A stretch of 64,000 nucleotides of DNA from Sphaerolaimus hirsutus (lineage: Eukaryota > Nematoda > Chromadorea > Monhysterida > Sphaerolaimidae). How positions within the stretch are numbered: position 1 is the first letter of the stretch; every line of letters starts with the position of its first letter. The notes under the pieces were generated by a model. The model had not been told where the DNA came from. It searched no databases and was given only the letters and a program-made list of their open reading frames with translations. The position numbers and the translations under genes are program-made. The DNA is taken from positions 22,285,147-22,349,146 of the forward strand of contig OZ038457.1 of the NCBI GenBank assembly GCA_964036195.1, read 5' to 3'. Of this stretch, positions 1 to 64,000 are shown piece by piece.

Positions 1-692
1 TCCGGAAATGTGACATATTTACTTGAAAATAGTAGGGTCTGCTACAGGGAAATCTATTTTTTCTTATCTTCCTTTTGTGAAATGTCACCTCAGTCCCTCA
101 TTCTAGAGCAGTGAAACTAGAGCAGTGAAAAGAATGACATGGATGAGCTACTGTACAAAGTTGCCAGTAATGTGCTAAACAGTAGTAAAAATGTATATTA
201 TTATATAATAATCCAGTTTACATGCAAATTTGATTTTTAAGGTAAGCAAAAGTAGAAGTCGCCTCATCAAACATGCATCAGCTCACTCTACAAGAATCAT
301 CACATGTGCAGGTGCAAGCTACCTAAATATGCTGAAGCATTCTTCACAAACTGCACAGTAAATATATTTGGCATGGTTTGTGAATTGCATGTAAAATTGC
401 AAAACGTAAATAAAATAGCAATGTTTATTTGAAAAGTACATATTTTTGGATACATCAGCACATTAAGGATATGCAATAATACATCCAAATATTTAACATA
501 ACAAGAATGGGGAGCAGGCACATGATTCACAATTAAAACTACTACCATTCGGATATGATAGATTTTGACAGGTGTATCTACTTTTTGTCATATTTGAAGA
601 AACTGTGGAATGAAAGAAGTTTTTCATATAATTTGAATTAGGATTTGATTTGATTAATGTCACATCATTTACAAAGCACGGTATTTAGGAAG
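1..692. other. no gene recognised
   Basis: AT-rich sequence with no convincing exon or repeat end; only short chance frames. Confidence 0.5.
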
Positions 693-700
693 GTAGGGAC

Positions 701-1615
701 TAGTGATGTTAAAGGCACCAGGAAAAATGGCACCGCACCGCACCAGCACCTTTCCCATCGCGAGAAAAGGGCACCTGGCACCCTGGGGCACCGGCCAATA
801 AATGGCACCGCACCGCACCGCACCGGCACCGGTGCCATTCGGAAAAAATGGCACCGGCACCTAAGGGCACCGGAGAGTTGCCGGTGCTAGCACCGAAAGG
901 CACCGCACCGGGTAAAATTTTGTGTAGTGATATGAAAAGTGCCAGGACCTTGGTGGGAAGCGCTAAAAGCGCCCTGGCACATTTCCAGCCCCCAGCACCA
1001 AAATCTTTGGCGCCAGGGCAGTATGGCACCAACTGCCATGGCGCTGAGCAACAATAGTTACACAACCAAAATAGCACCTGAAGCCAAAAGAGTCATGGCA
1101 CTTATTGTGTTGGCGCCAGCACCAATGCCATGCGCTTTCGCAGGCACCAGGACCAGGAAGTTCATTTAATTTTAACAACATCGCTCCTTTCTGACACATC
1201 GGAATCACTTTTATCCGACTCAGAATCAATCATTGTATTGTTTAAAATCGCTAGTTTTTATGTTTGTCAGAAGAAAATCAATAAAAAAGTGGCTGTGGGC
1301 ACATGTTCAACGTGAATTTGATTGGGTCACTTTTTAAATGAACACACATGTTCTGCAATAAACTGCAGTTCTCGCCCTTGAAGCCCTGCCGGTGCCTTTC
1401 CCGGTGCCCCACTTTTTCTGGCCGGTGCTAGCACCTAAAGGCACCCTCGAAAAAGAGCACCGCACCGCACCGGCACCGGTGCTATTCTGAAAAAAATGGC
1501 ACCGGCACCGGCAGGGCACCTCTGAAAATTGCGAGGGCACCGCACCAGCACCGGTGCTGGTGCCCTTCGGTGCCCAGCACCGGGGCACCGGTGCCCCGGT
1601 GCCTTTACATCACTA
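701..1615. mobile_element. hAT-type element with GGCACC repeat core
   Basis: Ends TAGTGATGTTAAAGGCACC and inverted TAGTGATGTAAAGGCACC; perfect 8-bp duplication GTAGGGAC at 693-700 and 1616-1623. Both flanks of the core are arrays of GGCACC/GGTGCC. No transposase. Confidence 0.88.
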
Positions 1616-2124
1616 GTAGGGACTTTGTTTGACAGATTTTACACATGAAAAACACGCCAGAAATAGATGCAAGATCACAACAAAAGGTAGAAATACCACA
1701 TCAGGTACTCAATGAAAATGCTATTGTTAAAGACACTTCTTTGTTCAAAACTTGACACATGACATGACACCTAGCAACGAAAATGTTCAAAAGAATAAAC
1801 TTAAGTTAACCTAAATCAAGCGTCACCGCTAAAAGTGAGCGCGGACCAACTAATGAGTGACGATGGCAAACTATCTGGACAAAAAGTATTTAAAAAGTGA
1901 TATATTTTAATAAAATCCTATAAAAGGTATTTTCAAATTTCGAATTTTGTCAAAAATAGTTGTTGAATTTTTATTGGGTTTTCAAATTTTCGAAACTTTT
2001 TGGAATATTTTAGGATTTTTCCATTATATTCTATCATTTTCGAATTTATCTGCTCAATTTGAATACATCTTTATGTTTTGTTGTTCAAGCTGTTGCCGCC
2101 GGCTGACGCAGACTGATTTGCACA

Positions 2125-2294
2125 TACCGTATATCCTCGAATAAGACCCCCTCGAATAACTCCTCCCCTTGAATAACTCCTCCCTCAAAAAGTCTGGCGA
2201 AAAATAACTCCCCCTCTCGAATAACTCCCCCCCCCCGTCAAAAACTCTGACGAAAAAATAACTCCCCGGGTGACTTATTCGTGGATATACAGTA
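2125..2294. mobile_element. TACCGTATT/CCTCGAATA-type TIR element
   Basis: Left TACCGTATATCCTCGAATAA; inverted right TACTGTATATCCACGAATAA. The core has C-rich CTCGAATAACTCC repeats. TA at both ends fits a TA target. Confidence 0.7.
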
Positions 2295-2719
2295 TTAGTC
2301 TTTCCGCCACAAATAGATCCCCGTGAAATTGTAGTTTTGAATTCATTTCTGCATGTTTTTTTACGAATTTTCAACCAAAAATCACGATAAAACTATTTAA
2401 AAAATTTTTAGCCATTTTTGTTTTCTTCCCAATTTAAAATAAAACTCAAATAGGTACATGATGCACAGTGAAACAGATTCATCTTATATGCAATAATTTA
2501 AGATATCTATCAAAATTAAAATGAATGAATCCATCCTATTCCAATTGAGAATGACTTTGCATGGGAAAGTGACAAGTAAATAGATGGGAAAATGTGGAAA
2601 TACAAATAGTGCAATCAATATTCTTCCATTTTATTTAAATGTGTGTTTCCGCATCAGAAATAACACGTTTTCAAAGGAAACATTCTTTCCCAGGTAAACC
2701 CCGCCCACTCAATCATTAC

Positions 2720-3040
2720 CAGGGTTGGCAAAATCTCAGGGAAAAAAAGAAAAAAAGAAATGAAAAATTAAAGAATAAAATAAAATAAAATAAAATGAAC
2801 ATGAATAAAATGAAAATAAAATACAATTTTTATACAATTTTCCTGCAATTTTAGTAAAACGAATTTTACAAAAACCAATCCTGGTCACGAACTAAAATAA
2901 AAAATAAAATAAAAATAAAATGGAAAATTGCAGAATAAAATAAAAATAAAATGGAAAATTGAAGAATAAAAATAAAATTCAAATTTTATACAAGTTTACT
3001 ACAATTTCAGTAAAAAGAATTTTTACTCAAACCAACCCTG
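2720..3040. mobile_element. AATAAAATAAAA-rich element with CAGGGTTGG ends
   Basis: CAGGGTTGG at 2720 and CCAACCCTG ending 3040; flanks ATCATTAC and ATTCATTAC look like an imperfect 8-bp duplication. The interior is a low-complexity AATAAA array. A related end lies near 61300-61311 after a TTTTATTTTATT run. Confidence 0.6.
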
Positions 3041-3200
3041 ATTCATTACAAAGTATCCTATTTACAAAATGGATACAGATAAACCGAGTAGTGTCTTCAA
3101 GTGAAGACTCAAACTTCAGTCTGATGAATAATAAATGAAGTGCTATTTAGAGCTATTTATTCAAGTCGATAAAATCTTGACATGGCAGCGCGCAGTAAAA

Positions 3201-3604
3201 GCGCTCCACACGCTGGAAACGCTGGAATGTCAACTGGTTTGGAGTCAACTCATTTTAGCTGAATTTAGGTAGCAGGATTATTTTCAAGTGCATATGTGGC
3301 CATGTCGAAAAGGAATCAATATTGCCATGTGCATTTGAACAAGGTTTCGCGACCCATAAACTTAAATCTCGATGAAAACCATTCGACCAGTTGACATTGG
3401 GATGTCAACTGATGTCAACTGCACCAACCGGTTTTCATCAAGATTTCAGTTTATGGGTTACGAGACCATGTTCAAAATATGCACATGGCAAATTGATTCC
3501 GTTTCGACATTGCCGCATGTGCACTTGAAATTGTGATGCAACCAAAATTGAGCAAAAATCGAGTTGACACTGAAATCAGTTGACATTCGAGCGTGTGGAG
3601 CGCC
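3201..3604. mobile_element. TIR element with GCGCTCCACACGCT ends
   Basis: Left GCGCTCCACACGCTGG and inverted right GGCGCTCCACACGCTCG; AGTTGACAT motifs inside and a roughly symmetric centre (GATGAAAACC versus GGTTTTCATC). Confidence 0.75.
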
Positions 3605-5872
3605 AAATCGCCATAGGAAGCTTCAAAATGTGCTTCGGAAGCTTTGAAACATGACTCAAATCAGATTTGGGAAGGGGCGGAATTTTTGCGCCCATTGTCC
3701 GGAGATTTTCCATCCGTCTACAATGCGACGTAATCAGAGTGTCATTCTGCGCGTATAATATCAACATTAGCCAGAGTTTGCTGGCGCTTGAATTCGGTCC
3801 AATTTCAGTAGACGTTGCAATGACATCTACCGTATTCCATCTGAATAAAATGACAAAAAAAGTTTCTCGTCGGGTCGTATATTGCTATCGCTATTGTTGA
3901 ATTTGTTGCGTGATAATTCGCGTCACTTTATTCATTTAAATACGGTAATATTAGCATCTTTTTATGAGACATGCGCCATATCTCTGTCACTGTCACGATG
4001 TTCTCTGGAGATTGTTCCATTTTATCGAGACACATCTTATTTCATTTTATTTTGATGCAATGCAAATTGCACAGTGGCTTCCAGTTCCGTTATATAAATA
4101 TATTGTTGCGATTTGAAAATTCAACGGGTAGGATAAAAAATGCAATGCGATTGTCGTTGTGGTTGTGTCGAATGTGTTGCAATGCGACTGTCGGGTGGAA
4201 GTGGACTGAAATGGGCTCAGTGAAGACATTTGTACACGCTTCACGAGATATGATGTTAAGTGTCTTCCACACGATTCACCAATCATCACGATGGGCAAAA
4301 TTCGTGAAGTAAAATACACTTCACAAAACCACTGCAGCATACTTTGCCTGGGCCATGAAGTGTCGTGAGCATGTGAGTGTCTTCGTGGCGACACGGCTCA
4401 TCTGTGTGATTCCACTTCACGCAGCTTCACCGCGTATCACACACGTGTGGAATGCAAGTACTTACTCAGTAAGTAGTATTCATTGAGTAAATAAATAGTA
4501 CTCGATTGTCTATCTATCATCAACTGTTTTGCTATTTACAATATTTATTCAAATCGAATTTTTAATCAGTGCGATTTCATTTTATTCACTTGCCAAGTAT
4601 ATTCACTACTAATCAGTATTTAAACTCCCACGCACAGACACCCAGCTATCGAGTATCACCGTAAGCATTGAAAAAATCTCTGGGAGATTTATATTTAAAA
4701 AATCACAGAAAATCTCAAAAAATATAAGATTTTCTGAGATTTATATTTTTTTCACGATTTTCTAGAGAGATTTAATTATATTTTCTTTTTGAGAGATTTT
4801 CTGAGATTTTTAAAAATATCAGAAAATCTCTCAAATTATGATATTTATATTTATTTATATTTTTTCCAGCTTTTTTGAGAGAGATTTAATTATATTTTTT
4901 TCTTGAGAGATTTTCTGAGATTATATTTAATTATATTTTCTAAAAATTGACAATTTTTTTCAATGCTAATCACCGTTCAGTGAATATTTACACATTTTGC
5001 ATCACTTCACTACGTCACTCACACATGACCGTTCCAATGATGTCAAAAACACGTTCGGCGACAATTTTTTTGTTTTTGGGGTTTTTTTAGGGGAGGGAAC
5101 ACCATGATACTCACACTGTTACAATTAATAATAATCGTGTTTTTTGATAATTAGGTATCTAGGTACCTAAATATATTCTGCAGCAGAGTGGGCATTGGGC
5201 ACTGGTTGAAGATTTTCGTGAAGTGCCTTCATTCTTCATGAAGCGGTTTGAAGTGTGAACTAACAAAATGACCATTAACGCACCCCCCCCCCCCATTTTC
5301 TTGCCAGAATTTATAATGTATTTGAGTTGATAAGGACAAGCAATTTATCCAAAACGGGAAAACACATCCAACCCTGTACAAATTCATGTTTCAATAAAAT
5401 CCACACGCACCCAAAAAAAATATTTCAGTTTCCAAAAGGTGTCTTCCGTGTTTCCAACATAATTGGATCGGTGCCAATTCGCAGCGCACGTTCACGATCA
5501 CATGAGGTCCATACTGTGGGTACTTTTGAGGAGGGGGTCCTTTGCACCTGGCATATCGCTGTCCGTGGGCCTTCTCAGCTGTTCGCTGCTAAGTGGCAGG
5601 GGGCTGCCTATTGGGTGGGGGATGAAACTATTGGTTGATTTGGAATTGATGGAATTTAAGTATACTTTTTTGTTGGACCGTGTCATGTAAAAGACCGTGT
5701 AAAATGTCACGTGTCATGTAAAAGACCCTTTAAAGTGTTATGTGTATCCAAATCTCATTGTATCGTATCCAAATCTTATGTTTTGTATCAAAATCTTATG
5801 TTTTTTGTATCCAAATCTTATGTTTTAGTATCCAAATTTTATGTCCAAAGGTAAGATTTAGATACAAAAACA
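3605..5872. other. intergenic, no gene recognised
   Basis: Apart from the element at 4665-4966, this holds unassigned sequence with a few short frames lacking family resemblance, and a GTGAAGTG-rich stretch around 4200-4450 that looks repetitive. Confidence 0.5.
4665..4966. mobile_element. GAGATTTTCT-rich element with GCATTGAAAAA ends
   Basis: GCATTGAAAAAATCTC on the left, TTTTTTTCAATGC on the right, TAA on both sides. Relatives at 27514-27690 (myosin intron 23) and 9620-9833. Confidence 0.68.
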
Positions 5873-6288
5873 TAACACTGTATTTTCTCGAAATACCCCC
5901 CAGGGGGTTTATTTCTTCAGAGTGAAAATTTTGAGGGGGGTATTTCGAGGGGGGCTTATTCGAGGGGGGTTTATTATTTCGCCAGAAATTTTCGAGACGG
6001 ATCGTAGTAAAGAATGCTCTTTCATACCCCAAACTGGTAATAAATGCAGCGAACGAGGTTATACTTGGACGTAAATATCAACGTGTATCGCTACACGAAC
6101 CAGTCTATGTGTATCAGCGATGCAAATTGGTCTCAATTTATACATCATGTATATCGTATACATGATGTACCTTCTTCCAGACGGGGGTACTTCGAGGGGG
6201 GGTATTTTTGCCCCAGCTCAAAAACACCTGGGGTTTTTCGAGGGGGGGGTAATTCAAGATGGGGGGGGTAATTTGAGGAAATAAGGTA
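5873..6288. mobile_element. TACCGTATT/CCTCGAATA-type TIR element, composite
   Basis: Left CACTGTATTTTCTCGAAATA; right GGTAATTTGAGGAAATAAGG. Two G-rich GGGGGGTATTTCGAGG blocks flank a unique centre containing TACATCATGTATATCGTATA. Confidence 0.65.
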
Positions 6289-6415
6289 TTTTGATATAAT
6301 ACAATAAGATGTGGATATACATGACACTTTACATGGCACATGTCATTTCACAGGGGGTTTTTACATGACACATGACATTTTGCAGAGTCTTTTACAGGTG
6401 GAACTGCCCCCAGAT

Positions 6416-7229
6416 CAGGGTGTCAAATTTCCGTTTTCCGTTTCCACTTTTCCGCAGGAAAATTTTTTACCTTTCCGTTTTCCGTTTTCCGGCAGCTGAA
6501 ATATTTTTACCTTTCCGTTTTCCGGCAGCTAAAGATTTTTTTGCCTTTCCGTTTTCCGGCAGCCAAAAATTTTTTACCTTTCCATTTCCGTTTTCCGGCT
6601 GAAAAATTTTTACATTTCCATTTCCATTTTTCCAGGCGATTTTTTCATTTTCTGGCTCGATTTTCAGTTTTCTGGCATTTTTCCATTATTTTTCCAATCT
6701 GTATTTATTTTTTTTCACTATGGTGTTTTTAACTACCAGGTTCTTGTGTCTTTCATAAATATTATCTGTATCCAAATATGTAAAAAACACAAAGTAATTT
6801 TGGACACATACTTTGCAGTCTGCTGAGTATACTTTTTACTGTTCAGATACATCAAAGTTCACTTTTCCTAAATTCTTATTGTTGTTGTAGTGTACTTTTG
6901 CTACCTTTTGATGATTTTTTGTTGGTTCAGTTAAGCTTGAACTACAAGTGAAGTTACTGGCATTATAGTTGCAGAATGTACAGCTACCACAATCAAAGCC
7001 AAACAGGCAAACTTGCATGCAGGTTTTCCTCCTGCAAATTTGTCCATTTCCGTGCAAATTTCACTTTATTTTTTCTGTTTCCGTGAAAATTTCGCTTTCC
7101 ATTTTCCGGCCAATAATTGTTTTACCTTTCCGTTTTCCGCTGAATGAAATTTTTTTACCTTTCCGTTTTCCGTAAAGTTAAAAATTTTTACCTTTCCGTT
7201 TTACGTAAAAAAATTTTTTTGACACTCTA
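6416..7229. mobile_element. hAT-type element with TTTCCGTTTTCCG repeat core
   Basis: Ends CAGGGTGTCAAA and inverted TAGAGTGTCAAA; 8-bp duplication CCCCAGAT at 6408-6415 and 7230-7237. The core is a degenerate array of CCTTTCCGTTTTCCG units around an unrelated centre (6690-7060). Confidence 0.85.
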
Positions 7230-7699
7230 CCCCAGATAGATATTAACTAACTCATTAAGTTTCTGTGTTTTTGGCTTACACAGAAACACGGAAACTCAAA
7301 CATTTTGAAACACAAAAAACTAACAATATAATAAATAAAAACGTTTAGTATGATTTTTTCAATAAATGTGTCCACATGGAGAACAGAAAAGAACAGAAAA
7401 TACTGTACTAATAAAAAAACAGTCTACCACTCAACACCTTTCTCTTAACTTAACTTGGCCACTTGCCAAATGTGCCAAAAAACACACCAAAAAGATGCAA
7501 AATACATTTCACTTTTACCCATTCCAACACCAACTACCAAACCGACCATCAGGTAATTTCGTCTGCTGTGATCTCAGCTCGTCATAATATTTGCACTGGA
7601 GTGCATCCACAGCCCTCAATCGCACAAGGTGGGGGTGGTGCATTCAAATAGGATAATTGAAGTTTCAGCTGTCATTAAAATTGCGTGCAGGTAGGTAGG

Positions 7700-7819
7700 T
7701 ACCGTATTTTTTCTAATAGAACGGCATACCACTAATAGAACGGCACCTCTAATAGAACGGCAGGTAAAAAGGTTGACGAGAAAAATAGAACGGCGCTCTC
7801 TATAAGAAGAAATACGGTA
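7700..7819. mobile_element. TACCGTATT/CTTCTAATAGAACGG-type TIR element
   Basis: Left TACCGTATTTTTTCTAATAG; inverted right TACCGTATTTCTTCTTATAG; three AATAGAACGGC repeats between. It shares only the outer bases with the CCTCGAATA family. Confidence 0.8.
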
Positions 7820-8008
7820 ATGAGAGTAAGAAAATGTCATTGAAATAATTGGAGGTGTGCAACTGTGCAGACATGCGGGAGCTACAGCTTGACCAAAATT
7901 AAAAGTAACACAACAAATTCAGTCTGAACAAACTACAAATTCACAAGAACACTATCAATTCCCAAAATGTCATGTTGATATCTACATTGTGTCCAAAAAG
8001 CTACGATA

Positions 8009-8300
8009 TACCGTATTGCCTCGAAATACCTCCCCCCTCGAAATACCTCCCCCCCTCGAAATACCTCCCCCCCTCGAAATACCCCCCCCCCTCAAAATGG
8101 GCACTATGAATTTGTGGTCCGGGAAATGCATGACAGACGTTCAAAACACTTACTGTGTTACGTTAGAACCATCTACATCCTTATATAAGGCTGTAAAAAC
8201 TTGTAAATGGTGGTTATTGTTGCATTTTTCACGTTTCTCTCTCAAAATTTTCATTCTGAAAAAATAAACCCCCGGGGGGGTAATTCGAGGAAATACGGTA
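8009..8300. mobile_element. TACCGTATT/CCTCGAATA-type TIR element
   Basis: Left TACCGTATTGCCTCGAAATA; inverted right TACCGTATTTCCTCGAATTA. The left part has four CCTCGAAATACCTCCCCC repeats. Confidence 0.78.
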
Positions 8301-8414
8301 GATATCAACATGTCAATTCGGGGATTGGTATTTGTAAGCATTCTTGTGTCTTTGTAATTTGTCGTTTACCTTAATCTGCACATGATGTCATTTCTTACTT
8401 AATGAAAATAACCA

Positions 8415-8606
8415 ATCCTGATAATAAACAGAATCCCAAAAATTGAGTATTACACTCATAAAGTGCTCCTCTGCACGGAAATCTTTAGTAAAAGGCGAAA
8501 GATTTTCTCGACAAATGCAGAGGAGCCAGAGCTACCAAATAGAACTTTTTTGCACTTTTTTTTTGTTCAAATGAAACATGTTTGTGGCGGGTTTGTACTT
8601 CACTTC
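8415..8606. repeat. dispersed copy of the 338-bp satellite hairpin
   Basis: Contains CACTCATAAAGTGCTCCTC and TGCAGAGGAGCCAGAGC, then AAACATGTTTGTGGCGGGTT, as in the array at 13.5 kb. Confidence 0.8.
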
Positions 8607-8837
8607 ACTACTTAACGCTAATTTGGAATATGGACACTAATTACATTGATGGATGTAAATTGTGAAGCCATAAATACAAACTCTGCATTACTTAATTGGC
8701 TCTAGGAGTAAGTACACACAATAGTTTTCAAACACATTAATCAGTCTTGACTCAAGTTAATGGGGATTAATTATAACACATTGACATTTTCCACATGTGA
8801 ACATTGTAAAAATGTTCAGATTTAAAATTTGCATTGA

Positions 8838-9045
8838 TTTGAAACCCGCCACAAACATGTTTCATTCGGACATGAATAAGTGCAAACAATTCTATTTGGT
8901 AGCTCTGGCTCCTCTGCATCTGTCGAGTAAATCTTTCGCCTTTTACTAAAGATTTCCGTGCAGAGGAGCACTTTATGAGTGTAATGCTCAATTTTTGCGA
9001 TCCTGGTGCTTCTATCAGGATAATTTGTTTGAACGGGATTTTGTA
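8838..9045. repeat. inverted dispersed copy of the satellite hairpin
   Basis: Reverse orientation: AACCCGCCACAAACATGTTT, then GGCTCCTCTGCA and GTGCAGAGGAGCACTTTATG. With 8415-8606 it forms a divergent pair. Its outer part (TTCTATCAGGATAATTTG) also recurs just before the array at 13.5 kb. Confidence 0.8.
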
Positions 9046-9261
9046 AGCTGGAATTACAGCAGAAGGCGCTATTGGTGATTTGGGGGAGGGGGGATTATTC
9101 AACGGGGGATTTATCCGAGTAAATACGGTAGGTTAGCACCAGGAGAATATTACGAATCCGGCATCCCGTCAAATTCGTACGGCATTTGACACTTCACAAA
9201 TTTTTGCATTTTTCAACTCTAACAATCAAAAACGGTCCATTTTGAATGTGCCACGCTTTAC

Positions 9262-12200
9262 ATTGGGGTCGTATTGCAGCATGCCCGTGAGCAACTCGAT
9301 CAGGGACTGGTCCTTGGCGTACTTCGCCGGCAGGATTTCCGTCCAGTTTTTGTGCACGTGCGTGTCGCGCAGAACTTTGGCGATCTGTTTTTGATTGAGG
9401 TAGATGGGTTTGACGTGTTTTTGGGGATATTATGGTGGATTGGCGCTGCGCGCACTGGTCTACTGTTCGTTAATTAAGAAATTTGTAAACTCAAGAATCA
9501 ATTTTAAATGGCATTTGAGTTTACTGGATTAGGTGTTTGCAAACTACAGTAGACGGTGAGTAAAAATAATTCATTCCAGTAAACTCAAATACGTTGAAGC
9601 TCGATTTATGAGTTATTTATACGGTATTTATATATTTTTTCAGGATTTTCCTGGGAGATTTTATCATATTTAAGTGATTTTCTGAGATTTTTATAAATAT
9701 CACAATATATAAAAATATCTCATTCGTATTTTTTGGCTTTTCTCAGGGAAGTCTTATTACAATTACCTTTTTAAGATATTCTCTGACATTTTACTAAAAA
9801 ATATTTTCTCAAAATAACACATTTTTCAATGCAGTCGCTCAAAACCCCCCAGGTAAACCCATATATTCAACCCAAACAAATCTCACTTTACTAGGCCACA
9901 TCTCCCTGGCAGTGGCAGCGAGAGCCGGGTTCAAAGCCCGCAGCTGGGCATCGCTGGGGGTGCCCAGCACGTTCACAATCTGAGTGACCTGGTCGTACCT
10001 GTCGGCGCCCTCGAAGAACACGTGGCCCACCACGAAGCCGGCCAGGGGCAGATTCAATTGGCCCGACACGCCCGACACGCCCGACATGTTGATTGACACT
10101 ATACACTAGTTGACATGGCATCGGGTGTCAACTGGTGCCAGCTGCCAGGCCTCACTCTCCCCTCAGACCCTGTCAAATGTCAAATGTCATGCATATTTTT
10201 GTATCGAAATCTTATGTCAAAATTATGATTTGGATAAAGGAATGCAATAGGATTTGAATACACATAACACTTTAGAGGGTCTTTACTATGAAAATAAACA
10301 CTGTACCGGGCTTCTACATAACACATGGCATTTTACAGGGTTTTTCACATGACCCATGTCATTTTACAGGGTCTTTTACATGACACATGACATTTTACAG
10401 GGTCTTTTACACTTGTATCGCCATCGTGCGGTATCCGGTATCATTAAGGTTCAGGACATTTAATCGGACGGTATGTGAATAATGTCGGAGACAATGTCGG
10501 GCAGTCGGGCAAAAACGTGTCGGGCAAATTGAATTCAGCACCAGGACGCAGGCGCACGACCACACGTCGATTGATAGGCCGTAAAATTCGTTTTCTAGGC
10601 ACAATTCCATCGCGCGATAGTAACGGGTTACCTATAAATTTTGTGTAAAAAGCTGTTTAGAACACGGAAAAGGACCCGAAAAATCGGGTCGAACAGTTTT
10701 GAAGGAGGTTAGGGAATTGAATAGTGGAATTTCAAATTCGTGAGAATTCCGGGGCCAAAAAAGTAAAAATACCCCAAGAAAATGCATTACCAAAAACTAC
10801 ATCTTTGCCACCCAACCCACCTGTAACGTAAAGATGGTAAAAAGTGTCTGAATTTTTTTTCGTAATTTTTGGCTCACGAATTTTTCATAAGAAACTATTT
10901 TTGAGCTTCAAATGTAATTGTTAAATCGTTGTTTTTTCAATTTAAAATAATACTTTATTTCCAAATTTAAGTTCAACAACATTGCCCACCTGATAGGCAC
11001 TAGAGTGCTGCGTAGAATCTCTGATCCACTTGGCATTTCCAAAATCCGCCAATTTGACCACCTAGCGACACTTCCAGACCCTGTAAAACGCCCTGTAAAA
11101 TGTCAAACGTAATGCAAACCGTCAAATGTCATGTAAATTGTCAAAAGTCATGTAAAATGCCCTGTAAAATGTCAAATGTCATGCTAAGTGTCAAATGTCA
11201 TACAAACTGTCAAAATTCAATTAAAATTCCCTGTAAAATGGCAAATGCAGGGCATTTTACATGTTTTTTGACACTTCACATTACACTTGACATTTCACAT
11301 GGCATTTTACAGAGTCTGGAAATGGCACCTGCGTGGCTGGATTGACCAACATGTTCTCGGGCTTGATGTCCCTGTGGCAGATGTTGTACGTGTGCGTGAA
11401 AGCCACCGCCAGCACGAGTTGGTATGACCAAAGTTTGATGATTATTGGATCCATCGGGCGGCCGGAGCGCTGAAGTTCCGACTGAAATGGGGGTGCTTGA
11501 ATGGCGCTGCGCACACTAGTTTACGTCACGTTTACACACAGTGAACCAGATTAGGATACTTTACATGGTCTTTTACATGAAATTTGACCCTTTACAGTGT
11601 CTTTTACATGACACACGACATTTTACAGTGTCTTTTACATGACACCTGAACTTAACAGGTTTTGTACATCTTACAGGCTCGTTTACAGGGTCTGGGACTG
11701 GCCCCAGATGACCATCCCGCGCCCTGTAAACTGCAAATTTACAAATGTCATTCAGTATACTTCAGACAAAGTGTCGAAAGTTTGTAATACTAGTTTATTT
11801 ATTTTCAATGCCATTTCACATGACATGTGACACATTACAAGGTGCGTGACTGCCCCTAGTCCGCAACAAAATTCATTCAAAGAAATGCAAAGATGAGCTC
11901 ACCTCCAAAGAAGAAACAGTCTTTGGCATATAATCGAAAGCCAAATTCCAGCAGCTATTTTTTCCGTCGGGTTTTGTCAAAAAATAGAACAGCAGGCGAC
12001 AGATGTTCGTATGATTCAGGTAGCGATGCTCTCGGATCTGGGACAATTTTTTTCGAATTTCAAATCTGGACAAATTTCATTGACCACGGAACACGGAATG
12101 GCCAGCCGAAATCCGGCAACGTATTTACCGTATTTCCTCGAATTACCCCCCGGGGGAGGGGTATTTTTTCAGAGTGGAAATTTTGAGGGGGGGTTTCGAG

Positions 12201-15200
12201 GGGGAGGGGTTATTATTTCGCCAGAAATATTTTGTAATCACAGTACTAAATTGTTGTTTGTAACGTACACAGACGTCGAAAAATGCAACAAAAACCGCCA
12301 TGTATCAGACTCTATAGACTTGGTACGTAGACGGTATAAACGCTGTTCCAGCATAACACAGTCATTGTTTTTACGTGTGTTCTGCGTTTCACGGATCACA
12401 AACTGCAGCTTTTGTCATTTGCGTTCTCTATACACTAAATTGGAGGGGGGTATTTCGAGGGGGGTTTATAAATTCATAGCGTCCATTTTGAAGGGGGTAT
12501 TTCGAGGGGGGTATTTCGTGGGGGGTATTTCGAGGTCGGGAATTCAAGGAAATCCGATATATTTAATTCCAGCCGCATCACCAAATCAGGCAGCCCGACA
12601 AAAGAACGATCGGGCAGCCCGACAAAGAAAACAATCGGGAAACTCAACTCGCTCACAAAAAAGCTTACCAGCATTTCGTGGTTCTTCTCGTCGGCCCTGT
12701 CCTCCGGGAAGGACTTCTTAATGGCCACCACCATGTCCACCTTGTCGGCGTCGCGCACGTGGTACATGTAAACGTTGCTGAACACCCCGTTGCCAATCAA
12801 ACGTGCCGTGCCGTTGTCCAACGTTACGTTGCGTTGTTCCACTGAGCCCTGGGGTGGATTGGAGGGGGGGTTATTTTATTGGGATTGTCACGTTTTGACG
12901 TTTTCAACGTTGCAACTAGTGGTGTGAGAGCGGCGTGGCGCGGCGCTATTTCTGTGCGAAATATTTTTAACGTCATCGACGCTTGGCGACGTTTACATAA
13001 CTCGTTGTGGCCGTATCGTCACTGGGTGAAAAAGCGTATACCGTATTACCTCGAAATACCCCCAGGGGGTTTATTATTTCGCCAGCAAAATTTGAGGGGG
13101 GGATAATTCGAGGGGGGGGTTATTCGAGGGGGGGGTCTATTATTTCGCCAGAAATTTTCGGAAATTCCCCGTACGCGGACGTAGACAAATCGAACAATTA
13201 CATTGATGTATGTGTTTATACTCATATATAACTGTATATACACAAAAACCATTCCCTAACGTCACTTAATCAGCAGTTTTAACGTGTGTTCTGCATTGTA
13301 CAGATCACAAACTGCGGTATTTGTCATGTACGTTCACGTTACACTCAATCTTAGGGGGGGGGGGGTATTTCGAGGGGGGGTTTATTATTTCCTCAGCCGA
13401 AATTTAGGGGGGGTATTTCGAGGGGGGGGGTTAATTCAAGGGGGGGGTTAATTCGAGGTAATACGGTAGCTGTAATTCAAGCTCCCAAATTTCCTGTCCA
13501 AACAAATTATCCTGATAGAAGCACCAGGACCCCAAAAATTGAGCATTACACTCATAAAGTGCTCCTCTGCACGGAAATCTTTAGTAAAAGGCGAAAGATT
13601 TTCTCGACAAATGCAGAGGAGCCAGAGCTGCCGAAATGATATTTTTTGCAATTATTTATGTTCAAATGAAACATGTTTGTGGCGGGTTTGAAATGAACAC
13701 AAATTGCGAATGTGTACACAATTACCATAATCCTAATAAAAGACCTCCCCTTGAATAACTCCCCTGTTAGCCGTGTGAGGCAAAAATAAGACCCCCGCAG
13801 CACCTACAGCTGCGATTTCAGCTTAGAAAACTCCAGTCACGAAAAAATCCTGAAAGATGTGTCAGGATCCCAAAAATTGAGTATTACACTCATAAAGTGC
13901 TCCTCTGCACGGAAATCTTTAGTAAAAGGCGAAAGATTTTCTCGACAAATGCAGAGGAGCCAGAGCTGCCGAAATGATATTTTTTGCAATTATTTATGTT
14001 CAAATGAAACATGTTTGTGGCGGGTTTGAAATGAACACAAATTGCGAATGTGTACACAATTACCATAATCCTAATAAAAGACCTCCCCTTGAATAACTCC
14101 CCTGTTAGCCGTGTGAGGCAAAAATAAGACCCCCGCAGCACCTACAGCTGCGATTTCAGCTTAGAAAACTCCAGTCACGAAAAAATCCTGAAAGATGTGT
14201 CAGGATCCCAAAAATTGAGTATTACACTCATAAAGTGCTCCTCTGCACGGAAATCTTTAGTAAAAGGCGAAAGATTTTCTCGACAAATGCAGAGGAGCCA
14301 GAGCTGCCGAAATGATATTTTTTGCAATTATTTATGTTCAAATGAAACATGTTTGTGGCGGGTTTGAAATGAACACAAATTGCGAATGTGTACACAATTA
14401 CCATAATCCTAATAAAAGACCTCCCCTTGAATAACTCCCCTGTTAGCCGTGTGAGGCAAAAATAAGACCCCCGCAGCACCTACAGCTGCGATTTCAGCTT
14501 AGAAAACTCCAGTCACGAAAAAATCCTGAAAGATGTGTCAGGATCCCAAAAATTGAGTATTACACTCATAAAGTGCTCCTCTGCACGGAAATCTTTAGTA
14601 AAAGGCGAAAGATTTTCTTGACAAATGCAGAGGAGCCAGAGCTGCCGAAATGATTTTTTTTGCAATTATTTATGTTCAAATGAAACATGTTTGTGGCGGG
14701 TTTGAAATGAACACAAATTGCGAATGTGTACACAATTACCATAATCCTAATAAAAGACCTCCCCTTGAATAACTCCCCTGTTAGCCGTGTGAGGCAAAAA
14801 TAAGACCCCCGCAGCACCTACAGCTGCGATTTCAGCTTAGAAAACTCCAGTCACGAAAAAATCCTGAAAGATGTGTCAGGATCCCAAAAATTGAGTATTA
14901 CACTCATAAAGTGCTCCTCTGCACGGAAATCTTTAGTAAAAGGCGAAAGATTTTCTCGACAAATGCAGAGGAGCCAGAGCTACCAAATAGAACTTTTTGC
15001 ACTTTATTTTGTTCAAATGAAACATGTTTGTGGCGGGTTTGAACTTACCGCGAATGTGTACACATATTTACATGGATACCGTATTTCTTCTAATGGAAGC
15101 GCGTCGTTCAATTTTTTCATCAACTATTTTACCTACCGTTCTAATTGAGGTTGCGTTCTATTTAAAACGGCCGTTATACATTTTTGCGTGAGCGTAAAAA

Positions 15201-16932
15201 AGTGCCAAAACCTGTCGTTCTATTGGAGGTGCCCTTATACTAGAGTATGCCGTTCTACCGGCGCCAACTTGCCAACTGACCCTAGCATAGTCGATAAAGT
15301 GCGCCTGGTGCGTGGTGGGCGGCTTGGTGCCCTTGGCCATGCGCTGGTGCCGCATCAACTGCGCCTGTCGCCGCCGCAGCCGCTCAGACTCCTCTGGACG
15401 TTGCCGCGATATTTCGCTGCGAATTGGGGGGGGGGGTTAAAAGGGGGTTTTATGGGGGTATTTGATGGGTTTTTTAATATTAAAATTTTTTTCGGAATAC
15501 CTCACTTATATTCACTCACTTATACTCACTCACTTGATTGATCAAGTGTGTAATTGGCATCTGGAACCATTCCCAAACCCTGATCATGCCATGTAAGGTG
15601 TAAAATGCCATGAAAAGTGTGTCAAAAAGTTGTCAAAAAATCCACCAGTAGTTTGACATTTTACAGGCCATCATACATGACTTTTCACACTTTGCATAAC
15701 ATTTTACATTTGACAGCGCATTTTACATTACTTTTGACACTTTGCATGACATTTAACGTTTGACAGGGAATTTCACACGGTTCGGGGAGTGGCAACTGAT
15801 GAGGTATCCTGAAAATTTACCTGTCACTGGTCACTTGACAGGTCATTCGAAAGCTCCTCTTAATTGGACAATTTGGCACTTGACATTCAATGAAATTGTC
15901 ACCTGGCAGGGCTCACGAGAATTTCAAACGCACAACAAAATTGTGTCGCGCAGTTTTTGCGCAACACAAGTTTGTCGCGCAGGTAGTGATGGAATGGCAC
16001 CAGTGTGCTGGCACCATTTGACGCTATGGCGGTATTCCATCACCAGCGTTGTCTCCTGCACAACAAACTTTTGTTGCGCAACAAACTGTGTGACGAAATG
16101 TATGTCGTGCACCAGTGGTGCCATGGCACAACACCCTGGCGCCCTTGAATAGCGTCAGCGCCACGGCGCCATTCCATCACTACCTGCGCGGCAAACTTGT
16201 GTCGCCAAAAACTGCGCGACACAATTTTGTTGTGCGTTGGAACTTATTCGGACCCACCTGGCAGCTCCTCCGGCGGTGCTGCTGGGATGGCTGCCCGTGC
16301 TGCGGATCACGTCCACATTGCAGGACGCTGTCCCAGTTCTGGTGGCAATGTCGCCGCTTGTCAAGTGACAAGTCAAGTGATAAGTGAGTTGCGTGAATCG
16401 CGATGAAAGATGTACGTAATTGAGTGAAAATACCTTGGGACAGTCTAAGGTGTCAAATGTAAAATGTCGATTAAACAAGATTTTTTACCGAACTTTTGAC
16501 ACTTTGCATGAAAATTGACAAATTTTTATCACATTGTGCATGACATTTGACACATTGCCTTACACTTTACACTGACACCTGCACACCAGGAGGCAGTACC
16601 GCACCCTGTAAAGTGCAAAAAGTAAATGTCACGTAAACCGTCAATTAAAATAAAATAGGTACTTAGACTTATTGCTGAACTTTTGACAATTTGAATGACA
16701 TAAACTCATTACTTACCACTTTACCTACCACTTATCACTTTACATATCACTTGACAAAGTGCGGCATTGGCACCCGCGGCTGCCAACATGCGGCTCACTG
16801 GCCCGCCACCGTCTCGATGTCAAATTTGATGTTTGTGCTTTGCTTGCTGTCTCTTTCATATAATCTTTCGACTTGCGTCGTTTCAGCTTTTTCACGGGTG
16901 CCGATTGCCGTTTCAGCTTTTGGCTCGGCTGC
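9262..16932 (-). CDS. divergent GSK3-family Ser/Thr protein kinase (multi-exon, ends incomplete)
   Basis: Predicted cytoplasmic or nuclear protein kinase of the CMGC/GSK3 group. Exons on the minus strand: 16799-16932, 16258-16338, 15281-15416, 12669-12848, 11903-12037, 11329-11481, 10990-11061, 10542-10631, 9887-10042 and about 9262-9411; phases agree throughout, giving 429 codons. The kinase part shows the Gly loop IGNGVFSNVY, VAIKK, HRDIKPEN, DFGNAK, RYYRAMEL, SIDVWSCACVL and VLGTPSDAQLRALNP, in GSK3 order. Before it lie about 130 residues I do not recognise, including RPEESERLRRRQAQLMRHQR and HFIDYAR. Odd points: APE is AME; the priming-pocket Arg of NREL is His (KNHEML); the activation-loop Tyr is kept (SSAYQ). 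Two introns near the 3' end lack an AG acceptor. The extreme N- and C-termini are unresolved. Nematodes carry many such divergent GSK3-like genes, so this need not be the orthologue of GSK-3 itself. Confidence 0.82.
10043..10541 (-). mobile_element. TIR element forming a kinase intron with a non-AG end
   Basis: Minus strand: the exon ending CACVL (..GTCCTG) meets GTGCTGAATTCAATTTGCCC; the far end is the inverse of GGGCAGATTCAATTGGCCC, then CTG, then the next exon (GCCGGC). TIRs extend about 45 bp with GCCCGACA repeats. CTGG flanks both sides. Removing 10043-10541 restores the kinase frame, but the intron would run GT..TG. Confidence 0.65.
11062..11328 (-). mobile_element. MITE that constitutes a whole kinase intron
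   Basis: The intron begins GTGCCATTTCCAGACTCTG and ends in the inverse of GCGACACTTCCAGACCCTG followed by TAG, so its TIRs lie within a few bases of both splice sites. The upstream exon ends CAG and the intron ends TAG, a likely 3-base target duplication with one change. Inside are many repeats of TGTAAAATG/CATTTTACA and TGTCAAA, typical of this family throughout the window. Confidence 0.8.
12126..12562. mobile_element. TACCGTATT/CCTCGAATA-type TIR element in kinase intron
   Basis: Left TACCGTATTTCCTCGAATTA; right end degenerate (GGAAATCCGATAT). The centre resembles 61637-62056 (an ACAGACGTCGAAAAATGCAA-like stretch), so this is a real subfamily with a conserved interior. Confidence 0.72.
13039..13468. 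mobile_element. TACCGTATT/CCTCGAATA-type TIR element in kinase intron
   Basis: Left TACCGTATTACCTCGAAATA; inverted right TACCGTATTACCTCGAATTA. The interior shares CGTGTGTTCTGCATTG and the flanking TCGAGGGGGG blocks with the copies at 12126 and 61637. Confidence 0.8.
13529..15064. repeat. 338-bp tandem satellite, four full units plus a partial fifth
   Basis: Units start near 13529, 13867, 14205, 14543 and 14881 with only a few differences. Each has a long hairpin: GTGCTCCTCTGCA paired with TGCAGAGGAGC, and GAAATCTTT with AAAGATTTTC. The remainder contains CCTCCCCTTGAATAACTCCC. The fifth unit diverges after GAGCTACCAAATAGAAC and matches the dispersed copies near 8.4-9.0 kb. Confidence 0.93.
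15921..16245. mobile_element. 325-bp palindromic element abutting a kinase exon donor
   Basis: Arms of about 85 bp: CGCACAACAAAATTGTGTCG and GCGCAGGTAGTGATGGAATG on the left, mirrored on the right. The right end is within about 12 bp of the donor of the exon at 16258-16338. Confidence 0.75.
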
Positions 16933-17674
16933 CTGAAATTTTTCCAGGGGGAATTATTCGAGGTGGGACGCATTTTTTTATCTTTGTGGTGCTGTTTAAC
17001 TTTTTGTTGGCGTTTTATCTGGCCGTGGCACTGCGAAGGTGAATTAGGCGTTTTCGAAACTTATGTTGAAAAATAGCGCGTGTGTGGGGTTATCTAAACA
17101 TCGCATTTAACTGAAACCGAAATACCAGTGATGGAACGGCGTGTGGCGCCATTTTCGAACTACGCCGCGCCATGGCGCCATTGGCGTTTGACACCGTGTC
17201 AGTTACGCAACACAACACGGTCCAAGTTGGACCGTCCAACGTTTTGCAGAATGACACCTAAATGTTTTCCTTTAATACACACAAAGTGCTGGAGCCATAA
17301 TTCACTTGCTGTTGGTGTTTGCGCGGGGCATGCTCTTGTACGCACATAAACCCGACACGCACATAGGCCCGGCACGCACATAACTGCTACTATGTGCGGT
17401 TATATGCAATTCCCGCGCCAATGTCGATAAAGCCGGAGTTACAACATGACGATAAATAGAAAGTGAAGCGACAAATACGATTTTTGATTACAGAACTTTT
17501 GACATTTACTTGTCATTTCATTTCTCACTTATAAATTGACTTTAATTTTTTTGCTTGTCGTTTCTACTGCACATACTTAAATTGTATTTTGTGAAATAAA
17601 ATGCTGGTGAAAATACTTAGGTAATCACCGGTTGATTTGCAAACATTTTTCTCATGCCAACATAACTAATAGCA

Positions 17675-18110
17675 TACCGTATTTCTTCTAATAGAAGAGC
17701 GCCGTTTTATTTTTTTCGTCAACTTTTTTACCTGCCATTCTATAAGAGGTGCCGTTCTATTGGAGGCTGCCATTCTATTTTTTTCGCCCATATTTTTCAG
17801 ACATTTTTCATTTGAACATGGTGTTTTTAATGAAAAATGAACAAAATTTTACTATCAGAGCATCAATTCAAACAAAACCAAATGTGAAAATAACCCTTAA
17901 TCATAGTTCTGAACATCTTGGATGTTCACACCACCCATTTTTTTAATATTTGTGTGTTCTGGCACTCTACCAACATAATTTCTTCCTGCCATTGTATTGG
18001 AGGCTGCCGTTCTATTAATTTCTTGAGTGCAAAAAAGTGCCAAAACCCGCTGTTCTATTGGAGGTGCCATTCTATTGGAGGTATGCCATTCTATTAGAAG
18101 AAATACAGTA
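17675..18110. mobile_element. TACCGTATT/CTTCTAATAGAAC-type TIR element
   Basis: Left TACCGTATTTCTTCTAATAG; inverted right TACTGTATTTCTTCTAATAG. CGTTCTATTGGAGGTGCC repeats toward both ends. It lies between the candidate first exon and the placed kinase exons. Confidence 0.8.
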
Positions 18111-18324
18111 TTCGCATTCAATTCCATGATAATGTTCTCCTGCCGCCTTTGAGGCGGCGTCACGATGGCATCTTAGTGTATCCATTGAGCGGATGAAGAG
18201 GCGTGCCGGGTCTATGTGCGTGCCGGGCGTAGGTGCGTGCCGGGTTTATGTGCGTAATAGGCCTGGCCTGTTTGCGCGATCAAACTATGGCGTTGTTAGC
18301 GCCATTTTTTGGAATAGCGCCATG

Positions 18325-18493
18325 GGGCCATTCCAGACCCTTTAAAATGTCAAATGTAACGCAATGTGTCAAAAGTCATGTAAAATGCCCTGTAAAATGG
18401 CAAATTGGTTGGCAATTTTCCTGGGCAGGGCATTTAACATGACTTTTGACACTTTGCATGACACTTGATTTTTATAGGATCTGGGACTGGCAC
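18325..18493. mobile_element. MITE of the GTGCCA family between kinase exons
   Basis: Ends GGGCCATTCCAGACCC and GGGACTGGCAC, flanked by ATG on both sides (18322-18324, 18494-18496). Same interior motifs as the other copies. It lies upstream of the placed kinase exons and forms no intron I can demonstrate. Confidence 0.7.
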
Positions 18494-18822
18494 ATGGTTT
18501 CACCAAGCCACCGTCTCAGAGAATGCCATGGCAATGCATCCTAAACGCATCTTTTCAGCCACTCGTCAATAGTTCGTGTTGCGAAACAGCACGTGTGCCA
18601 TTGTTATTATATCAATGGATAGCGAAAACTTTGAAACGATATCGCTTAAACCAAGTGGCAGTCCCGCATCCTGTAAAGTGTCAAATTTTATGTAAAATGT
18701 CATACAAAATGTCAAGTTCAGTAATAAAATATTTCCTTTTTTATTTAAATTGACATTATACCTACACGACATTTGACACTTTACAGGGTGCGGCACTGCC
18801 CCATGATTTTCGAATCACTCAC

Positions 18823-18917
18823 CCCGCTGCAGAAACTGGGTTATTACTAGTCGAAGGGCCTCCTCCTTGCAGGCCTCCTTGCTTTTGTTTGCCGAAAATA
18901 CCCTTCAATTTGTCCAT
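18823..18917 (-). CDS. candidate first coding exon of the kinase gene
   Basis: A minus-strand ATG at 18917 opens a frame MDKLKGIFGKQKQGG... of 31 codons plus 2 nt, ending at a strong GTGAGT donor (exon low end 18823). It lies upstream of the kinase exons with no other gene between. Its phase 2 end does not fit the phase 0 start of the next exon I can place (16932), so either another exon lies between or this exon belongs to an unrelated short gene. Confidence 0.4.
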
Positions 18918-20192
18918 TTTTCTTTCTTTTTTATTTGGCGACCTCTATAAAAAAAGTGTCGAGGCGCGTGTGAAGTGGCTTCGCGAATTACCGAGCTTTG
19001 GAGTGATTTTTTTGTTGTTGATTATTTTGTGTGGTCCATCTGGTCGCGTCGGCGACAGTTTTATCGGCTTGAAATGATTGAATTTTTGTGGAATGTTTTG
19101 TTGGGTTTTGGGGATTGCACAGATTGAAAAATGTCAAAAAAATTAGAGGTGGAGAAATTGTCTTTTTCGAGTAGGGGATTAAACTGATTTTTTTGTGATA
19201 ACAGGAAAGTTGCGAAAGTTTTTCTGGATAAGATGATGTTTGTAATGATGTTTTCAGAATTTATTGTTTGTTAAAATAACCTTCAAAATACAAATCAAAG
19301 AATGAATTATGAAAATGTGATAAAAATACAACATTTTATTCAAAAACACTTTCCCAAATTTCCAGTTTGCAGAATAAATCAGTTTACAGAGTGAGTTTGG
19401 AAAAGTATTCAATGTTAGGCCGTAGGCGACATAAATACATACTATTTGTACTTATGTATTTCGTGATGTCAAGTATAAGTCTTTGCTTGTGCCGTGAAAA
19501 CATTTATAGCGGCAATTTTTCAAACAGGTTATATTTATCACGCGAAATGAATAAGCCATCTGCGTCATCGTGATTAGAAAGTTTATGCGTGTTCACTTTT
19601 TTGCTGTTAACTTTTTCTATTTCTAATGAGTTACAAGAGTTTATCAATAATCAAATACCAAATCAATTCAATTCAGACCGCTTTCATTGCTAAAATTTGC
19701 ATAGACATCCAGGTCAGAATAAAGCATCAGCCGAACAAAAATGCAAAATGACTAGAATCAACAGAAAAAAGTTTATGCGGTGGCTATAAACGAGCAATCC
19801 CTACTGCGGTAGAGTGGGGTCAAAACTCGGGAACACACAAATTTACAACTAAAACTAAGAAAGGTAAGGCGCACACGGGGGAAGAAATTTTTCAAAATGA
19901 AATTTTCTACATATTTTGGCGTGCTGCGAGAAAATTGTTTTTGAAAAAAAGTAAATAAATACAAATGGAACTTTTGCCAGTATTTTCAATTTTGTGCCAA
20001 AAATCTGTTGTCTTATTCGAAGTGGCGGGCAGCAGGTATCAGTTCTTGAATATAAATATACCTACAAAAAAATTAGAAACATCACACGTTGAAATTGTGC
20101 GCACAAAAAATTATGGTCCTAAATTTTGGCCACCTAAAATTCTAATTGACAAAACTTAGAAACCGGGGCAGTTGACTGATCGATTTGGTTGT
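18918..20192. other. myosin 3' flank
   Basis: The presumed 3' UTR and downstream spacer, AT-rich. No exon was recognised other than the candidate ending at 18917. Confidence 0.5.
19260..19340 (-). terminator. candidate myosin polyadenylation signals
   Basis: On the minus strand AATAAA occurs at 19335-19340 and 19260-19265, about 0.85-0.93 kb after the stop codon at 20193. I saw no other AATAAA nearer the stop. A 3' UTR of this length is plausible but unproven. Confidence 0.25.
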
Positions 20193-23100
20193 TTAGAAAT
20201 CGATGGCGCCGCGGGAAGCAGAGCGGAACATCGCGGAGGCGGATGGCTGCATTTTAAGGATTTGATTAGCTTTGATAGTCAGGATCTTCATACATCCATC
20301 CCCAAAAAAGTATAGTTTTAATGTTAAAATTGGCTTGTGGAGTGACAAATAAATAACCAAAATCCTAAAAAGGTTCAGTCGCTTGGCAATGTCAATTATC
20401 AACCAAAAGTATGCAAAATGAATTTTTAGAGCTGATTATCAATTTGCAACTTTTCCAGGTTTTGGCACCTATCCGGTGACAGGGAATGCCGATCGGCTCA
20501 TGGTGAAAAACACTTGTAAACGTATCGAATTGTTTACCGCTTTTTCAAAAAGGATCCATCCAATGCTACAAAGTTCAAGTACAAACTTCAATTTTTCTCA
20601 AATTCCCTCTCCCCATAAACCATCCCCCCCAAAATGCCCCCCCCTCAAATAAGCCCCCCACCCACAGCGAGGCTAGCCGAGCTCCTGGTCTTGGCCCTGA
20701 TTTTGGTCAAGCTATTCTCAGCCACATCGGCCCTCTCTTCAGCATCCTCGAGCTGGTGCTGGATCTGTCTGTACTTCTGGAGGTTTACGGTAGCCAACTC
20801 TTCAGCCTCCTCGGTCTGGCGCTTGGTCACCTTGACCTTCTGTTGGAGTTTGTCGACCAGGTCTTGCAGGCGGTCGGCGTTCTTCTTGTCTTCGTCGATC
20901 TGGGGGGGGGGGGGGTTATTTGGGGGTTATGGTAGAGATTGTATTTATGTGCTGTATTTCCTTGAATAATTCCCCTGGGGAATTATTTTTGCGTCAGATT
21001 TTTTTTGAGGGCGGCTTTTCAATGGGGGATTAATTGAGCGGGGTTATTCAAGGGGATTATAATTTCGGCAAAATTTCTAAGCATGTTTATATCAACTCAT
21101 TTCATGAGATAAGCTCTATTAACAAAAAGCATGAAATTTTTGTTCAAATTGGACATAACCAGTGGCGTAGCCAGGGGGGGGGGGCGGGGGGGGGGCGGCC
21201 GCCCCCCCCCCTTCCCGGGCCAGACAGAAAAGTTGCCGGGAATAACACTTTTCTATGGCGATTTTATAGGTCGACGGCAAAAATTTTGCGCGCAAGCGCG
21301 CATTTCGCACCTTCAAATTTCTGTCACACTTATTTGCGTCTCAGAGGTGTAAAATACCACTCAAAATTGCTCAATTTTGCACCAATTTTCAGACATTTAG
21401 GTACAATTTTGTTCTATTGTAGCCACTGGCGCCAACGCCAACGCCATGGCGCGGCGCCTACAAATGGCGCCAGCGCCATACGTCCATTCCGCTATCGTTT
21501 TAGGCGAAATTTTAGGGGGGGGCGGCGCCCCCCCCCCGTTCGCCGGCCTCCGTATACAATCCGCCCCCCCCGCTCAAAAATCCTGGCTACGCCACTGGAC
21601 ATAACAAATTGATCGTAAATATGTCTAAAGCGGGATTTATAAAAGGTGAGTACCTAACTATTCAAGCAAGTAGGGTATTTATGGCGTGCTTTTAGAATGT
21701 CGATGCCTAATCCAGATACTGAGTTCGAAATATTCATCACTAACAGAACTCCAACACCATTAAACACATAACCCAAACCAACCCCCAACCCCCCACCCAC
21801 CTGGAACTGCAGTTCCCTGCACCTCCTGTCAGCCTTAGCCAGGTTCTTCTGCGTATCAGTGTGCCTCCTCTGTTCGCCGTCCAGCTCGCCTTCCATCTCC
21901 CTGATGCGCTGCTCGAGCTTGGCGATGACCTTCTTGCCACCCTTGAGGGCAGCCGCCTCGGCCTCGTCCAGGCGGGCTTGCATGTCCTTGACTTGTTGTT
22001 CCAGGCCCTTGCGCATGCGCTCCACGTGCATCGAGTGCTCCTGGGGGGGGGGGTTGAGGGGGTTGAGGGGTGAGGGGGGTTGTTTGTGGGGGGTACTGTT
22101 CCAGTTTGAGAAGGATACCTAGAAATATTTACATGTTCATGGTGAGAAATATTCGAAAAAAAAGAAATTGCAATTATCATATGCGAAAAAGTTTGTTTAG
22201 TTTATTAATACTTTTGTGAATATATTTATTTATTTGTGGGCACATAAACATTTGTTTATCTTTGACTGGAATCTGAATTCTGAAACTTTACTTTCTGAAT
22301 TCTGTCAATTTCGGAAAATCAAAAAAAAACCAGACACTTCACACTTCAAAAACGTCCCCAAAAATAAGCTCCGCCCACAATCTGAACCCACCTGTTCCTG
22401 CCTGAGCTCCTCAGCCAACCTAGCGGCGTCGGCCATGGCCTTCTTGCTGTTCTCGTCGGCGGCCTTGAGCTCGTTCAACGTGTCGTCCAGCTCAGAGTGC
22501 AGCGCCTGCAGCTCCGCCTCCAGCTTGCGGCGGGCGGCCGTCAGCGAGCTGTGGGGGATTTGCGGAGTGTGTAAAGTGGAAATAGTGTGAAAGATGAGAA
22601 CTGTGAAATGTTAAGTGTCAAAAGTCATGTAAAATGCCCTGAAAAATGGCAAACGTATGTTTCCATTTTGCAAGGCATTTTACATGACTTTTAACACTTT
22701 GCATGACATTTTACATTTCACAAGACATTTTACAGGGTCTGTAAATGGCACCTGTTCGCAGCCGAGAGCTCGTTGGCCTGGCCGCGAAGCTCTTCAGCCT
22801 CGTACTCAGCTTGCTTGCGCGCGCGCTCCGCCTGTGAGGTCAATGCTTTTTGGTTGCGGTGTCGGGGATTGGGCAGTTGGAGGTTGGGGAATTGCAAAAT
22901 TATGGCTGGTGCCGAAAAGTTTTCATATATTTTATCTATGTGCATGATATGAGGTCATGAGAAAATGGAATAAAAATATTCACATTTGATAGTTTTTTAT
23001 TACATTTCTCACTGTAGAATGTATAACGCAAATACGTGTTGAGAAATTCATGCTGATACAAAACCTCAACCTTCAACCTCCAAACCACAACCTACATTAT

Positions 23101-26100
23101 CAGCCTGCGCCTGCAAGTCCTCCTTCTCAGCCTGCAGCGAGGTGGCCCTGCGCTCGGCGCCAACCAGCGATTCGCGCACGTCGGCAACGTGACGTTGTTC
23201 TTCCTCCAGCGCCATTTGCAGTTCTTTCACCTGGGCGGGGGATGGGGTTGTTTGCGGTTGGGGGGTAGGGTTTAGGGGGGTTGGGTTTAGGGGGTGATAA
23301 AACATTTGGGTTTTTGGTCACACGTGCACTACTAATTGTGGATACTAGGACAGCTCCGCACCCTGTAAAATGTAAAGTGTCACGGAAAGTATTTCAAATG
23401 TAAAATGATGGTTTATTTTACAGTGAATTTTACATTTGATGTAAAAAAAAATTATGTAAAATTTTATGTTTTAACCATGACAATTTTAGGAATTTATTCA
23501 ACTTGAACTTTCTATCAAACAAAACCTCAATCATCCAAAACACCCTCAAAACCCCAACTCCCAAACCACAACCCATTACGCACCTGGTCCTGGAACTTCC
23601 TGAGGTTCTTCTGCGCGTCCGAGTTGGCCTTGTTGGCGTGGTCCAGGGCGATCTCCAGCTCGTTGATGTCCGACTCGAGCTTCTTCTTGACGCGCTGCAG
23701 CTCGGCGCGGCCGCGAGCCTCCGACTCGAGGGATGCCTGTGGGGTGGAGGGTGGAGGGTGTGAAGAGGGTGGAGGGTGTGAAGAGGGTGGAGGGTGTGAA
23801 GAGGGTGGAGGTTGTGAAGTGGTTTAATGTGTGAAGTGATGATGTGTGTGAAGTGGTGAAGGGGGCTTTTCGATAGGATTGAGTGTGACTGTGATTTTTC
23901 CATGGGGATATTTACTGTCATTGTAATTTTTGTTTTTTCCCGGTATTTGTATATGTAGGTACTTGTGTTGTGTTTGCCTAGCGATTGAAAGCTGCCATGT
24001 TTCAGGTGGCACTTCTGAAGTGGACAAGTGACAAGAAACTAATTTAAGTACTAAACTTGAATTAATTGTAAGTAAAATAGTAAACAAGTGACCAGTATTT
24101 ATATTCAAAAATTAACCGGTGTCACTTAAATTAACCCCATTATCAGAAACCCCCGGCAAAAACGTCACTTCCACAAACCCCCCATCAAAACCCCCAACCC
24201 CTCTCAACCCCCAAAACATACCTGCATGGAATCGATAGCCCTCTGGTGGTTCTTCCTGGTGTTCTCAAACTCCTCCTCCTTCTCGGCGATGCGTTTCTCG
24301 ATCTCCTGGCGGATCTGCGACACTTCGACTTGGGCGCGGGCCACCTTGGACTCTTCGGCTTCGAGCGCGGCTTCGGCCTCGTCGAGGGCTTGCTGAAGGG
24401 GGGGGGGCGGGTTGGTTGGTTGAGATTGGGGGGCAGTCTTCCAAGCTTTTACTGGAGACACATTTGCATATTTAGTTTCTGTCGCTATAATAAAAAGATA
24501 CAAGTGAAATTAATTTTTTGAATTGTGTTTCTGTATTTTATACACAGTTTTAACAAAAAAAATTGGATTAAAAAACTCAAACTTTTTCAAATTTTTCTAG
24601 AAAATTTCAAGTTCTAGTGCTTTTTTCCAGCGCTGAAATGAGAACTGGCATTTTTGTTTGCCACCATCACCCACAACCCATCAAAACCGTGGCTTCAAAT
24701 AATCCCCCACCTGGAGCTCCTCTTTCTCAATCTCCAGCCTGCGGACCATCTTCTGCATCTCGTGCACGGAGCGGCCGCCCTCTCCCAACTGGTCGGTCAA
24801 GTCCTTGATCTCCTGAGCCAAATTCTTGTTCTCCCTGCGGAGACCCTCCATGTGCTCTCCAAGTTCATCGTTCTGATTTTTCAATTTGAACGCTTCCGTG
24901 CTCAAATTGCGATTGTCGCGCTGGGCGGCGTCAAGTTCCGCTGACAGGTCGTCGGTTTTGCGCTTCCACTCTTCCACGACGCGATCGAATCCCTTCTGTT
25001 TCTTTTCCAGGGAGCCGGCGTAGGTGTTGGCGCGCTCAGCCTCAGCCTGAGAGGTTGAGGGAGGTTGTTTTTGGAGGGTGAGAGAAGGGTGTGTAGGGTG
25101 CAGTGATTGAAAGGCGCCAGGAGAAATGGGAAGAAAATGATGGAGCCAATGGCGCCAGAGCTCTCTCCAAAGGAGGGTGTTATATTTAGATAATTGGCAC
25201 CTTCAAATATACTACGATGGCGCCATTTTGAAATTGCATTGAGCCAGGAAAAATGGCGCAAAGTGCCAGTTCTGGCGCCTTTTGTCTGGTACTCACAAAA
25301 ACGGCCCCCATTAAATCCTTAACTCACATGAGCATCATCCAGTTCTCCCATAAGGCGGGTCTTCTGTTTGTCCAGGCTCTGGACTTTGGTGTTGGTAGCA
25401 TCCAATTGTTCCTGAACCTCATTAAGGCGTGCCTGCACCTTGCGCCTTGCCTCTTCCAGTTCATCAGCCTTGAGCATGCCCTCAGATTCGAACCTGGGAG
25501 GGTGGAGGTTGGGTTGGGGAGGCTTTGGGGTAGGTTGTGATCGATTAAAACTGTTAAACAGGGCTGCATAGAGTAATGTGCAATGGACAGCCCCTGAATT
25601 ACAAGAGAAATTGATTTGGTGAAAATACATGCCAATGCAATCTATGATATTTGATGGTTGTCCAAGGAACAAAAATTATGAAATAATGATTGATCGAAAT
25701 GTCACAGATTAATATTTTATTTTCAACCCTCAATAATGGTTGAAAAAAAAAATTTTTGTCGTCACAAATCGTCTCATCCAAATCATTCTCATCCCATCAA
25801 AACCATCCGAACAGGGCCCCCAAACCCACCTAGCGCGCCACTGCTGCACCTCAGCATTGGCCTTGGACAGCTGGCGCATGACCTCGTTCTTGGCTTCGCC
25901 CTCCTCATCGACTTGGTCGCGCATCTGGTCCAGCTCGTGCTGCAGGTTCTTGCACTGGGCCGCCAGTGACTGGCGCTCCTGGGGGGTAATTGGAGGGTTA
26001 TGGTAGGGTGGGGGGAGGTTGAGGTTGATGTGGTGAGGTTTAGGGTACTTAGTCAAGTGACATGTGGACAATTTTCATATACAAATTGCTTGTCATTTTT

Positions 26101-29100
26101 AGTTTATTTGTTGATTGAGTTAGATACTTCATCACTCGGGCCTTTCTGTGTCACTCGAAAACTCGCGGAAATGTCATTTGGTGCAGTCGCACACCCTGTA
26201 AAGTGTCATGTCAAGTGTCAACTGTCACACAAAGTGACAATCAAAGTAAAAATATAAAAAGTTAATCACTGAACTTTTGACATTTTGAATGCCATTGTGC
26301 AAATTTGTATGACATTTTACATGAAATTTGACACTTTACATTGTACTTTACAGAGTGCGGGACTGCCCCCGCATGAAAATTTTCTATTTTATTTCACTAA
26401 TATTATCAAATGACGTAATAAGAGACGCCTCAACATCAAATGATCCAAGCAGATGACAAGTAAACTTGTCACCTCGATTTAAACACACGCTACTTAACTT
26501 GTCGCTTAACACTTAACCCATCACTTAGCGCACCCAACCACCCCCAATCTTGAAACCAACCCTAGCTTCATCATCACCCGCGCGCTTGGCCTCCTCCAGC
26601 TGGGAGTTCAGCTGCGACTTGACGCGCTGCAGCTGCGACAACTGCGCCTCAGCATCCTCCACTTGACGGGCCAGGTCGCTGTTCTCGTTCGACAGGCGGC
26701 CCTGGGAGTGGGAGTTGACAGATGAGTTGACGGATGTGGTGTTTTCTTGGATGTTTGCCAAGTTGGTGGAATGGTGTGAGGGTTTTTTTTTGTTTTCTGT
26801 TCATTGACTTTTGTTTGATATAAATGACTAATATTTACATTCCAATAATGGATAACAAGTTTTTGTACTGTGTACTCTCACAGATACTAGTGACAGAATT
26901 TTTAACAGTTCAGTAGGTGACATTTGCCACATATAATTGCAAATTGCACAAGAAAGGATAATTCTAGTTAATCTAGAAAGGAGGAAAAATCTGACACAAA
27001 AATCATAACCAAATAATCACTTCATAAATGCATGAAGTAAAATTAAACTTATCAAAATCATCACATCCACAACCTAAAACTCGCAATTACCTAAATGGTC
27101 AACCTCCCAAACCCTCCAAACACCCTACCTTGAGGCTCTGGAAGTCCTGCAGCTGCCTGGTCTGCTCGTCGCAGCGCATCTGCAAGTCGGCGACTTGCAT
27201 CTCGAACTGCTTGGCCGTCTTCTCGTAGTTGGCCTTGGCCTTGGATTCGGAATCCACGGCCTGGTTCAGCTCCTCGATCTCGCGCTGCTGGGACGATTTG
27301 TCCTTCTCGATCCTGGAAATGTAGGGTTTTGGTAGGGTGGAGGGCAATGTAGAGTAGGTTGGATGGTTATGTAGGGTAAAGTTAGAGTGATGGGGTATTT
27401 TAGGGACCAAATTTGTAGATGAATAAGTGACAATGAATCTGGTAAACAAACTCTATGGAAAAATAACTCCCCTTGAATAACACCCCACCCGAAAACAACC
27501 CACAGTGTGACTAGCATTGAAAAAATCTCTTGGAGATTTATTTATATTTGACAAATATCAGAACACATCAACAAAAAAATTTATATTTTTGCTGGGATAT
27601 TTCAGGGAGATTTAATAATATATTTGATTTGAGAGATTTTCTGAAATTATATTTGATTGTATTTTCTCAAAATCACCCATTTTTCAATGCCCAGCACCAC
27701 CAATTTCTTGACCCCACTCACTTAGCCTTGGCCTTGTTCAGCTGGTCGAGCTGGTCGCCCATCTCAGCGACGGCATCATTGTGCTTCTTGCGGAGCGCGG
27801 CCAACTGGTTCTCGTGGTTCATGTTCGCCTCCTCCAGATCGCGGCGCAGTTTGGCCAATTCAGCCTCGCGTTTCTTGTTCATTTCGATTTGGGCCGCGGT
27901 GGCGCCACCGGCTTCGTCCAGGCGTTCCTGAGTGGGGGGGGGTATTTGAGGGGGAAGCTTGGAATGGTTGTTTGTGTGGAAAATTGTTTTGGTAGGTAGG
28001 TTTTGTGTGGGAAATTTTCAGTAGGTTTTACGTTTATTTGTCACATTTGACACACAAAAAACCACCACCCAAAAACTCGAACCCATCACCTACAAAACGC
28101 CACCGCGCCAACCAAACCAAAGCACACGCACCTGGAGCTCCTCCAACTCCCTCTGCAGCTCGCTCTTGGCGCGGTCGGCCTTGCTCCTGGATGAGCGCTC
28201 GGCCTCCAGCTCCTCCTCCAGCTCGCTGGTGCGGCCCTGCAGCTCCTTGATTTGGCGCTGCAGCTTGGCCACCAGGGACTGTTCGTCCTCCAGACGGGAG
28301 GAGAGGGCCTAAAGGGTGGGAGGGTGAATGGAGGTTGAGTGGAGGTTTTACAATTTGAGGTTTTAGGGGTTTTTCTTCAGGTTTCTTGAATTAGAGTAAA
28401 ATGCAAGTATTCATGTGAATGGAGAAATAACATGCATCACCTAGATGAATGTATATTTTGATTAAGTTGAAGCTTAGCACAACTAGGCATATATTCACTT
28501 TCATTTGTCATATTTTTCATGGCCACAAATAAATAAGTAAACCACTATCAAGAACTATTTTTTCCAAAAATCAATTTTCATATAAAATAGGACAAACCCA
28601 TCATCCCAGCAAACTGCACCTACCTGAAGCTCCGCCTCTTTCTTCTTCAGGCTGCTCTCAACATCGGTCTTCTGCCTGGTCAATTCATCAATGTTCTCCT
28701 GGGCAACCTTCAATTCACCCTCCACCTTGCGTTTGGCCTTCTCGGTGTCTTGGCGGCCACGCTTCTCACGCTCGTTGCCATCTTCCAGGTCATCCAGGGA
28801 GGACTCCAGCTTGGCCTTCACCTTGTTCAGGTGGTTGACCTGTGGGGGAGGGTGCATGTAGGTTGAGTTTAGGTTGTGTGATGGCAGGTGGGAGTTTTGG
28901 GGGAGGTTTATGTAGAATAAAAGCTACAGTGAATTTTCAGATTATTAAAGCTATATTCAACTTCAATAAGCTGGAGTTGATTGAATGAGTGATAAATTTG
29001 GAATTATTTATACTTGGTTCCAGTTATGTACTTTATCTAAAAACACCAGTGTATTTGATTGTATATCTAAAAACAACAATATTTTATCATTGAAATTGAG

Positions 29101-32100
29101 ATTCTCATAAGGATATTACCTCAATCAGGTGACATGTTTTATGGATTTGTTCAAGCTGAAGAGTTTTCTCTAGAATTTTCCAAAAATTACAAAAGTAAAA
29201 TGAACAAAATTGAAACTACACAAAAATACCAAAACCTCAAACCAACCTTATCCTCCTCAGCCTGCAGGTCCTCAGTGAGCTTCCTGTTGACCTCCTCCTG
29301 GTGTTTCTTCTCCTTGTTCAACTTGGCAATGTTCTCATCCTGCTGCTGCATCTCATCCTGGATGGAGTGAATCTGGTGATCCTTGCCCTGTTTCTCGCTT
29401 TCTGCCTTGCGCAGTGACATTTCCAGGTCCTGTAGGGTGAAATTGAATTGAAAGTGATAAGTTGACAGTGTGCCAAAAATCGTGACAATTTGTCAAACCT
29501 GAATCTGCTTTTTCAGGTTGTCACATTCACCCTCGATCTTCTTCTTGGCCTTGGTCACATCGCCGGTCTTGTTCTCTTGGTCATTGATGCGCTCGTTCAG
29601 TTCCTGCGAGTGGATATTACATACGCTGAATATTGAATAGTACATATTACACATGTTGGAAATAACATATGGATCTGTGGGGTTGATTTCACAGGTTGTC
29701 AGGTGAAGAAAGCAAGAAGTGATGAGCGATGTTGTAAGTGCCATGAATTTCGCTTTTGGAAACTCGTCCCGATTTTATCATCACTTAACAATTCACCACA
29801 CTCATGTATTTTCTTATCACTTGACCAGGTGACAATTCCGCAAGTGGGAAATTGTAAAAAAATTATAAGTGAGACGTAAAAAGTTTTTAGAAAAGTAAAT
29901 TTCTAAGTGACAAGTTGAATGGCAAGTAAAAGTAAAAAGAAAAGTGGCAAGTGAAAAGAAAACGCTAAAATGTTTTTGACTATTACTTGCCATTGCACTT
30001 CTCACTTGTAAATTTACGTTTCTTTTAACTTTTAACTTCTCACTTCTATTTTTTTTACTTTCCCACTTCCGCGTTGAAAAACAGAAACTCACAGAAATCT
30101 GCTTCTCAAGTCCCTTCTTGTCAGCGGTGAGTTTGTTGATTTTTTCATCAGCCTCTTTGCGTGCGCCTCCAAGATCGCCCATTTGGTGCAACAGCTCCGC
30201 CTGTGGGCGTTTTGGAGGTTGAAGAGGTGAAATGGAGAAATTATGGTGGGGGATTTTCCTAAAAGACATTCTAGGTATTTCAATTTTTTTAACAAAAGTT
30301 GTTTTCGAATTTTTCTTACTAAATTTGGCATTGCATACTTTTTTGTTAAATTTTGAATACGTCTTAATATTATATGGCATTGCCAGTTGTCATCTCCACC
30401 TTTTTCCGTTAAGAATATATCGCTGAGAAATGGATGTTTAAAACTTCGTTTTTGCATTTCACATGCAGTTTGGACAAAAACATTTACAAAAATTCATATT
30501 TTCAATTTTTTATCGAAAAAATAGGTTTTCATGTGTTTTTCCTCGCAGCATCCTGTTTTCCAGTTCACCCCCCCCCCCCCCAAAAAAAAAATCTCCCCAA
30601 AATCCACACCACACCCTACCTTCTCAGCCGCAACCTTAGCCAGCTCAGCCTCAGCCTCTGCCCTCTTCTTAGCCTCCTCGTTCATCTTCTCCTCGAACTC
30701 CTTGACAGCCTTCTCGAGCTTCTCCCTTTCTTCGGCTTCCTTGCCAGCCTTGAGCATGGGCTTGACGCGGCCGTACAGCTGGAACCAGGGCCAGGTGCGC
30801 AGGGTGGCCCACGATTTCACGTTCTTTTGCAGGACCAGGTAACCAGACAGTTGTTCGCGGCGGCGGATCACGTCCACCTGGGGGGGGGGGTAATTTGAGG
30901 GTTTGTTTGAGGGGGTTATTTGAGGGGGTTGGGAAAGCAAGGGATGAGGTCGGTGTTGCGGAAGTGACATCTATCTTTGAATTTGTTCTGATGCCATACC
31001 CTGTAATATCCCAGAACCTGTAATATGTCAAATGTCCTGTAAGATGTCAAAAGTCATGTTAAGTCATGCCCGGAGAAATGAAAAATCCTCGTTAATTTTT
31101 TTACCAGTCATTTCCCATTTTACAGGGTATTTTACATGATTTCTGTCACTTTTGCATGACTTTGGATATTTTACAGGGTATTTCGCAGTGTCTGGGATAT
31201 CGGCCGTGATACACTACCCAATTAACGATGGCAAACAAAAATCCCAAAATTCGAAAACTCTTTTCGGAAAATTCGAAATTGATCGCATTTTGAAGAAAAA
31301 CACTCAAAAATTTAAATACTTTTTCCCAGATGGTTTGCCATCGTTACCAATCATACACTAACCACTGGCTGATTGTATTGATTTACATATACTCCGTCTA
31401 CAGTTTACATGTGCAGTTCACGTTGGCAGCGAGCCAAAAAATAGTTTTCTAAAAATAAAAATGTCCAACAACTGCACAAACCTGAGCGTTGTAACTGCGG
31501 ATAATCGCCTGGAGCTTCTTCAGGTAGTTAGCCAAAGTGGCGTCACGGAGGTCCTCAAGCTGGGCCAGAGTGCCCGCCTGAAATTGGGTTAAGTTTTCGG
31601 TTGGATGTTTATAAACTTTTGTGCCTGGGGCCAGATTCAATTTGAACATAAGGCGCAAATCGTGAAAATCGTGCACCGCAAATTTATCCCTGGCGAAACC
31701 AGTGTATTTGATATTTTGGAAAAAATATTCACTTTTTTGTTCATCATTCAGATTGGTTACGGTAGATTTCAGCACGTCACGTGCGGCCAGCAGACCCAAG
31801 TTATCCAAACTGAGCTACAAAAATAAAATACTGTATTTGCTCGAATAATTCCCTTGGGTAATTTTTTTTCATCAGACTTTGAGGGGGAACTGCTCAAGGG
31901 GAGCAATTATTCAAAGGGGAAATAATTATTTCGTCAAAATATTCAAGCACTTTTCTATCAACTCATCTAACAAAATATGCTTTAGCAGCACAATAACATG
32001 CCATTTTTACAAATTGGATACAACTAATGTAAAATATGCTTAAAGGGTTATTATTTGAGGGGAGAATCAATTTTTCAACCTACTCAACCATCGGGTGAAC

Positions 32101-35100
32101 TATTTAAGGGGGGATTATTCAAGCAGGTAGGGCAATTATTCAAGCAGACACGGTAGCACCCATTCAATCCTAGACACGAACCTTGAAGAACACCTTGGTG
32201 TGTCCCACTTTGAACTGCTCCTCCTTGAGGCCCCCATCACCGACGATCTTGGTCAACATGTTGGTGGACTTGTTCTTGGGCTCGCCCTCGGCCTTGGCGG
32301 CTTGAGAGGCGAGAATGGCGTAGCGGAAGATGAAATCAAGGTGAAAGGTCCTGGGTTTTTGGGGTTTTTTTGAGAATGGATGTTTGGATGACAATGGATT
32401 TTTGGATGATATTTATTTTGTTGATGTTGCTGGTATAATAGCGAGTTTTCTTGAATGTTTAGTTTGATTAACTCTTTGGTCAGAAAAAGTCTGGTGAAAA
32501 AAATCTGTTTGGGGAAAGGTAAGAATTGCATGTAGCATTATCAAACTGATGTATTTCGCGTGTATTTTGATATCTTTTGAGTGTACATTGTTTGAACTGT
32601 CATCAAATCATAATTCTTACTGTCGTCAACACACATGAAACTTTCTATCAACGCCCATAAAAATATCTCTAAGGCTCTAAGTAACGTGAATTTTGAATAC
32701 CGATTTACTTGTCGCATTATATTATATAATCATATATATTGATTCATATATTTATATAACTATATATTTAAACATAAGTATATATGTATTTAATTATATA
32801 TTTATATAATTACAAATTTAATTATATTTTTAAATATATATAGATATATTTATATAAAAAAATCCAGCTTATCAAAATCATTGTCAAAATCCTTTTTTTC
32901 CAACACCAACCCCAAACCCCCCAACCCCAAAAACCACCCACCTGTTAGGGAAGCCCTTCCTGCAAATCCTAATACCCTCAAGTACACCGTTGCAAGTCAG
33001 CTGATTCATGACCAGGGCAGCCTCCAGCAGACCCGACTGTTTCTTCTCGTTGGGGATCAGGCAACGCACGAAATGGGGGTGGGTGGAGTGCAACATGGAC
33101 ATGAGCTTGTTGAGCGACTCGCGGTACGTCATGGACACGGTCATCATGGATGCCGACTTGCCCTTCTTTTTGCCGCCGCCGCCGCCCGCTGGGATTGGGG
33201 GGGGGGGTATTTTTTGGGGATATGGGAAATGCGAGAGGGGGATTTTCTGTGAAATGAATGTGAAATGTCATGTAAAGTGTGAAATTTATGGTAGGGTTTT
33301 TTGTTTATTTTTACCGGGCATTAAACGTGACATTTTACATTTCATGTAAATTGTTCCAAAAACTAGAGAAACTTTCATGAACGTGCATCTTAAAAAAAAT
33401 TTTCGTGTGAAAGTGCGTGCATAAGTATCGCATTGGTCCACTGTTGCGTAAAATATAAAGATGTCCAGATGCATACTGTGCAGTCCGCAGTCAACCTTGC
33501 TCAGGGCATTTCAGTATTCATTCTCTACACTTCAACCACCAACCTCCAACCCCCAACCTCCACAACCTCCACAACCTCCAACCCCCAACCTACACTTGGC
33601 CAGCACAGCGGCCTCCTCCTGGGTGGTGTAGTCGGACCAGAGGATCTTCATCAGGTCGTTGCCCTCGCCCTTGAGCACGGCGGCCACCGTGTCGTTCAGC
33701 GGGTCCTTGTTCTTCTCCAGCCAGTTGGTCACGTTGTAGCGCACCTGTGGTTGGGGTGGGGGGTCCATTTTGAGGGGGGTGCATGCTGGGGGTGCACATT
33801 GGGAGCGGGGTTTCATTTAGAGTGGCAATAAAAATTTCCTCCGGAAAGCGGAAACGGAAAACAGAAAGTTGACACCCTAGTTTTATTGGATAGATGAGCG
33901 TTATTTGGGCGGCACATTTTTATAATTTTTGATTCAATGTAGTTCTGTTTGTGAGTTGACTGACAGATGGGAATGTATAACAAGTCTTGTCGGATAGCTG
34001 AAAAACTTCCTATTTACTCAACTTAAATTTGTAAAGTGACACTTGACAAAAATGAAAAAAACACTTGACAATTTTATATAACATTGAAAATCTCACACAA
34101 CTTCTTACAATCAAAGCCGCAGGAAAATAACCCACTATCCCATCACACCCAACCCAAAACCCATTATACACCCAACCCAAAACCCACAATGCCAGCGTAA
34201 TGCTTCAAGGCAAAGTGCGCATCTCCCTGCTTGCCCTTGGGCGGCTTGGGCTTCTCCATGGCCGGGTGCTTGCCCAGGTGCTGGTCGTTGAGCTTCTGCG
34301 CGTAGGTCAGGTCCGTCGCCTTGGGCACGATGCACTCCTCGTCCAACATGGAGATGATGCCCAGCGGCTGTGGGGGGGGTGAGGGTTGGAGGGTTGTAGG
34401 GGAACCTAGTTGCGTGTGAAAATTGAATTTGAGGGGTGAGAAAGGGGCTACTGGGGCCAGTTCCGCAAGATGAGAAGTGAGAAGTGAAATGGCAAAGGCG
34501 AAGTAAAAGCGCAAAAGCGAAGTGAAACGGCACGTGAATTGAGAAGGAAATTGGCAAAAGCGAAGTAAAAAATAAAAAGTAATTTCTCTTCGCTTTTGCC
34601 ATTTCACTTGCCAATTCACTTGCCATTTCACTTCGCCTTTGCGCCTTTATTTCGCCTTTACCATTTCACTTCTCACTTCTCATTTTGCGGAACTGGCGCC
34701 AGATGATAGTTGACGATGAAATTGAATGTAGGTAAACTGGGTTGAGTGGTTTTGATTCAGATGTTAAATAGTTCATGGGTCGCGGAACGATGTTCGCATG
34801 CACATAAAATTACCAGTTCAGGATTAATGCATTTTCGACATCACCGCATGTTTACTTGAGCGTTGTCCCAGCCTGCGACACGCCAATTAAAATCAAAAAT
34901 TGGCATGGAAAGCAGTTCTCAGCAGTGAAAAGTGTCTCAACTGTCAATGCAACGTCATTTATATGCTACGTGTGCTGACGTAGCACCAAGAGAAAATGAA
35001 ATATGTACTATTTAATTGCTTTGAAGTGGTCCTCGCACACTAATTTCACGCAGCAACTTTCTCTCACTTAAACAACAACAACGCGAACCCTGCAAAAAAC

Positions 35101-38100
35101 ATGCTCAATCCAAAAACACTGACCTTCTCAATGAGCTCGATACAGGCGGCCAGATCGAGACCGAAATCGATGAACTCCCAGTGGATGCCCTCGCGCTGGT
35201 ACTCCTCCTGCTCGAGTACGAACATGTGGTGGTTGAAGAACTGCTGCAGTTTCTCGTTCACGAAGTTGATCCACAGCTGCTCGAACGAGTTGAACTGAGG
35301 GGGGAGTGAAGTTGTTGTTTTTATTTAGAATTTTGTGTTTAAAAAAATGGAAAAATGGTTGGTTAATTTGAAAAAACCAACGTCGAAGATCTCGAAACCG
35401 GCGATATCCAGCACACCGATGAAAGAGACACGGGGCAGCTCCTGTGAACGAGTGATAAATTGTGAAAGGATAGATGTTTTACTATTAAGCTTACAAAACA
35501 ATTTTTCATGTACCTATAGGACAAATATGGCTATTCTTCACCCTTGATAAAAAGCACCTTGACACAAAAACTTAAAATGACTGAAAGCAAAAATCACAAA
35601 AATTTCGATTTTTCAGCAAAAATCACCATTTTCCTTTCTCATTGATTATAAATATAAATTTTTGAACAATCATGAATATAAGAAATAACAACGACTTTGT
35701 CTCTGTCCCACACCCACTCTCAAGTGATTCTTAAGAAGTAGTTTTTTAAAAACAAAAACAATTCTGCCCAAACCCCCCAAAGACCCACCTTGGCATCAAG
35801 GGTCACGTTACACTTCTTCACGAGCCATCCGAACAACCTATCATAAATACCCTTGCACATGGCGCCCACGGCCCAGTGCACTTGCTCCTGGTTCTGACCC
35901 TTGTTCACCCACTCGGTGCCGACCTTGACGCGGGGCTTGCACAGCGCCGACAGGAACTTGGTCCCGTCAACGCCGAACTGAGAGCGGGGGGGGGGTGTTA
36001 TTTGAGGGGGTAGGTGGCGTTTGGATTGGAGCCAATTTAGACGCTAGTGGATAACTAGGTATATTTTATGGAAGGGGTAATTGGACAGTCACTTATAATA
36101 TGTTCACTTGTCGCTTGGCTTGTATTACCACTGAAAACGTTCCTCTGAACTTATCACTTTCCTTGTCGCTTGATACTTTCAGTGATGGCATCAGGTGCTA
36201 CTCCCAGACCCTGTAAAATGCTCTGTAAAATGCCAAGTGTCAGCGGAGTGTCAAAAGTCATGTAAAATGGCCCGTAAAATGGCAAACGTTTGTCATTTTA
36301 CACGACACGTCATCGTTTGTCATTCTACATGACTTTTGACACTTTACATGACATTTTAAAATAGAAATTCACATGGTTTTGAAGTGGCACCAGAAATCCC
36401 CATAAATACACCCCCAAGAAAAAAGACCCTCTCCCTCAAACAATCCCCCCTAACCATGTTGGCGACTTTTTGCGCCTCCTCAGTGCCATCCGGCTCGGCC
36501 TGCTCACCGCGCTGCTTGAATTTCATCTCACCCATGTGCAGCAGAGAGGAACACGTTTTGTAAACGTTGATCTTCTCCTCTGGCGAGAACAGCAGGATGT
36601 CGAAGGCTTCCTGTGGGAGTGACGTTTTGGTAACGTTGTTTTTACGTTGTGGGTTACGTCGGAGCAGCTTGTTGTTGCTTTGGGCAAACTTTGCGTTTTA
36701 CTTTTGGGTATCAAATGGGGGGGGGGGTTAGGGCGGGTACTGATTTTTGCGACGTTTAGCGTATTTTCACCTCGAAATAACCACTAGAAATGCTTTTTGG
36801 ATTTTTCACCCCTGGAGACATAATGTGTCTAAAATGGGTCTACATGCGGAATGGGCTTTGATGCGGAATGGGCCCTAGCCGAAATAAATACCTATGTTTT
36901 AAGAACTTATCCCATTGGATGAACGATTTATATCTCAATAAACCCCCGCGAGTTTCTTAACAACGAAAACGCTTGGTTAAACTATTATTGGAACAGCTCA
37001 GGGTACCACGTTTTCTGATATTCTCCCGAACAATCCCCCAGTCTCAAATTACAAATACATTCAACGAACAGCGACACAGTAGATTGAAACGACACACTAC
37101 AAATTGTAGAAACCCCCGGGGGGAAAATAAGTTTCAAATCGCAACCCGAAAACCCCCCAAAACCGACATCCATCATCAAAAACTCCTCCTTATCATCGAC
37201 GCCCGCGATGGTGGTCTCGGCCTGGTTCTGGTACCAATACTCGGTGGGGGGTTTGTCCAGCTCAAGGATACCCTTCAGGTCGGGGTTGCCGCCAGAGTGG
37301 ATCTGGTAGAACACGTGGTAGGCGCGCTCGCCCGGCGCCTGACGGATGACACGGGATTTCTCCAGCAGGTCTGGGGGTGGGGGGGGGGTATTTTGGGGGG
37401 ATATTTGGGGGGTATTGGGGGGGGGGTATTTTGAGGTTCAAGTATTGTACATAGGTATGTTGATATGATAGGTATAAATATTTACCGAGTAGATTCTTGT
37501 TTCGTTCCCCTTGAAAAAATTCCCATAAATAGAAATCTGACGAAAGATAGATTCGCTTATCGGACGGACGTAATTGTCTATTTATCTATTTACGGCACAT
37601 ATACCTACTCGAATATTGTAATTTCTCGAAATACCCCCAGGAGGTTTATTATTTCGCCAGCGAATTATTACGAATCAGATAAATAAATACATCATACGAA
37701 TTTTCAACAAAATTCTCATTTTAGTATGCCGTATTTCCAATGATGGCTCATCTACCGTACTTCTAATAATACCTTTGCATCTATCCATCAAAATGCTCCC
37801 GCCGATAAAATAGCGTGTGAAAAAGGTGCACGCATAATTAGGAGAAACACTTTTTCCACAAAAAAATCAAACTCAAACCCCCCAAAAACCCACAATGCTC
37901 AATGTCGCAGCCGGCAACCTTGCCGGACCTGTCGAAATGGATACGGATGAACTTTCCGAAGCGGGAAGAGTTGTTGTTACGGACGGTTTTTGCATTGCCG
38001 AAAGCCTCCAGCACGGGGTTGGTCTGGACGATCTGGTCCTCTAGGGTGACCTGAAATGGAGGGGGGTGTTTGAGAGAGGTTTTTAGAATGGGAATTGTGA

Positions 38101-41100
38101 GAATGGTTTTTTTAAAGGATGCATTGGTTTTGATTTTCACGCCATCTTCAGAAGTTTTATTTTTGATCATATGACTTTTGATTATTTTACAACAAATATT
38201 TACTACAGATGTGGTTCATAATTACTTTTTAAATACTTTGGGCCCCTCCAGGGTATAGATGATAAAAGGGGAAGTTTTATTTAAAACATTTTATTTATAT
38301 TTATTTGAAAACAATTGCAGAAATAAAAATCTGTAAGCAACTAATGCCGCTTTTCAAGCTGGCCGTAGGAAAGCCAAAATAAAGAGTAATCAGTATTTAT
38401 ATTTTTACGAAGACGACTTTTTCAATCGTACCGTTTTTCAACCATTCAAATCAAAGATAAACCTAAAAAAGTCTCTATCAACGGTTAAAAAGCGGACAGC
38501 CATCAATTTAAGCCCCGCCCACTCAGCTAACCTTCTTTTTGCCAGTGTCCTGTTCAATCAAACCCTCGGCCCTCTTTTGGGCGGCGCCGAGAGCGGCGAA
38601 ATACGAGATGACCTTTTTGGTGTTCTCGGTTTTTCCCGCGCCAGACTCGCCGGTGATCAACATGGACTGATTTTCCTTGTCTGTGGGGGTTTTTGGGGGG
38701 TTTTGTGGGGGTGGGGTTTGGGGGGGGGGGAGATTTTTTAATGGTTTTAAAAGGTGTTGGTGCCGATTTTCTTGGCGCTTTTTAAATCACAACTTGGATG
38801 TTGTAAATATTAGACGAGATCAGAATTGAACTTATTCAGGGCTCGCAACGCACACAGAGTTGTTAAAAGTACTGTACTTTTGTCGAAGTAAACGTCAACT
38901 TATAGTAGTTTATTTTTACTCACCCCTGAGTACAGAAAGCGTAAAGTAAATTTTTTATTTACACTGCGTAAACACTGAGTAAACGTAAATATCAATATTA
39001 TACACAGGAAAAAACGTAAAGCAAGTGTTTTTTCTAGTTTGTACCCAGGAAAACATAAAAGTGAGTACAATTTAAAGTGAGAGTACCTAGTCATTTTCCC
39101 TACCCATTGCAACGGCTAGGGCCCATTCCGCGTCAAAGCCCATTCCGCATGTATACCCACATTATGCCTGCAGGGGTAAGAAAGGGGGGTGGGTAACACC
39201 ACCCCAAAACGCCCAGCTATCTATCTATCCCTGGCGCAAATTTTTTTGGCTACAGCCCCCTGAACACCCCCCCCCCCCCCACCCGCACATTGCCTAGCTA
39301 TCTAGCTATCTGGAGCGCTTTTGAGCAATTTTACCCTAATTTTCACCAAAATTCCCTAATTTTCATACTTCTTATAGATTTTCACCTTCAAAATAACTAG
39401 GTCATGTGTTTTATTACCTATTTTCAACATGCCAGGTATAAGTAAATGTGTTCCGGGTCAACATACGGGATGGTTTTACATGCGGAATGGTGCACTGCCC
39501 ATTGCAACTACGATCATTTTCACTGCCATTTTTGCAGTCATTTTCGCTACGATTTCAATTCATTTAAGTCGTTGTTGCTTTTTAAGCACCCCATTAATTT
39601 TTCGCTTTACGTTTTCTGTACTCACGTATTTTCAAAAAGTACACATAAAGGCGAGTACAGGTATTTTATTTGGAGGAAACGTAATCGTATTCACTCAGTA
39701 CTCGAGTATACGTATTTTTGAGTAGGTAAACGTAAATACGTTTAACAACTATGAACGCACAGACAGATTGAGTGACAAAACCCCCCCGCAGTTTTACATA
39801 TTTTCTATATTTAAAAAGTTATACCTAGATAGTTGACAATGACATCGGGTGTCAACTGGACCAGCTGGATTCGATTCGTACTTTAATTGATCGATTTAGA
39901 ATGATGTTCAAATGGACAAACCAATATACCTAAATTCCTTTTCGACATTACAGCATGTGCACTCGAAAATAACAAAATAACGTGTAAAAACAACGCGACC
40001 CGTCAACTAAAATGTGAATTGACATGGAAACCAGTTGACACCCAGTACCAAAATTTACACTATCCCCAACTCAACTCAACTCAACTAACCCTGCAACATG
40101 TTGCGGTAGGCCTCGTCGGAGTTGGCGAACAAATGCGGCGGCATCTCGTTCTTCCTCTTGCCCATGTAGATGTTGGCCATCGAGTCGGTGTAGATGGGCA
40201 GGCGCTTGTACGGGTTGATCACCACGCAGAACAGGCCCGAGTAGGTCTATGGGTGGGGGGTTGACTTTGGATCGGTGCCAAGGTGAATTGAGAGTGAGGT
40301 GTGATTTGAGAGCGATTTTGACTAGTGGCGAAGGAAAAGTTAAGTTTTAAGTGGTGAGTTAAGTGCAATATGAACTTTTAAGTGGAAAGTACTTTCATTT
40401 AGATTTTTACTTGTCAAGTTATTGGAAGTTTGATTGTCACTTGATTTTCGGAATTGGATCCAAGATGAGAATTGCAAAATTTATTCTTGGTAGAAAAAAT
40501 GAAATATTGAAGAAAAAACTCCGTTCCGACCAATGTTTCCACTTTGGAATCAAAAGTTAATAGCGAAGTAAATTTAGAACTGAAAAGTAAAATGTCTCAC
40601 TTCTCATTTCATTTCTCACTTCTAAAATTTTTTTTTTCTACTCCACTTAGAAAAATCTCCCAGGCGCCCACAAAACTCACGTAAATCAGCATGGCGCCGT
40701 AGCGGTCGCGCAAGTTCCACAGCACGGAGGCGTCGTTCAAGAACGACAAGTTGGACATGTCCTCGCATTTGGTGAACTTTGGCGGGTTCACTTCTTGCAG
40801 AAGGTCCTTTTTCACGGTGACCTGGAAATTTTTAGGGGGTTACTGAGGGCAGTTGTATTTACTATGACCATGAGTGGGCCGAAATAAATATTTGACATTA
40901 ATTTTTCTTTTTTTAAAGTGCGATACGGTAGATTTTAGTGACTATGTATACCTATGTTACCTAAATATATTTATCATGCGCCAAAATTTGCATTGTGCAC
41001 GATTAAGGTATAAAAATAGATATGAGTGGCATGAGTGTGGATAAGATATTCACTACAAAGTTTTCAATTTAACCTGAATTTAAAAAAATGAAACATCAGT

Positions 41101-42085
41101 TGTGATCGATGCTGAATCGCTTAAAATGATTTTTTCCGCTGCCAAAAGGGGTTCAACTTTCATGTATAAGTTTGACTTCCTCTGTATTAACACTAGAAGA
41201 ATGCAAAACAAAAATGGGAAGGAGACAATTTACAAATCCCCAACAACTTATAATACCCATTGATCTCTCTGTGCCTCATCACAGCATGCCAATCTAGCAT
41301 CTCATCCCTCCATGCACAACCCCCACCCAAATACAACCCCCACCCAAAAACAAACCTCAGTGCCCTTGCAGGTGACCACGGTGACCATGTCTCCCTTGGT
41401 GGACTTGATGTCGGCGATCAAGTAGCCCTCCTCCTTGTCGGGCACCCATGTCGCCTTCTTGCCGTCGAATGGGCGCGATTGTTCCTGGGGGGGGGGGGTT
41501 ATTTGAGGTTGAGGGGGGTTGTGGTGGTTATTACGGTAGTTTGTGTGGCGACCGGTTTGGCTTTGATATGGTATTTGTGTGCGAGGAAATTTAGCGCCCC
41601 GGGGTTTTATTTTGTTGGATATTTTTGGATGGGTATTATATATACCTACAGGGAACAGGTTACTGGAAGTATTTCAAAGAATTACCGATGAAATGGCACA
41701 ATCCTATATTGTTGTTCGATCCATACGCATGTAAATATATAATAACGCAATCATAAACCGAAACTTTCATTCCCTTTTTACCCAGCAGATTCTGCACACG
41801 CAATCTCAAAATACCAACCCAAAATACAAATCCCAAATCCCCACACCCAGTAAAGTGCTCCGTGAAATGTCAAATGTCGTGCAAGGTGTCAAGTCAATCT
41901 GTCAGTGTCACTCATTTTCGCGACATTTTACGCGACTTTTAACATTTCACTTGACATTTGACATTTCCAGGACTATTCCAGGGTTCGTTAACACCCCCTG
42001 CTCAAATACAAGCACCCACCATGGCCAAGGCCTCGCGATCCAAACGGAGATACTTCCATCCGGGGTCGTTCTCCCAATCTCCCAT
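20193..42085 (-). CDS. Mhc: muscle myosin heavy chain (class II), complete, 36 coding exons
   Basis: Thick-filament motor of muscle: the head hydrolyses ATP and pulls on actin, the neck binds light chains, and the coiled-coil rod assembles into filaments. All 36 exons were placed by GT-AG borders; phases agree at every junction and the joined frame is 1957 codons plus stop, against about 1960 in nematode UNC-54. The start begins [10 protein letters not shown] at 42085; the stop follows GAIDF at 20193. Seen in the frame: P-loop GESGAGKT (about 175-182), switch [11 protein letters not shown] (239-248), switch II DIAGFE (461-466), Gly/Lys loop 2 (638-647), SH2 Cys 702 and SH1 Cys 712, the invariant Pro ending the lever (847), then about 1100 residues of heptad-rich rod. 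All 35 introns are GT-AG. There are no duplicated cassette exons, so isoforms by mutually exclusive splicing are not expected. The closest family is nematode UNC-54/MYO; which paralogue cannot be told by eye. Confidence 0.97.
21160..21597. mobile_element. hAT-type element (CAGTGGCGTAGCCAGG ends) in myosin intron 34
   Basis: TIRs CAGTGGCGTAGCCAGG at both ends; perfect 8-bp duplication GACATAAC at 21152-21159 and 21598-21605. G/C homopolymer hairpins lie next to each end. Inside, a stretch with GCGCGCAAGCGCGC resembles the centre of the element at 53267-54282. Confidence 0.9.
22549..22751 (-). mobile_element. MITE that constitutes myosin intron 32
   Basis: The 203-bp intron starts GTGCCATTTACAGACCCTG, the terminus of the same family as the kinase intron at 11062. 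The other end, read inverted, is GGGGGATTTGCGGAGTGTG then TAAAGTG, matching the first terminus at about 17 of 26 positions. ACAG stands at the end of the upstream exon and at the end of the intron. The interior carries the CATTTTACATGACTTTTGAC-type motifs of the family in both orientations. Confidence 0.7.
26180..26371. mobile_element. MITE relative (GCAGTCCCGCACCCTG type) in myosin intron 25
   Basis: Left end GTGCAGTCGCACACCCTG and inverted right end GGGGGCAGTCCCGCACTCTG, with TGTAAAGTG / CATTTTACA motifs inside. Similar degenerate copies occur near 15560-15790, 16594-16773, 18655-18802, 31008-31200, 41850-41990 and 49678-49860. Confidence 0.6.
27514..27690. mobile_element. GCATTGAAAAA-ended element in myosin intron 23
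   Basis: GCATTGAAAAAATCTCTTGG at left and CCATTTTTCAATGC at right with GAGATTTTCTGA motifs. It stops about 30 bp before the next exon donor. Confidence 0.65.
29822..30077. mobile_element. degenerate GCCAGTTCCGCAA-type MITE in myosin intron 18
   Basis: GACAATTCCGCAAGTGGGAA versus inverted CGCGGAAGTGGGAAAG, with AAGTGAGA and AAGTAAAAAGAAAAG arms. Confidence 0.55.
31829..32154. mobile_element. TACCGTATT/CTCGAATAA-type TIR element in myosin intron 15
   Basis: Left TACTGTATTTGCTCGAATAA; inverted right TACCGTGTCTGCTTGAATAA. It is entirely inside the intron between the converter exon and the exon starting AGTLAQ. Confidence 0.7.
32715..32870. repeat. AT-rich low-complexity tract in myosin intron 14
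   Basis: Runs of TATATA and TTTATATAA over about 150 bases, within the largest head-domain intron near the converter. No other structure is visible. Confidence 0.7.
34455..34700. mobile_element. GCCAGTTCCGCAA MITE in myosin intron 12
   Basis: GGGGCCAGTTCCGCAA on the left and TTGCGGAACTGGCGCC on the right; GAAGTGAAATGGC and GCGAAGTAAAAGC repeats in both orientations form a near-palindrome. Confidence 0.75.
36195..36390. mobile_element. MITE of the GTGCCA family inside myosin intron 8
   Basis: Ends GTGCTACTCCCAGACCC and, inverted, GTGCCACTTC. Flanked by CAG on both sides (36192-36194, 36391-36393), which supports a 3-bp target duplication for the family. The interior has the usual TGTAAAATG and CAAAAGTCATG motifs. 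It is internal to a normal GT-AG intron. Confidence 0.75.
38859..39749. mobile_element. TIR element with GTTGTTAAA ends in myosin intron 4
   Basis: GTTGTTAAAAGTACTGTACT on the left and TACGTTTAACAAC on the right, with AAACGTAAAT and GAGTACAG motifs. A second inverted structure with CCCATTCCGC motifs and C-homopolymers (39110-39500) is nested inside. A shorter relative lies near 63225-63370. Confidence 0.6.
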
Positions 42086-42130
42086 GGTTGACTAAGTCGT
42101 GCTCAAAGCTTCGTTATATAAAAATAGAAT
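42086..42130 (-). promoter_or_regulatory. myosin 5' flank: candidate 3' splice site just before the ATG
   Basis: Reading the minus strand, a T/A-rich stretch containing TATTTTTATATAACG is followed by GACTTAG and then TCAACC immediately before the ATG. This could be a trans-splice or 5'-UTR intron acceptor about 7 nt before the start; the T/A stretch could instead be a TATA-like element, but it lies only about 30 nt from the ATG, too close for a normal leader. Both readings are inference. Confidence 0.25.
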
Positions 42131-44416
42131 TAAAATTCAGGAGTATAAATTTGGAGTGACCCGCGCTTATTTCCACTCGAATAAGACGTCAGATTTTGCA
42201 AAAGTGATTTTGGTCCGCTAATGCGGCGCCCTTTTATAGTGGGGGGTGGGGGGTGGCGCAGTTTAGTACACCGAGTGCAGTGTGGTAAGGCTAACACAAT
42301 TTGCCCTGGCCCCGTGTAGATCGACAAGACTGGAAGCTACTGTTCGGGGGGGGGGGATTCAGGGGCCCATTTCAAATCTGTCAAGTGACCACATTTGACA
42401 AATTTACTTGCGAAGCGTGACGCAATTTGCGAGAGGAATTTAGAAATGAAACTTGAAAAAGTTTGTCAACTTCGCTCGACCACTCTCAACTTGACACTCA
42501 TTCGGTCACTTGACAACTTGAGAAGTAGCTTCCAGACGGCTAAAAACCAACTTCCCCAGAAACGGGACCCCCCAAGCTCCAATCTGACGCGCGAATGAAA
42601 CCAGTAAACAGCAACGTCATTAGTTCCAGCAGCCGCGCAGCGCATTGGAACCGCGACTGCGGCCGTGCGGTTGTAAACCGCTGCCGCGCGGCTTTTCGAA
42701 GTGCGGCCCGGCGGCACATTTCTCGCCGCCGCTGCACGTTGGGGCTGCCGAACTTCGCGACCGCCGGCTGTAAAGAGTGCCGACGTGCGGTTCACACGGA
42801 GTCTAAAAATGTACCGCGGATGTTTTAGTCAAGTCTACCAGTTTGGGGCGGCGGCGCCGCGGCTAAAAGGCGTTCCAGACGTCATACCACAGAAGTGTTC
42901 GGGTGATCTGAGACGGGGGCGGAAAATTTACGATTTTGTGTATGCATCGCAGTCCTATGCTGTTTATTTGGTGGTTTGCATTTGTTTGCGTGTGTAAAAA
43001 TAAATTTGCAAAGTCATAATTGTTGGATGCGCTCCCAGATCCGTCAGGTCTGGGCAGTGTGGTGATTGTCAATGTGAAATGTAACATTTTGAGTGGGGCT
43101 ATGGTGTTGCATTTTCATTTTTTGGCATGTGCGTTTGTAAATAGGTATATTGATGCCATGTTCACGAGAAATCCCCAAATCCACTTGAATTTCAAACGAA
43201 ACTTGACAATCAACTCTAAACTTAAAATTCCCCACCAAATACGCCCTCAAATTGAAATGCCACCACTTCCCCAGCCACACAAGAACCACCACCAAGCAGC
43301 AAAAGTGCAGAAACGAATCTCTACCACATAAATTTTGCCCCATACCTATCTGCATTTCGGTGCGGCTGCGTACAGAAAATCTGATGTGAAAATGGCAGCT
43401 GGCGTTATACATATTCACCAATGAATTTGCAATGAACTTCCAAAGCGATACACAACGCAGTTTCAGATTCAGAGTGGCTGACCAATTATAATAAATGGGA
43501 TCCGCTTTGATAGGGTTTGGAACCGGAACCGGAACCGAAATGATGATTTGTTGTCAAAATTTGGAACCGGGTAGGTGTTGTTGAGCTATCGAGTTATGAT
43601 CGAACCCTGAAATGATGAAATGTAAATACTGATGGAGTTTCAAAAATAATACACATGAGCACACTCTATTTATCATTACTACGTGATAAAGGACGTTGTA
43701 ACAAATTAGAAATGTTGAAGAAAGATTCGAGAATTTGAAAAATGTTAAACATGCAAAAAATAGTTATGTTGATATCTTTCTCACACTGTTTTTGGAAACA
43801 CAGGAAACGTGATCATTTCGCCATTCGTATAAAATCATCAAAGACTGGATACAAATTAACCATGAAAATAACTCGCAATTAAAAATAATAATCCAATGCA
43901 CATTCCCAGCCCCACCTCACTTTTTTCGCGCCCAACGAATCTACCTAAGTACATTTTTACCACCCAACGTGTAGCGGGCACATAGAAGGTGTGTATATAC
44001 CGCTAAAATGCCCACTACCCACAGAAAGTAGCATCAAATGATGCAATCTGGGCTATAAATCAAATTTGCCACCCCCCAAAGTTGCGGAATTCCCGGAATC
44101 GACCAGTAAAGTGTCAACTGGCGCCACGGCGGTGAGATTTCAGATGGAATCTACGCTTCTATAATAGAAAGGAGATTATTTTTGGGCTTGGAAAAGAACA
44201 GTAGGGAAGTAGGAACAGTTAGAAGTTCACTCGGGGGTGCCCTTATATTTGTGTAGTGAAATGAAACGTGCAAAATCGTGATTACGTGAAGTTAACAACG
44301 TGACGTGTCCCCCCGACCGGTAATTCTGTAGCCACTGAAAAATACAATCAAATCTTTGGAACAGAATAAAAATCACACAGAAGTCGTCTTCTGATTTGCA
44401 TCTTTCATTTCCCATC
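42131..44416. other. myosin upstream intergenic region
   Basis: Contains a GC-rich stretch (42590-42860) with repeated GCCGCGC and CGGCGGC words and arginine-rich chance frames, otherwise unassigned. Myosin regulatory elements presumably lie here but I cannot point to one. Confidence 0.45.
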
Positions 44417-44514
44417 TACCGTATTCCCTCGAATTGAACCCCACCTAGAAATACTCGCAGAAAATGTGCCGGCGAAATACTAAACCCCCTGGGGGCATTT
44501 CGAGGAATTACGGT
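44417..44514. mobile_element. short TACCGTATT/CCTCGAATT-type TIR element
   Basis: 98 bp, with left TACCGTATTCCCTCGAATTG and inverted right TACCGTAATTCCTCGAAATG. Internally deleted copy. Confidence 0.7.
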
Positions 44515-44821
44515 ACCCTGTCGCATGCGCAAATTCTCCAATTTAAGCGCCGACCCACAAACACATTTAACCTTTTAACCAACATTTGGGTTACGGTAGC
44601 AGCGCGGCAACAATTGACCATTTTTGCGGAAACAGCCTACGTGCAATTACGTGTTTATTTACTCGCTGAAAATTTTGGTGGCTACCGGACAAAAGGCTAA
44701 ATATACATTTACATAAAGTTGGATTCTTTGACACAAGATACTTATGTACATCTGGGGCAAATCTGAAACTTGATCGGTAGTCGGCGTCCGAAATCGTTTT
44801 TCGTCGTTCGAATGGGTGTGC

Positions 44822-46835
44822 GCCATTAAGACAAAAGCGCTTTAAGACAACAGTAGCTTTAATAGAACAAAAATGCTCATTGGCGCTCCACACGGTGGTT
44901 GACGCTACTTTTTAGAAGTCGATTGAGTCAACTCAGAGTCAACTGTTTTCTTTGGAGTTGACCCCAGAACCTATTTAGTTGAAAACGTGCGCACTTTTTT
45001 TGTGTCAACTGAAAAATTTGGACAGTTGACAATTTTGAGAAAGTGACAAGTCAACTAAAATGACACGCGTGCACTAAAAAGTGTACGTTTTTCATTCAGT
45101 TGACATTTCTTGATGATTACCTTTGTCAATTGGGTGATTTTATTAGGCAAAAATCAACTTTAGTTGACATTTTTGCTGCACTCAAATAACTGATTTTTAT
45201 AGTGAAAATGTCAACTAATGAAAAATGTGTATGTAGTGCATGCAAGTGTACGTTTTTAGTTGACATTTTCATTTTACAGAAATTCAATTGACACAAGTAG
45301 TCGCTCTTTATTGTCAACTGCCCAAAATAGTGCAAAAAAGTATGAAAAAGTATGTTTTTTTGCTAGTTGACACTGCACTCCCCGACTTTCTAAAAGTACC
45401 TTTATTAATTCATTTTTTATTGAAAATGTATGAAATTTGAGACTCTGATAGAGAAAAATATACTCCATCTTTCATAGAAGAACTTTTTACATAAAAATGT
45501 ATAATAAAGTTTAGAAAAACATTTTTGTCCAAATTTTTTGCTTGAGTTGACATCCGGTTTTTGTACTGATCGTACGCGCACGCTCACTTGACAACCATGA
45601 ATTTTTAACTTTGTCAACTTCAAAAAAAATTTTATCACAAAACTTACTAAAAATGTAATTTGATGCTGGAGTAGTGAGGGAAAAGGTGAAAAAGTGGATA
45701 AAGACTGGTAAATGCAGACCGTCATGGATAAAATGGCCAAATTGCTCAATTGACATATCATTATGATTGTATTTGTCAAATTCATGAATTCATGCTCAAC
45801 TCAGCAATTTTTCACTCATTTTCAAAAATCATTTTTGAAAGTCAAATATGTTTCCATTCTTAACAATTAAAAAATATATGTTTGAATATTTTTCCTCTAT
45901 CAAATGACATGTATTACATAATTTAAATTGCAGTAAAAACATAACTTTGAAATATTTATACATAGAATTTTCTAAAAATCATATATTTTGTTTCCTACAT
46001 GCATTTCTTTTTGTTCAGTGATCACTGTGTTCCAAATTTTCTTATCTTTCTGCTGGTACTGTTTACAATATGATATACATTTGTTGTGTTCAATAAAAAA
46101 TAAATGTTTGTTTGATGCAAAATAATTTTTTCATCTATCATTAAGGCATCATTTAAACATGTTGTTATATCAAAAATTGCCCTATAGTAATACTACATGA
46201 ATAACCAAAACAATATTCACACAATTACACATGTCACAAATTAAAATTTTTTCAATGTGTAACAAGAAAATAAATTTTAAAATTATCATACTTTACTTTA
46301 ACATGAATAATTGAGTGTCACAATATCAAATGGATTTTGCTTAACAACATAGGAACATTTAAATCACACAAATAGCATAAAAGAAGGCTGGGTCAACTCA
46401 TTTCTGAAAATGTATTTTTTTGCAGTTGACAATATCGTTTCACAAACAGACCTAACTACCCAAAAAATAACAAAAAACAGGTTAACACATACGCTGTTGC
46501 GTAAATGTCTACTAAGAAATAGGTTGTGTCAACTAAATGGAGTTGACTCTGAGTTGACGCTGGAATCGATGTCAACTAGCGTGTGCAGCGCCATTGAGAC
46601 AAAAGTTCTGGGTCATGTCATGTTCCAGGTCGAAAAATATGAATAGACTTTTATAATTATGATAAAAATATAAATAGATTTTGTAACTTTTTGGTGATGC
46701 AATTAGGGTGGAAGTATAGTAGTTAAAGTAGAATTGACACAATGAACTTTCACATGAACTTAACTATCTTCAAACACTACAGCGTTTTTGTAGCATTAAA
46801 GCTACTGTTGTCTTAAAGCGCTTTTGTCTTAATGG
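44822..46835. mobile_element. 2-kb element with CCATTAAGACAAAAGCGC ends, nested outer shell
   Basis: Left CCATTAAGACAAAAGCGCTT and inverted right CCATTAAGACAAAAGCGCTT, continuing through TAAGACAACAGTAGCTTTAA. It encloses a second TIR structure (44881-46593). AT-rich interior without a gene. Confidence 0.7.
44881..46593. mobile_element. TIR element with TGGCGCTCCACACG ends and GTCAACT motifs
   Basis: Left TGGCGCTCCACACGGTGGTT; inverted right TGGCGCTGCACACGCTAGTT. AGTTGAC/GTCAACT occurs many times toward both ends. Same family as 3201-3604. Confidence 0.65.
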
Positions 46836-46968
46836 GATACCCCCGTTCGAATCGATAGTAAACAGATTGAATTTCATGTCATTGACATCTGTGAATGAAA
46901 AGATCACCACAATTGAAACTTCTTGGAAACCCCAAGATTTGGGGCGGGGCTAGTGATGTAAAAGCGCC

Positions 46969-47660
46969 ATGGCGCTGGCGCCTGGCGTTAGCGCCAAAGC
47001 AAAAAGCGCCATGCGCTTTTGGCGCTTGGCGCTAAAATGCTCTGGCGCCATTGGCGCTTGGCGCCGTGCTTCCGAAAAGCGCCATGGCGCTTTTGGCGCT
47101 TGGCGCTATTCTTCGGTGGCGCCATTGGCGCTTGGCGCTAAAATGCTCTGGCGCCATTGGCGCTTGGCGCCGTGCTTCCGAAAAGCGCCATGGCGCTTTT
47201 GGCGCTTGGCGCTATTCTTCGGTGGCGCCATTGGCGCTTGGCGCTAAAATGCTCTGGCGCCATTGGCGCTTCGCGCCGTGCTTCCGAAAAGCGCCATGGC
47301 GCTTGGCGCTATTCTTCGGTGGCGCCATTGGCGCTTGGCGCTAAAATGCTCTGGCGCCATTGGCGCTTGGCGCCGTGCTTCCGAAAAGCGCCATGGCGCT
47401 TTTGGCGCTTGGCGCTATTCTTCGGTGGCGCCATTGGCGCTTGGCGCTAAAATGCTCTGGCGCCATTGGCGCTTCGCGCCGTGCTTCCGAAAAGCGCCAT
47501 GGCGCTTGGCGCTATTCTTCGGTGGCGCCATTGGCGCTTGGCGCTAAAATGCTCTGGCGCCATTGGCGCTTGGCGCCGTGCTTCCGAAAAGCGCCATGGC
47601 GCTTTTGGCGCTTGGCACTATTCTTCAGTGGCGCCATTGGCGCTTGGCGCTAGCGTTTTT
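46969..47660. repeat. GCGCCA higher-order tandem array (about 106-bp unit)
   Basis: Short GCGCCATTGGCGCTTGGCGC motifs are organised in units repeating every 106 bases (one unit of 97), each containing AAAATGCTCTGG, CGTGCTTCCGAAAAGC and TATTCTTCGGTGG spacers. At least six units with very few differences, so recently amplified or homogenised. Confidence 0.9.
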
Positions 47661-47877
47661 GAAAGCGCCATAAAAGCGCCAGAGAATCAACAATTCTACG
47701 TGATAACTGACAGCGAATTGCGTAAACTCGGTAGCTTTTTAACTACAGACATATTTTTCTCATGACAGTCCAATTGTAAAGTGCCAAATGTCATGTAAAA
47801 TATTCTGTAAAATTTCAAATGCCATGTAAAAAGCACTCTAAAATGTAAAATGTCATGCAAAGTGTCATTTTCATAAG

Positions 47878-48434
47878 TACAGGATGCCCCACCAACGTCA
47901 GGTGCACGGTTTAAATTTTCTCCCAACACGTCAATTCTTGATGAAAACTGCTCAAATTTGGTATGGGGGTAGATAAATGTCCCCCATTTTTTGGTTTAAG
48001 TGCACGGCTTTATATCGCAAAATTTCATGTCGGAACGGGAAGCACAGTTTCATACGTGTTTGAACGTGTCCCATTGTGTGATCAATGTGAATCTTTAGCG
48101 ATATCAATGCGTGCACTGAACATACTAAATAGGGTACATTTTTCTACTACCATGCCAAATTTAACGACTATTTTCTCAAAGTTTTGGAGCTTTGGTAAAC
48201 AATTGAAACCATGCACCTGACATGCACCACATGCACACATGTATGAAATTGTTCATGTTTAACATGTACAACACTTCACGTTCCGACATAAAATCTTGCA
48301 ATGTGAAATCGTGCACTTAACACAACAAATGGGGTACATTTATCTACTTCCATACAAAATTTCAGCAATTTTCATACAAAATTGACATGTTGGGAGCAAA
48401 TCGAAACCGTGCGCCTGACGTGGGCCACCCTGTA
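47878..48434. mobile_element. TIR element (TACAGG.TGGCCCACGTCAGG ends), copy 1
   Basis: Left TACAGGATGCCCCACC..CGTCAGGTGCACGG and inverted right TACAGGGTGGCCCACGTCAG. It shares CCCAACACGTCAA and TAGATAAATGT motifs with copy 2. It lies inside the hAT element at 46951-48975. Flanking TA suggests a TA target. Confidence 0.75.
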
Positions 48435-49929
48435 TGTTTGTCACTGAAAGTACAGTTTACTTGGTTTACCACTTGGCTTACCATGTGAATTTACTTGCCA
48501 ACTTGCCACTTATGATGGTTTTACTTGTTCTCTTGTCAGTGTGGCTCGTCTTTCACACGACTTTTTACATATAACAGGGACTTTGACACTTGACAGGGTC
48601 TTTTACAGTGTCTGGAGCTGCTTCCAGGTGTCATTTCTACCCATATTCTTAAGTAAGAAAGCTTTTTGGCTTTCATTTAGCTATTTTTATGTTTTGGTAC
48701 ATAATAGAAGTCATAGAGAGCGATAAAAAAATTACTGTGTATCGTGTCTGCGTAATTGACAGAAAATCTTATTGGCGCTGGCGCCATTGGCGCTTGGCGC
48801 TATAACCGCCTGGCGCCATTGGCGCTTGGGGCTCATGTCCAGAAAGGCGCCATGGCGCTTTTGGCGCTTGGCGCCATTTTGCTCTGGCGCCATTGGCGCT
48901 TGGCGCCATCGATGCAAAAGCGCCATGGCGCTTTTGGCGCTAGGCGCCAAAAGTCTGGCGCTTTTCACATCACTAGGCGGGGCCCATTCCGCAAGTAAAA
49001 ATGCGACAAGAAATGTGGCAAGTGATACATATTTTATCCCGGGGGTCGATAACGCAAGTGGAGAAGTAAAAAACATATTTTAAGTGTGACGTTTAAAGTG
49101 TAAAGAAAAGTTAGAAGTAAAAAGAAAAGTAAAATTTTAGTTTTCCAGGCTCGTCAGCTATAGGTGAAATTATCACTTGACTTGTCAAATGACAGTTTCC
49201 TTGTCACTTGTCCACTTTACATGTCATCTGTTTACATGCCACTTGTCACCTTTACGCGGCTTACACGGGGGGTCATCTACTGAACATCAATGCCTTCGAA
49301 GCTTATTTATTTTAAATTCTTCTATCAGACAGACATCTGAACCACACTGAATTTTTTTTTAAACTGGATGAAAAACAGCATAAGAATAGTAAATAAATAA
49401 AAGCAGCAAAGTGTGTAAAATAAAACCTGGTGAAGAAAGTACCCGTTTGGTAGAAAAGTTGCAAAATAAGTGGCAAAAAACGGACCAGTATGGTAATGCA
49501 CAATCACCAAAAACACAGAGAAAGGATTCACATGAGATCAACAATTACCACTAAAAACAAATATAAAAGCAATTATTTATAAAAGTTATGATTCACTTCA
49601 AAAGGTTGTCCGCGGTATAATTTTTATTTATTGGTTGCATATTTATTTACCCGCAAACAATCCAGAGATATCCAGATCCCCAGACACTGTAAAATGTCCT
49701 GTAAAGTATCAAAAGTAATGTAGAATTCCCTGTAAAATTTCATGTTTTCTTTTCATTTCACTGAATTTTTGACGTTTTACATCAATTTTGACACTCTTCA
49801 TGACATTTGAAATTTTACACTGCACCAACTACCAAACATTTGAGTGGCACCAATTACCAAATAATTTATGGGTACAGTACGAAAAAGGCGCGTTTTCGCA
49901 TACTTCGCAACTTAAATTCGAAAAAGAAA

Positions 49930-52900
49930 TTAATCAAAATAAATGTAGTCAATCAGCTGTTTGCCAAAGCGATATTTTTCCGCCAATGCTCCGATTTCAC
50001 CCGGGAGCAGTCCCAGACCCTGTAAAATGCCCTATAAAATGTCAAATGTCATGCAAAGTGTCAAAAGTCATGTAAAATGCTCTGCAAAATGGAAAACGTA
50101 CATTTGACATGATGCAGGGCATTTTACATGACTTTTGACACCTTGCATGACATTTGACATTTTAAAGGGCCTTTCACAAGGTCTTGGATTGGCACCCGAC
50201 GTTTCCGCACTGACACAGCTCAAGATGTCAGCTACAACGTCTGCCTGCAGTTTTGCATCATTAAATTGAGTTGACAAATGACTTTGGCAGAACTCCAAGT
50301 TTACAACTTTCAAGGTAATGAAGAGAACAAGGAAATAACTACCTACTTCATATTGAAGCTTCAAACACCGAACTCAAGTTTAAATTTTAAAAGTTTTAAT
50401 CCGATTTGAATAGAGTCAACCACAAAGCCGGTGTCTCAACGACAGCCAGATCGGCGTTGAGAGAAGAGTCGCGGAAATTTAGCCGGAAAACGGAAAATGA
50501 GCCGGAAAAACGGAAATGGAAAAAAATTGAGTGGCCGGAAAACGGAAAAAAAATTCAGCGCCCGGAAAACGGAACGGAAAATTTGACACCCTACTCGCGC
50601 ACAACCCAGGCCTATTCCAAATGTATAACCACCCCGAATGTAGACCTGCACCACATGGAAGCATACCCGCTCCGAAGGTAAGCCCGGCCCGAAGGTAACT
50701 GATGCTACCTGCGGGCAGGGCTTACCTTCGGAGCGGGTATACATTCGGACCGGGTATTCATTCGGGCCGGGTTGGAGATTAGCAGGGGGGCACAACTGGT
50801 GGCGCGTGTGCACCCATTGGCGCGGTGCGGCAAACACAAAGGGCAAATAACAATACAAATGAGGCCCAACAATGCATGGCTCTTTATGTTTTGCGGCCAA
50901 GACCGCAACCGATGTTTGATGTTTGATGCGTGACCCCCCCCCCCCGGTTCAGCATGCGATTCGGTGTCTTTTCGGGCAACATTTGTGCAACATGATCTGC
51001 CGACATTTAATCTGATTGACGTTTTACACAAATGAAACAATGCCTTTCATTGTATCATTTGGGTACTTATTTGCATATACTCTAGCTGGAAATTGGTCCA
51101 CCATTAGACCCCGAAACCAATTTCTGTTTCCCATACTGATTCCGATGATGAGATGAGTTCCGAAAACAGTGTGTTTTTCAGTGTCATGGATTTTATGCTG
51201 CGGCGGCATGATAAAGAAAAACAACAGTGCAACTAACTGCCGGGACAATGGATTACCTATTGATAGATTATAGAGAATGCAGTCACATGCAATTATGAAT
51301 TGTTTGTAGCCAGGGAATCGGTGAGGGGGGCTGGGGAATCGATGACCATCGTGCTCACGTTCACAAATCAATACACCGGTCCGCTAATCTCCAACCCGGC
51401 CCGAATGAATACCCGGTCCGAATGTATACCCGCTCCGAAGGTAATCCCGGCCCGCAGGTAGCATCAGTTACCTTCGGGCCGGGCTTACCTTCGGAGCGGG
51501 TATGCTTCCATGCGGTGCGGGTCTACATTCGGGGCGGGTATACATTCGGAGAGGCACAGGCTCCTCGCGCACCAACCTTGAGATCATGCAGATGGTAGAC
51601 CTCGGCCAAGTTGAGCAGCTGCACCACCTCGGCGCTGTTATACTCGTAGCGCAGCATGTACTCGCCTGCGTGAAAATCCGATCAATGTTGTTGCACATGC
51701 TAGTTTTCTAACGGTTGTCAACTTGAATTGGGTGTTCAATAACTAAGTTGGTTGAACGCATTTTGAGTGTACCAGAAAAAGTTATTTTAAATCATAGCTA
51801 ACTGTAGTTGACAGACACCTCATTCTGGTAAACTGTAATGCGCGTTCAAAGCCGATTTTATATATTACCAATACCGATAGTTATGGTTCAAAGCCGATTT
51901 TACAGTTATAGAAAAATACGATACTGACCTGGTCATTGGAAAAAAAATGTTTTCTGACACCCCATAGTGTAGTAATGAATGGTACCCTAGTACTCGTACC
52001 CCTCTATTGGCGCCAGCGCTATTTTCGCTGCTGCTTTTGCATCACGACTCGGAACACTCTAACACGATGCCAAGTCTGACATCATGGGTGGACGCACCGC
52101 AGTAAATAGCGCGAATGAACTCCCTGACGGCGGGGCTGCCCGCGTCCACGAAGGTGTACTTGCCCTGCGCCAGGTCCGGGAAGCGCCCGCTGTTGCCCGA
52201 CGAACCCTGCCCGTTGAAAATCTGCCCGAACGTGGGCACCCTCACCAAGAGAACCTCTTTGTGAACCTGTGATGTGATCAAGGCTGACCCAAATTTCGAT
52301 CGGGCTCACCAACAGAATTTGTCGCAAAATTCCCTATGCCTGACACTCATCTTGCGTACGAAAACTCCAAATAAATGTACCCGAATATACCCAGACCCCG
52401 CTTATTCGAGAAAGCAAAACTAAGAGTTGTCTGTAAGCTAATAATGCTTGGGCAACAAATACCTCTGGGCAACTGCACTCTGTGGACAACTGAGTGCACA
52501 CAGTGGACAGCGAACACCCCTGGATAACTGCGGTACAGGGGGGGCGAGGTTGGGGGGGGGGGCCCCGCGGGGGTTCAATATAAACGCTTTTCCAACGTAC
52601 AGAATGAAGAAGAGAAAAAATCGCTAAAAAGTAGGTGAAAGATAGGTATATAAGTATATATAGTACACAAATAGCTGACCCTAATAGGGTGACCCTAATC
52701 AGTACCCACAAATGACAAAGATTCTCACCTGGTACTGCTTACCATCATTGGCTTGAAGGATGAAGTTTGTTGTATCGTCAATTTCCAGCCGCAGGAAACG
52801 CTCTTTCCACCACTTTGAGAAGGGCCCACTGATGGGATTCTCATTTTCCTTGATGAATGTTAGTGTGGTAGCCGGCATGAAGTTGGGATACATAGCTGTA

Positions 52901-55900
52901 TCCTGTAACAATGTATTAAATACATTACCATGCAGAAACGTTGATACTTCACACACTGAATGCTTAAACAGGATTTTTTTTAAATATTCAATGTGCACAG
53001 CATTTGGATATACGCGGCGGACATCACAATAAGTATGATAACCTACCATAACCCATCTGAATAATGAACCAAAAATCATAGTTTTTCATCAAAAATTTTC
53101 GATTTTACTATATGGAATTCTAAATTACGAAATTTATCACAAAATTTTTTTTCATTAAATTATGGTAGGTTTTCATACTAGGTGTGCTGATCCCCAGTAT
53201 AAACCCCTGATCACCATAGTTGGCAGCTTTGCTTTTTTTTCATTCAAAAATCGCTACCCCCCGAACCAGGGACGTATCCAGGATTTTTGAGCGGGGGGGG
53301 GCTGCTTGTTTACGGAGGCCGGCGAGGGGGGGGGGGGCTGAGCCCCCCCCCTAAACTTTTACGTACAGAGTGGCGGAATGGCGCCACTAGTAGGCGCAAC
53401 GCCATGGCGCCATTGGCGTTGGCGCCAGCGCCATGGAACGCTGTATATGTATGTAAATATACATACAAATACAGCAAACAGCACATAATTAGGGTTCAAA
53501 CGGGATCCCGATCCCGATCCCGGATCCCGTGAAATTCCGGGATTTAGCAGTCCCGATCCCGATCCCGATCCCGAAACCCCAATCCCGATCCCGATCCCGA
53601 AATCCAAAAATACCAATCCCGATCCCGATCCCGAAAACTTTCAAATCCCGATCCCGAGAATCTCCCAAGTCCGGGATCCCGATCCCGGAAAAAATAGTGA
53701 AAATTATAAAAAGTTAAAAAATGAAATTTTTGCGTGCAAAAATGAGAACGCAAACCCCCAGCGTCCATTTTATGTCACTTTTCTGGCATCCAACAGTGTT
53801 TCGAGACCTTTATGAACAACTGCGAATGCCAGAACAGTGACGAAAATCTCTATCCCTACACCCCAATCCCGATCCCGAAAAATGCCAATCCCGATCCCGA
53901 TCCCGATCCCGTGACCCCAATCCCGGCCAATCCCGATCCCGATCCCGAAATCTCAAAATACCAATCCCGATCCCGATCCCGATCCCGAAACCCCAATCCC
54001 GATCCCGATCCCGAAATCTCAAAAAGTGAATCCCGATCCCGATCCCGAAAAGTCAATCCCGTTTGAACCCTACACATAATTGAGTATATTTATAATGATT
54101 TCGGCCACAGGGAGCAAATCTGCCGATAATACATGATGTCTGGCGAAAAATGCGCGCTTGCGCGCAAAAAATTTTTACGCTGATGTTGAAAAAGTGCCAT
54201 TTTCCGGCCACTTTCTGGTCCCACCCCAGGAGGGGGGGGGGGCTGCAGCCCCCCCCCGCCCCCCCCCCTGGATACGGCCCTGCCCCGAACGTTGGCACTT
54301 AGCCAGAAATTAAAGTATACAAATTATACTTCAAAGTGTCCCTTAGCTTACTCATATGTCACCATTGGCAAAGTTCCAATGTGGGTCATATAAACGGCCC
54401 ACACATTTGTTAATATAATTTTTACCTGATCACCATGGTTGGCAAATCGATCTTTATCGATGCATAACTCTGCCAATCAAGGCGGGATTGTGCCTGAAAT
54501 GCCAGAATTGGTCAGAATTGGCACCCATCCAGCTCTGAGTGCAGTGGCAATGTTTGAATAACTTTTGTAGGGCTACAGTCGTTCTTTTCTGGTGAATGAC
54601 CAAATCAGGCAAAAAATTGTTGGTTNNNNNNNNNNNNNNNNNNNNNNNNNNNNNNNNNNNNNNNNNNNNNNNNNNNNNNNNNNNNNNNNNNNNNNNNNNN
54701 NNNNNNNNNNNNNNNNNNNNNNNNNNNNNNNNNNNNNNNNNNNNNNNNNNNNNNNNNNNNNNNNNNNNNNNNNNNNNNNNNNNNNNNNNNNNNNNNNNNN
54801 NNNNNNNNNNNNNNNNNNNNNNNNNAAATTGCAATATTGCAGGAATAGCAGATCGCTTTAGCTGAAAGCACAAAGCCTTCTGTGCAATGTGTGGCTCTGC
54901 CATGTCTGCTCGAACCTGCTGGCATTTGCAATGAAGCACCAAAGCTCGACAATGGCAAATTTGACATTTGCAAATATGATTGAAATGTTACCCACTGACT
55001 TGTCCCCAACCTGTAGGGCATGCACACACTTGTGTAGCTCCATAGATGTAGCGCGAGCCTTTTCTGCTGCTGAAAAGTCTCAGAATGGTTAAACCAACCA
55101 TTTTTGCCTAATTTGGTCATTCGCCAGAAAAAGAACGACTGTAGCCCTACAAAAGTTATTGAAACTTTGCCACTGCACTCAGAGCCAGATGGGTGCCAAT
55201 TCTGACAAATTCTGGCCTTTGAGGCACGATCCCGCCTAGATTGGCAGAGTTATACATTGATAAAGATCGATTTGCCAACCATGGTGATCAGGCAAAAATT
55301 ATATCAACAAATGTGTGGGCCGTTTATACGACCCACATTGGAACTTTGCCAACGGTGACATATGAGTAAGCTGAGGGACACTTTGAAGTATATTTTGTAT
55401 ACTTCAATTTCTGGCTAAGTGCCAACATTCGGGGGGTAGCGATTTTTGAATGAAAAAAATGCAAAGCTGCCAACTATGGTGATCAGGGGTTTATCATAGA
55501 TGGGTATTCTGGGGAGTTGACCAAATGTGCACAGGGTAACTGCCCCTTGTGCTGTTATATGCAGTGTCAGTAGTAATAATTCTTTCAGTTTGTGTGTTTC
55601 AGAAAAGTTGGGACCTAGGATGTTTTGAATGATATCCACTCCACCCCATCTTATTCAGTCAACACTCAATCCACAAAATACTTGAATGGCATCAAAAGTG
55701 GGCAAGGTATGTGTAAAACAGTGGAAAGACACAAAGGTTTGGTGGACTCCCAGACTCCATTTTGTCTGTGGGTGGACAGTCTCAACTATTTTGCACGGTA
55801 GTGTAGTGTATAACGTTTTGGAATTCCAAATGTATTTAACAAAATTAAGTAGTAATTCAGTTTGAAAATGATGTTGCAAGTTCGGAATCTTTGCACAGAT

Positions 55901-57119
55901 AGGTCACTTGGTAGGGTCAGGAACCCAACCCAAAGTGAAAAACCTTATTTCCACATATCTACATATTTGCACTTGGTTATACACCTGCTCTGCTGATATC
56001 ATTACATTAACACTACACCATGCTGTAATTTTAGACCCTGTGCCGACACTCATCTAAACCTATTACTCATCTGGACCTGCCAGTCATGTAATTTTACCAC
56101 TATACTTATCTATATCCACTACTCATCTAAGTGGGGTGAGCAGGGGGGTAGTAGTAGGCAGGCAGGTCATTGTGGCAGTGCAGTATGGGGGGATTACTGA
56201 CAATGGGTTCAGAAATGAAGGGATTAACAGTGATTATGCCACACGTAGAAGACACATATACACAGACTGGCACTATGTATGTGTTTGTGTTTGCTGCCCA
56301 TGCCGAGTTAATGTGTAGCACACATGTACTGTCACTAGAGTGTTTTTACACCCACTTTACAAGTGACACACATTGTGAAGTGACATTGCACATGTCAGTG
56401 CACCCACTTGCCAAAACAAACAAGTATGCAGTGATTGTGCAGGTGTGCCACACACCTGCTCATCAACTTGACATAGGGGCAAACACAAAAGCATAAATAC
56501 ATAGTGCCAGTTTATGCTTGTGTTTACTTTGAACCCCCTGCTGTGTAATACCCGCCCACAACTCATCTTTATCCCCCATAGATGTGTAGCGGGCCTTGAT
56601 AAGTACTGGGTAGAATCAGATGAGTGGTGGGTCTAGATGAGTAGCGGGTTCGGATGAATACTAGGCCCTACCCACACGTTTTGTTGCCAATTCCAATACT
56701 TAATATTATGAACCCAGATGGACCTAAAAACACAACCCAATCCTGCAAATTTTTTGGAACCAATGCCTGAACCAACTTTTTGACCCAATACCCAGAATCC
56801 AAAGTTGGTGTCGAGGCCGTTCAAAACCCACCTGACTGTTTACCGGATTCACGCGCACACGGTCCAAATAAAATCCACAATTCTGCGTGAGCCATTTCGA
56901 GAGAGCATCGACCAACGCGTGAACATCCGCAACATCCCAATCGATCAAATGTTGGGTCAAAAAAGTTATAGGTTCAGAATCTGACTGCTTCCATTCGGAC
57001 GTGTCGACGGGAAAATTGGGAAATTGTTGCATCAGCTCTGAGACGTCACCTTCCAATCGAAAGTTGTAAAAATACAAAGGACCATCCTCTTCTGTTGACA
57101 CTTTCAGTGCGATTCTCAT
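49930..57119 (-). CDS. BTB/POZ-domain protein, gene 1 (six exons)
   Basis: Likely a BTB-domain adaptor, a class that often recruits substrates to cullin-3 ubiquitin ligases or dimerises; partner unknown. Exons: 56832-57119, 52729-52902, 52098-52266, 51577-51665, 50196-50244, 49930-50000; 279 codons plus stop if the last intron is removed. The start ATG at 57119 follows nearby acceptor-like TTTTTAG and CACAG. Residues about 1-140 are an N-terminal region I do not recognise (a MATH-like fold is possible but not shown). The BTB part begins NDGKQYQVHKEVL, continues with FVDAGSPAVREFIRAIYCG and EVVQLLNLAEVYHLHDLK, and ends in an A-rich helix with SAETS and AEKYRFGKQL. The fifth intron is a MITE with a GG end, so this copy may be damaged or use an unusual splice. 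A tandem paralogue lies at 62.2-63.6 kb. Confidence 0.8.
50001..50195 (-). mobile_element. MITE insertion splitting the last part of BTB gene 1
   Basis: Element about 50004-50194 with ends TGCCAATCCAAGACC and, inverted, GGAGCAGTCCCAGACCCTG. CGGG flanks it on both sides (50000-50003 and 50195-50198). Excision joins SAETS-G to EIGALAEKY in frame, matching the uninterrupted paralogue at 62.3 kb. The 5' end is GT but the 3' end is GG; reading through adds about 40 element-encoded residues and stops at 50068. Confidence 0.8.
50611..51554. mobile_element. TIR element with about 173-bp terminal repeats
   Basis: Arms 50611-50783 and 51383-51554 are near-perfect inverted copies rich in CGGCCCGAA and CCGCTCCGAAGGTAA. 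Within each arm CCGCTCCGAAGGTAAGCCC is itself mirrored about 50 bases on, so each arm can form its own hairpin. The centre (600 bp) shows no gene. It sits in the fourth intron of BTB gene 1, with its right end about 22 bases from the exon donor. Confidence 0.75.
53267..54282. mobile_element. hAT-type non-autonomous element (CAGGGACGTATCCAGG ends)
   Basis: TIRs CAGGGACGTATCCAGG and inverted CAGGGCCGTATCCAGG; perfect 8-bp target duplication CCCCGAAC at 53259-53266 and 54283-54290. G- and C-homopolymer runs sit inside both ends. It is interrupted by a second hAT element at 53490-54072. The other arm of the host palindrome preserves the empty site near 55425-55440. Confidence 0.85.
53490..54072. 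mobile_element. nested hAT-type element with GATCCC repeat core
   Basis: TIRs TAGGGTTCAAACGGGAT and its inverse; perfect 8-bp duplication CACATAAT at 53482-53489 and 54073-54080. The core consists of two blocks of (GATCCC)n interrupted by AAAATACCAAT-like spacers, around a short unique centre (about 53695-53860). Confidence 0.88.
54626..54825. other. assembly gap (200 N)
   Basis: Exactly 200 undetermined bases within the centre of the inverted-repeat element. The true length is unknown; a round 200 suggests a placeholder. Confidence 0.95.
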
Positions 57120-57260
57120 GATGAGCGGTTTCTGTGTTGAAGCTAAAAAGCGAGTAGCATTTAGTGATGGGGCTGCGCGCCAGAAAAATGGCGCTACGTG
57201 GCATACGGAAACAGGGCGCCATAGAAGTGGCGCCAAGCGCCAACGGCGCCACGGCACGGC

Positions 57261-57716
57261 TAGGGTGTCGAAAAAAATTTTTTACGGAAAAGGAAAAATT
57301 TTTGCATTTGTCGGAAAGTGAAAACGGAAATGGAAATTTTGTTGCACTTGATGGAAAACGGAAACGGAAAAATATTTGCACTTGCCAGAAAACGGAAAAT
57401 GGAAAAATGAAAGGTCGGAAAACGGAAAAAAATTTTTTGATGAAAAACGGAAATATTCACATAATTGAAAGTCTGCATGCAAGACTACCAGTTTGGCTGA
57501 AACATAAAACAGAAAGTTGAGCCGGAACAAGAGAAAATTGAGCCGTAAAATGGAAACAAATGGGAAAACAGAAAATTGAGGCGGAAAACGAAAAAAGGCG
57601 GAAAAACTGAAAATTGAGCCACTTAGAAAATTGGAATTGGGAAAAAATCCAGTGGCTGAAAAACCGAAAAATTTTGACTGCAGAAAATGGAAAACGGAAG
57701 GAAAACGGACACCCTA
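57261..57716. mobile_element. hAT-type element with GGAAAACGG repeat core
   Basis: Ends TAGGGTGTCGAAAA and inverted TAGGGTGTCCGTTTTCC; perfect 8-bp duplication GGCACGGC at 57253-57260 and 57717-57724. Same family as 6416-7229. Partial relatives lie at 50470-50592 and 33836-33879. Confidence 0.87.
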
Positions 57717-57730
57717 GGCACGGCGCCCTG

Positions 57731-58103
57731 GGGCCAGTTCCGCAAGCGGAAAAGTTAAGAGATAAAGGTTAAGAGTTGAGTAAAATGACAAATGGCAAGT
57801 TAAGAGTAAAGTTAAATGATAAATGATGAGTTAAGAGACAAGAGTAAAGTATTATCTTATTTTTCAACATAAGATTTGGATACAAAAGCGTAAGATTTGG
57901 ATACGAAAAAATAAGATTTGGATACACTTGCTTGACTATTAACTTTACTATTATCTCTTAACTAATCATTTGTCATTTAACTTTACTCTTGTCTCTTGAC
58001 TCATCATTTATCATTTAACTTTACTCTTAACTTGCCATTTGTCATTTTACTCAACTCTTAACTTTTCACTCGTAACTTTTCCACTTGCGGAACTGGCACC
58101 AGA
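57731..58103. mobile_element. GCCAGTTCCGCAA MITE, intergenic
   Basis: GGGGCCAGTTCCGCAAG on the left and CTTGCGGAACTGGCACC on the right; GAGTTAAGAG/CTCTTAACT arms with an AAGATTTGGATACA centre. Confidence 0.75.
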
Positions 58104-59805
58104 AATGGCACATCATTACTGGCATTGAATTCACTCGCTACATAAGCTGACCTGTTAAGAGAGTGAAAAATGGCATAAGTAGAACGTTTTCTGTTCTAAA
58201 AGCTGGGGTAAAATTAATCAAACTAAACATAAACATAAAACTTTTTAAGAGCACTCCAAAAAACGTACACAAGTGATATTGATGGTGTTAATACAGGTCG
58301 ACGGCCAATTTCGCAAAAAAAGCTTGCTATTAATTTCGCCCCAGCCATTAACACAAGAAACACAAGTTTTTGGCACTCAGAAGTATCAGAACTGAATGCC
58401 AAGGAAAGCATGGATTAATATTTTTACTTGAGTACACTCGGATCTTCATTCCAAAAATATCATACTGATCATAAAGATATCATATTCCACAAGGAGAAAT
58501 CTGAACTGAATTATGAGAAAATAACGGACACAATCGAAACACGAACATCAGAGCTGAAAACTAAAACAACACGACCATGGTTGGTTTTAGTAAAATTCTT
58601 TTTACTAAAATTGTATTTTATTTTTATTAAAATTGTATTTTATTTTAATTTTATTCATGTTTCAGTTTATTTTTTTATATTTTATTCTGAAATGTCATCA
58701 ATAAAATAAAATGAAACCATTTTACAAAAACTTTACAAATATTTTACAAAAAATCGGAAATCTTGGATGCAAGGACATAAAACAATGTGCATGCTGGAAG
58801 CATGCAGATGAATACAAAAAAAATTTATGTAAACATTTGACACGAGTTGTGAGTAGCATTCGAAAAAATCACCGATTTTTTGGAAAATATATATAAATAT
58901 ATCACTCCAATATTGGAAAAAATATAAATATATATAAATCACTCTAGGTCTCCAGAAAATATAATTAAATTACTGAAAAAATAACTCTAAGCTCAAAAAA
59001 AATCTCAAAAAATCACTTGCGTTATTACAATTTCAAGCAATATTCTGGGCTTTATTTACCATTTGCAAGCACAAAAAATGTACTCAAATATACCACAGTC
59101 CATTTATCATCATTCCACAAGCAGTATTCAGTTATACAATATTTTACAAGTGAAAACATAAAGCAAATATCACAGAAAAATTCAACCTTCAGTACAACCT
59201 CAATGAAAACTTCAAAAATATTTTGCACTGCAAATATTTAGCACTCAACCTATAGCGCCTGGTTGTGGCAATGGATGTTTGACTAAATAGGTGCTCATGC
59301 TCAGCACTTTTTCAATGGTGATGTGCTGTGAAAACTCATTTTTGGACACATGGCTACATTTTGGCAACATTGTGATGACACTAGTGGCACTGGTGACACC
59401 ATGGTGAGTTTTCCACAATTGTTCCCCATATTTGAAAACAGCTCACATTGGTACATGTCACCAAGCATCATCAGTTTTCAAAAATGGTAAACTGAGCTTT
59501 CAATTACTGTAGATAAATTTTGATCACATCAAATTGGTATTTTTTTATTCAAAGTCATGTGTTATTTCAGGAAAGTATGTTATGAGATAGAGAGATGCTT
59601 TCTACCTAAAAGATCACCATTGAATTCATAGCAGGATGACATAAATAAAAAGTTACTAAAACAGTTTACATTTTTGTCACATACAAAATGAAAACTAATT
59701 GATGGTGATGTCACTATTTGTCATCATTTGAGTTTGAGTTGTAATCAAACTAGTGATTTGCCAACACCACCCACCAAAATTCATGCCATTTGTGAAAACT
59801 GAACA
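58104..59805. other. intergenic, AT-rich
   Basis: No gene seen. Around 58860-58990 and again near 60590-60750 there are mirrored AAATATATATAAATATATC and AAAAAATCACCGATTTTTT-type words, probably degraded TIR elements. Confidence 0.5.
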
Positions 59806-60344
59806 TACCGGGTGGCGCACGTCAGGCGCACAGTTTCAATCTGCTCCCAACACGTCAATTTTTAATGAAAAGTGCTGAAATTTGGTATATCAGTAGATAA
59901 ATGTACCCCATTTAGTATGTTAAGAGCACGCATTCATATCGCTAAATTTTCACATACATCAAACCATATGAAAGAACGTCACTCCACAGAACCACCGCCA
60001 TTATCGCAATATGACAATACCCAAATGAATAAGCATTTCACCCACAACATTCACAATGTGCTAGGCAAAATTTCATTGAACTGCTGGACAATTAGATGCT
60101 TCGACTGCTCAATGTCCATCATTTTGGGCAACTGTGGACTGTGGACCTTCTCCTTCGCATAACTCCAAAGGAAAACATCCATTCAATGTGCTACATGTTC
60201 TGACATAAAAATCTTGCTATATGAATGTGTGCTCTTCAATGGGGTGCATTTATCTACTGCCATACCAAATTTGAACAGGTTTCATTTAAAATTGACTTGT
60301 TGAGGGCAGATTGAAACTGTGCGCCTGACGTGTGCCACCCTGTA
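59806..60344. mobile_element. TIR element (TACAGG.TGGCCCACGTCAGG family), copy 2
   Basis: Left TACCGGGTGGCGCACGTCAG and inverted right TACAGGGTGGCACACGTCAG, with CTGCTCCCAACACGTCAA next to the left end. Similar length to copy 1 (539 versus 557 bp). No coding content. Confidence 0.75.
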
Positions 60345-61426
60345 TTTAGCTTTCAGTAGTGGAAAACTTGATGGAAACATGTCACCATTTTTGGCCATTT
60401 CAGTTTTCAAAAATATCAGGGTGAAAACTAGTGTGTGTAGGCACAATATTTACCTGCTTCGAATACAATTTTAACCCAATAATGCTCTACATGAACAGAG
60501 AGATTTTCTGGAGAAAATCACTCGCAAATTTCTCTTGCACAGATTACATGTTTTAGTATAAAGCGCAATAATTGCACCACAATGTATCAAGTATGAGTGA
60601 TTTTCTCAGTGATTTTTTTTCAAATTTAAAAAATATATATAAATATATCACTCAGAATTTGGAAAAAATATAAATATATATAAATCACGGGTTATTTATA
60701 TTTATTGTGATTTTTAAAAATATAAATCACGGGTTATTTTTCGAATGCTAGTTGTGAGGTGGCATTTTGTATTTTGACCCTCTGGAGGTCCTGGATATAT
60801 GCATCTAATTGCTCCTCCCAAGGGAAGATACCTAAAATTTGGTTGTTGTTTTTTGGGTGGGGGGAGGGCTTGCGTGGTTCAATATATAGGCTTTTTCAAG
60901 GTATGGAACAAAGAAAATGGGAAACAAATCATATAAATTACTGATCTTGAAGGTGAAAATATTTTTAAAAATGTGAAAATTTGCAATTTTGAGCAATCAT
61001 GTTTCAATCACAACAATGAAAGATACAACAAGGCACTAGTTCTGCAAATTGGCAGCTTGGAACTTAAGCAACATGACAGAAAACTTTCTATAGAATTCAA
61101 CAGACACTCGAGTTTTTGTAAAATTTTACTAAAATTGTACAAAAATTCAAATTATTGTACAATTTTACAAAAATTTTACAAAAATTCGAATTTTAGTAAA
61201 ATTGTATTTTTATTTTATTAATTTTACATTTTATTTTATTTTTTTTATTCTCTAATTTTCCATTTTATTTTTATTTTATTTTAATTTTTTTCTGAGATTT
61301 TGCCAACCCTGAACACGACGGAGAAACATTCAAATAAACTAAATATAATTCCTGAAAATCAATGTCTGATTTTATTCACTTCAACAGTGAATCCCCGAGA
61401 AGGCTCGATTTATTTTCCATCTGGCA

Positions 61427-61592
61427 TATCGTATTTCTTCTAATACAACGGCATACCTCTAATATAAGGGCACCTCCAATAGAACGGCGGGTTTTGACGC
61501 GTTTTTGCACTCACGCCAAGAATAGAACGACAGGTACAAAAATGTTTTCGAAAAAAATAGAACGGCGCTCTTCTATCAGAACGAATACGGTA
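61427..61592. mobile_element. TACCGTATT/CTTCTAATAGAACGG-type TIR element
   Basis: Left TATCGTATTTCTTCTAATAC; inverted right TACCGTATTCGTTCTGATAG; AATAGAACGGC repeats between. Only 44 bp from the other-family element at 61637. Confidence 0.78.
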
Positions 61593-61636
61593 TAAGTATA
61601 CAGACATCAAACGTATACAACACTGGGTGCATCAAA

Positions 61637-62056
61637 TACCGTATTTCCTCGAAATACCCCCAGGGGGTTCATTTTTTCAGAGTGAGAATTTTGAGGGGGG
61701 TTAAACGAGGGGGGTATTTCGAGGGGTGGGTTTATTTTTTCGCCAGAAATTTTTGGAAATCCCAGTACTAAAGTGTCCTTTGAAACGTACGCAGACGTCG
61801 AAAAATGCAAAAAAAATCGCTATTTATAAGACTCTAAAAGACTTGTACTTGTAAATATAAGTGTGTAGACGTATAAACACTGTTCTCACATAACAGAGTC
61901 ATTATTTTTAACGTGTGTTCTGCATTGCCAGGATGACAAACCGCAGCCTTTGTCATTTACGTTCTCTATACACTAAATTTGGGGGGTATTTCGCGGGGGG
62001 AGGGGTTATAGTTCATAGTGTCCATTTTGAGGGGGGTATTTGGAGGAAATACGGTA
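61637..62056. mobile_element. TACCGTATT/CCTCGAAATA-type TIR element
   Basis: Left TACCGTATTTCCTCGAAATA; inverted right TACCGTATTTCCTCCAAATA. Interior like 12126-12562. Confidence 0.8.
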
Positions 62057-62205
62057 GATAAATGCACCAGGAAAAAGTAACTAATAGTCATTAGACAGTC
62101 AATAACGTTCAGTTTTGTAGGTTGAAAGACAGTTTCATCAATCGCATATTTTTACACGAAAACATGGACATCCCCAACAACATCAAAAGTATCATACAAA
62201 CTATT

Positions 62206-63614
62206 TTAGCGTCGAAGTTTATTTTTCGGCGGTTGACTTTCACCAGCGGACACGTTGATAGGGATTTTCTTCAACATGCATTCAATCAGCTGTTTGCCAA
62301 AGCGATATTTTTCCGCCAATGCGCCAATATCATCGGACGTTTCAGCACTGACACAGGTCAACATGTCAGCGACGATGTCCGCCTGCAGTTTTGCGGAAAT
62401 CAACTTGGTAACAAACAAACGTGATAACAAATGGTGGGTGGAGATCATGGCAGAAATGGTATAACACTGCTCAACCATTTGCCAGGGGTAGGAAAGGGGT
62501 GTGGGGGGGGGGGTTACCCCCCCCCCCCCAAAGCGCCAAGCTATCTATCCCGGAGGCTACTATTTTGGGCTACTATCCCCTAAACCCCCCCCCCTAAAAA
62601 AAAAATCAGCCAGCTATCTACCTATCTGGAGCGATTTTTGAGAAACACTACCCCAATTTTCGCTCAAGATCGCTATTTTTCATACCTTGTATAGATTTTC
62701 ACCTCCAAAATCACTAGTTCATGCACCTAACTGTATTTTTTCAGCTATTTTTAGTACTATATGTACTTATATACCCATTTTTCACCTACTTTTAGCGATT
62801 TTTCTCCCTTTTTCTTCCTTCTATGCCTATATATTGAACCCCCGCGAACCCCCCCCCCCAGAAAAATTTCCAGCTATCCATCTCTCCGGAGGAAGGATTT
62901 GCTATCTATCCAACCCCCTGGAGGGTCGAAATCTAGAAGACCACTGCCATTTGCAAATGCAAAAAACGCACGATCCCAAATTCTCGCATCACCCATCTGC
63001 ACCAACCTTGAGCTGTTGCAGATGGTAGACCTCAGCCAAGTTGAGCAGCTGCACCACCTCGGCGCTGTTGTCCGCGTAGCGCAGCATGTACTCGCCTGCG
63101 CGAAAATCTACTGTAGTCTATTACTCAATTGTTCACTGATAGTTAACCACCGTATATTCTTGAATGCTCCCCCAACGTTACACCAAATTTGGTGTTGATT
63201 TCCAGAATTGTAAACCTTTTTACTAGTACTGTCTATTTACCGCACTTTTTTCAAAGTATACAAAAACATAAAGTATTTATTTTTTACTCACCACCTGAGC
63301 ACAGAACGATTGGCAAAATTGTCTACTTTTACTCATGATGAATAAACATGTGTAAACGAAACCTAGTAAATAAATAAGGACTAATTACTGTTCCACCAAC
63401 TGACTAAAACTGATTTGAAAAAGCATGCGGCAACCGTAAACAGACCGCAGTAAATGGCGCGAATGAATTCCCTCACGGCGGGGCTGCCCGTGTCCACGAA
63501 GGTGTACTTGCCCTGCGCCAGGTCCGGGAAGCGCCCACTGTTGCCCGACGAACCCTGCCCGCTGAAAATCTGCCCGAATGTGGGCACCCGCAGCACCAGG
63601 GCCTCCCTGTGAAC
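62206..63614 (-). CDS. BTB/POZ-domain protein, gene 2 (3' part; continues past right edge)
   Basis: Exons in the window: 63446-63614 (VHREALVLRVPTFGQIF.. to AIYC), 63007-63095 (EYMLRYADNSAEVVQLLNLA..), 62206-62382 (ADIVADMLTCVSAETSDDIG.. stop after KNKLRR). The first two have exactly the lengths (169 and 89 nt) and phases of gene 1 exons 3 and 4. The last exon is uninterrupted across the site where gene 1 carries a MITE, and its C-terminus (ECMLKKIPINVS...) is longer than and different from gene 1 (DYIYFD). Upstream exons for the N-terminal region must lie beyond 64000. The role is as for gene 1. Confidence 0.8.
62470..62970. repeat. C-homopolymer and CAGCTATCTATC repeat in BTB gene 2 intron
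   Basis: Poly-G/poly-C hairpin, then GCTATCTATCC(C)GGAG motifs repeated several times. The same motif family is at 39200-39320 and 63870-63990. Probably one more non-autonomous element family. Confidence 0.6.
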
Positions 63615-63624
63615 CTGCAGTGAA

Positions 63625-63861
63625 CCCCTTTGGCCAATCCCGCAAAATGAGAAGTGAGACGTGAAATGGCAAAGGCGAAGTAAAAGCGCAAAGGCGAGGT
63701 GAATTGGCAAGTGAAACGGCAAAAGCGAAGAGAAATTACTTTTTATTCATATTTTTTTACTTCGCTTTTGTCAATTCACTTGCCGTTTCACTTCACCTTT
63801 GCGCTTTTACTTCGCCTTTGCCATTTCATCTCTCACTTCTCATTTTGCGGAACTGGCACCA
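63625..63861. mobile_element. GCCAGTTCCGCAA MITE next to a BTB gene 2 exon
   Basis: TTGGCCAATCCCGCAAAATG on the left and CATTTTGCGGAACTGGCACC on the right; near-palindromic GCGAAGTAAAAGCG arms. Its left end is about 10 bp from the acceptor of exon 63446-63614, so it fills the 3' end of that intron. Confidence 0.75.
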
Positions 63862-64000
63862 CCAGGTAGGGGTATCCAATTTGGGGGGGTGTTGGGGGTT
63901 ACCCCCCAAATTGGCCAACTATTTGTCTTTGGCAGAGAAGGCCCATTGGTCAGCTATCTATCCGGAGCGCAATTTGTCAGGCTCATATCCCCTGAAGAAT

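Follow-up and report, generated by a model that had tools for sequence, protein, structure and literature searches.

Our analysis suggests that a nematode-like animal has an Introner family made up of palindromic, non-autonomous DNA transposons, with a CWG-like target duplication of 3 bp; one copy interrupts a BTB gene. On the sequence of a single 64-kb window (the whole stretch of DNA analysed, 64,000 nucleotides) we put the probability of this reading at roughly two in three. One terminus of the element, usually reading GTGCCA inward, would bring a 5′ splice site to an exon entered in that orientation, and the second copy of the target triplet would serve as the 3′ splice site. A sense-strand CAG target would thus yield CAG/GTGCCA...CAG/ (slashes mark exon borders), a GT-AG intron that can be removed without altering the protein; TAG as the repeat copy would also supply the AG, and CGG would supply none. 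The sources of intron gain in animals are poorly documented. If the proposal is true, the family would be a rare example of an intron-creating animal transposon, and whether a copy succeeds or fails would depend on the second base of its 3-bp target; the birth of introns could then be tested in a single genome, one copy at a time.

The copy flagged by the first-pass annotation lies in one of two tandem BTB genes on the minus strand, which have three predicted exons (A, B and C) in common and predicted GT-AG introns A-B and B-C at identical positions.

52098..52266, minus strand: BTB gene 1 exon A (predicted)
51577..51665, minus strand: BTB gene 1 exon B (predicted)
50196..50244, minus strand: first part of BTB gene 1 exon C, upstream of the insertion, including the 5′ repeat copy
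49930..50003, minus strand: second part of BTB gene 1 exon C, downstream of the insertion, up to the stop codon
63446..63614, minus strand: BTB gene 2 exon A (predicted)
63007..63095, minus strand: BTB gene 2 exon B (predicted)
62206..62382, minus strand: exon C of BTB gene 2, intact at the site that corresponds to the gene 1 insertion

The joined exons A-C of gene 2 matched the Pfam BTB domain just above the cut-off (E 2.6e-4, 21.6 bits; cut-off 20.5), and Pfam on read-through frames missed the single BTB exons. A protein search returned 22 candidates, none at E <= 0.001, and the best match of the joined BTB peptide to solved structures (E 0.35) was not a BTB. Other features recorded around these genes were GGCGC-rich tandem repeats (46988-47702 and 48756-48958), a ~935-bp element (50616-51550) within the B-C intron of BTB gene 1 with inverted arms of 168 nt that are 96% complementary, and a run of 200 Ns (54626-54825) between the arms (54283-54588 and 55129-55434) of a large inverted repeat.

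Exon C of gene 2 (62382-62206, minus strand) is continuous over ADIVADMLTCVSAETSDDIGALAEKYRFGKQLI..., as had been claimed, and exon C of gene 1 reads ADVVADILSCVSAETS, then the insert, then GEIGALAEKYRFGKQLI.

50004..50195, minus strand: palindromic MITE, 192 bp, within exon C of BTB gene 1
50196..50198, minus strand: target-site duplication, 5′ copy, CGG in gene sense
50001..50003, minus strand: target-site duplication, 3′ copy, CGG in gene sense, at the place where an AG acceptor is needed

The ends of the element were set by the family terminal motif, 9 nt before CCAGACCCTGTAAAATG. In gene sense the element starts GTGCCAATCC and ends GGGACTGCTCC, beginning with GT and ending in GG, with the junctions GAAACGTCGG/GTGCCAATCC and GGGACTGCTCC/CGGGTGAAATC; the GG at the far boundary had been read correctly in the first pass. 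What had been described as a TIR element of ~191 bp is a TIR element, with a length of 192 bp by the terminal motif. The flanking repeat was found to be 3 bp, CCG on the plus strand and CGG in gene sense, and not the CGGG reported earlier; CGGG and CGGGTG were both rejected as the true duplication, because the element itself starts GTG and this accounts for the longer apparent match. The two halves of the palindrome, 50008-50099 and 50100-50191, abut (0 nt between them) and show 86% complementarity, and the RNA fold of 50001-50195 reached -119.6 kcal/mol (z -17.3), a stability equalled by 0 of 200 shuffles. Although removal of the insert does restore the frame, as stated previously, this is uninformative: the element plus one repeat measures 195 bp, a multiple of three, so that frame restoration is automatic and what matters is the internal stop. 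In unspliced BTB gene 1 the first in-frame stop falls within the element at 50068-50070, where the earlier reading had put it.

The paralogues differ at 39 of 369 aligned bases (dN 0.08, dS 0.25), and the insertion target itself differs between them (ACGTCGGGTGAAATC in gene 1 rejoined, ACGTCCGATGATATT in gene 2); gene 2 is therefore an approximate empty site. The 'direct before/after picture' seen in the first pass holds as a comparison of an insertion with an uninterrupted paralogue, but gene 2 is not an allele. DNA homology between gene 1 exon C and gene 2 stops at 49943. The analysis supports the view that a transposon with TIRs entered the coding exon of BTB gene 1, bringing a GT with it, after the paralogues had separated. 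That gene 2 instead lost an old intron which gene 1 retained is very improbable, and we rejected it: its sole support is that the paralogues differ at the site, whereas the inserted sequence belongs to a mobile family, several other members of which have target repeats of their own in the window, it ends in GG, and both BTB genes have kept the predicted introns A-B and B-C.

An insertion of this kind is by itself no evidence that BTB gene 1 is spliced. The GG-ended copy is most likely a failed intron that is not spliced out, since its CGG target gives a GT at the start but no AG at the boundary; if the boundary GG is unused, the product of BTB gene 1 would be truncated or spliced otherwise. 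The first-pass annotation had allowed only for a newly broken or a non-canonically spliced gene, but canonical in-frame GT-AG splices are also possible. A survey of in-frame GT-AG or GC-AG products of BTB gene 1 listed 20, and the donor scored above 0 in two of them and below 0 in the other 18. The first of the two runs from the element's terminal GT to an exonic AG lying 12 nt downstream (donor 0.5; excision of 207 nt, with loss of GEIG), and the second from a GT inside the element (CAAG/GTGTCA) to the same exonic AG (153 nt removed, donor 5.5), with part of the element translated into protein. Rescue of BTB gene 1 by one of these splices would keep the reading frame, would use the only positive donors of the 20 and would fit the paralogue dN/dS of ~0.3; we nevertheless consider it unlikely, because the acceptor common to both products (CGGAG/CATTGG) scored -14.4, against a minimum of 6.3 among 26 acceptors, and three AGs inside the element scored better (-1.0, -4.7 and -6.0). 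The reference donors and acceptors were read by hand from a subset of the junctions of the myosin gene described below.

Sequence related to this insertion was found by BLAST (E <= 0.01) in ~20 separate regions of the 64-kb window, the BTB gene 1 copy included. A 26-base terminal motif, derived from the same window copies, occurred 5 times in the window with <=3 mismatches and in none of 100 shuffles. Target repeats were analysed in the nine copies with both ends recognisable. Exact 3-bp repeats flank 5/9 of them (plus strand): CCG in BTB gene 1, CAG in a long myosin intron, CTG in a short myosin intron (CAG in gene sense), CTG at 15.6k and ATG at 18.3k. Three of the nine are thus CWG and two are other triplets (CCG and ATG). 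Two further copies have repeats with a one-base mismatch (CTA and CTG in a kinase gene, CAG and CCG at 16.6k), and no repeat was seen at the two copies at 18.7k and 26.2k. In a control that shifted the two boundaries together by 1 to 6 bases, exact repeats fell to 0/9 at ten shifts and 1/9 at two; because the flanks were known before the ends were chosen, this control carries more weight than the raw repeat count. At a shift of 5, 17/27 bases matched, near the unshifted 19/27, owing to an inner CAG/CTG in the family terminus. Among the 18 ends, the terminal triplet was GTG nine times and GGG three times, with six others once each. All three coding insertions, the only coding cases in the window, have the GTGCCA end upstream.

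36195..36390, plus strand: family copy in the longer myosin intron, exact repeat CAG on both sides
15564..15795, plus strand: family copy, exact repeat CTG on both sides, no surrounding gene recognised
18325..18493, plus strand: family copy, exact repeat ATG on both sides, no surrounding gene recognised

A tRNA-Pro prediction (36370-36459) overlaps the end of the first of these and reaches a myosin exon; it is probably spurious. A blind search for GT...AC palindromes with 3-bp repeats gave results too noisy to be informative. Palindromes with related termini (GGGCCAGTTCC, GGTGCCAGTTCC or GGCCAATCC) were recorded at 34451-34702, 57728-58102 and 63633-63857, the first two flanked by CTG at one end and by CAG at the opposite end, and the third ~20 bp upstream of the acceptor of exon A in BTB gene 2. 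MITEs have no genes of their own. No transposase was among the Pfam matches in the read-through frames scanned, which covered 0-20, 41.5-50 and 54-64 kb of the plus strand and 0-20 and 41.5-60 kb of the minus strand, and the only further gene found in that scope was the kinase. Exact 20- and 25-base pieces of the element had no matches in viral and prokaryote contigs.

In the kinase gene an element and a predicted intron coincide. On the minus strand, Pfam matched a protein kinase near 11.4 kb (E 9.8e-8) and, below the cut-off, near 10.6 kb, and the best match of the joined pieces was GSK3 (GSK3-beta, 7sxh_A and others, E 1e-24).

11329..11481, minus strand: kinase exon before the predicted intron, ending ...PENMLVNPATQ (ACGCAG)
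11062..11328, minus strand: predicted kinase intron, consisting of a related MITE (11065-11328) and the 3′ repeat copy TAG (11062-11064)
10990..11061, minus strand: kinase exon after the predicted intron, VVKLADFGNAKWIRDSTQHSSAYQ

The exon end ...KPENMLVNPATQ is followed directly by the family terminus GTGCCATTTCCAGACTCTGTAAAATG, and the other end of the element, GTCTGGAAGTGTCGC, is followed by TAG and then by GTGGTCAAATTGGCGGATTTTG (VVKLADFG), so that the junctions read CAG/GTGCCATTTCC...TAG/GTGGTC and both ends of the insertion coincide with exon ends. The predicted intron of 267 nt is the element and one repeat copy, and nothing more. The element resembles the BTB copy at both ends, in a gapped alignment (264 vs 191 nt). 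If retained, it brings a stop after 45 nt; with the element excised, PENMLVNPATQ/VVKLADFG aligned to GSK3-beta with no gap at the junction and one single-residue gap further on. Five kinase exons annotated manually from 12.8 to 10.5 kb have open frames, and wherever an inner end could be assigned it carries GT or AG; no donor was assigned to the last exon. The hairpin of the kinase copy is paired to its base, and the proposed acceptor (GTGTCGCTAG) scored -14.7, against the same myosin minimum of 6.3. AGs 31 and 19 nt upstream had better scores (-2.7 and -8.6) and would shift the frame, and use of the AG 9 nt upstream would add an in-frame stop. Given the poor acceptor and the better-scoring upstream AGs, the kinase copy might be an unspliced lesion. 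Two side observations belong to this part of the window: the GSK3-like kinase (10539-12875) has AME at the position of APE, the usual kinase motif there, and U5 spliceosomal RNA gave seven matches between 8415 and 14982 (86.9-91 bits), several of them in a 338-bp tandem array.

The other candidate lies in a muscle myosin heavy chain gene on the minus strand, ~20.6-41.5 kb, which also bears on the identity of the host. In a FastTree phylogeny the sister group of the window's myosin comprised 30 proteins, 27 of them from named nematodes and 3 unnamed, and both were nested in a larger nematode group. The tree held the window's myosin and 85 of 120 myosins listed by a word-based search limited to 8000 candidates, shorter ones and near-identical isoforms having been dropped. 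This position puts the host within the nematodes or adjacent to them, and we write 'nematode or close relative' because no nematomorph, priapulid or tardigrade was named among the matches listed. The closest of the 120 was 67% identical to the window's, with no close relative among the matches listed.

22549..22751, minus strand: myosin intron number 26, 203 nt, beginning exactly at the MITE terminus

This intron begins CAG/GTGCCATTTACAGACCCTGTAAAATG and ends CAG/. Its 5′ end scored 48.5 against the terminal motif, and the next best of the 25 introns tested scored 14 (25 of ~31 in the gene model, whose exon bounds are approximate in places). Most of the intron could be aligned to the BTB copy, and the match of its 3′ part to a 185-nt shortened BTB element beat 300/300 shuffles in gene orientation and 295/300 in the other. 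The last 49 nt before the CAG are weakly MITE-like. Their local score against the reverse complement of the intron's own first 30 nt was reached in 0/2000 shuffles, and those against four other termini in 29, 5, 147 and 86 of 2000; with the tail anchored at its end, the scores against five termini were reached in 9, 20, 7, 937 and 22 of 2000, and 1 of 24 control tails scored above the myosin tail. These comparisons give moderate confidence that the tail is a decayed element end. Because introns commonly end in CAG, the CAG here argues only weakly for a target repeat.

The predicted splice CAG/GT...CAG/ restores a 16-residue stretch with the same length as in the printed nematode and insect myosins. 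The myosin acceptor scored 10.3, within the range of the 26 other hand-read acceptors of the gene (6.3 to 19.2); the nearest upstream AG is 52 nt away and the base of the hairpin is open. The donor CAG/GTGCCA was the second lowest of 17, itself included, in a set from which 7 of 24 hand-read junctions had been dropped as ambiguous.

Removal of the element restored coding sequence in all three genes, as seen in the ungapped GSK3 junction, the myosin length and the continuous BTB paralogue. We infer that the elements in the two conserved genes, kinase and myosin, are spliced, and that the myosin intron was created, rather than remodelled, by its element; both introns would have been born by insertion at targets whose second copy carries an AG. 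The three copies can be arranged as putative stages: the BTB copy with an intact hairpin and no AG, the kinase copy with an AG, a paired hairpin and a poor acceptor, and the myosin copy with an open hairpin base and an acceptor of 10.3. Such an order, itself conjectural, leaves room for an unspliced kinase copy.

A rival account would be ordinary MITE damage with no special link to splicing: BTB gene 1 and the kinase gene would have been broken by exonic insertions, and the position of the myosin copy, at the beginning of an older intron whose donor it replaced, would be coincidental. It agrees with the poor kinase and BTB acceptors, with the other family copies in the myosin gene, which lie in the interior of longer, ordinary introns, and with the absence from BTB gene 1 of the C-terminal tail of gene 2. 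We regard it as unlikely, however, for the kinase copy fills its predicted intron exactly, leaves TAG and restores GSK3 ungapped at the junction; the five hand-read kinase exons have open frames and GT or AG at each inner end that could be assigned; and the myosin copy begins at base 1 of the intron. Within the preferred Introner reading, a fuller version can be formulated, for and against which we see about equal odds: the CWG preference of a nematode Introner would supply the acceptor, CAG insertions in the right orientation would be born as exact GT-AG introns and insertions at other triplets would be mutations, and the window would show a failed (BTB gene 1), a young (kinase) and a matured (myosin) stage. 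The flagged BTB copy is probably a failure, and the main interest lies in the kinase and myosin copies as hypothetical introns.

Several known systems invite comparison. MITE-derived introns of Micromonas and Aureococcus, reportedly described by Huff et al. in 2016, are said to take one splice site from the element and the other from the target repeat; a TIR transposon is likewise involved, but the hosts are algae and the repeat lengths are different. Henriet et al. are said to have reported in 2019 that transposons became introns in the tunicate Fritillaria, with splice sites that are non-canonical by the title of that report, whereas the two candidate introns here are GT-AG.

By its target duplication the window family recalls the NuwaI transposons of the PHIS superfamily, which are described as having a 3-bp CWG target-site duplication, TIRs that usually begin GGG, autonomous relatives encoding a DDE transposase and a Myb/SANT protein, and an occurrence known only from animals, with no nematodes among the hosts listed in the portions of the paper cited here (PMC4482050). 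In the window, 3/9 copies have a CWG duplication and 2/9 an exact CCG or ATG, and the ends start with GGG in 3/18 cases and with GTG in 9/18, against the usual GGG of NuwaI. We did not assign the family to NuwaI, because its TIR starts are mostly not GGG.

A survey of intron gain in nematodes, in the sections drawn on here, mentions Introners as a source known elsewhere and weighs reasons why sources of new introns escape detection (PMC9169325); no report of nematode Introners came up in our searches of open-licence PubMed Central papers. Another proposed animal case, in a bdelloid rotifer (PMC10597677), is one Introner-like intron of 940 bp in a transferred gene, assigned to an RNA-propagated kind, and the sections drawn on make no mention of a TIR transposon. 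Introners in the sense of Gozashti et al. 2022 (PMC9860276) are described, in the parts cited, as non-autonomous DNA transposons that form introns in coding sequence. Of the 835 genomes of animals and land plants surveyed there, just two groups, both of them animal, were reported to have Introners, and neither 'nematode' nor 'Harbinger' appears in the main text. Introners as described there have TIRs, a target repeat and intron formation in coding sequence in common with what is proposed for the window family. A parallel in splice-site use given there is the Chrysochromulina Introner (Fig. 2C legend, PMC9860276): the element brings its own 5′ splice site and the 3′ one is co-opted, as we propose for the window family. 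The Chrysochromulina element lacks TIRs and its repeat is 4 bp long, whereas the window family has long TIRs and a 3-bp, CWG-like repeat.
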